In this document: positions 1-64,000 of the stretch, one piece after another | How the letters are laid out: each line of letters starts with the position of its first letter | Position numbering within the stretch: position 1 is the stretch's first letter | From: Antedon mediterranea | Lineage: Eukaryota > Echinodermata > Crinoidea > Comatulida > Antedonidae | Reading direction: 5' to 3' | DNA length: 64,000 bases | NCBI RefSeq assembly: GCF_964355755.1 | Contig: NC_092672.1 | Location: 7,130,001-7,194,000 of the forward strand | Translations under genes and position numbers: made by a program | The notes under the pieces: model-generated | Databases searched by the model: none | What the model saw: only the letters and a program-made list of their open reading frames with translations | What the model was told of the DNA's origin: nothing

Positions 1-210
1 ACAGTACAACATTTTTTGAATGATGTCAAAATATCATACGATCCCAAAAACGACGGTGTTAACGTTGAAATCTTAGAGCATCTTTTATGGGTCTAACTAA
101 GAAGTATAATACTGACATTTCACAGGTAGTTGAGTATGATTTTAATCGAATATCCTTCGAAAAAAAACAAAGTTTTTGCTGATTTTGTTCATGGTCATGG
201 TCATAATTAA
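1..210. other. Non-coding flank
   Basis: AT-rich sequence with no recognisable exon, RNA gene or repeat boundary. It ends where the inverted-repeat element at 211 begins. Confidence 0.4.
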
Positions 211-389
211 GGTTTATCGCAAATAGTTTGCGCGAAGCACTGTGGGAAGGATTTGGGAACAAACGTCACGATATCTACGTACGTGATTTGTTGCTTGTAT
301 GTATACGTAGTGACGTTTGCTCCCAAACCCTTCTCACCGTGCATTGTGCAATGACGTTCCTCACGAAATCAGGCTATTTGCGATAAACC
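211..389. mobile_element. Inverted-repeat (MITE-like) element
   Basis: A perfect 16-bp inverted repeat bounds it: GGTTTATCGCAAATAG at 211-226 and its reverse complement at 374-389. A second, imperfect pair of about 33 bp lies inside (about 237-269 and 311-343, sharing AAACGTCAC/GTGACGTTT). It has no coding capacity. Nested inverted repeats of this size are typical of MITEs; no superfamily could be assigned and no target-site duplication is obvious. Confidence 0.6.
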
Positions 390-980
390 TTTTTGGCCTA
401 AAAAAGAAGGATTGTGAATCATATGTTTTTCCGGTATTTTCGCCTAACTTTGTTAATGTAATAATTAATCTGTGTATTTTGTGAATTATTTCTGGGTTTT
501 TTTAAAAATTAGATTGACGTTAGAAATCGTTTACAGCCTAACATAGTAACGACAACAACCAAGTTATAAATATTGTAAATGTAAATGTAATTAGTCGATG
601 CTGCTTTATTTTTCGCATATTGTTTAATGTCGACGACGAAGATAGATTAAACGAGTCATGGTACTATTTGTAGATTGAATTGTTAATGTATAATTTAATT
701 GTTGTTATTGTTAAACACTAATCGAATTTTTTTTTTTTAATGTGACAATCATTTACGTAGGCGTAAAAGTGTATTATAGATACATAACTTGTATTTTTAA
801 GGGAGGAGTTAGTTCACTTGTTATATTACGTACAGCCTGCAGCATTGTCTGCAGACGTAAAGATCGCTTCGATTCTTATGCATATTTATTAATGTCTTTA
901 TATAATACGTTTACAATAGTACAAAACAAATATGTATATTAGTTTAATTATTCAATCCTTTAGAAACAATATTGTTGCTC
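390..980. other. Non-coding, nothing recognised
   Basis: AT-rich DNA with only short chance open frames. The stretch from about 740 could be the upstream part of the LTR-like sequence described at 981-1133, but no matching LTR boundary was seen. Confidence 0.35.
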
Positions 981-1133
981 TATATAAATAGTAGACAATG
1001 ACACTGAATTTAAAGTCTCGTACAATATAGCTAGTGTATTTTGTTGTAATAAACCGACACCGATTGTTTTGTAGCCGCACCATACATTAGAAACCGACAC
1101 CGATTGTTTTGTAGCCGCACCATACATTAGAAA
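981..1133 (+). repeat. LTR-like TATA/AATAAA stretch with 40-bp tandem duplication
   Basis: A TATA motif (TATATAAATA, 981-990) is followed about 60 bp later by AATAAA (1048-1053). Immediately after comes a perfect 40-bp direct duplication (1051-1090 and 1091-1130), beginning AAACCGACACCGATTG. The TATA to poly(A)-signal spacing resembles the R region of a solo LTR. No TG...CA termini or target duplication could be confirmed, so the LTR reading is tentative; the tandem duplication itself is certain. Confidence 0.45.
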
Positions 1134-2309
1134 GCGTGTATAATATAATTATCCTAGTTGTATTTACCCAGCTTCTGGGAATACTTATTATAACTACTGC
1201 ACGGTAAAGTACATCTCATGAATTATCGTATGTTAGGCTGAGGTGGTCTCGATGAACAAATTTGACTACGTCGTATGTTTTCAATTATTTCGTGGAATGG
1301 TTTGTGGCATAACATACATCGACGTTTACATGTTTTTCCGTGAATACATAAGTAATTCAAATCTCTGTACAATGCCGGTACAATAGAGAATAAAGTTGGA
1401 ATTTCCCTTTTCATTGTGTTGCTGTGTTGTTTCTAACAACGTCACTATAAAAACTCAAATCAAATCCGGGCCTAGAACCAGCAGAAAACAAGAAGAAAAG
1501 TAATATATGCCACGCGTAATGTTATTTGATTTATATTGGCTTAACTGGCAATTGAAATAGACTAAGCAAGATTTCTCTGGTTGGTAACGTTGCTACCAAG
1601 GTAAGCGTTTTCGATTGTTAACCCCGAGACCGAGTTTGCTTTAACCGACTAAACCTGTTCCACGATAAAAGCCTCATCGTCAAAAATCTCATATTCCAAA
1701 TTAATTTTTTATTTTTTGACTCATTTAAAAAAAAACACTTTGTGTTTTGTATGTAACATTAATGTTGATGGAAGTTACAAAGAGGAACAATTTATATTTA
1801 TATACAACAATACATTCTTTATCCACTCAACAACGAAATATTTTGTTCATGTTTTATAGGCCTATAAATAATATACCACTAATAAATTTAATACTTTGTT
1901 AAAACTGTCACTGTCATAGTCGATTGAAATAGTAAAGTACATGTGACGATACACCACTACGACGTTTATATTTTGTTGTAATTATTAATTAATACAAACG
2001 TTGAGAAGCAACTGTTAGTAATATAGTTTATTTGTATACTATGTGTTTATGATCTAACAGTAGGGCCTCCCACACCCACAGTAATACAGTTTAGTATATG
2101 TTTATATTATATCTAACAGTAGGCCTACCAAACACTCACCTCACAGTAAGAAATTTGCGATTCAAATGGAGACCAAAAGTGGTTAATATGTATTTACAGT
2201 ATTGTATAGTATTGCAATACTATATATTAAGGTTTTAAGTTTATTCTGTAAGGGCCCATACATTTACCTACTTGTGTTAAACCATGGAAAGATACCTCCA
2301 TGTTTAAAT
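1134..2309. other. Non-coding, nothing recognised
   Basis: AT-rich DNA. The only open frames are short and lack codon structure or recognisable motifs. No repeat boundary was identified. Confidence 0.4.
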
Positions 2310-2745
2310 AATTAGGAATGTTCAATTCATCGCAAATCAATACAGTCGTATATTAAATCAATCAAAATAGTATTATTTAAAGAAAATCGGCCTGTTTTTA
2401 ACATTATGATGCTGTATTCGAGCTGTTCAGTCGCTTTTCAGCCATTAAAAACAATTATCGTATGAGGAGATAGGGAAATGCGAAGCATCCTCGTATTATT
2501 GTGTGCGGGTATTTTCAAGATTGACATCCATTAGACAGTGTATACCACAATCGGTTTGGGGCGAATCGTTAAAACTAAATTCGTTTCAATTGTCAATAAC
2601 TAATTATCGAACTTAATTTAATTAGTAAACAGGGTTACATCATGTGGTTAAAATCAGTATCGAGATTCTAACCAACTTTATATACCATCGAGTAAACATT
2701 CTAGAAATAACGCGCGATTTACCGAATTTTGACCTTACGTAAATG
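2310..2745 (-). repeat. Dispersed repeat, copy 1 (second copy at 43990-44460)
   Basis: This segment is, over about 430 bp, the diverged reverse complement of 43990-44460. Shared landmarks in the same order include GTAAACAGGGTTACATCA, CCATTAGAC, AAAAACAATTATCGTA and ATAACGCGCGATTTACCG. The matches run through the whole segment, so both are copies of one interspersed family. It has no open frame, terminal inverted repeat or tail that would allow classification. Confidence 0.75.
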
Positions 2746-2920
2746 TATATATAGATTATTATTATTTAATAATTTAATATTAATATATTCTATTTTCAGG
2801 ATAGTTGTTTCATTGTTTAAAAAAATAAACAGGATACAACTTGTTTGGTGAATACAACCTATCATGACTTATATGGTTATTCAATTTGCATATTAGGCCT
2901 ATAATAGGTTTTTAACGTCT

Positions 2921-3026
2921 AAAGCTCTGTCTACACTATCAAAAAAAGTTTAATAAAAAGTCCATGTCCATATATGGGCACATCACATTTTTTTGTCATA
3001 TAAAGTCTTATAGTGTAGACAAAGCA
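2921..3026. mobile_element. MITE family M1, copy 1
   Basis: About 106 bp bounded by inverted repeats: AAAGCTCTGTCTACACTATC on the left and TATAGTGTAGACAAAGC on the right. The interior holds a CACATCACATTTTTTTGTC stretch that is also found in two other copies, at 50643-51081 and 59618-59752. It is non-coding. TIR length and size fit a non-autonomous DNA transposon. Confidence 0.75.
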
Positions 3027-4204
3027 TAATGTGTGTGTATTGATGTAAATTTACAAAACTAGATGGTACGCTCGCATCGCTCGAGTACAATCTAGGTTGT
3101 GCCCACAGATGGTTCTCGAATACACATAGTAAATTCAGCGTAAAAAAACTGGCGATTTCAAAATGTATGTACCACAGGACTATAAATACATGTTTACAGG
3201 AACGAATAAAAGTTGATTCGTATGTAGTCAACTAAAATTAGCACTCTGGGAATTACTTCCGAAGAGAAACTTGTCACAAAATGATTAAAATTTAAACAAA
3301 CCGAACCTGTGTTTTGTAAAGGATGGGGATTGGTGCTTTTATCCTCTAAGTAACGAAATATTATGATGATGATGATGACAATTTAACAAGCATTTTGATA
3401 ATTGTTACTGTATTTTATCACTTCTTGATATTGATTGTGTTATGTTTTTCATATTCAGGGAGAAATTATTTTATTAGGCCTATACCTGTTACCATTCGTT
3501 AAAAAATTAAACACCTCCCTTGAAAAAACCATGAAAATACAAATAATGTATATATCGTTTTTGAACATAATACCGCTCGCGTATCACATAACGGTGTTCG
3601 AAATGCCATGAAACCTGATATGGATATTGATTGAACGTCAAATATCTGTTGATGAGAGGTTTTCATTATTATTTGCTGAGCCTAGTGGAACAGCGGTGTA
3701 CTTGTTTAGATTATCATTTGTGTGTTAAACTAATGGATTTGCCGGGTGAATGTAAATGGCATATTTCAATCATTGTTTAATTCAAAGCCCAAGTTAACTA
3801 ATATAATACCCAGGATGTGCTAAGCCAACCGTGGAATATTTTTTACATTTTTCATTGCCTTTCCTCGATTAAACACAATTTCTACCACACACTATTCAAA
3901 AAATGTATTATTACTAAATACTGTAATATAATCATCTAATCCTTAACTAAATGAGCATGCGTGAGTTTTCGACTTGCGTGTGTTCAGTACCTTTGCATAA
4001 AAGAAATTCTCCATGGTATAACAATTCTCCGATACATTTCATAATAATACCTGTTTCAAAAAGAAAATAGTCAATGCTAAGCTTCATTATTCATCACAAC
4101 CACTAGCCCATGCAATAACCTTAAATAAAAATACAGTATTGTTTACAAAGGAAACTGGTATTTTGTTTTTGTATTATTATAGTTCAGGAGACGTGCATCG
4201 TCAT
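3027..4204. other. Non-coding flank of the repeat array
   Basis: AT-rich DNA with a short ATG/GAT microsatellite near 3362. No exon or RNA gene is recognisable. It ends abruptly at the first palindromic head of the repeat array. Confidence 0.4.
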
Positions 4205-5738
4205 TAGGTTATATGCATGATATGCATATAACCTCTTGATTCTGTCAGAATCTTTATTTATTAGGTTATATGCATTATCATGCATATAACCTCTTGATTC
4301 TGTCAAAATCTTTATTTATTTATTTATTTATTCTTTCCTTAGCACTATTTTGTCCGTGAATTATCTTGATATCAGTTTCATCTATCTAAGTCAATTTTTC
4401 AGAGTATATTCCTTATGGCCAGGAATCGATGTGGTTATATTTTCACGATGCGTAATCAAAAATTACGCGGTCTACGCCCGATTTTACGAAATCACGTTTG
4501 TAATCATATCTTCACAAGCATGAATCACAATTAAACAAAATTTGGTACTCATAAATTTCAGGTCATATTTTATCATATGGCAATACAATTACGTGCGTAG
4601 CGCATATAACGCTTGCGTACGCGCGCTTAAAATGTTCAAAATTGTCAAAATTTATTTTCGATGAAATTAGAGTATGTTTCAGGCAATTTTAAGCGTTTAA
4701 AAAATTGCCATGAGTGCGCAGATTTTTGCACGCGCACTGCGCGTTATACGTTAATGCGCACTCTTTTTGTCCGATCTCGGTTGTACAACCTTTCTTTAAT
4801 AATATCATCATATTTTATTCACTTTTCAACGCGTAATTGCCTTATACGAGCACGTCAAAAGTGACAGGCTACGCACGTGTAAGTTAACAAAATGGTGAAA
4901 ATATGCTAAATTTTTAAATTAATATAGATCGTCAGAATGCTCGGGAACACATATTTTTTATTTCATTTTCTTGAAGTGTATGTATCTTATGTACGATTTA
5001 TTATTAAACTAAGAAAACAAAAGTTGATTAAGCCATAATTAATTGCATATTAAATTTAAAAAAAATAATTTCGACAATCAAACAAATTATGACATTTTCT
5101 TAGGCCAAAATAACAAACTTAACATTAACTTTCTTCCTTCAAAAGTTCATATATTAAAGTTAAAAGTATATAGTTTGACAGTGCATCATTTTTGTACATT
5201 TTTAGAGATGTCATCATAGTAAAAAATTATAATTCATTGCGGTATGTAATAATCTATCTGCACCAAAGTGGTTACTGCATAGTAAATACACGGAGGAAGT
5301 TTTTCTACAATTTTTAGTCAGTTGTGTATGGCTCGGTGGTGTGTGCTCGTGTCTATGGCCCTCAAGGTACCGAGATCGAGTCTCACCTTGGGAAACGAAA
5401 TAAGATTTTTTTATTTATTATCCGTATTGTTTGTTCAAATTTATTTCTTAGTGTATATATTATACACATGATTTATAATGAAATCTAGATAAAAAATAAC
5501 TTATGTCTTTATTATTATGTAACAGCAAATGTGGTTTATGACATTATACGCAGAGGGATCTTTGATCGGATTGTAATACCGGCTATTGTATTCGCGTTAG
5601 CAAGGTCCTATCATATATTATAAATAATTAAAGAATCTGAGAAAATCAATGAATCAAAATATCTTTTAAAAATCAATTATCTTTATTTAAATCAATGCAT
5701 ATAACCTATAATTCGTCATAGTGACGAATTAAATCTAG
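4205..5738 (+). mobile_element. A-family element A1 with duplicated head
   Basis: It begins with two 57-bp heads (palindromes at 4206-4234 and 4263-4292), then a TTTA-rich run and the A body (CTTTCCTTAGCAC). The tail has ATGCATATAACCT, then the hairpin at 5709-5731, then CTAG at 5735-5738. A tRNA-like module lies at about 5318-5412. The short open frame near 4661 recurs in other copies and is a by-product of the repeat, not a gene. Confidence 0.72.
5318..5412 (+). other. tRNA-like Pol III module in A1
   Basis: An A-box-like TGGCTCGGTGG (5329-5339) is followed by a B-box-like GATCGAGTC inside a short stem (5372-5384), and about 20 bp later by seven Ts (from 5406). A and B boxes followed by a T run are the layout of a Pol III unit. 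No acceptor stem pairs, so this is tRNA-derived rather than a tRNA gene. The module recurs in A2-A6 (B boxes near 11625, 13045, 14465, 19105 and 20505). Confidence 0.55.
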
Positions 5739-5743
5739 TTTAT

Positions 5744-5858
5744 TAGGTTATATGCATGATATGCATATAACCTCTTGATTCTGTCAAAATCTTTATTTAT
5801 TAGGTTATATGCATGATATGCATATAACCTCTTGATTCTGTCAAAATCTTTATTTATT
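5744..5858 (+). repeat. Two solo A-family heads (57-bp period)
   Basis: Two nearly identical 57-bp units carry palindromes at 5745-5773 and 5802-5830 (AGGTTATATGCAT, GAT, ATGCATATAACCT), each followed by CTCTTGATTC and a TTTA-rich run. They are not followed by an A body; the C element starts directly after them. They are heads without bodies. Confidence 0.75.
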
Positions 5859-5860
5859 TA

Positions 5861-7479
5861 TTGGTTATCCGCCTCAAGCGGATAACCTTTGTTATTGTAG
5901 TGTTACTTTTTTTTTTTATTATTCTTCTTTCTTTCTCCGATTTTGTGTACGCGTTTTCTCTTGAACGTGTTAACATAACATTTTGTAACTTGGTCAACAT
6001 ATAGACAATTAACTGAAGATGTACTGCGAAGCTTTTTGACAATGTCAGATCCGCGTAGCGTAAGTTACGCGCGATTTTCTGAAAATCTTAAATCGGTCAT
6101 AACTTCGAAACCGATAAATATTTTTTAACGAAATTTTCAGCCACGTTTTCTTCACATCAATGGCTAACTTTTTCGCTCTTCAGCAAATTTTTGAACACTA
6201 GAAAGTCTGCGCGTAAACTGCGTTTGAAATTTTAAAATGCTCCTAATTTGTGCACGCTGTTTCTCTGTAACGCGTTAACATAACATTTTGTAACTTGTTC
6301 AACATATAGACATTTTACTGAAGTTGTCCAGCCAAGCTTTTTGACGATGTCAGAGCCGCGTAGCGTAAGTTACGCGTGATTTTCTGAAAATCTTAAATTG
6401 GTTATAACTTCGAAACAAATGAATATTTTTTAACGTCATTTTCAGCCACGTTTGCTTCACATCAATAGTTAACTTTTTTAACGCTATCGCAATTTGTAAC
6501 ATTAGAAAGTGCGCGCGTAAATGGCGTTTGAAATTTTAAAATGCTTCAAATCAATTTCTGATTAAATTAGAGCACGATTCAGGTCATTTTAAGCGTTTAA
6601 AAAATTGCCACTGGTGCGCACATTTTTACGCGCGCACGGCGCAGGGAACAGGTATGAGCATTTCTTTTACACGATTTGTGTTTTTAAATCTTCTGTTAAC
6701 AATTTTACGTTATTTTATTCACTTTTCAACTTGAAATGGCGTTCTACGAGCACGTTAAACATGACAGGTTGCGCACGAAAACGTCAACAAATTGTGAAAA
6801 TGTTCCAAAATATGTCTACTTTTAAAAATGACACAGTTCATCAGAATGCAAGGTTACCCCCATTTTTTATTTTAATTTCTTGCAGTGTATGAATCATAGG
6901 TCTGATTTATTATAGTGTTGAATGCTAAAACGTGTTTGATGGCTACATTATTTGCATATTAAATATAATTTTTGAAATATTTATCATCAAACAAACATAA
7001 ACTTATTCAAAGAGCAAAACAATAAACATAACATTTATCTTTTTTCTTTACATGTTAATATATAAAACTTGAAAGTATGTACTTTCATAAAATATCAGCG
7101 TTTAAAATTTTTGAAGATTTCATCATAGTAAAATTTATGATTTAAGTTTGATATGTAATAATCAACTTGCATCGAGGGGGTTCACGACATACCGAATGAA
7201 CGAGGACTCTTTCTTCGGATTTTCGTCAGCAGGTGGTCATATGGCTCGATGTGTAATGCAACCGACTTTGGTATCAGAGGTACCGGGTTCGAGTCCCGTC
7301 ACGGGAAAACAATTAATTAAAAGGGTTTAGTTGGTTATTACACTGAGAGGGCAGTTTTAATTTTGAATAGCCTACTTTTTTTGGAAAAGTCATAACTTGG
7401 AAGTACTTGAATACGCAAGATACGCTTTGTTGCTGGCGGATAACCAAACTCGTCCTCAAGTGACGAGTTTAAGTTCTAG
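5861..7479 (+). mobile_element. Chimeric C element (B-type ends, A-like core)
   Basis: The head palindrome GGTTATCCGC/GCGGATAACC (5863-5887) and the tail (GCGGATAACC, hairpin near 7449-7470, CTAG 7476-7479) are B-type. The interior contains a roughly 300-bp direct duplication (about 5967-6113 and 6267-6413, sharing ACATAACATTTTGTAACTTG). It then has a stretch resembling the A body (TTTTAAGCGTTTAAAAAATTGCCA, in two parts) and a tRNA-like module near 7242-7310. Confidence 0.68.
7225..7310 (+). other. tRNA-like module with consensus B box in element C
   Basis: A perfect eukaryotic B box, GGTTCGAGTCC (7286-7296), sits in a T-arm-like stem (CGGG loop CCCG). About 45 bp upstream is an A-box-like TGGCTCGATGTG (7242-7253). 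The flanking TCAGAGGTACC resembles the A-family TCAAGGTACC, so the modules are related. No complete cloverleaf was found and no strong T-run terminator lies immediately downstream. Confidence 0.55.
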
Positions 7480-9003
7480 TTCTTCTTCTTTCTTTCTGTA
7501 TGATTTTTGTGTAACGCTTTTCTCCAAAACTCGCAAACATAACATTTCGGTAACTATGTTAACATTTTGACATTTATGTAACGTCGTCAGGCGAAGCTTT
7601 TCATGATGTTTACAATTGCGCAACGTGACGTACGCGCGATTTAACGATTTTCTCGTATTTAACATATGTCTACAACCAAATAACATTTCAACTTGAAACT
7701 TTGCAAAAGTTTAATTTATATCATGCGCTAACTTTCTGTTGAAAAAAAATTGCGTGTTTTACATAAAGTTACGCGCGCACGCGCATTTAAAATTTCAAAA
7801 TGCGCAAAATTAATTTATAATCAACTTTCTACGCGTTTCATGTCGTTTTAAGCATGTCAAAAATTCCCACGCTTGCGCACATTTTTACGTGTGCGGTGCG
7901 CACGTAGCATTGAAAACGTATTTTTTTCGCGTGATTTATGTTTTTCCAGCCTTTTCTAGTAATTTTACCAAATTTTAAACAATTTCGACTTAAAGATACG
8001 TCATACGAGCACGTCCAATTGGACAATTTGCGCGCGTTTTTTATGAAAAGGTTAAAAAATTCGTTTAAAATATGTCTTTTTTTAAACAGTCGTAATTTCT
8101 AAACTAGACGGTCAAATTTTTGTGGATGACATATTCTGGAAGTAGATGAGTTGTAGATATCGGATCAGGTATTAATATGGCTAACCGGACATTGTGACGT
8201 CATCGTATGGCCACACGAACATAAAATTTAGGATTTTTGTATCTTTCGTCATAGCTCATCACATTGAATAGAGCGCATCTCGACTTATCCGTTTTCCATT
8301 TTCCCCCCGATTTTGATAATGTCTAGGTCAATCAACTGTCTTTCGCATGAGTTAAAAATAATTTAATTTTTTTGACGTCATCATGCCTAAAAATTTAAAT
8401 CACGTGTGGCATCAATTTCATCTTTACAGACAATTTTAATCTGTTATAGCTCGTAAGAATAAAATGTGATAATCACGATTAAAACTTTTTCTGTAAGCTA
8501 TTGGATTGTAGATACGAAATTATGTAAAAATGTTGCCAATCGGATGTTGTGACGTCATCATATGGCCAGTTAAATGAAAAAGGTCGTATTTTCATCTTTT
8601 GCGTCATAATTCATTACATTTAAAAGAGCGCGCATCAATATTTCACGTATTCAAATTTCTTCTACACGCTAATACGTTGTTGCTGAGATAATTTCCTTTC
8701 GGAATTGCTACCTTCGCGTTTCATTTTAAAACCGTCAACATGTTAAAAATTGCAATAAATAGCGGGTCCCGTAATTTCACCTATTCTACACTGTATGTGA
8801 TATGGATACAGGTTATACTGTGTATACTATATATGAATATAAATAATAAAATTCAGCAATAACAACATATCATATTCTTCAGTTCAGGTCATAATGCCAT
8901 AGTGAACACTTCCTTTTGTCCTCAACCTATCCCCTTAAGTTAATGTTGCACCACTTGCGCTGCGGATAACCAAACTCGTCAAAGTGACGAGTTACATGTC
9001 TAG
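7480..9003 (+). mobile_element. B-family element B2 (no head palindrome)
   Basis: It begins directly with the B body (TTCTTTCTGTATGATTTTTG) without the GGTTATCC palindrome of other B copies. It ends with GCGGATAACC, hairpin ACTCGTC/GACGAGT and CTAG (9000-9003). It contains three TGACGTCA palindromes at 8195, 8373 and 8550. No coding capacity. Confidence 0.7.
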
Positions 9004-10574
9004 TTGGTTATCCGCAACGAAGTTGCAGGATAACCTCTTGTGATTGTACGAAATCATTCTGTATGATTTTTGTGTAACGCTTTTCTCTAAAACTCGCAAA
9101 CATAACATTTCGGTAACTATCTTAACATATTGACATTTACGTAACGTCGTCAAGCGAAGCTTTTCATGACGTTTACAATTGCGCAACGTGACTTACGCGC
9201 GATTTAACGATTTTGTCGTATTTAACATAGCTCGACAACCAAATAACATTTCAACTTGAAACTTTGCAAAAGTTTAATTTATATCATGCGCTAACTTTCT
9301 GTTGAAAAAAAATTCCGTGTTTTACACAAAGTTACGCGCGCACGCGCATTTAAAATTTCAAAATGCGCAAAATTAATTTCTAATCAACTTTCTACGCGTT
9401 TCATGTCGTTTTAAGCATGTCAAAAATTCCCACGCGTGCGCATATTTTTACGTGTGCGGTGCGCACGTAGCATTGAAAACGTATTTTTTTCACGTGATTT
9501 ATGTTTTTCCAGCCTTTTCTAGTAATTTTACAAAATTTTAAACAATTTCGACTTAAAGATACGTCATACGAGCACGTCGAATTGGACAATTTGCGCGCGT
9601 TTTTTATGAAAAGGTTAAAAAATTTGTTTAAAATATGCCTTTTTTAAAACAGTCGTAATTTCTAAACTAGACGGTCAAATTTTTGTGGATGACATATTCT
9701 AGAAGTAGATGAGTTGTAGATGTCGGATCAGGTACTAATATGGCTAACCGGACATTGTGACGTCATCGTATGGCCACGCGAATATAAAATTTAGGATTTT
9801 TGTATCTTTCGTCATAGCTCATCACATTGAATAGAGCGCATCTCCACTTATCCGTTTTCCATTTTCACCCCGATTTTAATATTGTCTAGGTCAATCAAGT
9901 ATCTTTCGCATGAGTTAAAAATATTTTAATTTTTTTGACGTCATCATGCCTAAAAATTTAAATCACGTGTGGCATTAATTTCATCTTTACAGTAAATTTT
10001 AATCTGTTATAGCTCGTAAGAATAAAATGTGATAATCACGATTAAAACTTTTTCTGGAAGCTATTGGATTGTAGATACAAAATTATGTAAAAATGTTGCC
10101 AATCGGATGTTGTGACGTCATCATATGGCCAGTAAAATAAAAAAGGTCGTATTTTCATCTTTTGCGTCATAATTCATTACATTTAAACGAGCGCGCATCA
10201 ATATTTCACGTATTCAAATTTCTTCTACACGCTAATACGTTGTTGCTGAGATAATTTCCTTTCGGAATTGCTACCTTCGCGTTTCATTTTAAAACCGTCA
10301 ACATGTTAAAAATTGCAATAAATAACGGGTCCCGTAATTTCGCCTATTCTATGTATGTCACTGTATGTGATATGGATACAGATTATACTGTGTATACTAT
10401 ATATGAATTTAAATAATAAAATTCAGCAATAACAACATATCATATTCTTCAGTTCAGGTCATAATGCCAACGTGAACACTTCCTTTTGTCCTCAACCTAT
10501 CCCCTTAATGTTAATGTTGCACCACTTGCGCGGCGGATAACCAAACTCGTCAAAGTGACGAGTTACATGTCTAG
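9004..10574 (+). mobile_element. B-family element B3
   Basis: The head cruciform at 9006-9035 pairs GGTTATCC with GGATAACC around GCAAC/GTTGC. The body is nearly identical to B2. The tail is GCGGATAACC, the hairpin and CTAG at 10571-10574. TGACGTCA occurs at 9758, 9936 and 10113, the same spacing as in B2. Confidence 0.72.
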
Positions 10575-11987
10575 TTTATTTATTCTTTCCTTAGCACTAT
10601 TTTGTCCGTGCATTATCTTGGCATCAGTTTCATCTAGCTAAGTCAAGTTTTCAGAGTATATTCCTTATGGCCAGGAATCGATGTGGTTATATTTTCACGA
10701 TGCGTAATCAAAAATTACGCGGTCTACGCGCGATTTTACGAAATCACGTTTGTAATCATATCTTCACAAGCATGAATCACAATTAAACAAAATTTGGTAC
10801 TCATAAATTTCAGGTCATATTTCATCATATGGCAATTAAATTACGTGCGTAGCGCATATAACGCTTGCGTACGCGCGCTTAAAATGTTCAAAATTGTCAA
10901 AATTTATTTTCGATGAAATTAGAGTACGTTTCAGGCAATTTTAAGCGTTTAAAAAATTGCCATGAGTGCGCAGATTTTTGCACGCGCACTGCGCGTTAAA
11001 CGTTAATGCGCACTCTTTTTGCCCGATTTCTGTTTTACAATCTTTCTTTAATAATATCATCATATTTGATTCAGGTTTCAACTCGAAATTGCGTTATACG
11101 AGCACGTCAAAAGTGACTGGCTACGCACGTATAAGTTAACAAAATGGTGAAAATATGCTAAATTTTAAAATTAATATATATCGTCAGAATGCAGGGGAAC
11201 ACCTATTTTTTATTTCATTTTCTTGAAGTGTATGTATCATATGTATGATTTATTATCAAATTAAGAGAACAAAAGTTGATTAAGTCATCATTAATTGCAT
11301 ATTAAATTAAAAAAACATAATTTCGACAATCAAACAAATTATGACATTTTCTTAGGCCAAAATAACAAACTTAACATTAACTTTCTTCCTTCAAAAATTC
11401 ATATATTAAAGTTAAAAGTATGTAGTTTGACAGTGCATCATTTGTATACATTTTAAAGATGTCATCATAGTAAAAAATTATAATTCATTTCAGTATGTAA
11501 TAATCTATTTGCATCAAAGTGGTTACTGCATAGTAAATACACGGAGGAATTTTTCTACAACTTTTAGTCAGTTGTGTACGGCTCGGTGGTCTGTGCTCGT
11601 GTCTATGGCATTCAAGGTACCGAGATCGAGTCTCACCTTGGGAAACGAAATAAGATTTTTTTTTTATTATCCGTATTGTTTGTTCAAATTTATTTCTTAG
11701 TGTATAGATTATACACATGATTTATAATGAAATCTAGATAAAAATTTACTTATGTCTTTATTATTATGTAACAACAAATGTGGTTTATGACATTATACGC
11801 ATATGGATCTTTGATCGGATTGTGATACCGGCTATGGTGTTCGCGTTAGCAAGGTCCTATCATATATTATAAATAATTAAAGATTCTGAGAAAATCAATC
11901 AATCAATATATCTTTTAAAAATCAATTATCTTTATTTAAATCAATGCATATAACCTATAATTCGTCATAGTGACGAATTAAATCTAG
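10575..11987 (+). mobile_element. A-family element A2 (headless)
   Basis: The A body starts right after the CTAG of B3, at a TTTATTTATTCTTTCC junction without the head palindrome. It ends with ATGCATATAACCT, the hairpin and CTAG (11984-11987). It is the second A subtype (diagnostic GCATCAAAGTGG). A tRNA-like module lies at about 11570-11670. Confidence 0.7.
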
Positions 11988-13409
11988 TTTATTTATTTAT
12001 TCTTTCCTTAGCACTATTTTGTCCGTGAATTATCTTGATATCAGTTTCATCTATCTAAGTCAATTTTTCAGAGTATATTCCTTATGGCCAGGAATCGATG
12101 TGGTTATATTTTCACGATGCGTAATCAAAAATTACGCGGTCTACGTGCGATTTTACGAAATCACGTTTGTAATCATATCTTCACAAGCATGAATCACAAT
12201 TAAACAAAATTTGGTACTCATAAATTTCAGGTCATATTTCATCATATGGCAATACAATTACGTGCGTAGCGCATATAACGCTTGCGTACGCGCGCTTAAA
12301 ATGTTCAAAATTGTCAAAATTTATTTTCGATGAAATTAGAGTACGTTTCAGGCAATTTTAAGCGTTTAAAAAATTGCCATGAGTGCGCAGATTTTTGCAC
12401 GCGCACTGCGCGTTATACGTTAATGCGCACTCTTTTTGTCCGATTTCGGTTGTACAACCTTTCTTTAATAATATCATCATATTTTATTCACTTTTCAACG
12501 CGTAATTGCCTTATACGAGCACGTCAAAAGTGACAGGCTACGCACGTGTAAGTTAACAAAATGGTGAAAATATGCTAAATTTTAAAATTAATATAGATCG
12601 TCAGAATGCTCGGGAACACATATTTTTTATTTAATTTTCTTGAAGTGTATGTATCTTATGTATGATTTATTATTAAACTAAGGGAACAAAAGTTGATTAA
12701 GCCATAATTAATTGCATATTAAATTAAAAAAAATTCATTTCGACAATCAAACAAATTATGACATTTTCTTAGGCCAAAATAACAAACTTAACATTAACTT
12801 TCTTCCTTCAAAAGTTCATATATTAAAGTTAAAAGTATATAGTTTGACAGTGCATCATTTTTGTACATTTTTAGAGATGTCATCATAGTAAAAAATTATA
12901 ATTCATTGCGGTATGTAATAATCTATCTGCACCAAAGTGGTTACTGCATAGTAAATACACGGAGGAATTTTTCTACAATTTTTAGTCAGTTGTGTATAGC
13001 TCGGTGGTGTGTGCTCGTGTCTATGGCAATCAAGGTACCGAGATCGAGTCTCACCTTGGGAAACGAAATAAATTTTTTTTTTTATTATCCGTATTGTTTG
13101 TTCAAATTTATTTCTTAGTGTATATATTATACACATGATTTATAATGAAATCTAGATAAAAAATAACTTATGTCTTTATTATTATGTAACAGCAAATGTG
13201 GTTTATGACATTATACGCAGAGGGATCTTTGATCGGATTGTGATACCGGCTATTGTATTCGCGTTAGCAAGGTCCTATCATATATTATATATTATTTAAA
13301 GAATCTGAGAAAATCAATGAATCAAAATATCTTTTAAAAATAAATTATCTTTATTTTAATTATCAATGCATATAACCTATAATTCGTCATAGTGACGAAT
13401 TAAATCTAG
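11988..13409 (+). mobile_element. A-family element A3 (headless)
   Basis: Same junction and tail as A2, CTAG at 13406-13409. It is the first A subtype (GCACCAAAGTGG). It shares with A5 a private tail variant (TATATTATTTAAAGAATC and an extra AATTATC), so A3 and A5 are closest relatives. tRNA-like module about 12995-13085. Confidence 0.7.
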
Positions 13410-14830
13410 TTTCTTTATTTATTCTTTCCTTAGCACTATTTTGTCCGTGAATTATCTTGATATCAGTTTCATCTATCTAAGTCAATTTTTCAGAGTATAT
13501 TCCTTATGGCCAGGAATCGATGTGGTTATGTTTTCAGGGTGCGCAATCAAACATTACGCGGTCTACGCGCGATTTAACGAAATCACGTTTGTAATCATAT
13601 CTTCACAAGCATGAATCACTTTTAAACAAAATTTGGTACTCATAAATTTCAGGTCATATTTCATCATATGGCAATACAATTACGTGCGTAGCGCATATAA
13701 TGCATGCGTACGCGCGCTTAGAATGTTGAAAATTGTCAGAATTTATTTTCGATGAAATTAGAATACGTTTCAGGCAATTTTAAGCGTTTAAAAAATTGCC
13801 ATGAGTGCGCAGATTTTTGCACGTGCACTGCGCGTCAAACGTTAATGCGCACTGTTTTTGTCCGATTACTGTTGTATAACCTTTCTTTAATAATATCATC
13901 ATATTTTATTCACTTTTCAATGCGAAACAGCGTTATACGAGCACGTCAAAAGTGACAGGCTACGCACGTGTAAGTTAACAAAATGGTGAAAATATGCTAA
14001 ATTTTAAAATTAATATATATCGTTAGAATGCTCGGGAACACCTATTTTTTATTTAATTTTCTTGAAGTGTATGTATCATATGTATGATTTCTTATCAAAT
14101 AAAGAGAACAAAAGTTGATTAAGTCATCATTAATTGCATATTAAATTAAAAAAAAATAATTTCGACAATCAAACAAATTATGACATTCTCTTAGGCCAAA
14201 ATAACAAACTTAACATTAACTTTCTTCCTTCAAAAATTCATATATTAAAGTTAAAAGTATGTAGTTTGACAGTCCATCATTTGTATACATTTTAAAGATG
14301 TCATCATAGTAAAAAATTATAATTCATTTCGGTATGTAATAATCTATTTGCATCAAACTGGTTACTGCATAGTAAATACACGGAGGAATTTTTCTACAAC
14401 TTTTAGTCAGTTGTGTACGGCTCGGTGGTCTGTGCTCGTGTCTATGGCATTCAAGGTACCGAGATCGAGTCTCACCTTGGGAAACGAAATACGAATTTTT
14501 TTTTTTATTATCCGTATTGTTTGTTCAAATTTATTTCTTAGTGTATAGATTATACACATGATTTATAATGAAATCTAGATAAAAATTAACTTATGTCTTT
14601 ATTTTATTATGTAACAACAAATGTGGTTTATGACATTATACGCATATGGATCTTTGATCGGATTGTGATACCGGCTATGGTGTTCGCGTTAGCAAGGTCC
14701 TATCATATATTATAAATAATTAAAGATTCTGAGAAAATCAATCAATCAATATATCTTTTAAAAATCAATTATCTTTATTTAAATCAAGGCATATAACCTA
14801 TAATTCGTCATAGTGACGAATTAAATCTAG
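13410..14830 (+). mobile_element. A-family element A4 (headless)
   Basis: Starts after the CTAG of A3 and ends with CTAG at 14827-14830. It is the second subtype, like A2 (AATCAATCAATCAATATATC). tRNA-like module about 14415-14505. Confidence 0.7.
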
Positions 14831-14886
14831 TTAGGTTATATGCATTATCATGCATATAACCTCTTGATTCTGTCAAAATCTTTATT
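14831..14886 (+). repeat. Solo A-family head
   Basis: A single head palindrome (AGGTTATATGCAT, TATC, ATGCATATAACCT) and its TTTATT tail stand between the end of A4 and the head of B4, with no A body attached. Confidence 0.72.
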
Positions 14887-16467
14887 AGTTATCCGCATTT
14901 AGCGGATAACTCCTTGTAACTGTCCTGTGTCTTTTTTTTTTTTTTCATTATTCTTCAGTCTTTCTCCCTCACTTTTTGTGCAGAGCGTATCTCTAAAATG
15001 GGTAAACATAACATTTCATAACTTTGTCAACATATGGGCATTTACGTGAAGTTGTGCACCTCCTATTTTTGAATGACGTCATAGTTACGCAACGTGACTT
15101 ACGCATGATTTTATGATTTTTTTAAATTGATCATAGATATAAAACCAAGTGTAATTTTTTTTTGTACACTTTGTGAAAATTTAAGTCATATCAAGGGCAA
15201 ACTTTTTGTGCACAAAAAATGGCATGTTTTACAAGAAGTTACGCGCGCACGCGCGTTTAAAATTTTATAATGCGAAAAATCAATTTCTAATTAATTTTCT
15301 ACGCGTTTCTTGTCATTTTGAGCATGTCAAAAATTCCCACGCATGCGCAAATTTTTACGGGCGCGGTGCACACGTAGCGTTAAAAACATACTTTTTCCAC
15401 GTGATTTATGTTTTTTCAGCCTTTTCTAGTAATTTTAACAACTTTTAAACAATTTCGACTTAAAATTACGTCATACGAGCACGCCGAATTGGATAATTTG
15501 TGCGCGTTTTTGATGAAAAAGTTAACAAATTCGTCAAAATAAAGCATTTTTTTAAACAGTCGTAGTTTCTAAACTAAACGGTAAAAATTATTTTTATTAC
15601 ATATTCTGGAAGTTGATGAGTTGTAGATATCGGATCATGCTTTAAAATGGCTAACCGGACATTGTAACGTCATCGTATGGCCACACGAATATAAAATATA
15701 GGATTTTTGTATCTTTCGTCATAGCTTATCAGATTTAATAGAGCGCATCTCCACTTATCCGTTTTTCATTTTCACTTTGATTTTTATATTGTCTAGGTCA
15801 ATCAATTTTCTTTCGCATGAGTTAAAAATATTTTAATTTTTATGACGTCATAATGTCTAAAAATGTAAATATCCCGGGTCACATATTTTCATCTTTACAG
15901 TAAATTTTAATCTGTTATAGCTCGTCAGAATAAAAAGTGATAATCATGATTACAACGTTTTCTGGAAGCTATTGGATTGTAGATACGAATTCATGTAAAC
16001 ATTTTGCCAATCGAATGTTTTGACGTCATCATATGGTCAGCTGAATAAAAAAAGTCATATTTTCATATTTTGCGTAATAGTTCATCACATTTAAAAGAGC
16101 GCGCATCTATATTTTACGTATTTAAATTTCTTCTACACATTAATATGTGGTTGCTGATATAATTTCCTTCCGAATTTGCTATCTTAGTGTTTCATTTTGA
16201 TACCGTCGCCATGTTAAAAATTGGAATAAAGAGCGGGTCCCGTAATTTCACCTATTCTTCACTGTATGTGATATGTATACAGATTATACTGTGTAACTAT
16301 ACTATGACACAAAATAACAGAATTCAACACTAACAACATATCATATTCATCAGTTCAGGTCATAATGCCATAATCTTTTTCTGTGTGCAATATTCCAACG
16401 TATGACGTGCACGTGGCGTTTGTCGTGCGGATAACTAACTCGTCAAAGTGACGAGTTTCATGTCTAG
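14887..16467 (+). mobile_element. B-family element B4
   Basis: The head palindrome AGTTATCCGC/GCGGATAACT is at 14887-14911. The body is B-type but diverged from B2/B3. The tail is GCGGATAACT, the ACTCGTC hairpin and CTAG at 16464-16467. The first of the three CRE-like sites is mutated (TAACGTCA). Confidence 0.7.
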
Positions 16468-18047
16468 TTAGTTATCCGCTTAGTAGCGGATAACTCCTTG
16501 TAATCGTCCTGTTTCATCAAATTTTTTTTTTTCTGTATTATACTTCTTTCTTTCTGTCATTTTTGTGCGTCGCGTTTCTCTAAAACGTGTAAACAGAACA
16601 TATCGTAACTTTGTCAACATATCGACATTTACGTGAACTTGTGCACCTCCTATTTTTGAATGACGTCAGAGTTGCGCAACGTGACTTACGTGCGATTTTA
16701 TGAATTTCAATGATTGATCATAGACTAAAAACCAAACATAATTTTGTTTTGAAACTTTGTGAAAATTTAAGTCATATCAAGCGCAAACTTTCTATGGATT
16801 AAAAATAGCATGTTTCACAAAAAGTTACGCGCGCACGCGCGTTTAAAATTTTAACGTGCGAAATATTAACTTCTAATCAACTTTCTATGCGTTTCATGTC
16901 ATTTTGAGCATGTCAAAAATTCCCACGCGCGCGAACATTTTTACGCACGCGGTGCACACGTAGCGTTAAAAACATATTTTTTTCGCGTGATTTATGTTTT
17001 TTCAGCCTTTTCTAGTAATGTTACCAAATTTTAAACAATTTCGACTTAAAATTACGTCATACGAGCACGTCGAATTAGATAATTTGCACGCGTATTTGGT
17101 GAAAAAGTTAAAAAATTCGTCAAAATTATGCCTATTTTTAAACAGTCATAGATTCTAAACTACATGGAGAACTTTTTTTTAATTACATATTCTGGAAGTT
17201 GATGAGTTGTAGATATCGGATCATGCATTAATAAGGCTAACCGGACTTTGTGACGTCATCGTATGGCCACGCGAATATAAAATAGAGGATTTTTGTCTAT
17301 TTCGTCATAGCTCATCACATTTAATAGAGCGCATCTCCACTTATTCGTTGTCCATTTTCATTCCGATTTTAATATATTCTAGATCTATCAACAATCTTTT
17401 GCATGAATTAAAAATTTTTTAATTTTGTTAACGTCATCATGCCTAAAAATTTAAATTACGTTGGTCATTAATTTCATCTTTACAGTAAATTTTAATCAGT
17501 TATGCCTCGTAAGAATAAAATGTGATAATCACAATTAAAACGTTTTCAGGAAGCTATTGTATTGTAGATACAAAATCATGTGTAAATTGTGCCAATCGAA
17601 TGTTGTGACGTCATCATATGGCCAGTTAAATAAAAAAAGTCGTATTTTCATCTTTTGCATTATATTTCATTACATTTAAAAGAGCGCGCATCAATATTTC
17701 ACGTATTCAAATTTCTTCTACACGTTAATACGTTGTTGCTGAGATAATTTCATTCAGAAATTTCTACTTTTACATTTCATTTTGAAACCGTCAAGATGTT
17801 AAAAATTACAATAAAATACGGGTCCCGTAATTTCACCTATTTTACACTGTTTGTGATATGTATACAGATTGTACTGTGTATACTATATGACACAAAATAA
17901 CAGAATTCAGAAATAACATATCATATTCTTCAGTTCAGGTCATAATGCCTTAATATTTTTCTGTGTGCAATATTCTAACGTATGACGTGCACGTGGCGTT
18001 TGTCGAGCGGATAACTAACTCGTCAAAGTGACGAGTTTCATGTCTAG
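16468..18047 (+). mobile_element. B-family element B5
   Basis: The head palindrome AGTTATCCGCT/AGCGGATAACT is at 16470-16495, directly after the CTAG of B4. The body is the same subtype as B4. The tail ends with CTAG at 18044-18047. The middle CRE-like site is mutated (TAACGTCA). Confidence 0.7.
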
Positions 18048-19467
18048 TTTATTTATTCTTTCCTTAGCACTATTTTGTCCGTGAATTATCTTGATATCAG
18101 TTTCATCTATCTAAGTCAATTTTTCAGAGTATATTCCTTATGGCCAGGAATCGATGTGGTTATATTTTCACGATGCGTAATCAAAAATTACGCGGTCTAC
18201 GCGCGATTTTACGAAATCACGTTTGTAATCATATCTTCACAAGCATGAATCACAATTAAACAAAATTTGGTACTCATAAATTTCAGGTCATATTTCATCA
18301 TATGGCAATACAATTACGTGCGTAGCGCATATAACGCTTGCGTACGCGCGCTTAAAATGTTCAAAATTGTCAAAATTTATTTTCGATGAAATTAGAGTAC
18401 GTTTCAGGCAATTTTAAGCGTTTAAAAAATTGCCATGAGTGCGCAGATTTTTGCACGCGCACTGCGCGTTATACGTTAATGCGCACTCTTTTTGTCCGAT
18501 TTCGGTTGTACAACCTTTCTTTAATAATATCATCATATTTTATTCACTTTTCAACGCGTAATTGCCTTATACGAGCACGTCAAAAGTGACAGGCTACGCA
18601 CGTGTAAGTTAACAAAATGGTGAAAATATGCTAAATTTTAAAATTAATATAGATCGTCAGAATGCTCGGGAACCCATATTTTTTATTTAATTTTCTTGAA
18701 GTGTATGTATCTTATGTATGATTTATTATTAAACTAAGGGAACAAAAGTTGATTAAGCCATAATTAATTGCATATTAAATTTAAAAAAATTCATTTTGAC
18801 AATCAAACAAATTATGACATTTTCTTAGGCCAAAATAACAAACTTAACATTAACTTTCTTCCTTCAAAAGTTCATATATTAAAGTTAAAAGTATATAGTT
18901 TGACAGTGCATCATTTTTGTACATTTTTAGAGATGTCATCATAGTAAAAAATTATAATTCATTGCGGTATGTAATAATCTATCTGCACCAAAGTGGTTAC
19001 TGCATAGTAAATACACGGAGGAATTTTTCTACAATTTTTAGTCAGTTGTGTATGGCTCGGTGGTGTGTGCTCGTGTCTATGGCACTCAAGGTACCGAGAT
19101 CGAGTCTCACCTTGGGAAACGAAATAATTTTTTTTTTTTTATTATCCGTATTGTTTGTTCAAATTTATTTCTTAGTGTATATATTATACACATGATTTAT
19201 CATGAAATCTAGATAAAAAATAACTTATGTCTTTATTATTATGTAACAGCAAATGTGGTTTATGACATTATACGCAGAGGGATCTTTGATCGGATTGTGA
19301 TACCGGCTATTGTATTCGCGTTAGCAAGGTCCTATCATATATTATATATTATTTAAAGAATCTGAGAAAATCAATGAATCAAAATATCTTTTAAAAATAA
19401 ATTATCTTTATTTTAATTATCAATGCATATAACCTATAATTCGTCATAGTGACGAATTAAATCTAGT
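18048..19467 (+). mobile_element. A-family element A5 (headless)
   Basis: First A subtype, nearly identical to A3 including the private tail variant and the short repeated open frame. It starts at a CTAG-TTTATTTATT junction and ends with CTAG at 19464-19467. tRNA-like module about 19050-19140. Confidence 0.7.
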
Positions 19468-20871
19468 TTATTTATTCTTTCCTTAGCACTATTTGTCCGT
19501 GAATTATCTTGGCATCAGTTTCATCTATCTAAGTCAATTTTTCAGAGTATATTCCTTATGGCCAGGAATCGAAGTGGTTATGTTTTCACGATGCGCAATC
19601 AAAAATTACGCGGTCTACGCGTGATTTAACGAAATCACGTTTGTAATCATATCTTCACAAGCATGAATCACAATTAAACAAAATTTGGTACTCATAAATT
19701 TCAGGTCATATTTCATCATATGGCAATACAATTACGTGCGTAGCGCATATAACGCATGCGTACGCGCGCTTAAAATGTTGAAAATTGTCAGAATTTATTT
19801 TCGATGAAATTAGAGTACGTTTCAGGCAATTTTAAGCGTTTAAAAAATTGCCATGAGTGCGCAGATTTTTGCACGTGCACTGCGCGTCAAACGTTAATGC
19901 GCACTGTTTTTGTCCGATTACTGTTGTATAACCTTTCTTTAATAATATTATCATATTTTATTCACTTTTCAACGCGAAACAGCGTTATACGAGCACGTCA
20001 AATGTGACAGGCTACGCACGTGTAAGTTAACAAAATGGTGAAAATTTTAAAATTAATATATATCGTTAGGATGCTCGGGAACACCTATTTTTTATTTAAT
20101 TTTCTTGAAGTGTATGTATCATATGTATGATTTATTATGAAATTAGAAGAACAAAAGTTGATTAAGTCATCATTAATGGCATATTAAATTTAACAAAATT
20201 AATTTCGACAATCAAACAAATTATAACATTTTCTTAGGCCAAAATAACAAACTTAACATTAACTTTCTTCCTTAAGAAGTTCATATATTAAAGGTAAAAG
20301 TATATAGTTTGACAGTGCATCATTTTTTTTCAATTTTTAAAGATGTCATCATAGTAAAAAATTATAATTCATTGCGGTATGTAATAATCTATCTGCACCA
20401 AAGTGGTTACTGCATAGTAAATACACGGAGGAATTTTTCTCCAACTTTTAGTCAGTTGTGTATGGCTCAATGGTCTGTGCTCGTATCTATGGCATTCAAG
20501 GTACCGAGTTCGAGTCTCACCTTGGGAAACGAAATAAGATTTTTTTTTTATTATCCGTATTGTTTGTTCAAATTTATTTCTTAGTGTATAGATTATACAC
20601 ATGATTTATAATGAAATCTAGATAAAAATTAACTTATGTCTTTATTATTATGTAACAACAAATGTGGTTTATGACATTATACGCATATGGATCTTTGATC
20701 GGATTGTGATACCGGCTATGGTGTTCGCGTTAGCAAGGTCCTATCATATATTATAAATAATTAAAGATTCTGACAAAATCAATCAATCAATATATCTTTC
20801 AAAAATCAATTATCTTTATTTAAATCAATGCATATAACCTATAATTCGTCATAGTGACCAATTAAATCTAG
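19468..20871 (+). mobile_element. A-family element A6 (headless, array end)
   Basis: Last unit of the array, CTAG at 20868-20871, with one mutation in the hairpin arm (TGACCAATTA). Its tRNA-like module has a more consensus-like B box (GTTCGAGTC near 20509). Sequence after 20872 is unrelated to the array. Confidence 0.7.
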
Positions 20872-23474
20872 TTGGATATTGAAATACTACTTTCGTTTCA
20901 AAATCTTAGTGGTCTTTCAAAGAATATTTATTGTATTTTTATACTTTTATTTTCGAATAGAATATGTAGGCCTAGTACGCCACTAACTCGAGGAAGTAAC
21001 TGCAGGTAATTATCTTTCATTTCAATATTCCCCCATATTATTTTTCTACAAAAAAATGTTTCCAAAAATGTTGCTTAGTTTTTTTGAAGTCTTGGAAAGC
21101 AGTAGAACACCTGTAGATTGAGGAGAAACTTACAGCATGTAGCATTGGTACAAAGTCAGTGCCGTGGTACTCCAGATAATAATCCTATGGAGAGAGGTGC
21201 TGTGTGTGTGGTTTGAGGATTTGCCTTTCCCTCTTTTCAAACTAGATTTCAGCAGTAAAAATGCATGACTCCTCATGACAAACCAACCATGTAAAACCCT
21301 ACGGGCTTGGACTTAACAATCAGATTATTATAGGTGGGTCATGGTTTGAGGGAGGGTATTTTTTTTTTAATTCAAATTTGCTTTAAAACATTTCAGGCAC
21401 ACGTGCACATGTTATGAATGTTGAAAGTAACTAAAACAGTCGCGCTTTTCAATCGTGAAACACGTCACGTTTGTGTTCACCTCATTTCGAAAGAAACCCC
21501 TTAAATAAAAATTACCAAATTGTTAATAAACATTCGGTCTAAACATGATGCAAAAAAATAAGTAAGTAAGCCGTAATCACATTTCTTAATAAATTGCAGC
21601 AATGAATCCCAAAAGCAGACCATATTAACTGAAAGCGGAAATTTAACTGTATTTTACGTCGTTATTATAATATGCTGAATAACCATGGGTAAAAAGCATG
21701 TACAGTACATTATATAAGCATGTATGATGTTTAACAATTTATACACAATCTCACATAATATCTTCCCTTCTATTGTCCCATAGGCATAACTCATATTGTA
21801 CAAGATAAGTCTATTAAATCCAAAAGTATGTACATACAATTTATACTCCATTATGAGTCACTCGATAATTACTTAATGAAATATTTACCGCGAAACCTAT
21901 TACAATAGTGTTCAATATTTCTTTATTAGGAAGATATAATGGACGATTTAAAAACGAAATGTAGGGTTTCATCGGCGGTAAAGTTAGTTCCGGGTTCACG
22001 GTGAGTCATCACCTTGCAACTTCACGTGTTCAACTAAGTTGGCCGTTGGTGGCGATAGCCATTATAGTTGTTTGTTTATTTTCGGACCGCGTTTGAAAGT
22101 ACATTAGTTAGCAAAATAAAAATTATACTGCAAATTAATAAAGATCAAATTAAATATATTCATAAAGTATCGGACTATATTGTGGAGAATAATATAAAAA
22201 AATACAAAAACAAATTAAATCGGGAGTACTGATGATAAGACTTTTTGTTTGAAATCGAGTGAAACCCACTGTTGAGTAAGCTGGCAGGACTGTATAACTA
22301 TGCGCTACCTGTGTCCCGTTAGGACCCTCTGAAACGTCTCCCTTCTTAGGACAAATCGCCCCACTGTGTCGCTGAAGTTAGTTTCAAAAGATGTTTAAAC
22401 TAAATAATGTATTAATTATACTAAGTGGATGGTATTTATTTGAATAAACTATACGTTAAATTGTTATTAATCTAAGACACTGTGAAACATTGACAACATC
22501 AAGCATTTCAATAATGGTAACCGACCGAAAACGTCCAAGCCAAGACTTCCTTCTAAAACCTTTTTACCCGAGTCATTATCAGTCCGAGAACCATCGTCTA
22601 CACTTCCATCAAAGTTAAGTTATAGCATGAAGCAATGGTTATTCATTCATTCACTATTATTGCCATAAATAAACGACAAGAAAAAAAAACAGATAACACC
22701 AACTTATAAAATGGCGATATGAGGTTATTGGGTTGATAAAACTGATTCTGTGTCTTTATTATAGGCCTATGGTAATTTATTTTGGTTTGTTGTAATTTAT
22801 CAAAATCTCTTCTTAATTCGGTTCCTAACCGATTAACAACCAATAATGCTTGTAATAATTTATAATTATTAATCAGAAATTGATTACTGTGTACATGCAT
22901 ACGTTCAAAATTAATGAAATTAACACTTCACTGCATTATATCACAACTTATGAAATAATGTTTACAATAGCATTTTTGTTTGCGGTGTGTCAAGACCGGA
23001 ATTCAGGTTTTATTTTCTGTGTGTGCTGAGAATTGAAATCAGAGGGAGTAATGTCTACTCTGATCATCGATTCTGCAGCTGTCATTTGATAAGCTTAACT
23101 GACTATCGCAAGTCATCTAGTCACTAGTATGGTGTATTACGTAATTTTAATACATGTTATATGTTTGATGGACGGCCATTGTCTTATAATATCCAAGCGC
23201 AAAGACCATATTATTCTAAAATAAACTTATTCTGAATAGCTACATATTACGATAAAGTTACTTGTTTCTCCACAGAACTGTAATGGCAGCTTACCGTCAC
23301 GCTATAAAGTTGATTATGCTGTTTACAACTATAACCTCAAGTGCTAGCAATGGTTCGTGTGTTATTTCTATACCTTTTTCAAAAGAGATCCTATACATCA
23401 TCATCATCATCAAGTAGCATAATTGTGAAACCTTGATGGATTATTTGTAATATACCCTGCTTACTACATTCATT
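20872..23474. other. Non-coding, nothing recognised
   Basis: AT-rich spacer between the repeat array and the LINE. No exon, RNA gene or repeat family was recognised. The only notable simple repeat is CAT/ATC near 23398-23412. Open frames at about 21654 and 22643 have no recognisable motifs. Confidence 0.4.
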
Positions 23475-23557
23475 CTTTCTTTGAGATCCAAGAAACATTT
23501 ATTATATATGGCCTTTGGCCCAAATAATATACAATGTAATACAATATTAAATAAATA

Positions 23558-24296
23558 TCAGTTGAGTGCGTTTAAAAATTCTGTTCTACGTTTAAATGAA
23601 AAAAATAAATATTTTCCAAGTTTAACAATAAGATCAGAATTTGTGGCAGACATAAGATAAATATATTTTAATTTAGTTGGGTTGTTTGTATAAAAGGAAA
23701 ACATATATTTAGTTCTAATATCTGAATAAAATGGACAAACTAAAGTGAAATGATATTCATCTTCAATTGATTGTAAAGCACATAATTTGCATAATCTTTC
23801 ATTTCTATTTATACAATTCCATCTTCCTTTTTCAATTTCTAATTCTAAAATTCCTAGTCGTATCTTAGTCATAATTTGTCTATGTTTGTAATTTGTTACT
23901 TTTGTTAGATATTCTTCAATTCCAAACTTATATTTAATGTGCTTGTAATATTGGAGCTTAGAGTGTAGCCTAGTATCTTCGTAGAATTTCTTTCGTTCAA
24001 TGTCTGTAAGCCTTTGTTTAAAATTTGAAATAAAAGTATATATATTATTAACCTGTTGTGAGTACCATATGTTACCAAATCCATTTATGCATAGTATTTG
24101 TTTTACGTCATTGGCCCAACATTGCTCATTTCTTTGAGCTTTTCTATATTGAAAATCATAACATTGTTTAATAAATTTGTCATTATCCATTTGGATTACT
24201 CTTAGCCAATAACGAATTATATTAATGATAATTTGAATTTGGATAGTGAATCTTCCACATTCTCCTCTCACTGCAACACTTGGTGCAGAATTACCT
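23558..24296 (-). pseudogene. LINE ORF2 C-terminal portion
   Basis: The ORF2 frame resumes on the far side of the nested insertion (APSVAVRGECGRF) and continues to a stop at 23558. Near its end is a zinc-knuckle-like array (ERLCKLC, then H and C in EYHFTLVC) that is usual at the C-terminus of these LINEs. A short 3' UTR follows with GGGCCAAAGGCC and an ATAAA near 23500. Confidence 0.82.
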
Positions 24297-25087
24297 ATAA
24301 TAATAATAATAATAAATGAAAACTTATATAGCGCCGGTATCCTCCACCCATGTGGCGCTCATGGCGCTTTGTGCATTAACAACGTGCGAGAACATCAGCG
24401 AATAGCGACGTCTTTAGGTTGGTCTTGAAACTGTTTAGACTAGTTGAGCATTTAACTGTTGCTGGTAAGCTGTTCCATACACTTGCGGCCGCAACGTAAA
24501 AAGATCTCTGACCCCACTGATTTTTCGCTCTACGCTCTTGAAGAAGGTTTTGTGACAATGATCGTAGGCCTCTGCGGGATGATTCGTAACGATCCACAAG
24601 GTCAGATAAATAAGCAGGAGCACTGTCATTTAGGATCTTGAATACAAACAACGCAAGTTTGTACTTAATACGTTGTTGAACAGGCAACCAATGCAAATCC
24701 ATCAGGACAGGAGTTATGTGAGCGTTTGATTTTGTATAAGTTACAATTCTAGCTGCCATATTTTGCAAGCGCTGCAAACGTTGTATTTGAGATTTTGGTA
24801 TGCCAAACAACAAGGCATTACCAATGTCAATTTTAGAAGTGACAAATGAGTGTACAATCAATTCAGCTGTTTTCTTGTTAAGATTACCGCGAATACGACC
24901 AAGGTTCCTAATCGATATGCATGCTGCTTTGGATACAGTTGTTATTTGTGCTTCCATAGTGAGATTACTATCCAGCATGATTCCCGGATTCCGGACCACC
25001 GATGAGGGAGCGATGTTAGAGTTTCCGATTCTGATATGTGTGATGTTGATTTTGGAGATGTTACATTTAGACCCGACGATAATAAAT
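24297..25087 (-). mobile_element. Nested 5'-truncated CR1/L2-like LINE
   Basis: A minus-strand open frame (24376-24999) encodes the C-terminal part of a jockey/CR1/L2-type RT: HWLPVQQRIKYK, LFVFKILNDSAPAYLSDL and SVWNSLPATVK. The element ends in an ATT microsatellite tail (24298-24315). Host-LINE codons are split cleanly, with only a TAGG-like overlap at the two junctions (25089-25092 and about 24293-24297), so it inserted into the pre-existing LINE. The 5' part is missing. Confidence 0.82.
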
Positions 25088-27960
25088 TCCTAGAATGTAT
25101 TTACAGAATCTTAGATGAACTTTCTCTAATACTGATATATCATTTAAACCCCATATTTCGCTACCATAAAGTAAGATTGGCATAATCTTAACATCAAATA
25201 TATGGTTCCATATATTAACTTGGAGGTTACCAAAACGCCTATGGGTCAATCCTTTTAATGTGAACAAAGCCTTATTAGCTTGTTGACAATTGTATTTTTT
25301 GGCTTTATTCCAATTACCATTTGAGTTGAAAACAACTCCTAAATATTTAAAGGATTTGACAATGTCAACTGTATTTCCATTGTAATTCCATTTTTCAAAT
25401 TTGTTAAGATTACCACCATTCTTAAACACCATAATATTACTCTTGTTAACATTGACAGTTACATCCCATCTTGTACAATAGGTAGATAACTTGTTTAAAT
25501 AATATTGTAGACCATAAACGGTATCACCAAATAACATAAGGTCATCTGCATAGAGTAAATGATTAATTTTTAGATTTCCTATTTGGATTCTATGCTCGTC
25601 GCCTTCCTCATTTAATGTTTCACTCAAATCATTAATAAAAACATTAAATAAAAAGGACAAGAGTGGCGAACCCTGTTGTATACCTATTAGACATTTGAAA
25701 GAATTACTAATGTTGCCGTCGACCTTAACATGTGCTGATAACTTATTGTACATTGAATTAATAACGTTTAACATTTTTCCTTTTACTCCTGAATTTTTTA
25801 GTTTTATGTGAAGATATTGATGTCCTACGGAGTCAAAGGCTCGTTTAAAATCAATGAAAGCAACAAATACTTTCCCACGTTTTTTCCTAGGTATTTATTA
25901 ATGATTGTGTTAAGAATAAATACATTTTCCGATGTTCTGAACCCCTTTCTAAAACCGGCTTGTTCCTGATGTAGAATGTTATTATCTTCTGCCCAAAATT
26001 GTAATCTTTTATTAATAATATGTAAGAAAATTTTAGCAAAAACAGGAATAAGTGATATTCCTCTATAATTCTCTGGTTGTTCTTTGTCACCTTTTTTAAA
26101 TATTGGGACAATAAGACTGGTTGCCCATTGCTGTGGAAACTGTCCTGTATTATAAATTATATTATATAATTTTGTTATTAGATTGATTACATTTTGAGAT
26201 GAGTGTATAAAAAGTTCTGGTAATAATCCATCGATTCCAGGTGATTTACCTGTTTTTTGGGATTTAATGGCATGAATTACCTCATCTACTGTAATGTCAT
26301 TATTTAGGTTAGGTTCGTTTTCATTTACAGCAGGTTCATCATTAATGATACTTTCTACATTTTGATTATCTCTATTTTCATTATTATGAAATAAGGATTC
26401 GAAGTGAGTGCGCCATGTATTAATACATATGTTACTTGGAAAATTTGGTTTTGTTTGTTTTAGTTTAATCCAGAATGATTTGGAGTTTTTTTCTCCTAAT
26501 GATCTAATCAATTCTGTACGTGATCTTTTAATATAGCTGTATTTCTTATTTTTTATTAATGTTTTATATTCTTTTTTTATTTCCAGGTATGCATTAAGCA
26601 ATGTTTGTGTACGATTGTGTCGGAATCTATTTAAACTTCTTCGAACTTTGTTTTTAAGTGCAAGACATTGATTGTCATACCACGTGTCTTTAGCTTTAGT
26701 TGTTTTATTGTTGGATTTCCTATGGATAATTCCTTTACATGCATATTCATACAATCTACCTACAGTTGAAACAGCTTCATCAATTAGGTTATCATTAATC
26801 AAGTTAGTTATTTCATTTTTAAGTTCATCGATTTTATTATGCTGTAATCTTAATTTAAATGTTTCAGTATATGTTTCTGACCAATTGAATTTAGTTTGTT
26901 TGGGACAATTTTCAATATTTAATTTTTTTATTTTTATATTATCTTTAGTTAGTAGGCCTAATTGAAACGTAATTGGCATATGATCAGATTCTATTCTATT
27001 TTCTACTTTCAAATCTGCTATGTACCTGAAGTTATCAGCTTTTGTCAATATATAATCGACTACGCTTTTGCCTTGTTGTCCTATGAAAGTGTAGCTTTTA
27101 CTATACATTGGGTTAATTCTGCCAGTAGCAATTCTTACATTCGTTTCTTTACAAAAATTGAGAAGATCTATGCCATAATTATTCGTGACGTCATCTTCAT
27201 TAATTCTAATTGTTACATTATCTTCATCATCTTCAATATATAATTCGTTATCCCAATCTATTGGGCATACATCGTTGTTGACATAATCCAATAAATCTCC
27301 TGTTTTACCATTGAAGTCTCCAACAATGAATATTTGATTTTTATTATTATATTTATATAAATATTCAGCGTATTCGTTTGTAAGTATTTCATATAAATTG
27401 TTATTATTAGCATATGGGGAGTGTTGTGGTGGTCTGTAAACTACAGCCATTATTATAGAATCGTTCTCCGTTTTGATTCGTAACCACATAATATACTTAG
27501 ATAAGCTAGGTAATTCTTTAACTTTGATATTAGTTTTATAATATATCATAATTCCACCTGTATTTCTACCACGGTGTTGTAACTTTTCTTGCATTTTACT
27601 TATACAATTATATCCCTTAATATAGTAGTCATCACTAAAAGTTGTCCAAGTTTCAACCAAACATATTACATCGAAATCACAAATAAATTTTATAAATTCA
27701 CAATCACTAAAATTACTTTTTAAACCATTTATATTCCACACAATAGTCTTTAAAGAGGTGGACGTGTAAATACTTTTACTTATATTTTTATTTGTAACAT
27801 TGGTATATATATTGTTATTATTGACGTTGTTATTCCTATTATTAACGTCGGCGTTTATGTTATCGTTATCTATACCATTAGTTTGACCATTATTAGTTGT
27901 ATTGTCAATATTTTCTTTTTCATGATTTTCGTTATTATTCTCACCTTTATTATTATTATT
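25088..27960 (-). pseudogene. LINE ORF2: endonuclease and reverse transcriptase (frameshifted)
   Basis: After an Asn-rich linker, the frame from about 27741 encodes an APE-like endonuclease: WNINGL at the start, LVETW, AVVYRPP, IVGDFN, and an SDH-type motif (ESDHMPI). The RT begins near SPGIDGLLPELF, with FKKGDKEQPENYRGISL and QAGFRKG. Near 25880 the frame shifts by one at a run of six A residues (minus strand). The second frame carries FIDFKRAFD, GSPLLSFLFN and the catalytic YADD. The frame is then cut at 25088 by a second LINE. The product would be non-functional as read. Confidence 0.88.
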
Positions 27961-28050
27961 ATTGTCATTTACGTCATTATCAACAATTGTACCAATAATA
28001 TTATTACATTTGTTGTTTATTTGATATGTGTTTGGGCCATGGCCGGACCC

Positions 28051-29060
28051 CTATCTAGGTTTATATCTACTATACTTAACTACTTTATCATTATCTATAT
28101 CATATGTAAAAGTTTCGTCATCAATAATGAGTTTATCGTATCTTATTTTGAACGGTTTTCCGCTTTTAATAGCTTCATCTATTTTTGGTTGTAAATTTTT
28201 TCTGATCTTACGAACTCTTGCTGTGTAATCTTCGCTGATAGTAATTTGTTTCCTTCTTTCACCCCGGTCTTCATTTTTGTTCATTTTTCGACGTTGTGTT
28301 CTACTTGCTTTTAGAACATTTTCTTTAGTTTTGTAATCTTTGAATTTCACAATGATCGGTCTCGGTTTAAATCTTGCGTTGAGCCTATGTGCCCTCTCAA
28401 TCTCAATATTCTCCCCACCAATACCGAGATCATTTGTAAAGTGTTCTTTTACTTTCTTCTCACTCTGATCCCAATTCTCATGTTCGCTATCTACCACTCC
28501 ATATACTATTAAGTTGTTACGTCTGCTTTGACCTTCAATTTTGTCTATATGTTTGATTAATTGTAAGTTCATTGTTTTAAGTTGTTGATTTTCTTCTTCT
28601 ATTATTGTCATTCTTTCGTTTAGTGAGTCCATGTTGCTATTTAGTGTATCAATTTTTTCTTTTACGCTTTTAACATCTCCTGAAATGTCATCCATTTTCT
28701 TATTCAAATTTCGTGTTCATTGTTTGTAGTTGTATTAATATATTTTGTATTGAAGGTTCATTTCCTCCCGCATTCAGCGCAACTTGTGTTGTTGCGTCTT
28801 CCGTTGTGGGTTTACCAGTAAGTTCATCCAATGTAGCTTGTCTAGTGTAAACTGGACCTGGATTGCTTTCGATATCGCCGGCCAAAAAAAGTAACAAGCA
28901 TAACGCAGATAGTCGTAGTGTAGGCCTAGTTCTAATGACTGCACCTAAAGAACCATGACATTTTATGCGCTTTTGTTTATTTCGTTTTCCTCTCCAATAT
29001 AGTCCTATTCTTAACCGGTAATTATCAATGTCAATCCTATTGATGTAGGAGTTTAAGTGT
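28051..29060 (-). pseudogene. LINE ORF1: 2A-like leader, coiled coil and L1-ORF1-like RNA-binding region
   Basis: The open frame begins after a stop near 29062 and encodes a basic stretch, a hydrophobic segment (LSALCLLLFLAG) and then GDIESNPGP at 28853-28879. That matches the D-[VI]-E-x-N-P-G-P signature of 2A ribosome-skipping peptides. A Thr/Asn-rich segment follows to a stop at 28700. The protein continues in another frame from about 28707 with a heptad-rich coiled coil and a segment (RRNNLIVYGV... IERAHRL) typical of L1-type ORF1 proteins. No in-frame Met precedes the 2A, so the element is 5' truncated, mutated, or starts at a non-AUG codon. Confidence 0.8.
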
Positions 29061-29065
29061 GATTA

Positions 29066-29869
29066 GACGTGTAGTTATGTAAGCCAGTGCGTGCTATGTT
29101 GAGGTATTGTAGAACCAGAAGCAACTGGTTTCGGTAATGTGACGTGGCGTTTTTTGATCAAGTCCGGTCATGTGACTTGAAAATTCCGTTGAAGGGCGAT
29201 ATTTATACTGAAGTTATAGATTAAGTTAATGTAACGAAAATTTATAAAGTGAAATTGATATAACTTGTGGTATTTACTATTGAGTTATTACAATAAACCA
29301 AACAAAAGCAACTTATCTTGGTTTGACAGGCCTATGTCGTGGGCCTGCCGCTTAACAGCTGCTCTGGAATGTCGCCATGAGTTATGTTAATCCAACAAGT
29401 AAAAAAATCAGTTCCAATCGGTGTTTAAAAATCCCGCCGCTTAATTGCGGCTTACACAGGTAGTTTACAGTAGCTGTATATAACGTTAAATGTAGTTTCC
29501 GATGAGAAGGCTGTATAAAAAACGGTTGTCGTAGGCCTAGCATATTGATACTAGTGTACAGCGGAAAACATCGGGGTGTCGTGTTGAGATAGTATGAATA
29601 GACCGGGCTAGGGAGCACCGAACAAACACGTCTTCACTCGACCGCACTCACTCACGTAGCCTACTACGTTAATTGTTATAATTCAGTGAAAGTTAGACAG
29701 ATTTATGTGATAGACCTAAGTTCTTCGTCTTCTTCTTCTTTTCTTCTTCATGATTTAACAGTCCACTACAGGATATCGCTCCTCCAAATCTCTCCATTTA
29801 CTTTTCTCTTTTGCTATTCTGAACCAGTTGTTTTCTCATGTCATGTCATGTCATGTCATCTCCATCTCC
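29066..29869. other. Non-coding spacer upstream of the receptor exons
   Basis: May include the LINE 5' UTR. Contains a CTT/TCT-rich stretch (about 29718-29750) and a CATGT microsatellite (about 29836-29859). No first exon for the downstream receptor could be supported. Confidence 0.4.
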
Positions 29870-30095
29870 CTTTGAGTTTGCTTCTTTTCCTTTTCGCTAT
29901 CCTTGTCTGCCAAACTGTATAGTCCTGCTTGTCCACATGTTTTTGCTTGAAGTAGATCTCTGTTTATTATATCTTTCCTTTTGCATGGTACCTTGTTCAT
30001 TATTGTTATGCCAAGTATTTTCCGTTCTATTGCATACTGGGTTGATCTTAACTTATCCTTCTTCTCAGTAAGTCTCAAAGTTGAAAAGAAGAGAA
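29870..30095 (-). pseudogene. Relic of a LINE reverse transcriptase
   Basis: The minus frame reads KLRSTQYAIERKILGITIMNK and then a basic segment (RKDIINR). This matches the conserved LINE RT region of the type QRAMERKMLGI...RD. It is short and lacks catalytic motifs, so it is a degenerate fragment. The plus-strand hydrophobic open frame here is antisense to it. Confidence 0.6.
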
Positions 30096-30191
30096 AGAAG
30101 AAGGTTATTACACACTTCATCTAAATTATAGTGAATGGAGTAATATTATAGAAAAATGTGATCTAATGCAAGGCTCTTCGGTTTATTTCAG

Positions 30192-30757
30192 ATTCAACCT
30201 TGTATCCCGATCCAACTTTGTACCCAGATTCAACCTCGTATCCAGATACAACCTTATATCCAGTTTCAACTTCATATCCACATTCGACCTTTTATCCAGA
30301 TACAACCTCATATCAAGATTCAATCTCATATCCAGATACAACATCATATCCAGATACAACCTCGTATCCAGATACAACCTCAAATCAACATTCAACATCA
30401 TATCTAGATACAACCTCGTATTCAAATTCAATCTCAAAGCCAGATTCAACCTCATATCTAGATTCAATCTCACATCTAGATACAACCTCGTATCCAGATT
30501 CAACCTCGTATCCAGATACAACCTTATATCCAGATACAACCTCATATCAAGATCCAATATCATATCCAGATACAACATCATATCCAGATACAACCTCATA
30601 TCCAGATACAACCTCAAATCCTCATACAACTTCATATCCAGATTCAATCTCATATCTAGATACAACTTGGTATCCAGATTCAAACTCATATCCAGATTCA
30701 CCCTGGTATCTAGATCCAAGCTCATATTCAATATTTTCTTCAGAATATTATTACTCT

Positions 30758-30802
<45 letters not shown>

Positions 30803-30815
30803 GAATATTTGTATT
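30192..30815 (+). CDS. Minisatellite linker exon (Y-P-D-T-T-S repeats, poly-Tyr end)
   Basis: Acceptor TTTATTTCAG at 30191 and donor GTGAGT at 30816 bound 624 bp, a multiple of three in phase 1-1. The in-frame product is about 208 residues of six-residue repeats such as SYPDTT from an 18-bp minisatellite, ending in a run of tyrosines encoded by a TAC microsatellite. A Ser/Thr/Pro-rich stalk is plausible for O-glycosylation. All three plus frames and one minus frame stay open because the repeat has no stops; the frame was chosen by splice phase. The exon status is an inference. Confidence 0.55.
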
Positions 30816-33800
30816 GTGAGTTTAACGAATATTATTGATTTTTTTTTCAGCTATTTGTTTAATAAGTATCAACAATTATGATTACAAGCAAATATACCTG
30901 TCCTGGGATGGGTTTCAAATAATATAGTTTTACATTCATTTTAGAAAAAATGTATAGATTATTTAGACCAGTTGTCATAATCACATTGTAATCTATTTTC
31001 CAGATAACAATGAAGTTATAAATCTTGTTGGTGGCAATGTAAAACGAGAAGGTCGACTTGAACTGAAAGGTGATATTTCTGGTACTGTTTGTTCTGTTGG
31101 CTGGACCGAAGCAGATGCTGCATTAGTCTGTAAGAGTCTTGGTTATGAAGGTGTTGACGAATATTTGGTGTATAGCTTTGGAGAAGGGAATGGGACAATT
31201 TGGTCGAATATTAATGGTTGTATTGAACATCCTACGTGTAATCCAACGGATTCAACGGAAGATCCACAATGCACTCATGCAAATGATGTCGGGATAGTAT
31301 GTTCACCTTGTAAGTTAACAGGGAGCTTCGATTTGTTACGACCAACCTAGGCCAGGTCAACCGATGTGTCGGCGGTCCCTCGCCTGAACACAGAAACCGT
31401 CAAATCTGTGTCGAGGTGGAGATCGCGGACACACGTCCAAATAATTTCCTCATGGTCGCCGGTCGTTTAAAAGCGAAAGCTTCTAATATTAAATTGTAAT
31501 TTCAAAAAATCATGCATGTACCACTTTGAAGCTCAACTTGTTTACCCCTTTTTTAAAGTGACAATTCGACTTGTTGGTGGTGATAATCTGAATGAAGGGC
31601 GTGTAGAGTTTAATTATTTTGGTGAGTTTTCAACAATAAGGGATCTACATATCAGCGAAGCCGACGTCATTTGTCGTTCGCTTCCCTTTCCTTCTGCTGA
31701 GTTCTCGGATTGCTGTGGAATATATGGTACTGCCTTTGACCTGCCTTCTTATCAAGTCGAATGTAAAGGAAATGAGAAAGAATTATCTGACTGTTCGATA
31801 TATACTACCTATGATATTGACCAACAATCTGGGATTAGATGTTCAACTGGTAAGAATATGCAATGCAATATTGTTTGCCAAAAGGTATCTGATGAGTTTA
31901 GAATTTCTTTATAACATTTCTATCTATTTCTTTCTATATTAACATTTGTACTAAATTTAACCTGCACTGATTATGTCAATGATAATAAATGTATGACAAT
32001 TATTATACATTAAATAGTATTTTCTTAAAACAATTTAGTGTACTTAAAAGTCTTATTTCACAATATATTATTATAACACCAGCTCCTCAATTTTAGATGT
32101 TTTCTTTTAAAGAAACATGTACTAGGCCTACATCTTGTAAATGTATTAAAGGGCGGAGAGAAGATTCTGGGTGGGTATTTTAATTATTAATTTATCTTTT
32201 AATAGTGGTTATGATATTTCCTCAGATGGCGTAAGATTAACTGGACAGTTTGAATCAGATGGACCACTTGAAATCTTTACAAGCTCTGCTTGGCATAAAG
32301 TATGTTCGGTTGATTTTAACATTGAAGTTGGCGAAGTAATCTGCAGTCAACTCAACTTTGATGGTGTTTTAAATGTCACTGACATTGACAGTGACAACGG
32401 AACAACAACCATACGAGAAATTAATTGCACAGGAATGGAGAGAAAATTTGAAGAATGCTCTTTCAATATTGTGCCTGAACAAATGTGCACAAGTTTTGTG
32501 AAGCTGTCATGCATTGGAAGTAAGCAAATACAGTACTTAAATATACATTATTAAGCAGGGACAAATTCTTGATATACAAACATTAACTTTCCCTAAGTTG
32601 TTATATATTATCTTTTTATATTAATCCACACGTCGACGTTTCGAATTTGTCTGAAAAATTTCGAGCTCAGGTATTATAAGTATGAAACGCCATGTGTGCC
32701 AAAATATTTATGTTTTACCAATATTATATTCAGCCTATAACCAAGACATTTGACATTAGAACGTCTTCTTTGGGACACTCTATTTAGATAAACACCTTTA
32801 CAGAAAACATCCTTTTCAGAGGAAACCTCTTTTCATGGACATTTAGGCCTCCGGGTAAAACGAGGGGCAAACATTGTATATTAATACTGTTGACAGACTC
32901 TCAGTTGAATCTCTAAAGTTTCCCTTTAATATGTGTCCATTGTTGTAAACATAAGATATTCTTCATCCAGCTACGAAATTTATAGTAAAAAATGACTGAC
33001 CTTTAATCAACAAAATATTGTTTTCTTGACAGAAAAAAATGTTTTAATAATGACATACTGCAGCTAATAATCGTAAGCCATTTGTCTATATTAATTTGTA
33101 TTTATAATAATATTTACAGGTGGATCAAGATTTGCTGATGGGTATACTAGGAATTCAGGGTATGCGCAGGCATACATTAATAGCGAATGGAATTATATTT
33201 GCGACAGTGAAAGAAGAGTTACTGAATTTATCTGCTTACAAGAGCAATCAACTGGTGTTCACTTAGTACGAAACCAATACCCATTCTACATTTCTGACGA
33301 ATACGCTGATTGTGACATCACACCCGAAAACAGTCTACAGTGTAGTCAAAGCTTGGTTGATTGTTTTCCTTATCTTATTTATACGGAATGCTCAACGGGT
33401 ATGTAATTTTTGTTTTATATGCCATCCCTGAGTTCAAATCCTTCATCTAATTTAAGCCTAATTAACCCTTCATAAAATGCATGTTGAATTCAATAAATGG
33501 TAGGTCTATAGGTCTAAATCTGTGTTAAGTGTTAATTAATCGCTTCTAAAAGAGTTGTTTCTGACGGTACTTAATGCTTGGATAAATATTTTGCAATAAC
33601 TGCTTTAAAATCAGAACGTCCATCCATACTATTTGTCATGTCATCCGCATTATTACTATGATGTCCGTCAGTTATAAGCCTCTGATGACAAATGCAAATA
33701 ACGATCGACAATCATCTAAATTCATCCATTCTTTATCTACAACACATCTTCTTCACAATAGTATAACATACACTGGTCTCCAGTACCATGAACCCCGAAT

Positions 33801-36800
33801 ACCAATTCCACGTTCTTGGTATTTATGCCGTTTGTTCATTACGTCATTCTATTAACTAGTCAAGCATAGCGGGGAGTAACTAGTGCCATCATTTTGTTTT
33901 AAAGATGAGCTTATGAGATAATACTGTACCGCAATTTATATTTAGATGTTGTACGAATCAAGGGAGGAGGTCATCGTGGATTTGTTCAAATCTTCAAAGA
34001 TGGCAAATGGAATTATATTTGCAGTGAAAACTGGAATGTTCAGACTACTGAGCTTGCTTGTAAAGAACTCAACTTTCGCTCCACTTCTACAGTGACTGGT
34101 GTTGGTGTAAACACAACCGCCGTAGTACCCGATGCTCAGATCATTATGTGTGATGGAAGTGAATCGAGTTTGCTGAATTGTCAATTTGATACCAACATGC
34201 AATGTAAACGTCATGCTGTACAAGTCACGTGTTCTGACGGTGATAATTTGTGCTTTTTTGCTACACTACTATTGTCCTATTATTGTATTATTTTTGTATA
34301 AATTAATTAAATTTGTCTAGACCTATCTATACTTACTTTTTCACTGCCACATTCGTGATTTTATGATAGGAGTATTGGGTATTTAGCAAGAATAGGATTA
34401 CCTGTAGTAACTAGTGCTGATAAGTAGCGACATCTTTCTTTTATCTTACTCTACAGTTGGTATACGTCTTAGAGGATCGCCAGTAAAGCATGCTGGTCGT
34501 GTGGAAATATACAACAACAACCAGTGGTGGACGGTTTGCGATGATTATTGGGATACCAATGACGCGAACGTGGCATGCATTATGGCGGGTTATTCTGGAG
34601 CTACCAGAGGGTATCGTGAGGCAGCGTTTGGTGAAGGGGTTGGTCCTATTTTGCGCTATGATTTTTTTTGTGACGGTGATGAAGACGACTTATTTGATTG
34701 CCCATTTGGTACACATTCCGATGGATTCTGTTCACATTACGAAGATGCAGGAGTGATTTGTTCTACAGGTACGTTTCAGATCTTTGTATATGTGTACCAA
34801 AATAATCCAAAGGCATAACACCATAAAGGAGTATAACTGGGTTTACATGCAAAATTCACACATTTTTATACTTTTTATACAATAAAAAAAACACTACAAG
34901 ACCTTGAGATTTAGTGTTCAGATTCAAATTCATACACATTAATTAGGTTATTTGACAATAACTAGGGCCCGCACTAGAAGCAATAGCTTGTATCATGAGG
35001 GCCCCTACAAAATAAATATAAATATGCAAAATAAATAAAAAGAAACATCCCGTCTTAATGTCTGCCCTTTCATGTTATCGTCGCGTAATTGATGTTATTG
35101 TGCCGTGATTGTAATTTGTACGATTAATTAAAATGAATGTCTTGTTCCTTGTAACAGATATAATTCGTCTTTCTGATGGAAGCCCATCTGCCGGTCGGGT
35201 TGAACTATTTATCAATGGCCAATGGGGAACGATTTGTGACGATAACTGGGACATAAATGATGCCATTGTTATTTGCCGACAATTAGGGTTTGACAGAGCT
35301 GCTAACGCATACGACATGGCTAGATTTGGTCCTGGCAAAGGTCCAATACATTTTGATGAAGTTCAGTGTGCGGGAAGCGAAACCGATATCTTACTGTGTA
35401 ACACTAAAAGTATTCATGATTGTGAACATTCTGAAGACGCAGCGGTGTCCTGTGTTTCTGGTAAATATTGAACAAAATATATAAGTTTGAGTTTTTTTTT
35501 CACAGTAGATTTTCCGTCAGATGTTACACACAGTTGTTTATCTTTTTCATCTAGTCAGACGAATATGTGGTGAATATTAATTTACAACATTTTGTTGTTC
35601 CATATTTTTTTTTGGACCAATTAGTTTGTGGCGAGTTAAACTGTGGCCGAGTTTACTTGGGGTCGAGTTATGTATGGTAGATAAGATAGATGATTAAATA
35701 TCAAATACCTATCATCAATACGTTAGGCAATAAGGAGTATCTAAACATTAAATTGAAGCTCCCTTAATAAATCAACATTATTTTCATTGTAAGCTGTACT
35801 CTTTTCCTATTTAGACTCATTTGTGACTCCGTCATGGTTGAAACCATTTAACAGTATTCTGACAAAGGGTAAGTTACCATAAGATCAGTAATAACAAAGT
35901 AAATGTTATATTAATGAACAATGGACAGAGAATAAGAAGTATTATTCTCATCTGATATATACTATAATAAAAAAGAAACGAAAATGAATAAGAATGCAAG
36001 CAAAATCATAATTTATCGAATAAGATAGTAAGATTGAAATGAAAAGATAATATCAAGAGTAATGAAACATAAAAGAGAGAAAATTATTACATTTGAGTTT
36101 TAATTTAACAAAATAAAAATAACCCTTTACTAGCAGTAATGATAGCTTCGATAGAAGCTCTAAGATGATAGACAATACAATTGTTATTTCTAAGAGCTAT
36201 AGTGTATAAACGGAGTATTTTTAATCGAACGTTTCGATCTTTATTTTATATCTTTATCAACTCACTGCTTGTTGAATCCAATAGATTCAGGATCGGTTAA
36301 AAAATAAAATTATTGTTAATTTAAATGAAGCGAATCAGCAAATCACCCGTCGTAAACATTGAATTTTCAACAAAGTGTTCAATTTTTGCAGGTTGTAAAG
36401 ACTATTGGTTTCAAAACGATAATTCTTGTATAACAGTTATACATACAGAGCATAGTACTACGCTTTCCGAATTGTCTTGTCCAGAAGGATCGTCAGTTCT
36501 TTCAGTAGACACAGAAGTAGGCATGTTAGGAGAATATCTTCGAATAATATATTACTATTATGAAGAAATCACTCTTAAACTATTTCTTTGGCAAGATGGT
36601 AAATCAAAAACTTGCACTTTTTTTAATCGTACTGGTGATAATGGAGACACATGGGATGTGATTAGTGTACCGGCAATACAGTGTAACGACGTCTATGCTT
36701 ATGTTTGTAAAATGGATATTGAAGGTACAGTATTTGTAATGTCTCTATGCCATTGTACAATTGGTCTGTATTTAATCATCTACTCAATGATAACATTAAT

Positions 36801-39800
36801 GAACGAGTCTTGTGTTTAATCACGTGTGAAACCAAATTTTATAGAGAGTGGTTCAGTACAACATACAGTATTTGTTAAATATACATCATCACATACCTAA
36901 CATTTTAAAGTATTTATTTGATTAACTCAAACAAATTAAATTTTAGATCAGTCTCAAACATGTTCAAACAATCAATTCAGATGTTTATCTGGCGCTTGTA
37001 TTCTAAAATCATTACAATGTGACGGAAACTTCGATTGCCCTGACAAAAGCGATGAAGATGAACAATGTATTCAAGGTAATACAGTAGGCCTATATCAGTA
37101 TTATTCTCGAGATATTCTCGTGTATTTCTGGTGGAATTTCTCTCGTTTTCACGACGTAGGCATTCGCGGTCTAAAGGGAATTCTTCTGCGCAGACAAAAA
37201 AGTACAGGCCGAATGAAGATAGTTACCACCGGTAAAGTACTATAGGCCAGGAATGAGTAGTTCTTTTTTAAAAACCAAAAATTAGTGAAACTAACCTGCT
37301 TGACAGCTTCTTTAGAAGAATGGCTATAGGCTAGGCTTCGCATATTCCATATTATGTATCAATAATATTGCGGTTTTTCTTATTTTAGAGTGTTCCGATT
37401 CGTTGGACGGCCACGACTATCGGGGGACAAAGAACAATACAACAAATGGAATACGTTGTATAAAATGGACAAGTAATTTTAAAGGAACTGATGCGATATA
37501 TCCAGTAGATTACATTGGTAAAGGTATTGGTGATCACAACTTTTGTCGGAATCCAAACGGAAGACAACAGCCATGGTGTTATACAGAGGATTTTTATGAA
37601 GTTGAAGATTGTGAAATTCCATTATGTGGTGAGGAAATGAATATCAGAGTCTATTGTATGCTGTATTTGTTTCAAACAATCTCTTATGGCCAAATCAGCC
37701 AGCGTCGTATGACGAGGCGTGAAAACATTAAACATGTTTAAAGTTCTTGTGACGACCTAAAAACTGCACCTGAAGCTAGCTCAAGACGACTCGTCTCGTT
37801 GGGATTCAACTCAGACAGCACCGACGAGTCAAGACGTTTCGTTTCACTAAAACCTATTCCAAAGTTTTGGTAACAAGTTGTTATTATTTGGGTTATAACA
37901 CTATATCATTTTTTTTTAGATCAAGTTTCAGATGCAGATTTAAACAATTGTCCAATCACAAGCTTCCAGTGTTCATCAGGTCATTGTATTTCCTATTCAT
38001 TCCGTTGTGACCATAAACCAGACTGCCCAGATAGCTCAGATGAACAAGATTGTAGTAAGTTTATGTTCACATGACTGTTATATTGTTATTTTGGATAAAG
38101 ATTTGTTTAAAAAAAAGAAAAATAAATAATTTATACGCTTTGTACTTGGTGCATAGCGCACCGCATAGTCACTTGTTAGACGAACTCACTGGGCCACTCA
38201 GTGCTTTAAAATGCGCATAATACATGTTTTTTTTTAATGGTAGTATTCAGGAATTGCACCGATGTCGAGTTTTCCTGTGATAATGGACGCTGTTTACAAT
38301 CTTCATTGCAATGTAACAGAATTAAAGACTGTTTAGATGGAACAGACGAACTAAAATGTGGTAGGCGGTTTTTCTTGGATAACATGGCATAACATTAGCA
38401 CAACATTTTATTGTAAGGGGAGTTTACAGTTGGAGAGATTTTTTGGATCTTACAGTGTATTATGCCTCATGTAATGTATAGAACAACAAAAGACTGATAG
38501 GTTGTAGATACAAAATGGGAAGATCTTTAATGTATGGAAAATTAGAAGGTGAAGCCTAGAACGTGCCGCACTGCAACTGCAATTGTATTAAAATAATTTC
38601 GCTCGAGTAACAAAAGTGCTGTATATATCCATTTATTTTTTCCGGTGCAAGTGTCACTTAATACAGTTATCTTTACCAGGTGAATGCAGCTCTGGTTTTT
38701 TACGATGTAGTGATGGTAAATGTTTGCACCCAAAATTCAAATGTGATCGAATAAGAGATTGTCCAACAGGAATTGATGAGCCCATGGATGAGCCAAATAA
38801 TTGCCGTAAGTAGTAGCAATCAAATAATCACTAACATTTCATATTTCATTGAGTTTAGACAGGTATTTGAAGCAAGTTTTTCTTAAGTGAACATATAAAT
38901 GATGACAGTGACGAAACTAGACTAGCTTTATCATTTGGAGGCAAGTTATCGCTAATTCTTGTGTTGTCATTCCTATTATAGAATATACTGATACAAAATC
39001 GTTATGTAATCAAACAGAGATGGTATGCGCAAATGGCATTTGCATTGATCAGCGTCACCTGTGTCTATTAGACTACGATGTGTATTCAGACGACGTTATA
39101 ACAGGTTGTCGAGATCGTAGTCACTTACAACATTGTGGTGAGTTGTTTCATGTGTTGTGCAACGTTCGTATTTATTCAATATTATAATCATACAACGATC
39201 CTGTTTATTCAGGAACGATGGTACTTGACAAAAATGTATAACATAAAGGTTTCAATTGCTTTGTTTATCGTGCATTTTCTACTTTTCACAAGTTATGACA
39301 CGCCATATATGCCTTTTTTAAATATTAAGTCAAAACACCTGGACCCGAAGACTGGCATATTAAAGTACTTTTCGTGAATAAGTGCATTTTGTAGGATTGT
39401 AGATAATAAAAAAATCATTTTGTTTGAAAAATCCAGTAAAATAATTACTCACATTCTTTAGCTTTCGCCATCTTGGCTGACGGCTTGATCACAAGTGATC
39501 CGGTCCACGGCTACTTCCTGGAAATCTGTTGTTATTGTTTCTAGGTGACGTCATACTTTTTCGTAGCAATGATGTGTATACGTGATCGAGAAATACAGCT
39601 CCTTCGTCGTGGTTGATTGCGTTATACCCCACCCCCCCCCCTCTTTCTGATTTGGATTGCTTTTACTTTGTAAATTATTTGTTTTATTTTTAAAGTGTGA
39701 ATTATTTAAAGTACGATTGTTTTATTATTTATTACAAACAGTTTTCATTGGGGACCTACATGCAACATTATAATAACTCAGCATTTATTTATTATATTTT

Positions 39801-42800
39801 GATTTGAAGACCCTTACAGAAGACTCGGTTCTCGGGCAAATTGTTCCATATATTGTTCCACTAACACAAGAACTTATGAGATAAATCTCCTCTTTTTGCA
39901 AAAGTTTCTAACTCTTTAAATCATACTTTATCGTGTAGCTTCATTCGAGTGTCCAGCAAACACATACAAGTGTCCGAGCTCGTACTGCATAACAATCAAA
40001 AGCCGATGTGATGGGCGAGATGATTGCGAAAATGGAGAAGATGAACAGTATTGTGAGGATTATAACTGTCCAGGATACTTCAAATGTCAAGATGCGTCAA
40101 ATTGTATTTCTCAAGGTCGTGTGTGTGACGGAATCAAAGACTGTCTTCGTGGGGATGATGAACTTTTTTGCGGTAAGATGTGATTCAAAATTCAAAAAAT
40201 ATTAATACTAAATAAATAGAGAATCAGTCATAAAATAAGTAACACAAAGTGTCATCTATGTGTTCTAGATTATTTGGATACGTTGATTTAGGAAAAAATG
40301 AAACCGTAACGAATTGATCTTTAAAATTGTTCAAACTACTTTTCATTGATAAATTGTGTCATAGATATACAGTGTCCTAACGGGTGTTTCTGCCAGGACC
40401 TTTCATACAACTGTCATGGAGTAGAATGGACAGCGGAAAAAGCTGCCTTAATTTCGCCAGATGTACGATACTTGTAAGTAAAATAATTTATATTTTTATA
40501 TATGTATTGTTTATAAAAAGGTAACTAAACATTGTTTCCTTGCAAACAATTCCATACACAATTTGTCGCAGCCAATCATAAGATCAAAGGACTGTTAAAA
40601 CTTGGTCCTATATTGGCAAGGCGAGCTCAACATCATGTTGTTAAATTACCTTGATATTAAATAAGTTCTTTTTTTTTTATTTTCAGAAATCTAAGCAAAG
40701 TATCTATAGTTCCTTCAGAAGACACAGGTGAAGATCTGCTATTCTTAAATCCCAGTATTTTCAAATTAAATTTTGTTTTGTAAGTTATATTAAATAAAAA
40801 TAATGTTTAAATAATATTTATGTATAGAGATGAATAACTATGCGGCAGTAGTAGAGTATGTTCAAGTATTTTGTTTACACTTGTAGATGTAGTATAACTA
40901 TTGTGCTTTTTTTTAAACATTACTTAATAATGAGCATTTTCTTTTTACAGAGATATCTCTGGAAACAATATCAAGAAACTAACAGGTGAAATGTTTTATC
41001 AGTTAGACCATCTGACAACTCTGTAAGTCGTCATCACAATTTAGTAAACAGTTTTTAAAAATGGTTTTTGCATTTGGACTTTTGTCAATAGACGTAATAG
41101 AGGCCGACGTCATTAGGTTCCTATCTAGAGATCATGTATAACGTTATACAGTAATATGTATTCATCAAATGCACCAGAAAGCAGAATAGCAGGTTTATCG
41201 TAAATAGTAACGAATTTATAAACTTATATTTACCTATTCTAGATACATGCAAGGCAACGATATATCATCATTAGAAGGCGATGTCTTCCAGGATTTAAAA
41301 CAATTGAAATATCTGTAAGTAAACAATGTTAAACTTATATAGAGTAGACTAGTTGTAGTTTTTGGTAAACCTTTGAGTTTATTTTTTTCTAAACCTAATC
41401 TGAAGCTCATTAAACATGTTTAGTTAAATTTCTTTATACCGCTACAATTATAGTAGACTATATATATAATACTTTTGCATAAAAAAACATAAAAAACATA
41501 CATCAACATTTCGGAACTAATTGTTTATTTGTTTCATTAACAGTAATATTCATGGCAATGGATTGAAATCCATCGGCAAAGGAACATTTTTCGGATTATC
41601 AAAACTCCAGTATTTGTAAGTATAAAGTATTTTAAAGATGTACGTGAAATGTATCGGTTAATGGAGAAAACACCTTACAATTTAAATACAAAATAGCAAA
41701 AAAATATACACAAATATTAAATTACTAAGTAAAAGTTTCAGATAGTTATTTATCGTGTATATACATATAACAGAATGGTAACATTATTTATTTGTGCTCT
41801 ATTTTAGAAATATGTCTGGAAATAACATTGGTAACGTTGATAAATTGATATTCAAGGACTTGATGTCTCTTAAAACATTGTGAGTAATGCATCTTATGAA
41901 AGACAGACTCTTCTACAAAGTATATACAGCAGCTCTTGCTCTTATAGCGGTGTTGTGTCCATGTAGGAACCGCGAGCTTCATGAAGTAGTTTTTTCATTT
42001 CAGAATATCTGATGATTATTCATTTTGCTGTTTGTTGGAAGATGTTGGTTTTAACGACGTTGACTGTACGCCAGATGCAGACGTGTTTTCATCATGTGAC
42101 AATCTTATGCAGAATGTGTACCTTAGAGCTTTCTTATGGTTGTTTGGACTGAGTGCACTTCTTGGAAACAGTTTTGTAATCTTATGGCGATGGATAAATT
42201 GGCCTGCAAAGAAAAGTCCATCTTACACACAATCGTTTCTAATTACTAATCTTGCAGTTGCCGATATGCTTATGGGGTTGTATATGTTGATCATTGCCAG
42301 TGCCGATTCCTACTATCGGGAAGATTACGTCACACATGATAGCGAATGGAAGGCCAGTCGAATATGTACGCTTGCAGGAATCTTAGCCTTTCTATCCAGT
42401 GAATCGTCTGTGTACACTTTAACCGTCATTAGCTGCGACAGGTTTTTGCACATTGCATTTCCATTTCGCCGTTTTCATCTTACACAAGAAACAGTAAAAT
42501 TTGCAGTGGCTGTAGGATGGTTTCTGACCCTCTTCACGAGTATTCTTCCAGCATTACCAATCCCGTACTTTAACAATGAGTATTACGGTGTCACCAGCGT
42601 GTGTCTTGCATTGCCATTAACGTCGGAAAAAGTGAGAGGTTGGGAATATACCGCTGCGATTTTTATAGGTTTTAATTCGTTATGCTTCTTGCTAATTTTT
42701 GTTTGTTATTCAGGTGTGTTCATTTTAATAAAGATATCGAGTAGTAAAGTAAATCAAGCAGGAAACATGAATTCTGACAAGAATAAGCACATTGCAATTG

Positions 42801-45117
42801 CTATACGAATGGCTGTTATTGTCGCTACTGACTTCTGCTGCTGGGTACCCATCATAATAATGGGTATTTTATCATTGACAACATCTGTTAACATACCCGC
42901 CACGGTATATGCCTGGGCTGCAGTCTTCATTTTGCCAATAAATTCAGCAATTAACCCATACTTATATACAATAGCATCTTTAAAGAAACTTCAAAGGCAA
43001 CTAAAACCTTCTAAACATGTATCAGAAAGTATGCCAGCTACGGAAAGAATAAATGTGAAAATTGGTACGTAAAGAAAATTGTCTATTTCTTTATGTAATT
43101 AGGATGATAAATCGCCGTTACTGTTACTACAGAGAGAACAAAAAGTGTTTTTATTCTATATAAATAGTTTGGTCTAAATTTAAACGAACATTTATTTTTA
43201 GTAAGTTTTCTAGCCCTCTAAGTAATAATAATGGAAACTGTTTTCCAAGGGTCCCTCCTACGTTAATTATTTTATAATTGATTGTTAAACTTTTGTTATG
43301 TATGTCACGGAAACTGAACGTCATACATCACGTCACATTGTCTCTCTCCACCTAGTTACAGTAAGAACAACAAGCAATTATTGTAGTCATACTTTTAACT
43401 CTTGTTTTTGTCATTGTTTACTCAGAAGGTGTAACCATCCCACAAAATCGAAAAGAGCAATCTACCGTTGAGAAAATCGAAGCTATGTTATCAACTGGAA
43501 CAGACAGACATGGGAAAGAACTTGATGCAGACGTACGTAAACACCTTTCAATGGCGTTGAGATTTGCTAAGCAGCAACAGGCTGGAATTGTACAAGTAAG
43601 AACGTTTATTTATATTGTTATGTAAGTACACATCACAAAACAGAAAAATTTCTGAATAAAATGACAATGCGGTTCGTAGGCCTGTCAGTAGCTGGATCTC
43701 AATGGAGATTCAAATAAAATATGCAAAAATATAAATCTGAGCTTTCGCTAAACCGTGTAATCCTTCGTTAAACCGTGTAATCCGTCGTTAGGGCAAGTAT
43801 ATTATACTTATAAACTAGTGTTATGGGCAAGTTGCCTATCTTATCACCTATTGGCTTCAAATATGCTCCCCGCCGCAGTAATGATTTTGTGTGAAAAGTG
43901 TGAAGGATAACCATAATTCTGTTGTAGCCTTAAAATATAAAATATACAAATACATTACAAAAATATCATGTAGCAAATTAGGTTCAGTTATCTATATATA
44001 AATTATTACGTAAGAACAAAATTCGGTAAATCGCGTGTTACTAGAATGTTTAGGCCTACTCGATGGTATGATAAAGTTGGTTCGTACTTTCGATACTGAT
44101 TTTAACCACCTGATGTAACCCTGTTTACTGATTAAATTGAGTTAGATAATTAGTTATTGACAATTAAATTTAGGTTTAACGATTTGCCCCAAATAGGGTC
44201 AAATAGGATACACGGTCTAATGGATGTCTATCTAGAAAAATACCCGCACACAATAATACGAGGATGCCTCGCATTTTCTCCTAATCTCCTCCTACGATAA
44301 TTGTTTTTAATAGCTGAAAGCCGGTTGAACTTTTCCAGTACAGCATTATAATGTTGAAGACCGGCTGATTTTCTTTAAAAAATACTATTTTGATAGATTT
44401 AATAGACGTTTATAGGCCTACAAAAGGATTGCTTGGCGATGAATGGAACATTAGTATAAGATAATGCAAGTTGTTTCTATGTTGTATCTAAATGAACACA
44501 TGTCGTGTAAAGCCGATTTTCCACCAGGCGAATTGTTTCACGCGAATCAAAAGCGTCAGCTTTTACGCATGCGTAGATATGGATTTGGAAGACGCTTTCG
44601 AGTTGTACGAACAAATTTGCCTATTGGAAAATCAGGTTAAATGACAATAAAGATGTATTTATTGTTTTCTTTGGTTTCTTGCAGGTTGAGGTTGAGGATT
44701 GTGTGGAATCCGAAGAAAATACACAAGAAGAATCTGAAGACACTACACAAAATCAAACTCAAGACGAAACACAAGAACGAAGCGAATACTGTATAGGGGT
44801 ATCTAATTCTGCTTGTGATAACGTTATATAAGATGACCCGAGTAGTTTCTCTGTTGCATCTAAATGAACAAATAATAAGTCGTGTAAATAACAATAAAAA
44901 CGTATTGTTCTGTTTTGGTTTCTTCTAGGTTGAGGATTGTGTGGAATCCGAAGAAAACACACAAGAAGAATCTGAAGACACCTCACAAAATCGATCTCAA
45001 GACGAAACACAAGAACGAAGCAAATACTGTATAGGAGTGTCTAATCCTGCCTACGATAACGAATCATACGTCACTACAAGTCTCACCTATCAAGACGACA
45101 CACTTTTTCAGCATTAA
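30192..45117 (+). CDS. Giant chimeric LGR-type GPCR: SRCR-CTL-LDLa-kringle-LRR-7TM
   Basis: At least 30 exons in one orientation; exon lengths and codon phases match throughout. The ectodomain exons are phase 1-1, LRR exons are 72 bp and phase 2-2, and a single large exon encodes the 7TM. Domain order is Tyr/Pro/Thr/Ser linker, SRCR x7, C-type-lectin-like, LDLa, kringle, six LDLa or LDLa-like modules, LRRNT plus LRRs, rhodopsin-like 7TM and tail. The predicted product exceeds 2,000 residues. LDLa plus LRR plus this 7TM type is known from type C LGRs (relaxin receptors RXFP1/2 and molluscan GRL101). SRCR and kringle domains in the same protein are unusual. Ligand unknown. The 5' end with a signal peptide is not located, so the model is partial. 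Two neighbouring genes are possible but phase continuity argues for one. Confidence 0.82.
31004..31309 (+). CDS. Receptor exon: SRCR domain 1
   Basis: 306 bp, phase 1-1. [38 protein letters not shown] and VGIVCS are the SRCR landmarks, with conserved cysteines. Acceptor TTTTCCAG, donor GTAAGT. Confidence 0.88.
31559..31849 (+). CDS. Receptor exon: SRCR domain 2
   Basis: 291 bp, phase 1-1. [17 protein letters not shown] begins the domain, followed by ADVICRSL and GIRCSTG. The usual WGTVCDD segment is missing (short [14 protein letters not shown] instead), so the first cysteine of the fold is lost. Confidence 0.82.
31850..32225. other. Receptor intron, nothing recognised
   Basis: AT-rich intron between SRCR 2 and SRCR 3. 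The other receptor introns over 300 bp (32520-33119, 33399-33945, 34769-35157, 35461-35814, 35869-36391, 37076-37388, 39138-39950) likewise show no recognisable element except a C-rich run near 39637-39650. Confidence 0.4.
32226..32519 (+). CDS. Receptor exon: SRCR domain 3 (divergent)
   Basis: 294 bp, phase 1-1, using acceptor TATTTCCTCAG at 32225. [27 protein letters not shown] and KLSCIG mark a complete but divergent SRCR. The nearby AATAG at 32205 gives the wrong phase and was not used. Confidence 0.82.
33120..33398 (+). CDS. Receptor exon: SRCR domain 4 (strongly divergent)
   Basis: 279 bp, phase 1-1. [21 protein letters not shown] and [14 protein letters not shown] follow the SRCR cysteine order, but the V-R-L start and the G-R-V-E segment are poorly conserved. 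It would be easy to miss with an automated gene finder. Confidence 0.72.
33946..34239 (+). CDS. Receptor exon: SRCR domain 5
   Basis: 294 bp, phase 1-1. [36 protein letters not shown] and VQVTCSD are clear SRCR landmarks. The donor is a weaker GTGATA. Confidence 0.83.
34457..34768 (+). CDS. Receptor exon: SRCR domain 6 (canonical)
   Basis: 312 bp, phase 1-1. [55 protein letters not shown] and AGVICS match the SRCR consensus with all expected cysteines. Confidence 0.92.
35158..35460 (+). CDS. Receptor exon: SRCR domain 7 (canonical)
   Basis: 303 bp, phase 1-1. [53 protein letters not shown] and AAVSC are close to the family consensus. It is the best conserved SRCR of the gene. Confidence 0.93.
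35815..35868 (+). CDS. Receptor mini-exon: 18-residue linker
   Basis: 54 bp between acceptor TTTTCCTATTTAG and donor GTAAGT, phase 1-1. It encodes a short linker (about [17 protein letters not shown]) between SRCR 7 and the lectin-like domain. Supported only by good splice sites and phase. Confidence 0.55.
36392..36724 (+). CDS. Receptor exon: C-type-lectin-like domain
   Basis: 333 bp, phase 1-1. [15 protein letters not shown] at the start, [15 protein letters not shown] in the middle and a closing [12 protein letters not shown] follow the cysteine and Trp/Phe layout of a C-type-lectin fold. The sugar-binding EPN/QPD and WND motifs are not visible, so carbohydrate binding is not implied. The acceptor at 36391 gives phase 1; an upstream open frame from 36325 is intronic. 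Confidence 0.7.
36947..37075 (+). CDS. Receptor exon: LDLa domain 1
   Basis: 129 bp, phase 1-1. [23 protein letters not shown] and DKSDEDEQC give all six cysteines and the Asp/Glu calcium cage of an LDL-receptor class A repeat. It lies before the kringle. Confidence 0.9.
37389..37628 (+). CDS. Receptor exon: kringle domain
   Basis: 240 bp, phase 1-1. [38 protein letters not shown] and CEIPLCG are diagnostic of a kringle: the YRG and RNP...PWCY cores are intact and the six cysteines are present. Kringles occur in plasminogen, ROR kinases and related proteins. I know of no kringle in a type C LGR. Confidence 0.92.
37920..38054 (+). CDS. Receptor exon: LDLa domain 2
   Basis: 135 bp, phase 1-1. 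[23 protein letters not shown] and DSSDEQDC: six cysteines and the SDE motif, a complete LDLa. Confidence 0.9.
38244..38360 (+). CDS. Receptor exon: LDLa domain 3
   Basis: 117 bp, phase 1-1. [23 protein letters not shown] and DGTDELKC. The acceptor at 38243 (TGGTAG) preserves phase; TATTCAG at 38250 would not. Confidence 0.85.
38680..38805 (+). CDS. Receptor exon: LDLa domain 4
   Basis: 126 bp, phase 1-1. [23 protein letters not shown] and [11 protein letters not shown]. The last loop is longer than usual and lacks the canonical SDE. Confidence 0.86.
38982..39137 (+). CDS. Receptor exon: LDLa-like domain 5 (degenerate)
   Basis: 156 bp, phase 1-1. [14 protein letters not shown] and HLCLLDYDV, ending in LQHC. 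The cysteine order is LDLa-like, but the calcium-binding acidic loop is altered. Confidence 0.7.
39951..40172 (+). CDS. Receptor exon: LDLa domains 6 and 7, first one missing a cysteine
   Basis: Two LDLa repeats: [21 protein letters not shown] and [15 protein letters not shown] with CDGIKDC. From the obvious acceptor (GTGTAG, 39939) the phase-1 frame starts with SFECP but reaches a TAA near 39990. Using the weaker acceptor at 39950 (TTCGAG) the exon is 222 bp, phase 1-1 and open, but the first cysteine of repeat 6 is lost. A one-base loss near 39959 explains both facts. It may be real, an assembly error or allelic. Confidence 0.7.
40365..40473 (+). CDS. Receptor exon: LRR N-terminal cap
   Basis: 109 bp, phase 1 to phase 2. 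[16 protein letters not shown] is a typical LRRNT cysteine cluster, followed by a short lead into the first LRR. The phase change marks the move from ectodomain modules to the LRR exons. Confidence 0.85.
40687..40779 (+). CDS. Receptor exon: LRR 1 (long, divergent)
   Basis: 93 bp, phase 2-2. [20 protein letters not shown] then [11 protein letters not shown]. It is seven codons longer than the following LRR exons and departs from the LxxN consensus. Confidence 0.75.
40951..41879 (+). CDS. Receptor exons: four 72-bp leucine-rich repeats
   Basis: Four exons of exactly 72 bp, phase 2-2: 40951-41022, 41243-41314, 41544-41615 and 41808-41879. Each encodes one 24-residue LRR ([60 protein letters not shown]). 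One LRR per 72-bp exon in this phase is the hallmark of the LGR receptor family. Confidence 0.92.
42004..43064 (+). CDS. Receptor exon: rhodopsin-like 7TM domain of LGR type C
   Basis: One exon encodes the LRR C-cap ([10 protein letters not shown]...SSCDNL) and all seven helices. Landmarks are [16 protein letters not shown] in TM1, [19 protein letters not shown] in TM2, an [12 protein letters not shown] motif after TM3 in place of [14 protein letters not shown] in TM6 and NSAINPYLY in TM7. These match relaxin-receptor/GRL101-like GPCRs. Donor GTACGT leaves phase 1; if the intron were retained the protein would stop two codons later (TAA at 43070), giving a short-tailed form. Confidence 0.93.
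43426..43595 (+). CDS. Receptor exon: cytoplasmic tail, proximal part
   Basis: 170 bp, phase 1 to phase 0, acceptor TTTACTCAG, donor GTAAGA. It encodes a hydrophilic segment ([20 protein letters not shown], then [19 protein letters not shown]) with no recognised domain. Confidence 0.8.
43655..43760 (+). repeat. Partial copy of the 62963-63382 inverted-repeat element
   Basis: Shares ATGACAATGC, GGCTGGATCTCAATGGAGAT (here AGCTGGATCTCAATGGAGAT) and a following AAATAAAA stretch with the left arm of the element at 62963. The opposite arm is missing here. It lies in the intron before the duplicated terminal exons. Confidence 0.6.
43990..44460 (+). repeat. Dispersed repeat, copy 2
   Basis: Diverged reverse complement of 2310-2745. 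Matching landmarks run in order from CGGTAAATCGCG through GTAACCCTGTTTAC to CGATGAATGGAACATT. It lies inside the last receptor intron. Confidence 0.75.
44511..44640. mobile_element. Small inverted-repeat element in the duplicated exon unit
   Basis: GATTTTCCACCAGGCGAATT at the left and AATTTGCCTATTGGAAAATC at the right form an imperfect inverted repeat of about 20 bp around a 90-bp interior. The duplicated copy of this intron before exon b lacks it, so it inserted after the duplication or was lost from one copy. Confidence 0.55.
44685..44831 (+). CDS. Alternative terminal exon a (without NPxY)
   Basis: Phase 0 acceptor TTTCTTGCAG. It encodes an acidic tail ([17 protein letters not shown], then [16 protein letters not shown]) and stops at 44829-44831. 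It is a near copy of the exon at 44929 but the NPAY of that copy is NSAC here. An AATAAA at 44893-44898 could end a transcript using this exon. Confidence 0.78.
   Translation, partial: VEVEDCVESEENTQEESEDTTQNQTQDETQERSEYCIGVSNSACDNVI
44929..45117 (+). CDS. Alternative terminal exon b (with NPAY)
   Basis: Phase 0 acceptor TTTCTTCTAG. Same acidic segment as exon a, then [19 protein letters not shown] and [11 protein letters not shown] to a stop at 45115-45117. NPAY fits the NPxY signal bound by PTB and clathrin adaptors. The exon and its upstream intron border were duplicated together. The two are mutually exclusive ends because exon a has its own stop. Confidence 0.8.
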   Translation, partial: VEDCVESEENTQEESEDTSQNRSQDETQERSKYCIGVSNPAYDNESYVTTSLTYQDDTLFQH

Positions 45118-48100
45118 ATGACAGTTCCAAAATAATATCGAACAATATCATAGTCTCTTTCATAAATTAATGCTAAACATTTTTTTCTCTGAACAAATAT
45201 GTTTGTACAATATTTTGGTTGAATACGTCATATTAATGTCACATAATAGTCACATTTGTAATATTTATCTGACAAAAACTGTTATTTAAAGTCTGATTTG
45301 AATATAATTATCAATCTTTATTTTTCATGTTCTTTTGGAAAAAACATGTTTATTGTAGTTTAAACCATAGTACATTGTTACTTATAATTGGCTAAAACTC
45401 ATTGGTCAGTTCAGCAATTTCCATAGAATTTAAGGTAATCATTTTGTAAATTTATAAATACTGTGCGATGTACGTTTCTCTTTTATTATTGTAAATACTT
45501 ACTTAAAAAAAAAATTAGGGCAAAGTTCGATCCTTTTTTAATTTTTTGATAAATAATCCTGTGTTCTGCGCATGTTACCTCAACATATTTTAGCCATTTT
45601 CCGAAAAATCCATGTACTATAGTACAGAAAAATTTTCGAATTCCGATAATTTTAATTTAGTAAAACTACTATTTTCATAAATGACATGCGCAGAGTCACA
45701 AATGTTGAAAAACCTCAATACATACGGTATAATTGAAAATTTTGCTATTTAGGCTATTTTTCGAGAAAAAAAAAATTCTTTCAATTTTTTCAAAAAATGG
45801 CCAAATTTTGAACCTTTTATAGTGTTATATTTGACATGCGCAGAATAATGCAATATAGTCTGCGCATGCTACCTCAATTGTGTTAAACAGTATATATTTA
45901 AACATTTTTCGAAACTGGGACCGCAATTTCGGAAAGCATAAGTTGATATATTATTAGCTAATTGTAGATGAGGATGACAATGATCTGTAAAAGAAAAAAA
46001 AATACGAAAAAACTACGTATTAATTCTAAACAATTTAATTGTCATTCAAAAATCTATTTCAAGAAAAGAACATTTCGACCTACTCATGATATTACAAATA
46101 TAAATATTTACTAGGAGAATCCCTTATTAAAAGAGGAGCAACTATCCCACAGTCGTACAGTAAAAATACATTAGTAGATTTCAAACCCAATACAAAAACA
46201 ACCTCGATTAAACCATTACTTAGAATAACTATTCTATAAAATAAAATAAATTATGTATTTAGTTGGATAATTAATAAGGATAATTAATGCAATAGAAACA
46301 TTATATAAGACATAATGAATAAAATAACTTATGTACTGTATACATTTTCGATATAAACTTCTTGATGAAATCAAGAATGCCGTGCCGTAATTGTATATAT
46401 CTATTTTCATAAAATTTGCTAAAAAACAAAAATATATGATTTGATTTTTTTTAAAATCATTATTTAAAAATAAGATTCTGGTAAAGAACCGTAATACATA
46501 ATGCTAATAATAAAATAAAGCATTGCAATTTCAGGAGTGCAGGCTATAAAAATAAAACCAGGCGTACTTTAAAATATATATGAGTTTTCAAAAGATACTT
46601 TGGTTACGGCAATAATACAAATATGGAATGTAACTGGATGTGATGTGAATACATTAATCTAAAATAATCAGTAATCTAAATTTTTAAACAAAAAATAACA
46701 AAAAGTACATTAAAATTATTATTTATAAAATGAAATTAATTTCTAGTAGTAAAATTATTAACAAATAATTATAAGGATGACGATGATCCAAGTAAAGTAA
46801 ATTGGGTTCCTGCTAAACTTTTAGATCAAATTGATCTTGTTGAAATCTCTAATGTATGATAGGTAAATTCTGCATCATACATCATAAGCCCAACAGCTTA
46901 ATACAGGTTCAACATATGATATATACAGTATGTGACACTGTACTATTACATAATTGCCTAATACTGTACAATTTATGCCATATATGTGAACACAAAGTAC
47001 AGAAAACTGTGTGAAATAACACAAAATTACAGTTCGAAAGACCAGTAAATTCAAATTGATAAAAGTGCTAAAAACGGCACCAAACTGTAATCAATTAAAT
47101 GGCCGCTCTACATGTTTTAATTGCATGTCTACAGTCTTACATTTTAATAATAGTCCCATTTCTGATGGCGAAAAAATGGAGTCAAACATTCACACTATTA
47201 AATCAGTTTTTTTTTTACTTCAAGCAGTAACAAGACATATGCAGATGTATTGAAACATACTCTTTATTTATTAATCAGCTTTTTTATTTCAAATACGAAA
47301 AAATTGATCGTAACATAACTTATAAATGTTAATTATTGTTTAAAATTTTAATTTTCTATCAATGTTCCATCTGATCAGTTTTCATCAAAAATATATTTGA
47401 TAGAAATGAATATCGTTTTATTGCTTTTGGTTGTGCGTTAATATTACTAGTTTATTGGAAGACAAGAGAATTAGAGCTACTAAGAACATTTTCTTAATAT
47501 ATTTCTGCTTGTTATTCAACTAAAATAATAAAAAAAAATATTTTATTATAGCACATTAGCAAATATTTAATTTATTTTTTTCATTTAATATTACACTATC
47601 GGTGAAATGAATGAAATATACATCATATTTCTATTATTAAGACGACACATAATATATTATTGCCGCTAGAAATTAATTAATAAAGTTTAATTTATTTCCC
47701 CCTAGAAATGTGAATTGAAAAATCACCAAGTAGCCTAGTAATTAGGTGGTTTAGAGGTATAGCATTAGTAAACTGGATCTGGTGGGTTCACACTTTGTGC
47801 ATACATTTTTTGGAAGGAGTATAATATACTATACATTTTTGTGGTCATGTTAGAATGGACACAATTCACTACTTCCATACAAGATGACAGTGTAAAATGT
47901 ATGTGTTATATTTTTATTCTATTCAGAGTCATTTAATATTTGATCTAAAAAAAATAGATAAAAACATGAAAATGAGTACTGCACAATGATCTCTAGCATG
48001 TCAGGAGCACACAGTATGAATACAGTGCAATAACTACAAGAAGTTCATAATTCATTAAAAAAATAATGTCATAGTTAAGTTTATAATAACATAAAATTAC

Positions 48101-48201
48101 CTGAAGAAATGAATCATTTAAAGTTCATTACCCAAACATACCATTATATCTAATCATATATATACACTATATTTTTGTTAATAATTAAACTCAACCAAAA
48201 A
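45118..48201. other. 3' UTR and intergenic DNA
   Basis: AT-rich, no exon recognised. Between 45560 and 45880 four copies of a TGCGCATG-type core occur in alternating orientation (TCTGCGCATG near 45567 and 45858, CATGCGCAGA near 45685 and 45836), suggesting an old inverted-repeat insertion. The rest has no recognisable structure. Confidence 0.4.
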
Positions 48202-51200
48202 CTACTCTGTTTTCCAAACCTTATTTAGAACTTTAAGCACTTCATCATAAATAACAAATACAATTGCTACATCTAGACAAACCCTTGATAACCTGGGTAC
48301 AGTGCCCTTATAAAATCTGAAATAACAACAAAAAAAAGATAAATGTTTTACTTTCGATGAGAAATAAGGAAAACATAAAATGAACATTAACAACTATTTA
48401 ATAATATTACTGAATAATTATGAGGTGGCCTTTAGCTAGTGAGTCGCAGTGCTTTGGGCAGTGAGTGGCTAAGTGGTTAAAAAAGTGGAATTGAAATATG
48501 ACGTAGCCATAAAATCGGCAAGGGTTTAAGGCTCCCTTGCTCCATGGTTCTGGTTGTAGAACAAGTCTTCTCAGATAAGGACTATAAACTGTATGTGTAC
48601 ACATCTGAGTAGGGGGTTACCTCGGTGTACTCGTACCCACACAGCCACTGCCACACTCATCATTAATGGGCCCTCTGGGAGATCAGTCTTTGACTGAAGA
48701 GGTCCCCCAGTATAAAAAATTAATAACAAAATAAAAATTAGAGGGGGAAAAGAACCATGAAGGCAAGTTCTTAAAGTTAAACTGTCTCAATAAAGTTCAG
48801 TATATACATAGTGAGTTTTAATACATCAACAATGCTCTGTGAGAAGTGTTATCATATATAAACATTTATAATTTATGAAATTAAATAGTTTTTACTTACG
48901 CTCTAGGCCCTTCATTTTTCATAATTTGTGTTGCACAGTGCCATGTATTTTTATACTTGCTAGCTTCAAGGCCCTATGATAGTAAAAATATATTTGCACT
49001 TCAATTTCAATACATATATTAAAAATCAGACCTTACAAAACAGGGTACTGTAATGATGTAATTGTGCTGGTCGATTTGAGTGATTCGTTATTCTTATTCA
49101 ATTAAAGAACAAGTGCAGGTATTTTTTACAAATCCTAATCAAATTAGCATTTTAGTTATACTATTCAAAAAAATATTGAGCATTATATGAAATTAAGTAA
49201 GATATTAAAATGTGTGAATGGTGGTCAAAATAAGTACCATTACTTATTACTGACTTGACCAATTGAGAAATTGTTTGACACGACAGGATATATAAGACCT
49301 AATGAGAATAACACTTCTAAATCATACTGATTATTATACGATTGAAATCAGCCACTGTGTCAAAATAAGTTGACATTTGTATCTAATTGGTGTTGTCTTT
49401 AAATGAACCGCAAAACTACAATAACCTGCAATAACTCACCTGCATACGAGTCTTAATAACATCTAAGGGTGTGTTTCCAAACACACTACATGCTCCAGCA
49501 AAACCTCCGAATGCAGCTGTAATCAACGGATTAATGTTCTTATTTGGATCATCCCCTCTGTACCATTCACGCAGAGAGTCCATAACAAAGAATCGGATTG
49601 CTTGGTTAGATCCTTGCTTCATAATAGTGGCAGTAAGCCCTTGGTACGTGCCCCTAATACCTTCAAAATTTAAACCAATTATTAGTATTTATTATTTATA
49701 CTGGGTAACCTCTTCAGTTAAAGACTGTTCTCCAGAGGTTCCAGTGTATATTACTAGAATGAGTTTGTGACAGTGGCTGTGTGTAAACTAGTACACCAGG
49801 GTAACCCCCTACTTGTTTCGAAAGATGTACTAGGTTCTTTAAAGTGAACATGAACCAGATGTGTACATTGGACCTACTGTTTATAGTCCTTATCCGAGAA
49901 GACACGTTCCACCACCAAATCCATGGAGCGAGTGTGCCCTTGCTGATGTTATGGCTAAACGTATTATGGTGGTGCTGGATTATACCAGAGGATATACAGT
50001 ATTTCGTTTTCTATGACTTTTTAAATTGTTACATTACTTTAATTATAAAATATATACAAAACATATTTGTATTTGCCTTTTATATACAGTATATATATAT
50101 ATATATAAATATATAGATTAAGATTATAAAGGTTTGTAAAAACAATGTCATTTGTGACACTGTATTTACCTTGTTGTTTCACTATTTCCTTGACCCCATG
50201 TAGAAAGCCTCTGTACTTTGGTTTTGCCGATGTTTGATCGTTGATAAATTTTACTTTAACTGTTTCCATTGGTGTTACTGCAAGAATAGCTTCACTAACA
50301 CCAGCACCTAGTCCACAGAACAAACTGCCAGTTTTACTCAAGCTTCCATCATGCCGAGTTCGCCACTGTGTTTTTAAAAATTCATTAGCTCCAAACCTGT
50401 GTTCAAAACAAATTTATATCAAAAGTTTAATATCTAAAATAATAGTCTTGTCCCAAAGTGTTTTCGGATTCTTAAAAACGTTTAAACGTTGTATTTATTA
50501 TTATGTTTCCGATTAGTTATTATACATGATGTTGGTGGTGGGCGGATTAATTTATCACAATCTTGAATATTTCATATTGAGTATGTATATTGTACATAGA
50601 CATTAATGTTTATATTTTGTGTTTTTGTTAGCCATTGCCTGTAAAGCTCTATCTACACTATCAAAACTGAGAACAAAATGTGATGTGACCATAAATGGTC
50701 ACAATGATGTCATATCACTACCATATTTGAGCACATCACTACCAAGAGGGAGGGTAAATATTACTAAAAATGGTTTTGTTAATCGTTTGCCTAAGTTATA
50801 CCACTCACTATGTAAAATTGATGGATCTGTTGATATTTTTTTTGATTCCCTTGCTTGTTTCCGTCACTAGGTTTTGTCTAATGTCAGTAATATTTAAATG
50901 TTGTCTTGTTATCTATTGATTTTTGCTTGTATATAATATGTTATATTTTACGACTTTCAACCCTGTTAATGGTGACGTTTGGTCACTGTAGGGTGATGAT
51001 GAAATAAAATAAAAAATAAAAAAATTTTTGGGCATGTCACATTTTTTTTTATTAAACTAGTTTTATAGTAGACAAAGCTTGATTGGGAACTTTGTTCCTG
51101 TTAGAATGTTTTTGTGCAAATCATTTAGTGGAAAATTAGGTTTTTTAAAGCAGATATCCATGCACAGCTTTTTTATACTGGGTTTATAAGGGGCTATCGT

Positions 51201-54105
51201 AAGATTAACAAGTAAAAGCCAATTTATGAAGATTTTAACAAATGCTAATTTGGCTGTACAAATTGTTGAATAAATAAACATCACTTTACACAAAAGGGAA
51301 CGAAATAAAAACAGAATACAATGCAATCAATTATGGTGCTGGTATGGCAGTAGTACTGTGTACAGTGCTGTACTACACTGAAATGTAGGACATTCACAAA
51401 TAATGTGACCAGCCAGCCAATGGAAATCCAGATGTTAATTTGTATAAAATGTATGAGCACACAAATATTGCGATGTGTACAAAAAAGGCAATTAAAATAA
51501 ATCACAGTCTAATAGCTAAATCCACTAAGACTTGATATAAAATAAATCACAGCATAATCCTATAAGACTTGAAATATCCAATTTAGAAGGCATCATTTAT
51601 CACTGGACACACAGTGTTCAGCAATTAATGATGATACGTTTGTGCAGGTACATATAGGTACAATTCTGTGGAGTGTTCTTCGAATTGAAAGTAACTAAAT
51701 GATGTGCAAACTCCTAATTGATATGATATCTAATCTACTGTAGGATAAACTTAACACAAAAGAGTGAAATATATTTTACTTTTTATCAACATTTTTTAGC
51801 TCTTGTGTGAAGTTTCAATAATAGAACTACAAACAAAAATCCAGTGTTTTTTTTACTTTTTTTTTCCAAATTGGAACATTGTACTGTATATGTTTTAATA
51901 TGTATTGTATTTTGCTATTTTATATGTGCACAGCCCCAGGGGAAAACAACCCTGTGTTCATCTGGGCCTCTGTGGATAAAATAAAGTTGAAATTGAAATT
52001 TAATAACTTAATAATATTTTAAATTAAGGAACTTGAAAATATTTGTTAGACTTGCTTACCTAACAGCTGATTTTGGTACCGACCCATAGAGTAATGGACT
52101 TAGTCCTCGATAGAGGCCTCGAACACCATGGTTTTGGACGGTGTGTTTAGCACAGTGGATGGGGCCCTTGTACATGGGCTTTGAAGACCGCTCATCAAGC
52201 TGTAGTTGTGTTTTTACATATTCAGTAGGAAATGTGATACAGATTTCAATACCACCTGCAATGCCACCTGTAAACAAAGTAAATTATATAATTAATATGC
52301 TAAATAATACCAAATTTGGTAAATCTACAAGTGCACATAATGTTAATAGCATACATTACACATCGTTTTATTTGTACACAAATTTTACAATTTATCAAGT
52401 ACACAATGTGTATGCAGTTTTTTTGTGATAGTGTTGTTAACTGTAAATTCTTATCACACACTAATTACAATGAAAAAAGAAACAATGGATAGCTTATAGA
52501 GATAAAAAGGTCAAATGTCAATTTACATGTTAACAAAAAATCAAACATAATACCTACTGTAAGTAGTACAAGATTAAATACTGTAGTTATAATTTATTTT
52601 TGCATCATCATCATCATTATGACAAATTTTAATTCTGTAAATTATATTACAAAAGTATGTGGGGATAAAAAATAATTAATAAATAATAATTGACAGACAT
52701 TGAAAAACTCTAAACTGCTCATAATAGTGACATACTGGAAATTAATTATCTAAACGGTTCTTTATTTAAAATAAGAAAAGTGTGAGAATGAAAAAAAAAA
52801 CCTAACAAGATTCAAACCCACAATCTTCTGTGTGATATGTAGACATCCAAAAATTAGACCACTTTCATGGTATGGTTCAAATTTGGCTGGATAGCAACTC
52901 TTTTAAAGATGTATTGTCCCCAAAAAAACATGAAAAATGAAGATTGATAAAATTAGACTTTAAATAGGTCATTTTGCAGTTTTGTTAAAAGTTCACTTCT
53001 GTAAAAAAAAAAAAAAAATAAATAAATAAAACAAAATAATTATTTCACTTATAAAAAGACAAAAGAAATGCTTAATTGTAACCAAAAACCATTGTCTAGC
53101 AGACAATGTATTTTAAGTATGTTCATTGTTTTGCTTTAAATTACAGTTTTTGAGGTAAATAATTTTTTTCCGATAAAATGGCATATTAAACAAAATTTTA
53201 AAAAAAAAATTTGTTAGGGGGACAATATATCTTCTTCTAAAACATGTGTGTAAGTGTACTGTATGGCCTGAATATCCATCATAAAGGTGTTTGTATAAAA
53301 TATTCAATAAGTTTACACGTACGATAATGAAAAATGCTGGTATGGTATGCTGTAAGTTTATACTTTCAAAAATAAAATATAATACAGGACTTTTTAATTA
53401 TAATTATAAAAAATAAAGTAATATTAAATTAAAACAAAACGATTAAGCAGAGTTTTAAACATATTACATAGGCATATACTTTCTGGGTTTATATTTTTGT
53501 CTACTGAGTACAATGTTTTTTTTTATTTTTTATCAAACCTACCAGGCTTTTTAGGCTACAGTAGTACCAGCATGACATAATACTAATAGCATACATGGTT
53601 GTCTTTAAAATTATACGACTGCATACCCTTACACAGAAAAACAATCATGTTTATTAAAACAATAAAATAAAATCATTATACATGGGGAGGGTACGAAAGT
53701 GTAGTATTCTTCTAATGACTAGTGTACATAGTCACAGGTCATGGTTTTAGCCTAACCGTGTCCTTCAGCCTATAGGTGTGATTGGTTTGGAGGAGGTGGG
53801 AAGGAGGTGTGTCAAAAACAAACTTTACCTGCAAGAATAGCTTTGCCTGGGTGGGTTTTCTTTCCGCCGGTTCTTTGAGGTGCTGAAGCAGCCATTACCT
53901 GTCGTGGCATTGTAAGTGGAATATTTAGATTTGATGGTTTTATTCTATCCATAATAAAATCGTTTTTAAAATGGATAAATTCAGGATATTTTTTTCTAGC
54001 AGCTAGGCCTAGCTGTTTAGAGCGGTGGTGGTGGTGCGAGATACTGAGAGCTAGACGTCTGATCCAGGGTTGTTTTTGCCGGTGCGGTCGGATGATCAAC
54101 GACAT
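48202..54105 (-). CDS. SLC25A1: Mitochondrial citrate carrier (tricarboxylate transport protein)
   Basis: Six coding exons on the minus strand: 54105-53829, 52267-52060, 50396-50170, 49660-49440, 48973-48900 and 48316-48202, with consistent GT-AG sites and phases. The protein exchanges mitochondrial citrate for malate across the inner membrane. All three carrier signatures are present: PTEYVK, PMETVK and PLDVIK. The C-terminus ([20 protein letters not shown], then NKVWKTE) is near identical to vertebrate SLC25A1. From an internal Met (MPRQVMAAS, near 53910) the length is about 308 residues, close to the human 311. The first Met at 54105 would add 65 residues rich in Arg/His, possibly a presequence. 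It is head to head with TEKT1. Confidence 0.95.
48421..48722 (+). mobile_element. tRNA-derived SINE, copy 1 (SLC25A1 last intron)
   Basis: A-box TGGCTAAGTGG (48466-48476) and a B-box-like GGTTTAAGGCTCC (48523-48535) lie near the head. The body contains CTTCTCAGATAAGGACTATA and GAGGTCCCCCAGTATAAA, followed by an A-rich tail. The body recurs inverted at about 49690-50010, which shows it is a dispersed element. Confidence 0.75.
49690..50010 (-). mobile_element. tRNA-derived SINE, copy 2 (inverted, SLC25A1 intron)
   Basis: The minus strand matches the SINE at 48421: GCTCCATGG, CTTCTCGGATAAGGACTATA, GGGGGTTACC and GAAGAGGTTACCCAGTATAA in the same order. The head with the A box is eroded. It lies between coding exons 3 and 4 of SLC25A1. 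Confidence 0.75.
50084..50117. repeat. AT dinucleotide microsatellite
   Basis: An uninterrupted run of TA repeats (about 50090-50106) flanked by near repeats, in an SLC25A1 intron. Confidence 0.8.
50643..51081. mobile_element. MITE family M1, copy 2, with an internal retroelement end
   Basis: Left TIR AAAGCTCTATCTACACTATC at 50643 and right TIR TATAGTAGACAAAGC ending near 51080. The interior is longer than in other copies. Between about 50750 and 51030 it contains a frame ([19 protein letters not shown]) and an A-rich AAATAAAATAAAA end that looks like a LINE 3' terminus. So the MITE may carry a later insertion. Confidence 0.55.
51082..52059. other. SLC25A1 intron, nothing recognised
   Basis: AT-rich intron. 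A short segment near 51932-51975 (CACAGCCCCAGGGGAAAACA, then a T-to-A-rich end) resembles a LINE 3' end but is too short to classify. Confidence 0.35.
52268..53828. other. SLC25A1 first intron, nothing firmly recognised
   Basis: AT-rich intron with A-runs. A minus-strand B-box-like GGGTTTGAATC near 52812-52825 hints at a decayed tRNA-derived SINE, but no body could be matched. Confidence 0.35.
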
Positions 54106-54567
54106 GCATGACTAATTACGCCTGTAGCGAAAGGCTAGGTAGCGACGTGTACTTAACTATGCGTCATAAAAACCCAACCAATCATCAATGCGAATCGTGT
54201 TTTTAGTAACTAACACCTAGACTTCAGCATTACATATGGAGGGGTATATATATGAAAAATACATTTAAAAACAATATAGAAACAAAAGCTATAAACTTAA
54301 TCATTTTAAAGCAATAAAAACATTTTAAAAAATTTATAGACGGCAATATTAATATTTACACTTAAAAAAATTGGCTCTCATGATTCAAATAACAACGGAC
54401 ATTGTGACTCAATGTAAATGGTATAGCCGACTTGGTTACCATGTAAATATCCGATGCGTTTACACGCGTGGAGATAGACAACAAAAACAGTAGTCGGTCG
54501 TTGTGTTGTATCATCCACGTTAAGTTTATTAATCAGAGATTTTCTTTTTCTGCAAGAACTGAATAAT
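54106..54567 (+). promoter_or_regulatory. Divergent promoter region of SLC25A1 and TEKT1, with X-box-like site
   Basis: About 0.4 kb separates the SLC25A1 start (54105, minus) from a probable TEKT1 5' noncoding exon that ends at a GTAAGT donor at 54568. At 54435-54448 lies GTTACC-AT-GTAAAT, a half-perfect match to the RFX X-box (GTTNCC-AT-GGNAAC). RFX and FOXJ1 factors drive ciliary genes such as tektins. The site position is seen; function is inferred. Confidence 0.5.
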
Positions 54568-54994
54568 GTAAGTTTAGTTTAATAGTAATAATTACATTTT
54601 TATAAACTAAAGTATGAGTTGGTGACAGTATATAATACTTATAGTTGTGATGTGTTAAAATAGGCCTAAAATATAATGATTGAGAGAGAGGACTGAGACT
54701 GAGTGAGTGGTCACCCATCATGATGTCATGAGCCTGACTGGTGGGAGAAAGTAGGAGGCCTAGCTAGTACGAATCAGGTGCCGATATAAGGCCCCATACA
54801 CTAGCTAGGCCTAGCAAGACGAGCGAGTAGTAAGGTTAGGCCGCCAACCATTAATTTTTATATAGGCCTAGCTAGGCCTAATAATGTCATGAATTAATGA
54901 TGGGGATTTTTTTACGTATTAAAAATTGTAAAAAAATGTTTTTATTTTAAAACATTTTTTATACAATCTTTCTTTCAGATATCAAATAATAAAA

Positions 54995-57918
54995 ATGGCA
55001 AAACTGATCCAAGCACCATCTGTATTCACTCATCCTGAATGGACCCTAAATAATCATCTTGAGTATGACAGCGCAGAAAAGCAACGTGCAAGCGCTGAAA
55101 GACTAATTGCAGAGAGTGACAGGTTGATTGATGAAACCGACAAGACAACGAAGAAGACACAAAGAGATGTTAATAAGAAATTTGGTATGTTTTTCACACT
55201 GTTTACAATAAATCCATTGTTTTATGATATCAATTAATATTCAGCTAGCCTAGTAAGTAGTAAGGTACATGTGAAAAATAAAAGGTTACAGTATTTAGGC
55301 TAATTTATTTTATTTGACTAGGCCTAGACCTTAATTAAAAAGCATAGTACTGCATTATGTTGTGAAATAGTGATTTGATGTCATAAGCCTATTTTCCCAA
55401 GAATATTCAATAAAATGTGATGCGAGTTTATTCTTTCTAGGCCTATTTAAAATTTATTTTTGTTTTTTGTCAATTAGTATCTCCTTATTACCCACAGTAA
55501 ATCCCCTACGTATAAATGGATTATCAATAATTAAGTTTTTAATTTTGTTTGAAAATGCAGCAGATTCAGTTTTAATGTTTATATTTTATTTCCAGATCAA
55601 AGAATAGATAATGTTACATTTTGGAAAGATGAGTTAGATCGTAAACTAGATGACAGTAAACAGGAGATTGATATGCTTCTAGCTTACAAGACTAGATTGG
55701 AAAGTGCCTTTGAAGCCTGTAAAGAACCACTCGCAATTGTAACTCAGTGCCTAGCAAATAGGTAAGACACATTGAGCCATAAGTCTCTTACTTAAAATAT
55801 AGAATATGGTTATTTACATAAAACGTGGACCAACGGGCTGTTGTGCGGAAACACCAATCAGAAAAGTCTCATGGTAGTAGTATCAGCAAGTTATAGCGAC
55901 ATCATACTTGATTTGAAATGTAGTCAGGTTCAAATCTTGTGTGCATTCCAAAAAAGAAAATTGAAATAAAATTAAAGACATATATTTGCTTATTTCCTTC
56001 CTAACATTGTTAGCTGTGTCCTGCAACCATGAAATTTATGATTTAATTCAAAATTATTTCCAGTTTTAATATATTTTTGTTACTAATTTTCAATTTTACT
56101 ATTTATACAGAGAGAGTCGTGTTGCAATAGACTTAGTTCACGATGACGTGCAGAAAAATCTGATTAAAGAGCGTGAAGTGATTCAAGGGGTGATGGCGCT
56201 GTTACAGCGTACACTGGAGCAGACAACAGAGCAAATAAGGGTCATGAGATCAAAGAAGTATTATCTTGAAAAAGACCTCAAAGACAAATTTCAAGCTCTG
56301 AGCATTGACGGAGATTGTCGTGAGTTAAGAGATGATCATTCGGGATTAAGATCAGCCCCCGGATCTGCAAAGATCGAAGCAAAGTAAGTTCCCCTCAGAA
56401 CACACTTCCTTAATATCCATATCCCAAGAATGTTTCAGATTGCTAAAACTAAACTTTATTCATCATTTTAGTATTTCACGGTGTACAGTACTTTCAATTG
56501 AAAGGCACTATATCTGCAGTATTAGCCTTACTGGATCAGTATTCAAGTTGTCATTATTTATCACCAGTACAACAGTTGAAAATGAACAATAACTTTTACC
56601 AAACGTCATTACAATAGCCACCATAATATTATTGCTTGTGATGTATTAGTTTGCATCAGGGCATTAAGTAATTGGTTACAAACAATTACAATCCTGTTGG
56701 TGCAGTACCCGCTGCTTACTTGGTCTCGAATCTAACCCATAGCCATCAGCGTAAGCTCGTATGAATGCCAGGTCTGGAGGTTGTGTGTTTGCATCCCACC
56801 AAAGAATGACTATTCTCAATGTACTTGGTATAATTTAATAAAGTATAAATTTCGTAATGTACTTGGTATAAAGTATAAATTTCGTCAGAGTAGGACAAAC
56901 ATCTGACCAATGAATAGCCATCATCATAACACTATGACATAATATTAATATTTCTTATTACATTATAATTACAGCTCTGTAACACCAGAGAGTTGGCAAG
57001 ACTTTTCAGATGAAAACATTACCAAAGCAGAAAAACAAAGGAAGTGTGCAGTGGATTTAAGAAGCATCATTGATAGTATCCTGACGACGACAGCTAATGA
57101 CATGCAACAACAAGTTGATGACACAAACCTGGCGTTTAATAAGAGAATTGAGGAGACGGCAACTGCTAAGAGCAAGCTAGAAGCTCACCTAGGCAGGGTA
57201 GGTCATGTTTGCAGTACAGTGCCTGTCAGTGGTCTCATGTGCTGAATGAGCATAGGATCCAAGGGTTCTCTCTCCCATAAGCCAAAAAAAACCACATATT
57301 TATAATATTTTCACTTTTTAGTGTATGATAGATGATTAGATTGCATTAAAACAACTACCATGATTAGTACTTTAATAATAATTTGAATATGTATGTGGCG
57401 CTCTTTACCAAGAATAACAATCTAGTGGCAGAACCAGGATTTTGAAAAATGAGGTGCTGAACTTAATGTCCTACTTTTTGAGTTTGATTAAGTGCTCCCA
57501 AAAATGTTATAAAAATGTTTATTAACATACATTCTAATAAAGTCTTGATTCTTTTTATTAGGTTCTTGGTCAAATACGAGACATGGAGGGAAACATTGAG
57601 AAATTACAGAAATCTATCGACGATAAAGTTGGACCAATGAAGTTATCCGAGACTAGGTTAAATGCACGTGCTACACGACCAAACGTTGAATTGTGCCGTG
57701 ACCCAGTGCAGTACCGTCTTATCAATGAAGTGTCTGAAATAGATACGAATGTGAAGCGCCTCCAAGAAACTCTAGCGCAAGCAGAAATGGAACTCAAAGG
57801 CCTGATACGTAACCAGCTTCGTTTGGAGGAAGATATCGACGTGAAATCAAACACACTCAACATCGATGAAGCAAACTGCATGGGAATTCGAAAAAGCGTC
57901 TTTATAAAAAAATTCTAA
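54995..57918 (+). CDS. TEKT1: Tektin-1, axonemal microtubule inner filament protein
   Basis: Five coding exons: 54995-55184, 55596-55761, 56111-56383, 56975-57197 and 57562-57918, giving 402 residues (human tektin-1: 418). Tektins are coiled-coil filaments inside ciliary and flagellar doublet microtubules. The diagnostic nonapeptide RPNVELCRD is present in the last exon. The N-terminus MAKLIQAPSVF, the segment IDLVHDDVQ...IKEREVIQGVMALLQRTLEQ and the C-terminal NTLNIDEANCMGIRKS match tektin-1 rather than other tektins. The exon starting at 54979 carries the ATG; a noncoding exon probably precedes it. Poly(A) signal AATAAA is at 57935. No defects were seen. Confidence 0.96.
55825..55990 (+). 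repeat. Possible tRNA-derived SINE relic in a TEKT1 intron
   Basis: GGTTCAAATC (near 55929) fits a B box, with a TGGTAGTAGTATCAGC stretch upstream and an A-rich end (AAAAAAGAAAATTGAAATAAA) downstream. No second copy was found in the window. Confidence 0.35.
56384..56974. other. TEKT1 intron with short tandem duplication
   Basis: Contains a duplicated segment of about 35-40 bp (AATGTACTTGGTATAA near 56817 and 56856). Upstream, GGTTGTGTGTTTGCATCCC (near 56779) resembles a decayed B box. Otherwise nothing recognised. Confidence 0.4.
57421..57465 (+). repeat. Fragment of the GTGGCGGATCCAGG repeat
   Basis: AGTGGCAGAACCAGGATTTT matches the start of the element at 61585 (AGTGGCGGATCCAGGATTTT). Only this end is present, in the last TEKT1 intron. 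Confidence 0.5.
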
Positions 57919-57934
57919 AGCAAAGCACTGTTGA

Positions 57935-57940
57935 AATAAA
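57935..57940 (+). terminator. TEKT1 poly(A) signal
   Basis: AATAAA 17 bp after the stop codon; a second AATAAA lies near 57995. Confidence 0.7.
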
Positions 57941-58131
57941 CTAAACTCTTTTTAGTTCTATGTAATTTTACTATACAGGTACAGTATTAATAAAGTATAA
58001 TGTACTAAACTAACTATTTCTGTGATTTTTATCTGTAATATTTATGTATGTATAATAGAATCATTCAATTTAAATATTAATCCGTCCAATACTATCTATA
58101 TTGCAATTTATCCTATGTAATAATATACAAA

Positions 58132-58290
58132 TAATGAATGTTTATGAGTGCAATGGTACAAATAATGGCACGAGGTGAATGATGAAAGGTTATATCAACG
58201 AGGCAAAGCCGAGTTGATATAACCTTTCATCATTCACCAAGTGCCATTATTTGTACCATTACACGAATACAAAAACATTCATTATTTGTT
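58132..58290. mobile_element. Long-hairpin MITE
   Basis: Two 48-bp arms (58152-58199 and 58213-58260) are reverse complements with only two mismatches, separated by 13 bp. Flanking AATGAATGTTT and AACATTCATT extend the symmetry. The near-perfect arms suggest a recent insertion or ongoing correction. It lies between the convergent TEKT1 and RMND1 genes. Confidence 0.8.
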
Positions 58291-59463
58291 TTATATAACA
58301 TCTAAATAACAAACAAAAATGTTTCAAAAAGTACTATTTAACGATCGTTGAATAGTGCGTACTATTGCACGCCATGTGACCCACATTCGTCAAATCAAAT
58401 GACAGGAATTTATATAGGTGTTATATAATATCATCATTTTAATGTATTTTAGAGAATATTGTAAATAAAGTATGAAATACAATGTAGCAAGTCATACTTG
58501 TATGTATAAAGAGAGCATAACAAATAAAAAAATCAGATTAAATATATTTGTATTTTCATTTATTTCTTCTTATTTTATAGCATAAATTTTGTGTAAACAC
58601 CCTTGACAATAAAACTGACTAAACATAGAAATGTGTTTGAAAATAGTAAGTAGTCTATAGACTGACTCTCGTGTATTTGACCTTTGACACAGCAATATTT
58701 ATAATATAATCTTATATACATTTAGTTTCATAGTTTTAAAATATTCAGTAATATGGTACTGGAGCCTGGAGGGATATTTTAAGATATTTACATATCTTTG
58801 TTTTTGTTCTATGAGCTGTTAGATTAAGATTTTTTTTTCTCTCTTTTGCTATGGATATAATAATATGTCACCATGATATTCTGAAATAAAAAGATAAATG
58901 AAATGAAATATTTATAAATCAACTAATTGTCAAATTCCATCTTGATACATATCACCACAAAAAGTAAATACAACAATTTGTATTAAAACCAACATTTAGT
59001 TAAAAATTAAGATCGATGGAAATAGTACAAAGCATACAATGGAAATGGTACGACTAACTTGGAAGCGACCAATCTCATAGACAGAATATTATTTTACTAT
59101 TAATAATAATAATAATATTAATATTTATTCGGCAAAAGTTCATAAAGTACATTTTACAATTCATCTTGCCAGGAGCAAGTAATAGGCATGAGCCCAAACA
59201 GAAAACTGCTCTTACTCCATCATTACTTATAAAATACAAAAATAACAAAACTAAGTAGCACAAATTAAGTCAAAATAAAACAAAACAAAACAAAGTTATA
59301 ATGAGATACACCAATTAAAAATAAGCTGCATTGAATAAACAATATAAACAATTCCAGTACAACTTAATATTTTGAGATCAAATGTTTGATGAGTTGGGCT
59401 TTAAAGTCTGAAATTGTTTAGAATGGTATGATCCTACAGGAAGCAACAAACAGAATATTATTA
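58291..59463. other. Intergenic and RMND1 3' region
   Basis: AT-rich, with an AAT microsatellite near 59097-59120. No exon or RNA gene recognised. Confidence 0.4.
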
Positions 59464-62400
59464 TTATTTGGCCATGCTTTTATGTCTGTAAATGTCTTTT
59501 TTTGGCTCCTCATAATGTTCACGGTGTAGATTGGTTTGGTCTACTTGTTCCTGTACATACATCTTGATATAATGCACAAATTCAAAGATAACCTAGCAGA
59601 AATAGAAATAAAATGTATAAAACTCTATCTACAATATCAAACTTTATGTGACAAAAAAATGTGATATGCCCAAATATGGAAGTGATATGACATCATCATG
59701 TCACATCACATTTTTTGTCATATAAAGTTTGATAGTGTAGGCAGAGCTTTACAATGAAAATACAGTATAAACCACTGTAAAACAACCTAGTTGCAGTATT
59801 TGTTAACAAATGTTGAAAAAACAGTTGCCCAAAACTCAAGTGGGCATGGAACATTAAACTTAAACTTTCAACAATTTCCACCTCCCTATGTACACCAATA
59901 GTGAGATTGTTACACTGTGCTGTAGTTGTTTACTTTCTGTTTTACAACCAGTGCCAATGTAGTATATACTTATCAGGGAAATGCAATTAAAAATGTTATT
60001 TATCAATGAATTTTCTGTATTTGTTACAATTAAAATGACAACATCCATTCTAATACGAAGCTTTCTATGCGCTTCAACCTACACGATGTGTCAGTAGTGG
60101 TCTAACCTAGAAATCACCAAAACTGAGTTGGCGGAATAGATCATGGTAGCATGTCCAAACTTCCTTGGGCACAATAGATTAACATCTTAGGTCATCGAAA
60201 GCCTCTTATTAAAAACCCTTGGAAGATCTGGGTTGGCTAGGCAGTTAATACCTTACCTCAACAGTAATCAGTGCAATTATCATCCACTCCAACCTAAATG
60301 AATGCTGTTCATTCAAGTGTGTCCGCATTAGTTCTACAAGCTCTGAACAATGATTTAGTTTCTCATTTAACACCTAAAAAAGATAAATATAGAAGAAGAC
60401 AATGTAACATATGTTTTTGAAAAAAACCATGCATTTTATTCTTTTATGTGTACATGTGAAATGTATATACTGTATAAAAATGCAGGCGTAAAGTTTTATA
60501 CTTTATATAAGTTTCTTTCCACACATACTATTATCGTACGTGTTAATATAATTAATATTTTATGTATTTTTAATATATGTGTGGAGAATATTATTGAATA
60601 CTTAAGGAATGCATTTTATTTTTTTTATGTGTAAATTTGAAATGTATATACTGTATAAAATTGCAGGCGTAAAGTTTTATACTTTATATAAGTTTCCTTC
60701 CACACATACTATGTTTTTATTAACTATTATCGTACGTGTTAATATTATAATTATTATTTTATGTATTTTTAATATATGTGTGGAGAATATTTATTGTATA
60801 TTGAATGAATGAATGGATGATATACTGGGAAATAATTTATAAACTTTGAAGATTATGGAATATAACAATAGTATTTCTGGCTTGTTCCTACTTTAGTTCT
60901 TCTTGATATGCTAAGAAAGTTACACGTCTTGGTGAACATCAGCTCCAAATCATCATGGTTCCAGTAAAAATCGGGAGAGATAAGCAGGTCAGAGGTCAAG
61001 TTGATTCGATGACGTAAACTAAACAGCTCTCCCAGCTTTTTTAATACTTGCTCTTTGCTCATTTTCAGTTTTTTTCCAGCTTTCAAATTCTGATAGAACA
61101 ATGGTTTCCAGTTAGTATGAAAACATATGAATAGAAGTTAGATAATTAAAAATCTTTGGTCACAGGATGTGGTCATTTCACCATCATCTATACTAAGCAA
61201 CCATAATTGTTTGGGCAACAAAACAATCACAATCATGTCTCTAAATACTGGACAAACAATTAACGTTCACAAACAAATACAATTTACTTTAATTTCATGG
61301 ATGAAAAGTACAACAACCTTTATACTTACATCTGGGACCCATTCTATAGAAGTCACAAACTTATCCAGAGACCACTCCCAAATAGCTAATTTCACTTTAA
61401 AAAATAAAGAAATAAATATTATATGACAAACAAAAATATGCAAGAAAATGAGAAATAGGAATGCAAATGGAAAATATGAGTTGCATTCAGTTCAGTTAAA
61501 CCATTCAATAAGAAATTAATTTTAACATACATGCCTTTATGAAAACGTGGTTGGTAAATAGGTACAGCAGCAAAATACAAATTAGCAGTGGCGGATCCAG
61601 GATTTTGAAATAGGGGGGGGGGGGGGGCCAGGGCCTAAAAGTAGTGATGGAATGAAGTGCAGAAATTTAGAGAGGGTCTGGGTTGGCTGGGCCTCCACCA
61701 TTGAATCTGCCCTGATTAGTAATTGAATTCCATTTATTTTCAGCACACATTGAATAGAGAGACACTTACCAGATAGTGCAAGGGCATTTGAAAAGGCAAA
61801 TTTTTCTAAAACTGTTCTTTCTGGACTGTTGTTTTCATGTATAATAATGGTATCAGCATCTGCAATTCTAGTGGCCTCACTATAAGAGAAACATAATACA
61901 AGTTTTTAAATTATTATTCGTAAAAATGTGTAAGATATATTGTCCCCTGAAAAATATTGTTTGTAAATTGTTTTTGAATATTTTTTTCAGTATCAAATAA
62001 TATTTATTCACAAAATTGAATTGAAAAAAAAAATGTAATTGTAATTTTAAAAATAATTATTCAAATTGGCTGCCAATTTAGTTGGATTTAGCCATTTATT
62101 TTGTCATTTTATAAGTGAAAACATTGTTTTTTGTGTTTTTTTTTTGCAGAAGTAATTCATTTTGATTACTGTAAACTATAAAATTTCCTATTCAAATTCT
62201 TTTATTAATCTTCATTCATGTTTTTTGAAGACAGCACATCTTTAATCCTGATTGGTTAGTTAGATAGAAGAACTCTTTTAATCACGCAGGCAGAATGTGT
62301 ACTTTATTATGCAGTTTAAGGTATGGTAAATGGTATTTGAAGAACAGTAGTGGCATTTCTTACCTATCATATGTGTAACTCATTTGTTCATTTTCCCAAG

Positions 62401-64000
62401 TCACTAGGGCAATCTCATACGCCTGTGATTCATGTTTTGTTATCGTCCTTATTACACCTTTAATCTACAAAAAAAAATATTTACTAACAAAACAACAAAT
62501 AAAAAACAGAATCACAAGTAACCATACCACCCTCTTTAAAGAAATTTATAAATAAGAATTTTGGTATAGAAATCAACGTACAGGCTTGATATTGTGATAG
62601 AGTGACCACTGTTTTTATTTAAATTACGTACCACTAGCTCAGGTACGTTCCAGAAGACAACAGAGCCCTCTCTAAATAGGAAGATCTCTCTTGGTTCTTC
62701 ATCTCTTTCACCAGATATATTAAGGAATTGCATATGAAGGACATCTTGGGAATCTAAGAAACAGAAGAGTCAACTATTATTTTCAAGTTAAAAATAAATA
62801 TCCATATAAAAAAAATGAAGAAATTGAAAATTGCACACTAGTATGAGGATTCGAAATATCAGGAAAATGATTTTTATTATTTGATTGATTATTAGAAGAT
62901 TTGAGAGGTCACTGTCTGCTTTTGAGTACAATTGACTTGCACCCATGTGTTTATTTCAATCATATATATGTAAATCCAAACGCAAATTACTGAAAAAAAT
63001 GACAATGCTGTGGGTATCAGTGGCTGGATCTCAATGGAGATACAAAAATAAAAAGCGAAAAGCTAAATCAAAACGATAAAGTAAACAGCCAGAAAAGTTA
63101 GCAGAGCTTTCGGGCAACACTAGCCCTTCATCAGTGCAAGTGAAGGAATTTGGATAACGTCATAGTATAAAGCTGGCAAGTGCTGCCTGGGTGGACAGGA
63201 ATAAAAGAAATATAACAAAGGGAGCCAGGGTGGAGTCTGAATAAGAGTAGAAAACAAAGAAGGTAGCTTGGTAGAGATATAAACAATAAACAAAATCATA
63301 TATATAAATCCAAAGATCCAGCCACTGATACCCACAGCATTGTCATTTTTTTCAGTAATTTGCCTTTGGATTTATATATATTCAAAAATATATAAAAGAG
63401 AATTATGTACAGTATACAGTACAACAATACTAGAAAGACTTTTATTTATTGTTTATGTAAAGCATCTTGTGCATATGTTTGTTTTGTGAACAGGATTGCC
63501 ACCTTTAAGAAGGATAGTGAATGAATACTCTTATGGTTATACAGGAATTTGGCTAAATTATATAAGAAAAAAATACTAGATTAACCTGGAGGCATGTAAG
63601 CTTCTCTGAACAAACCCTGCGCTTGTAGATCTAGGCTTAGGTGTTCCAGGTTGTACTCTTCAGCTGTAGAATAAGCAGTCACTACTCCAAGGCCCTAGAA
63701 AAAAAAACCATAAGTTTTGCAAATGCTAAAAATCAATAATAAAAGTGCTTTGAAAAAAAAATTCTGAGAAAGAATAAAGCAGCTTCCCTGCCTTTTTGTT
63801 AATAAGTAATAATGTCCTACCAAGGCTGGAAATTTATTCATCTTTCTATATCTATTAAATACCTGTGTATCCAAGGCCAATCTAGCTGGTTTCTTTGTCC
63901 TGTGTTTTGCACCCTTTAGTTTCTGTCCTTTTTGATTAGTTCGGTTACTTTTGCCTTTTTTAACAGTCATCGCAAACACTATTGGCCTGTTTTTATCATC
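59464..64000 (-). CDS. RMND1: RMND1, mitochondrial translation factor (DUF155), 5' end beyond the window
   Basis: Nine minus-strand exons with matching phases: 64000-63863 (cut), 63694-63586, 62753-62632, 62464-62364, 61879-61770, 61394-61330, 61089-60892, 60373-60257 and 59592-59464. RMND1 is an inner-membrane protein that supports mitochondrial ribosome function. Seen: a basic N-terminal part, [55 protein letters not shown] and [19 protein letters not shown], all DUF155/RMND1 landmarks. The hydrophobic [17 protein letters not shown] near the C-terminus is the membrane segment. The exon at 63586 uses a weak GTTAAT donor. The start codon is not in the window. Confidence 0.94.
59618..59752. 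mobile_element. MITE family M1, copy 3
   Basis: TIRs AACTCTATCTACAATATCAA at the left and TTTGATAGTGTAGGCAGAGC at the right; the interior is itself nearly palindromic (TATGTGACAAAAAAATGTGA and TCACATCACATTTTTTGTCA). It lies in the last RMND1 intron. Confidence 0.75.
60429..60795 (+). repeat. Two-copy tandem duplication of about 180 bp
   Basis: Units start at ATGCATTTTATT (60429 and 60608) and share GAAATGTATATACTGTATAA, GCAGGCGTAAAG, TTTCCACACATAC-type and TATCGTACGTGTTAATAT segments. The second unit has a 12-bp insertion (GTTTTTATTAAC region). In an RMND1 intron. Confidence 0.8.
61585..61722. mobile_element. MITE-like element starting GTGGCGGATCCAGG, with a poly-G run
   Basis: Left end AGTGGCGGATCCAGGATTTT, right end GAATCTGCCCTG, imperfect inverted repeats. 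A run of 15 G (61613-61627) lies inside. A fragment of the same left end occurs at 57421. In an RMND1 intron. Confidence 0.5.
62963..63382. mobile_element. Inverted-repeat element of about 420 bp
   Basis: Left arm (62963-63032) and right arm (63315-63380) are reverse complements over about 65 bp: ACTGAAAAAAATGACAATGC with GGGTATCAGTGGCTGGATC, and GATCCAGCCACTGATACCC. A partial copy lies at 43655. It is in an RMND1 intron and has no convincing coding capacity. Confidence 0.7.

Follow-up and report, generated by a model that had tools for sequence, protein, structure and literature searches.

The window analysed here (the whole stretch of 64,000 nucleotides, C3:7130001-7194000) raises the question of whether a row of SRCR, lectin-like, LDLa, kringle and LRR modules upstream of a seven-transmembrane (7TM) exon belongs to one gene, and what kind of receptor such a gene would encode. 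A sequence-only reading of this DNA had proposed one gene rather than two or three, with exon phases running on from the first SRCR exon (31004) to the tail, and an order of modules for which it knew no described family. Relatives were searched for in the assembly of 354 Mb and 18 contigs. When the exons are joined in silico, the window yields an ORF of 1,838 codons in 25 exons with a single stop, at its end, and the domain order is signal peptide, seven SRCRs, a tentative C-type-lectin-like module, LDLa1, kringle, LDLa2-7, LRRNT, five LRRs, hinge, 7tm_1 and cytoplasmic tail. The stop-to-stop frames at 31.0-45.1 kb carry the Pfam matches to SRCR, Ldl_recept_a, Kringle and 7tm_1; those above the gathering score comprise the kringle, the 7tm_1 domain, SRCR on six of the seven exons proposed for it and clear LDLa matches on five exons, one of which holds two modules. 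The claim of continuous phases is borne out, as all junctions from SRCR1 onward are AG/GT and in phase (1-1 up to the last LDLa exon, 2-2 among the LRR exons) with no internal stop, and the 22-exon chain from SRCR1 to the 7TM has strong splice sites at each module edge. Since the exon edges were picked with phase in view, this continuity alone is not independent proof, which is provided by the comparison with paralogues.

A search with the 7TM found seven loci on the plus strand of C3, namely G1 (6.98 Mb), G2 (7.01 Mb), G3 and G4 (7.05 Mb), G5 (7.10 Mb), G6 (7.12 Mb) and G7, which is the window copy, while a dispersed copy, G8, lies at 3.18 Mb on the minus strand of the same contig, 4 Mb from the window. 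Their 7TMs are monophyletic (100/100 in the tree). At least seven copies (G1, G2, G3, G5, G6, G7 and G8) share the order SRCR1-7, LDLa1, kringle, LDLa2-7, LRRNT, LRR0-4 and 7TM, which indicates a real receptor design, undescribed as far as the open-licence literature shows. It is this repetition of the exon order in the six other copies that upholds the proposal of a single gene, and the window very probably encodes one gene from SRCR1 to the 7TM, judging by its sequence and that of its relatives. Two copies depart from the pattern. The 7TM exon of G5 (C3:7097352-7098439) is frameshifted in an otherwise near-identical copy, and G4 (C3:7047961-7055438), near-identical to the window gene, is 5'-truncated and retains LDLa3 to 7TM only; its product might be a short receptor resembling GRL101.

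The competing reading is that two neighbouring genes, an upstream one for a secreted or membrane SRCR protein and a downstream one for a GRL101-like LGR (LDLa, kringle, LRR and 7TM), were duplicated together. Arrays of two neighbouring genes can duplicate as blocks, and the truncated G4 would fit a separate downstream gene, but here the block order has persisted while synonymous sites diverged to near saturation, and it is found again in the dispersed copy on the opposite strand. The gap of ~0.9 kb between SRCR7 and the lectin-like exon contains AATAAA motifs, which could also suit two genes; however, all phases continue across it, the SRCR7 exon has a phase-1 donor without a stop, the distance from SRCR7 to LDLa1 is reduced to ~0.5 kb in G8, and a signal-peptide-like exon occurs in this gap in none of the copies. 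More generally, no transmembrane exon common to the lineages (none at all in G8) and no recurrent signal-peptide-like exon were found in the gaps between modules. Together with a paralogue on C1 whose SRCR modules likewise precede CUB, CTLD, LDLa and 7TM, this makes the two-gene reading very improbable. That the locus is a pseudogene, an assembly artefact or a chimera is scarcely credible: the frameshift in G5 and the truncation of G4 show that copies do decay, yet the 25 open exons, the purifying selection described below and the several independent copies refute it for the window copy, short of a hidden regulatory loss.

The SRCR block consists of phase 1-1 exons, which like all coding exons of the gene lie on the plus strand. 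SRCR1 (31004-31309; Pfam E = 1.9e-13) is 48-60% identical at the amino acid level to its counterparts in G1, G2 and G8; SRCR2 (31559-31849; 1.5e-10) and SRCR3 (32226-32519; 5.9e-14), also compared with the paralogues, follow, then SRCR4 (33120-33398), SRCR5 (33946-34239; 4.7e-13), SRCR6 (34457-34768; 6.8e-24) and SRCR7 (35158-35460; 6.2e-29), the latter being the best conserved (69-71% in G1, G2 and G8). SRCR4 is degenerate and the exon scanned alone has no Pfam match. It is similar to the other SRCRs by BLAST and is kept at the same place in every full-length copy, so that the proposed number of seven holds, with six domains over the Pfam cut-off. The product thus belongs to the SRCR superfamily, which asks for at least one such domain, but it is not a scavenger receptor proper (secreted or single-pass, with no 7TM), as its SRCR exons continue, without a break in phase, into the exons of a 7TM gene. 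The lectin-like assignment of the next exon (36392-36724, phase 1-1) is a weak one. A profile of the paralogues matched against PDB gives CLEC9A as best hit (E = 0.016), while Pfam Lectin_C gives nothing on the exon, which is also omitted by a genome-wide Pfam lectin scan. Alignment with paralogous CTLDs using hhalign gives E = 0.03 at a probability of just 1.7%, and an AlphaFold2 model of the exon with five paralogues reaches a pLDDT of 41. The name is therefore kept as tentative. Among the copies with the full order, the exon is missing from G8 alone.

The LDLa and LRR modules had been proposed without their number, which can now be given as seven LDLas, and an LRRNT with five LRR exons. LDLa1 (36947-37075; Pfam E = 4.2e-12) is followed by the kringle (37389-37628; phase 1-1; 9.7e-18), with 63-65% amino acid identity in G1, G2 and G8, then by LDLa2 (37920-38054; 1.4e-12), LDLa3 (38244-38360; 5.4e-10), LDLa4 (38680-38805; 4.7e-7), the divergent LDLa5 (38982-39137; weak Pfam match) and a fused exon carrying LDLa6 and LDLa7 (39939-40172; 2.7e-16 over two stretches). 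The two modules of the fused exon occupy two exons in G1, G2 and G8, pointing to an intron loss in the G3-G7 lineage. Calcium-type acidic motifs are legible in the LDLa modules. LDLa5 is conserved in the paralogues, and its signature GCRDxxHLxxC is common to LGR paralogues on C1, C4 and C11 (ACRDxxHLxxC on C5). The whole array is collinear one to one with those of paralogues, the identity order ranking 1 of 5,040 against C11 and 3 of 5,040 against C1; taken singly, LDLa3, LDLa5 (with its signature) and LDLa6 identify their counterparts in most comparisons, and LDLa2 and LDLa4 are ambiguous. As the collinear seven-LDLa arrays of C11 and C1 have no kringle between LDLa1 and LDLa2, the kringle is an insertion in the C3 lineage.

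Downstream of the array, the LRRNT exon (40365-40473; phase 1 in, 2 out) contains the conserved motif CPNGCFC, and is followed by a first LRR-type exon of 93 nt (40687-40779) and four LRR exons of 72 nt (40951-41022, 41243-41314, 41544-41615 and 41808-41879), all of phase 2-2. The cysteine-rich hinge and the 7TM share one exon (42004-43064; Pfam 7tm_1 E = 4.9e-29), whose phase-1 donor is found in G7, G1, G3 and G8. A putative type-C hinge motif, FCC...C.P..D.FSSC..LM, is present in the sequence, and the 7TM motifs LAVAD, DRF, CWVP and NPYLY can be read intact. Ranked against solved structures, the 7TM is nearest to RXFP1 (E = 2.9e-48), then TSHR (2.4e-38), LHCGR, FSHR and LGR4, which confirms the LGR type proposed for it. 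With a class-A 7tm_1, LRRNT and LRRs directly before it and LDLa N-terminal to the LRRs, the product has these features of a type-C LGR, and the seven LDLas agree with type C2 (GRL101), which carries several. None of the exons scanned contains 7tm_2, GPS or GAIN, and 7tm_1 is the only 7TM match, so that this is not an adhesion GPCR. The product is very probably a class-A signalling receptor of the type-C LGR kind, relaxin-receptor/GRL101-like.

The 5' end differs from what had been proposed. The region had been thought to begin at 30192, but 30192-30830 contains no exon: it is part of a degenerate minisatellite (30085-30830, unit of ~18 bp) that leaves several frames open on either strand, and the 30.2-30.8 kb stretch was rejected as N-terminal exon. 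Such a repeat is easily mistaken for a repetitive protein exon. The search for a signal-peptide exon 5' of 30192, suggested in the sequence-only reading, led through copy G6 to 23283-23340, the coding part of an exon encoding MAAYRHAIKLIMLFTTITS, with the acceptor CAG immediately 5' and a phase-1 donor. In G6 the ATG exon with the same peptide lies ~1.4 kb 5' of SRCR1, and 25 of 25 amino acids are identical between the two within DNA that is 92% identical. G1 and G2 have a signal-peptide exon ~0.3 kb 5' of SRCR1, which in G1 encodes MNIVQMAIWIFGPLVLIILSDFPYS; the start CAG|AACT..ATG is common to the G1 and G6/G7 exons and supports their homology. No homologue of the G1 exon was found near SRCR1 of the window. 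Because the donor of the window exon (GTGCTA) is weak, and with the exon 7.7 kb upstream of SRCR1, we infer the assignment, and 23283-23340 is likely the signal-peptide exon of the receptor gene. Much of this distance is taken up by an insertion of ~6.2 kb in intron 1 (23478-29658), delimited by the break in the blastn alignment with G6 and lying outside the mature gene. It contains, on the minus strand, a LINE/L1-like ORF1 and a decayed, frame-broken reverse-transcriptase ORF (Pfam RVT_1 E = 5.5e-5; Transposase_22 E = 1.2e-3).

Selection along the protein was assessed by comparing G7, G1 and G8, between which most synonymous differences are near saturation (pS 0.6-0.8). The pN/pS ratio, from Nei-Gojobori-type counts at these saturating distances, is 0.2-0.4 in most modules (~0.2-0.3 in LDLa and 7TM, ~0.4 in the SRCR block), the G7/G1 comparison being noisy for the kringle. 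Purifying selection thus acts on every module across three lineages. The modules do not all evolve at the same pace: the ratio of nonsynonymous to synonymous differences in SRCR1-5 and the lectin-like module is 0.85 against 0.24 in the other modules for G1/G2 (Fisher p = 1.6e-4), 0.51 against 0.25 for G7/G8 (p = 5e-9) and 0.52 against 0.27 for G7/G3 (p = 0.038). A conserved signalling end with a freer distal end is the pattern that would be expected of a recognition arm, and relaxed constraint would look alike.

The window family is part of a much larger set. At least ~60 further LGR-type 7TM loci, some of them fragmentary, were found at 41-50% identity, for a total of at least ~70; these counts are lower bounds, as only the top candidates were scored in the family searches. 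The most elaborate relative is on one strand of C1 (20199961-20225567), with kringle, CUB, F5/8C-like, four LDLa, two SRCR, CUB, CTLD, seven LDLa, LRRNT, LRR and 7TM. A locus on C4 (21.38 Mb) has F5/8C-like, four LDLa, CUB, CTLD, seven LDLa, LRR and 7TM, and one on C11 (22.07 Mb) has CUB, CTLD, seven LDLa, LRR and 7TM. These three gene models are based on the order of modules on the same strand, not on exon phase; their Lectin_C matches are weak, slightly below the family cut-off, and the F5/8C-like exon of C1 has no Pfam match, its label being a reading by eye. Since its relatives bear CUB, lectin and F5/8C-like modules, and one of them SRCR and kringle as well, the window gene can be seen as one variant of a modular LGR expansion. 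The persistence of such intermediate architectures in one genome would allow the stepwise assembly of a modular receptor to be read exon by exon. On C7 (4055454-4085532), SRCR exons are followed by a phase-compatible LRRNT, many LRRs and an LGR-type 7TM; judged from this one copy, the C7 set (4.05-4.48 Mb) is likely a second SRCR-LGR design. Next to the copy examined, the other three members of the tandem lie at 4.20, 4.34 and 4.48 Mb. Elsewhere on the same contig (C7:14087000-14090000), another LGR 7TM gene has upstream of it a long tandem repeat (RQRRGCKTIH / TDKEGG) with several open frames.

Amongst known receptors, the window gene resembles RXFP1/2 (type C1) and GRL101 (type C2) in its 7tm_1 with a putative LGR hinge, its LRRNT, its 72-nt phase-2 LRR exons and its LDLas before the LRRs, and the seven LDLas match GRL101, which has many, better than RXFP. 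Unlike both, it places a kringle among the LDLas, has seven SRCRs and a lectin-like module besides, and is limited to five LRR-type exons, compared with about nine LRRs in RXFP1 (PMC9545775). Surveys of ambulacrarian LGRs describe ectodomains of LDLa and LRR only (PMC8286064, PMC11863921), and SRCR, lectin-like or kringle modules on LGRs are not mentioned in these echinoderm LGR papers or in PMC6267866. Extra N-terminal adhesion modules are known on type-C LGRs, since cnidarian Nvec-LGR4 and placozoan Tadh-LGR-5 bear CUB and fibronectin-II domains (PMC9545775); the C1, C4 and C11 paralogues carry CUB too and the window gene has none, while SRCR, kringle and lectin are unreported for those two receptors. 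The same kinds of N-terminal modules (kringle, SRCR, C-type lectin and LDLa) occur on amphioxus adhesion GPCRs (PMC2246102), which however have 7tm_2 and GPS; in the window gene the 7TM is of the 7tm_1 kind and GPS is absent. SRCR repeats are likewise carried by GPCRs of the adhesion class, in sponges (PMC4302439) and, as SRCR with 7tm_2, in A. planci (PMC10855680, Table 1). In placozoans, CTLDs are found on adhesion GPCRs and on one glycoprotein hormone receptor (PMC6321704), which is LGR-like, in both cases without SRCR or kringle. SRCR and kringle on GPCRs had thus been reported for the adhesion class, and are seen here on a relaxin-type LGR. No report of the two on an LGR was found in the open-licence literature, in agreement with the earlier reading, which knew of no described family with this order, though automated annotation may already list genes built in this way. 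Judged by sequence comparison and that literature, the architecture is real and undescribed, and the kind of receptor to which it belongs, the type-C LGR, is a known one.

The best overall explanation, to which we give a probability of about 70%, is a single type-C LGR gene whose ectodomain was lengthened by exon shuffling and which would couple polyvalent capture to G-protein signalling. Seven SRCRs and a fast-evolving lectin-like module would have been added N-terminally, and the kringle would have entered the conserved seven-LDLa array as a phase 1-1 exon. SRCR domains are frequent binders of polyanionic and microbial ligands, kringles are protein binders, and in RXFP receptors the LRRs and LDLa jointly switch the 7TM. 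The SRCR end, together with the lectin-like module where present, may capture polyvalent ligands, for instance glycoproteins, matrix proteins, proteins that have been modified or the surfaces of microbes, with the kringle possibly contributing a protein-docking site; the LDLa/kringle/LRR stalk would relay the binding, and an LDLa-LRR-hinge unit of RXFP1 type would switch the 7TM, which would signal via G proteins. A receptor of this design could make a wide range of particles or proteins perceptible to cells by way of G proteins. We consider polyvalent capture by the SRCR end to have an even chance. A specifically microbial or immune recognition is a doubtful extension of it, and a shade more doubtful is the broader idea of a lineage-specific class of pattern-recognition GPCRs, in which microbes or altered self, bound directly by SRCR arrays, lectin-like modules and kringles on type-C LGRs, would elicit G-protein signalling, with N-terminal modules diversified by tandem duplication and exon shuffling. 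If the arm does sense microbes or matrix, animals that lack adaptive immunity would have a direct path by which scavenger-type recognition feeds into G-protein signalling.

Two other functions have to be weighed against this. The gene could encode a receptor for a relaxin or insulin-like peptide hormone, bound by LRR and LDLa, with SRCR, lectin and kringle as inherited decoration serving only as tether or spacer. The 7TM, hinge, LDLa and LRR are indeed the most conserved parts and similar to RXFP1, GRL101 has been put forward as an IGF receptor (PMC8286064) and RXFP/LGR3 is a target of starfish relaxin-type peptides (PMC11863921); mere decoration, however, sits badly with the purifying selection that holds all SRCR and kringle exons over a long divergence, the LRR stretch is short compared with that of RXFP1, and the number of LGR-type 7TM loci exceeds any plausible set of hormones, which makes this function unlikely. 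Less likely still is a chemosensory receptor acting through the variable arm of an expanded LGR family in epidermis or tube feet: GRL101-like receptors are enriched in the sensory tentacles of the crown-of-thorns (PMC6267866) and the family has expanded in tandem, but SRCR arms are atypical for odour sensing. Polyvalent capture coupled to a type-C LGR remains the preferred reading.

The cytoplasmic tail follows the 7TM exon through tail exon A (43426-43595; phase 1 to 0), which is 93-98% identical in near copies and 27-29% in G2 and G8. The last exon is duplicated (44685-45117), and tail1 (44685-44831), a possible alternative terminal exon, is 86% identical over 44 aa to tail2 (44929-45117), which carries the stop. 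The NPAY motif in the last exon is conserved in near copies and, speculatively, could support internalisation; this NPxY-like motif is kept by tail2 and lost by tail1.
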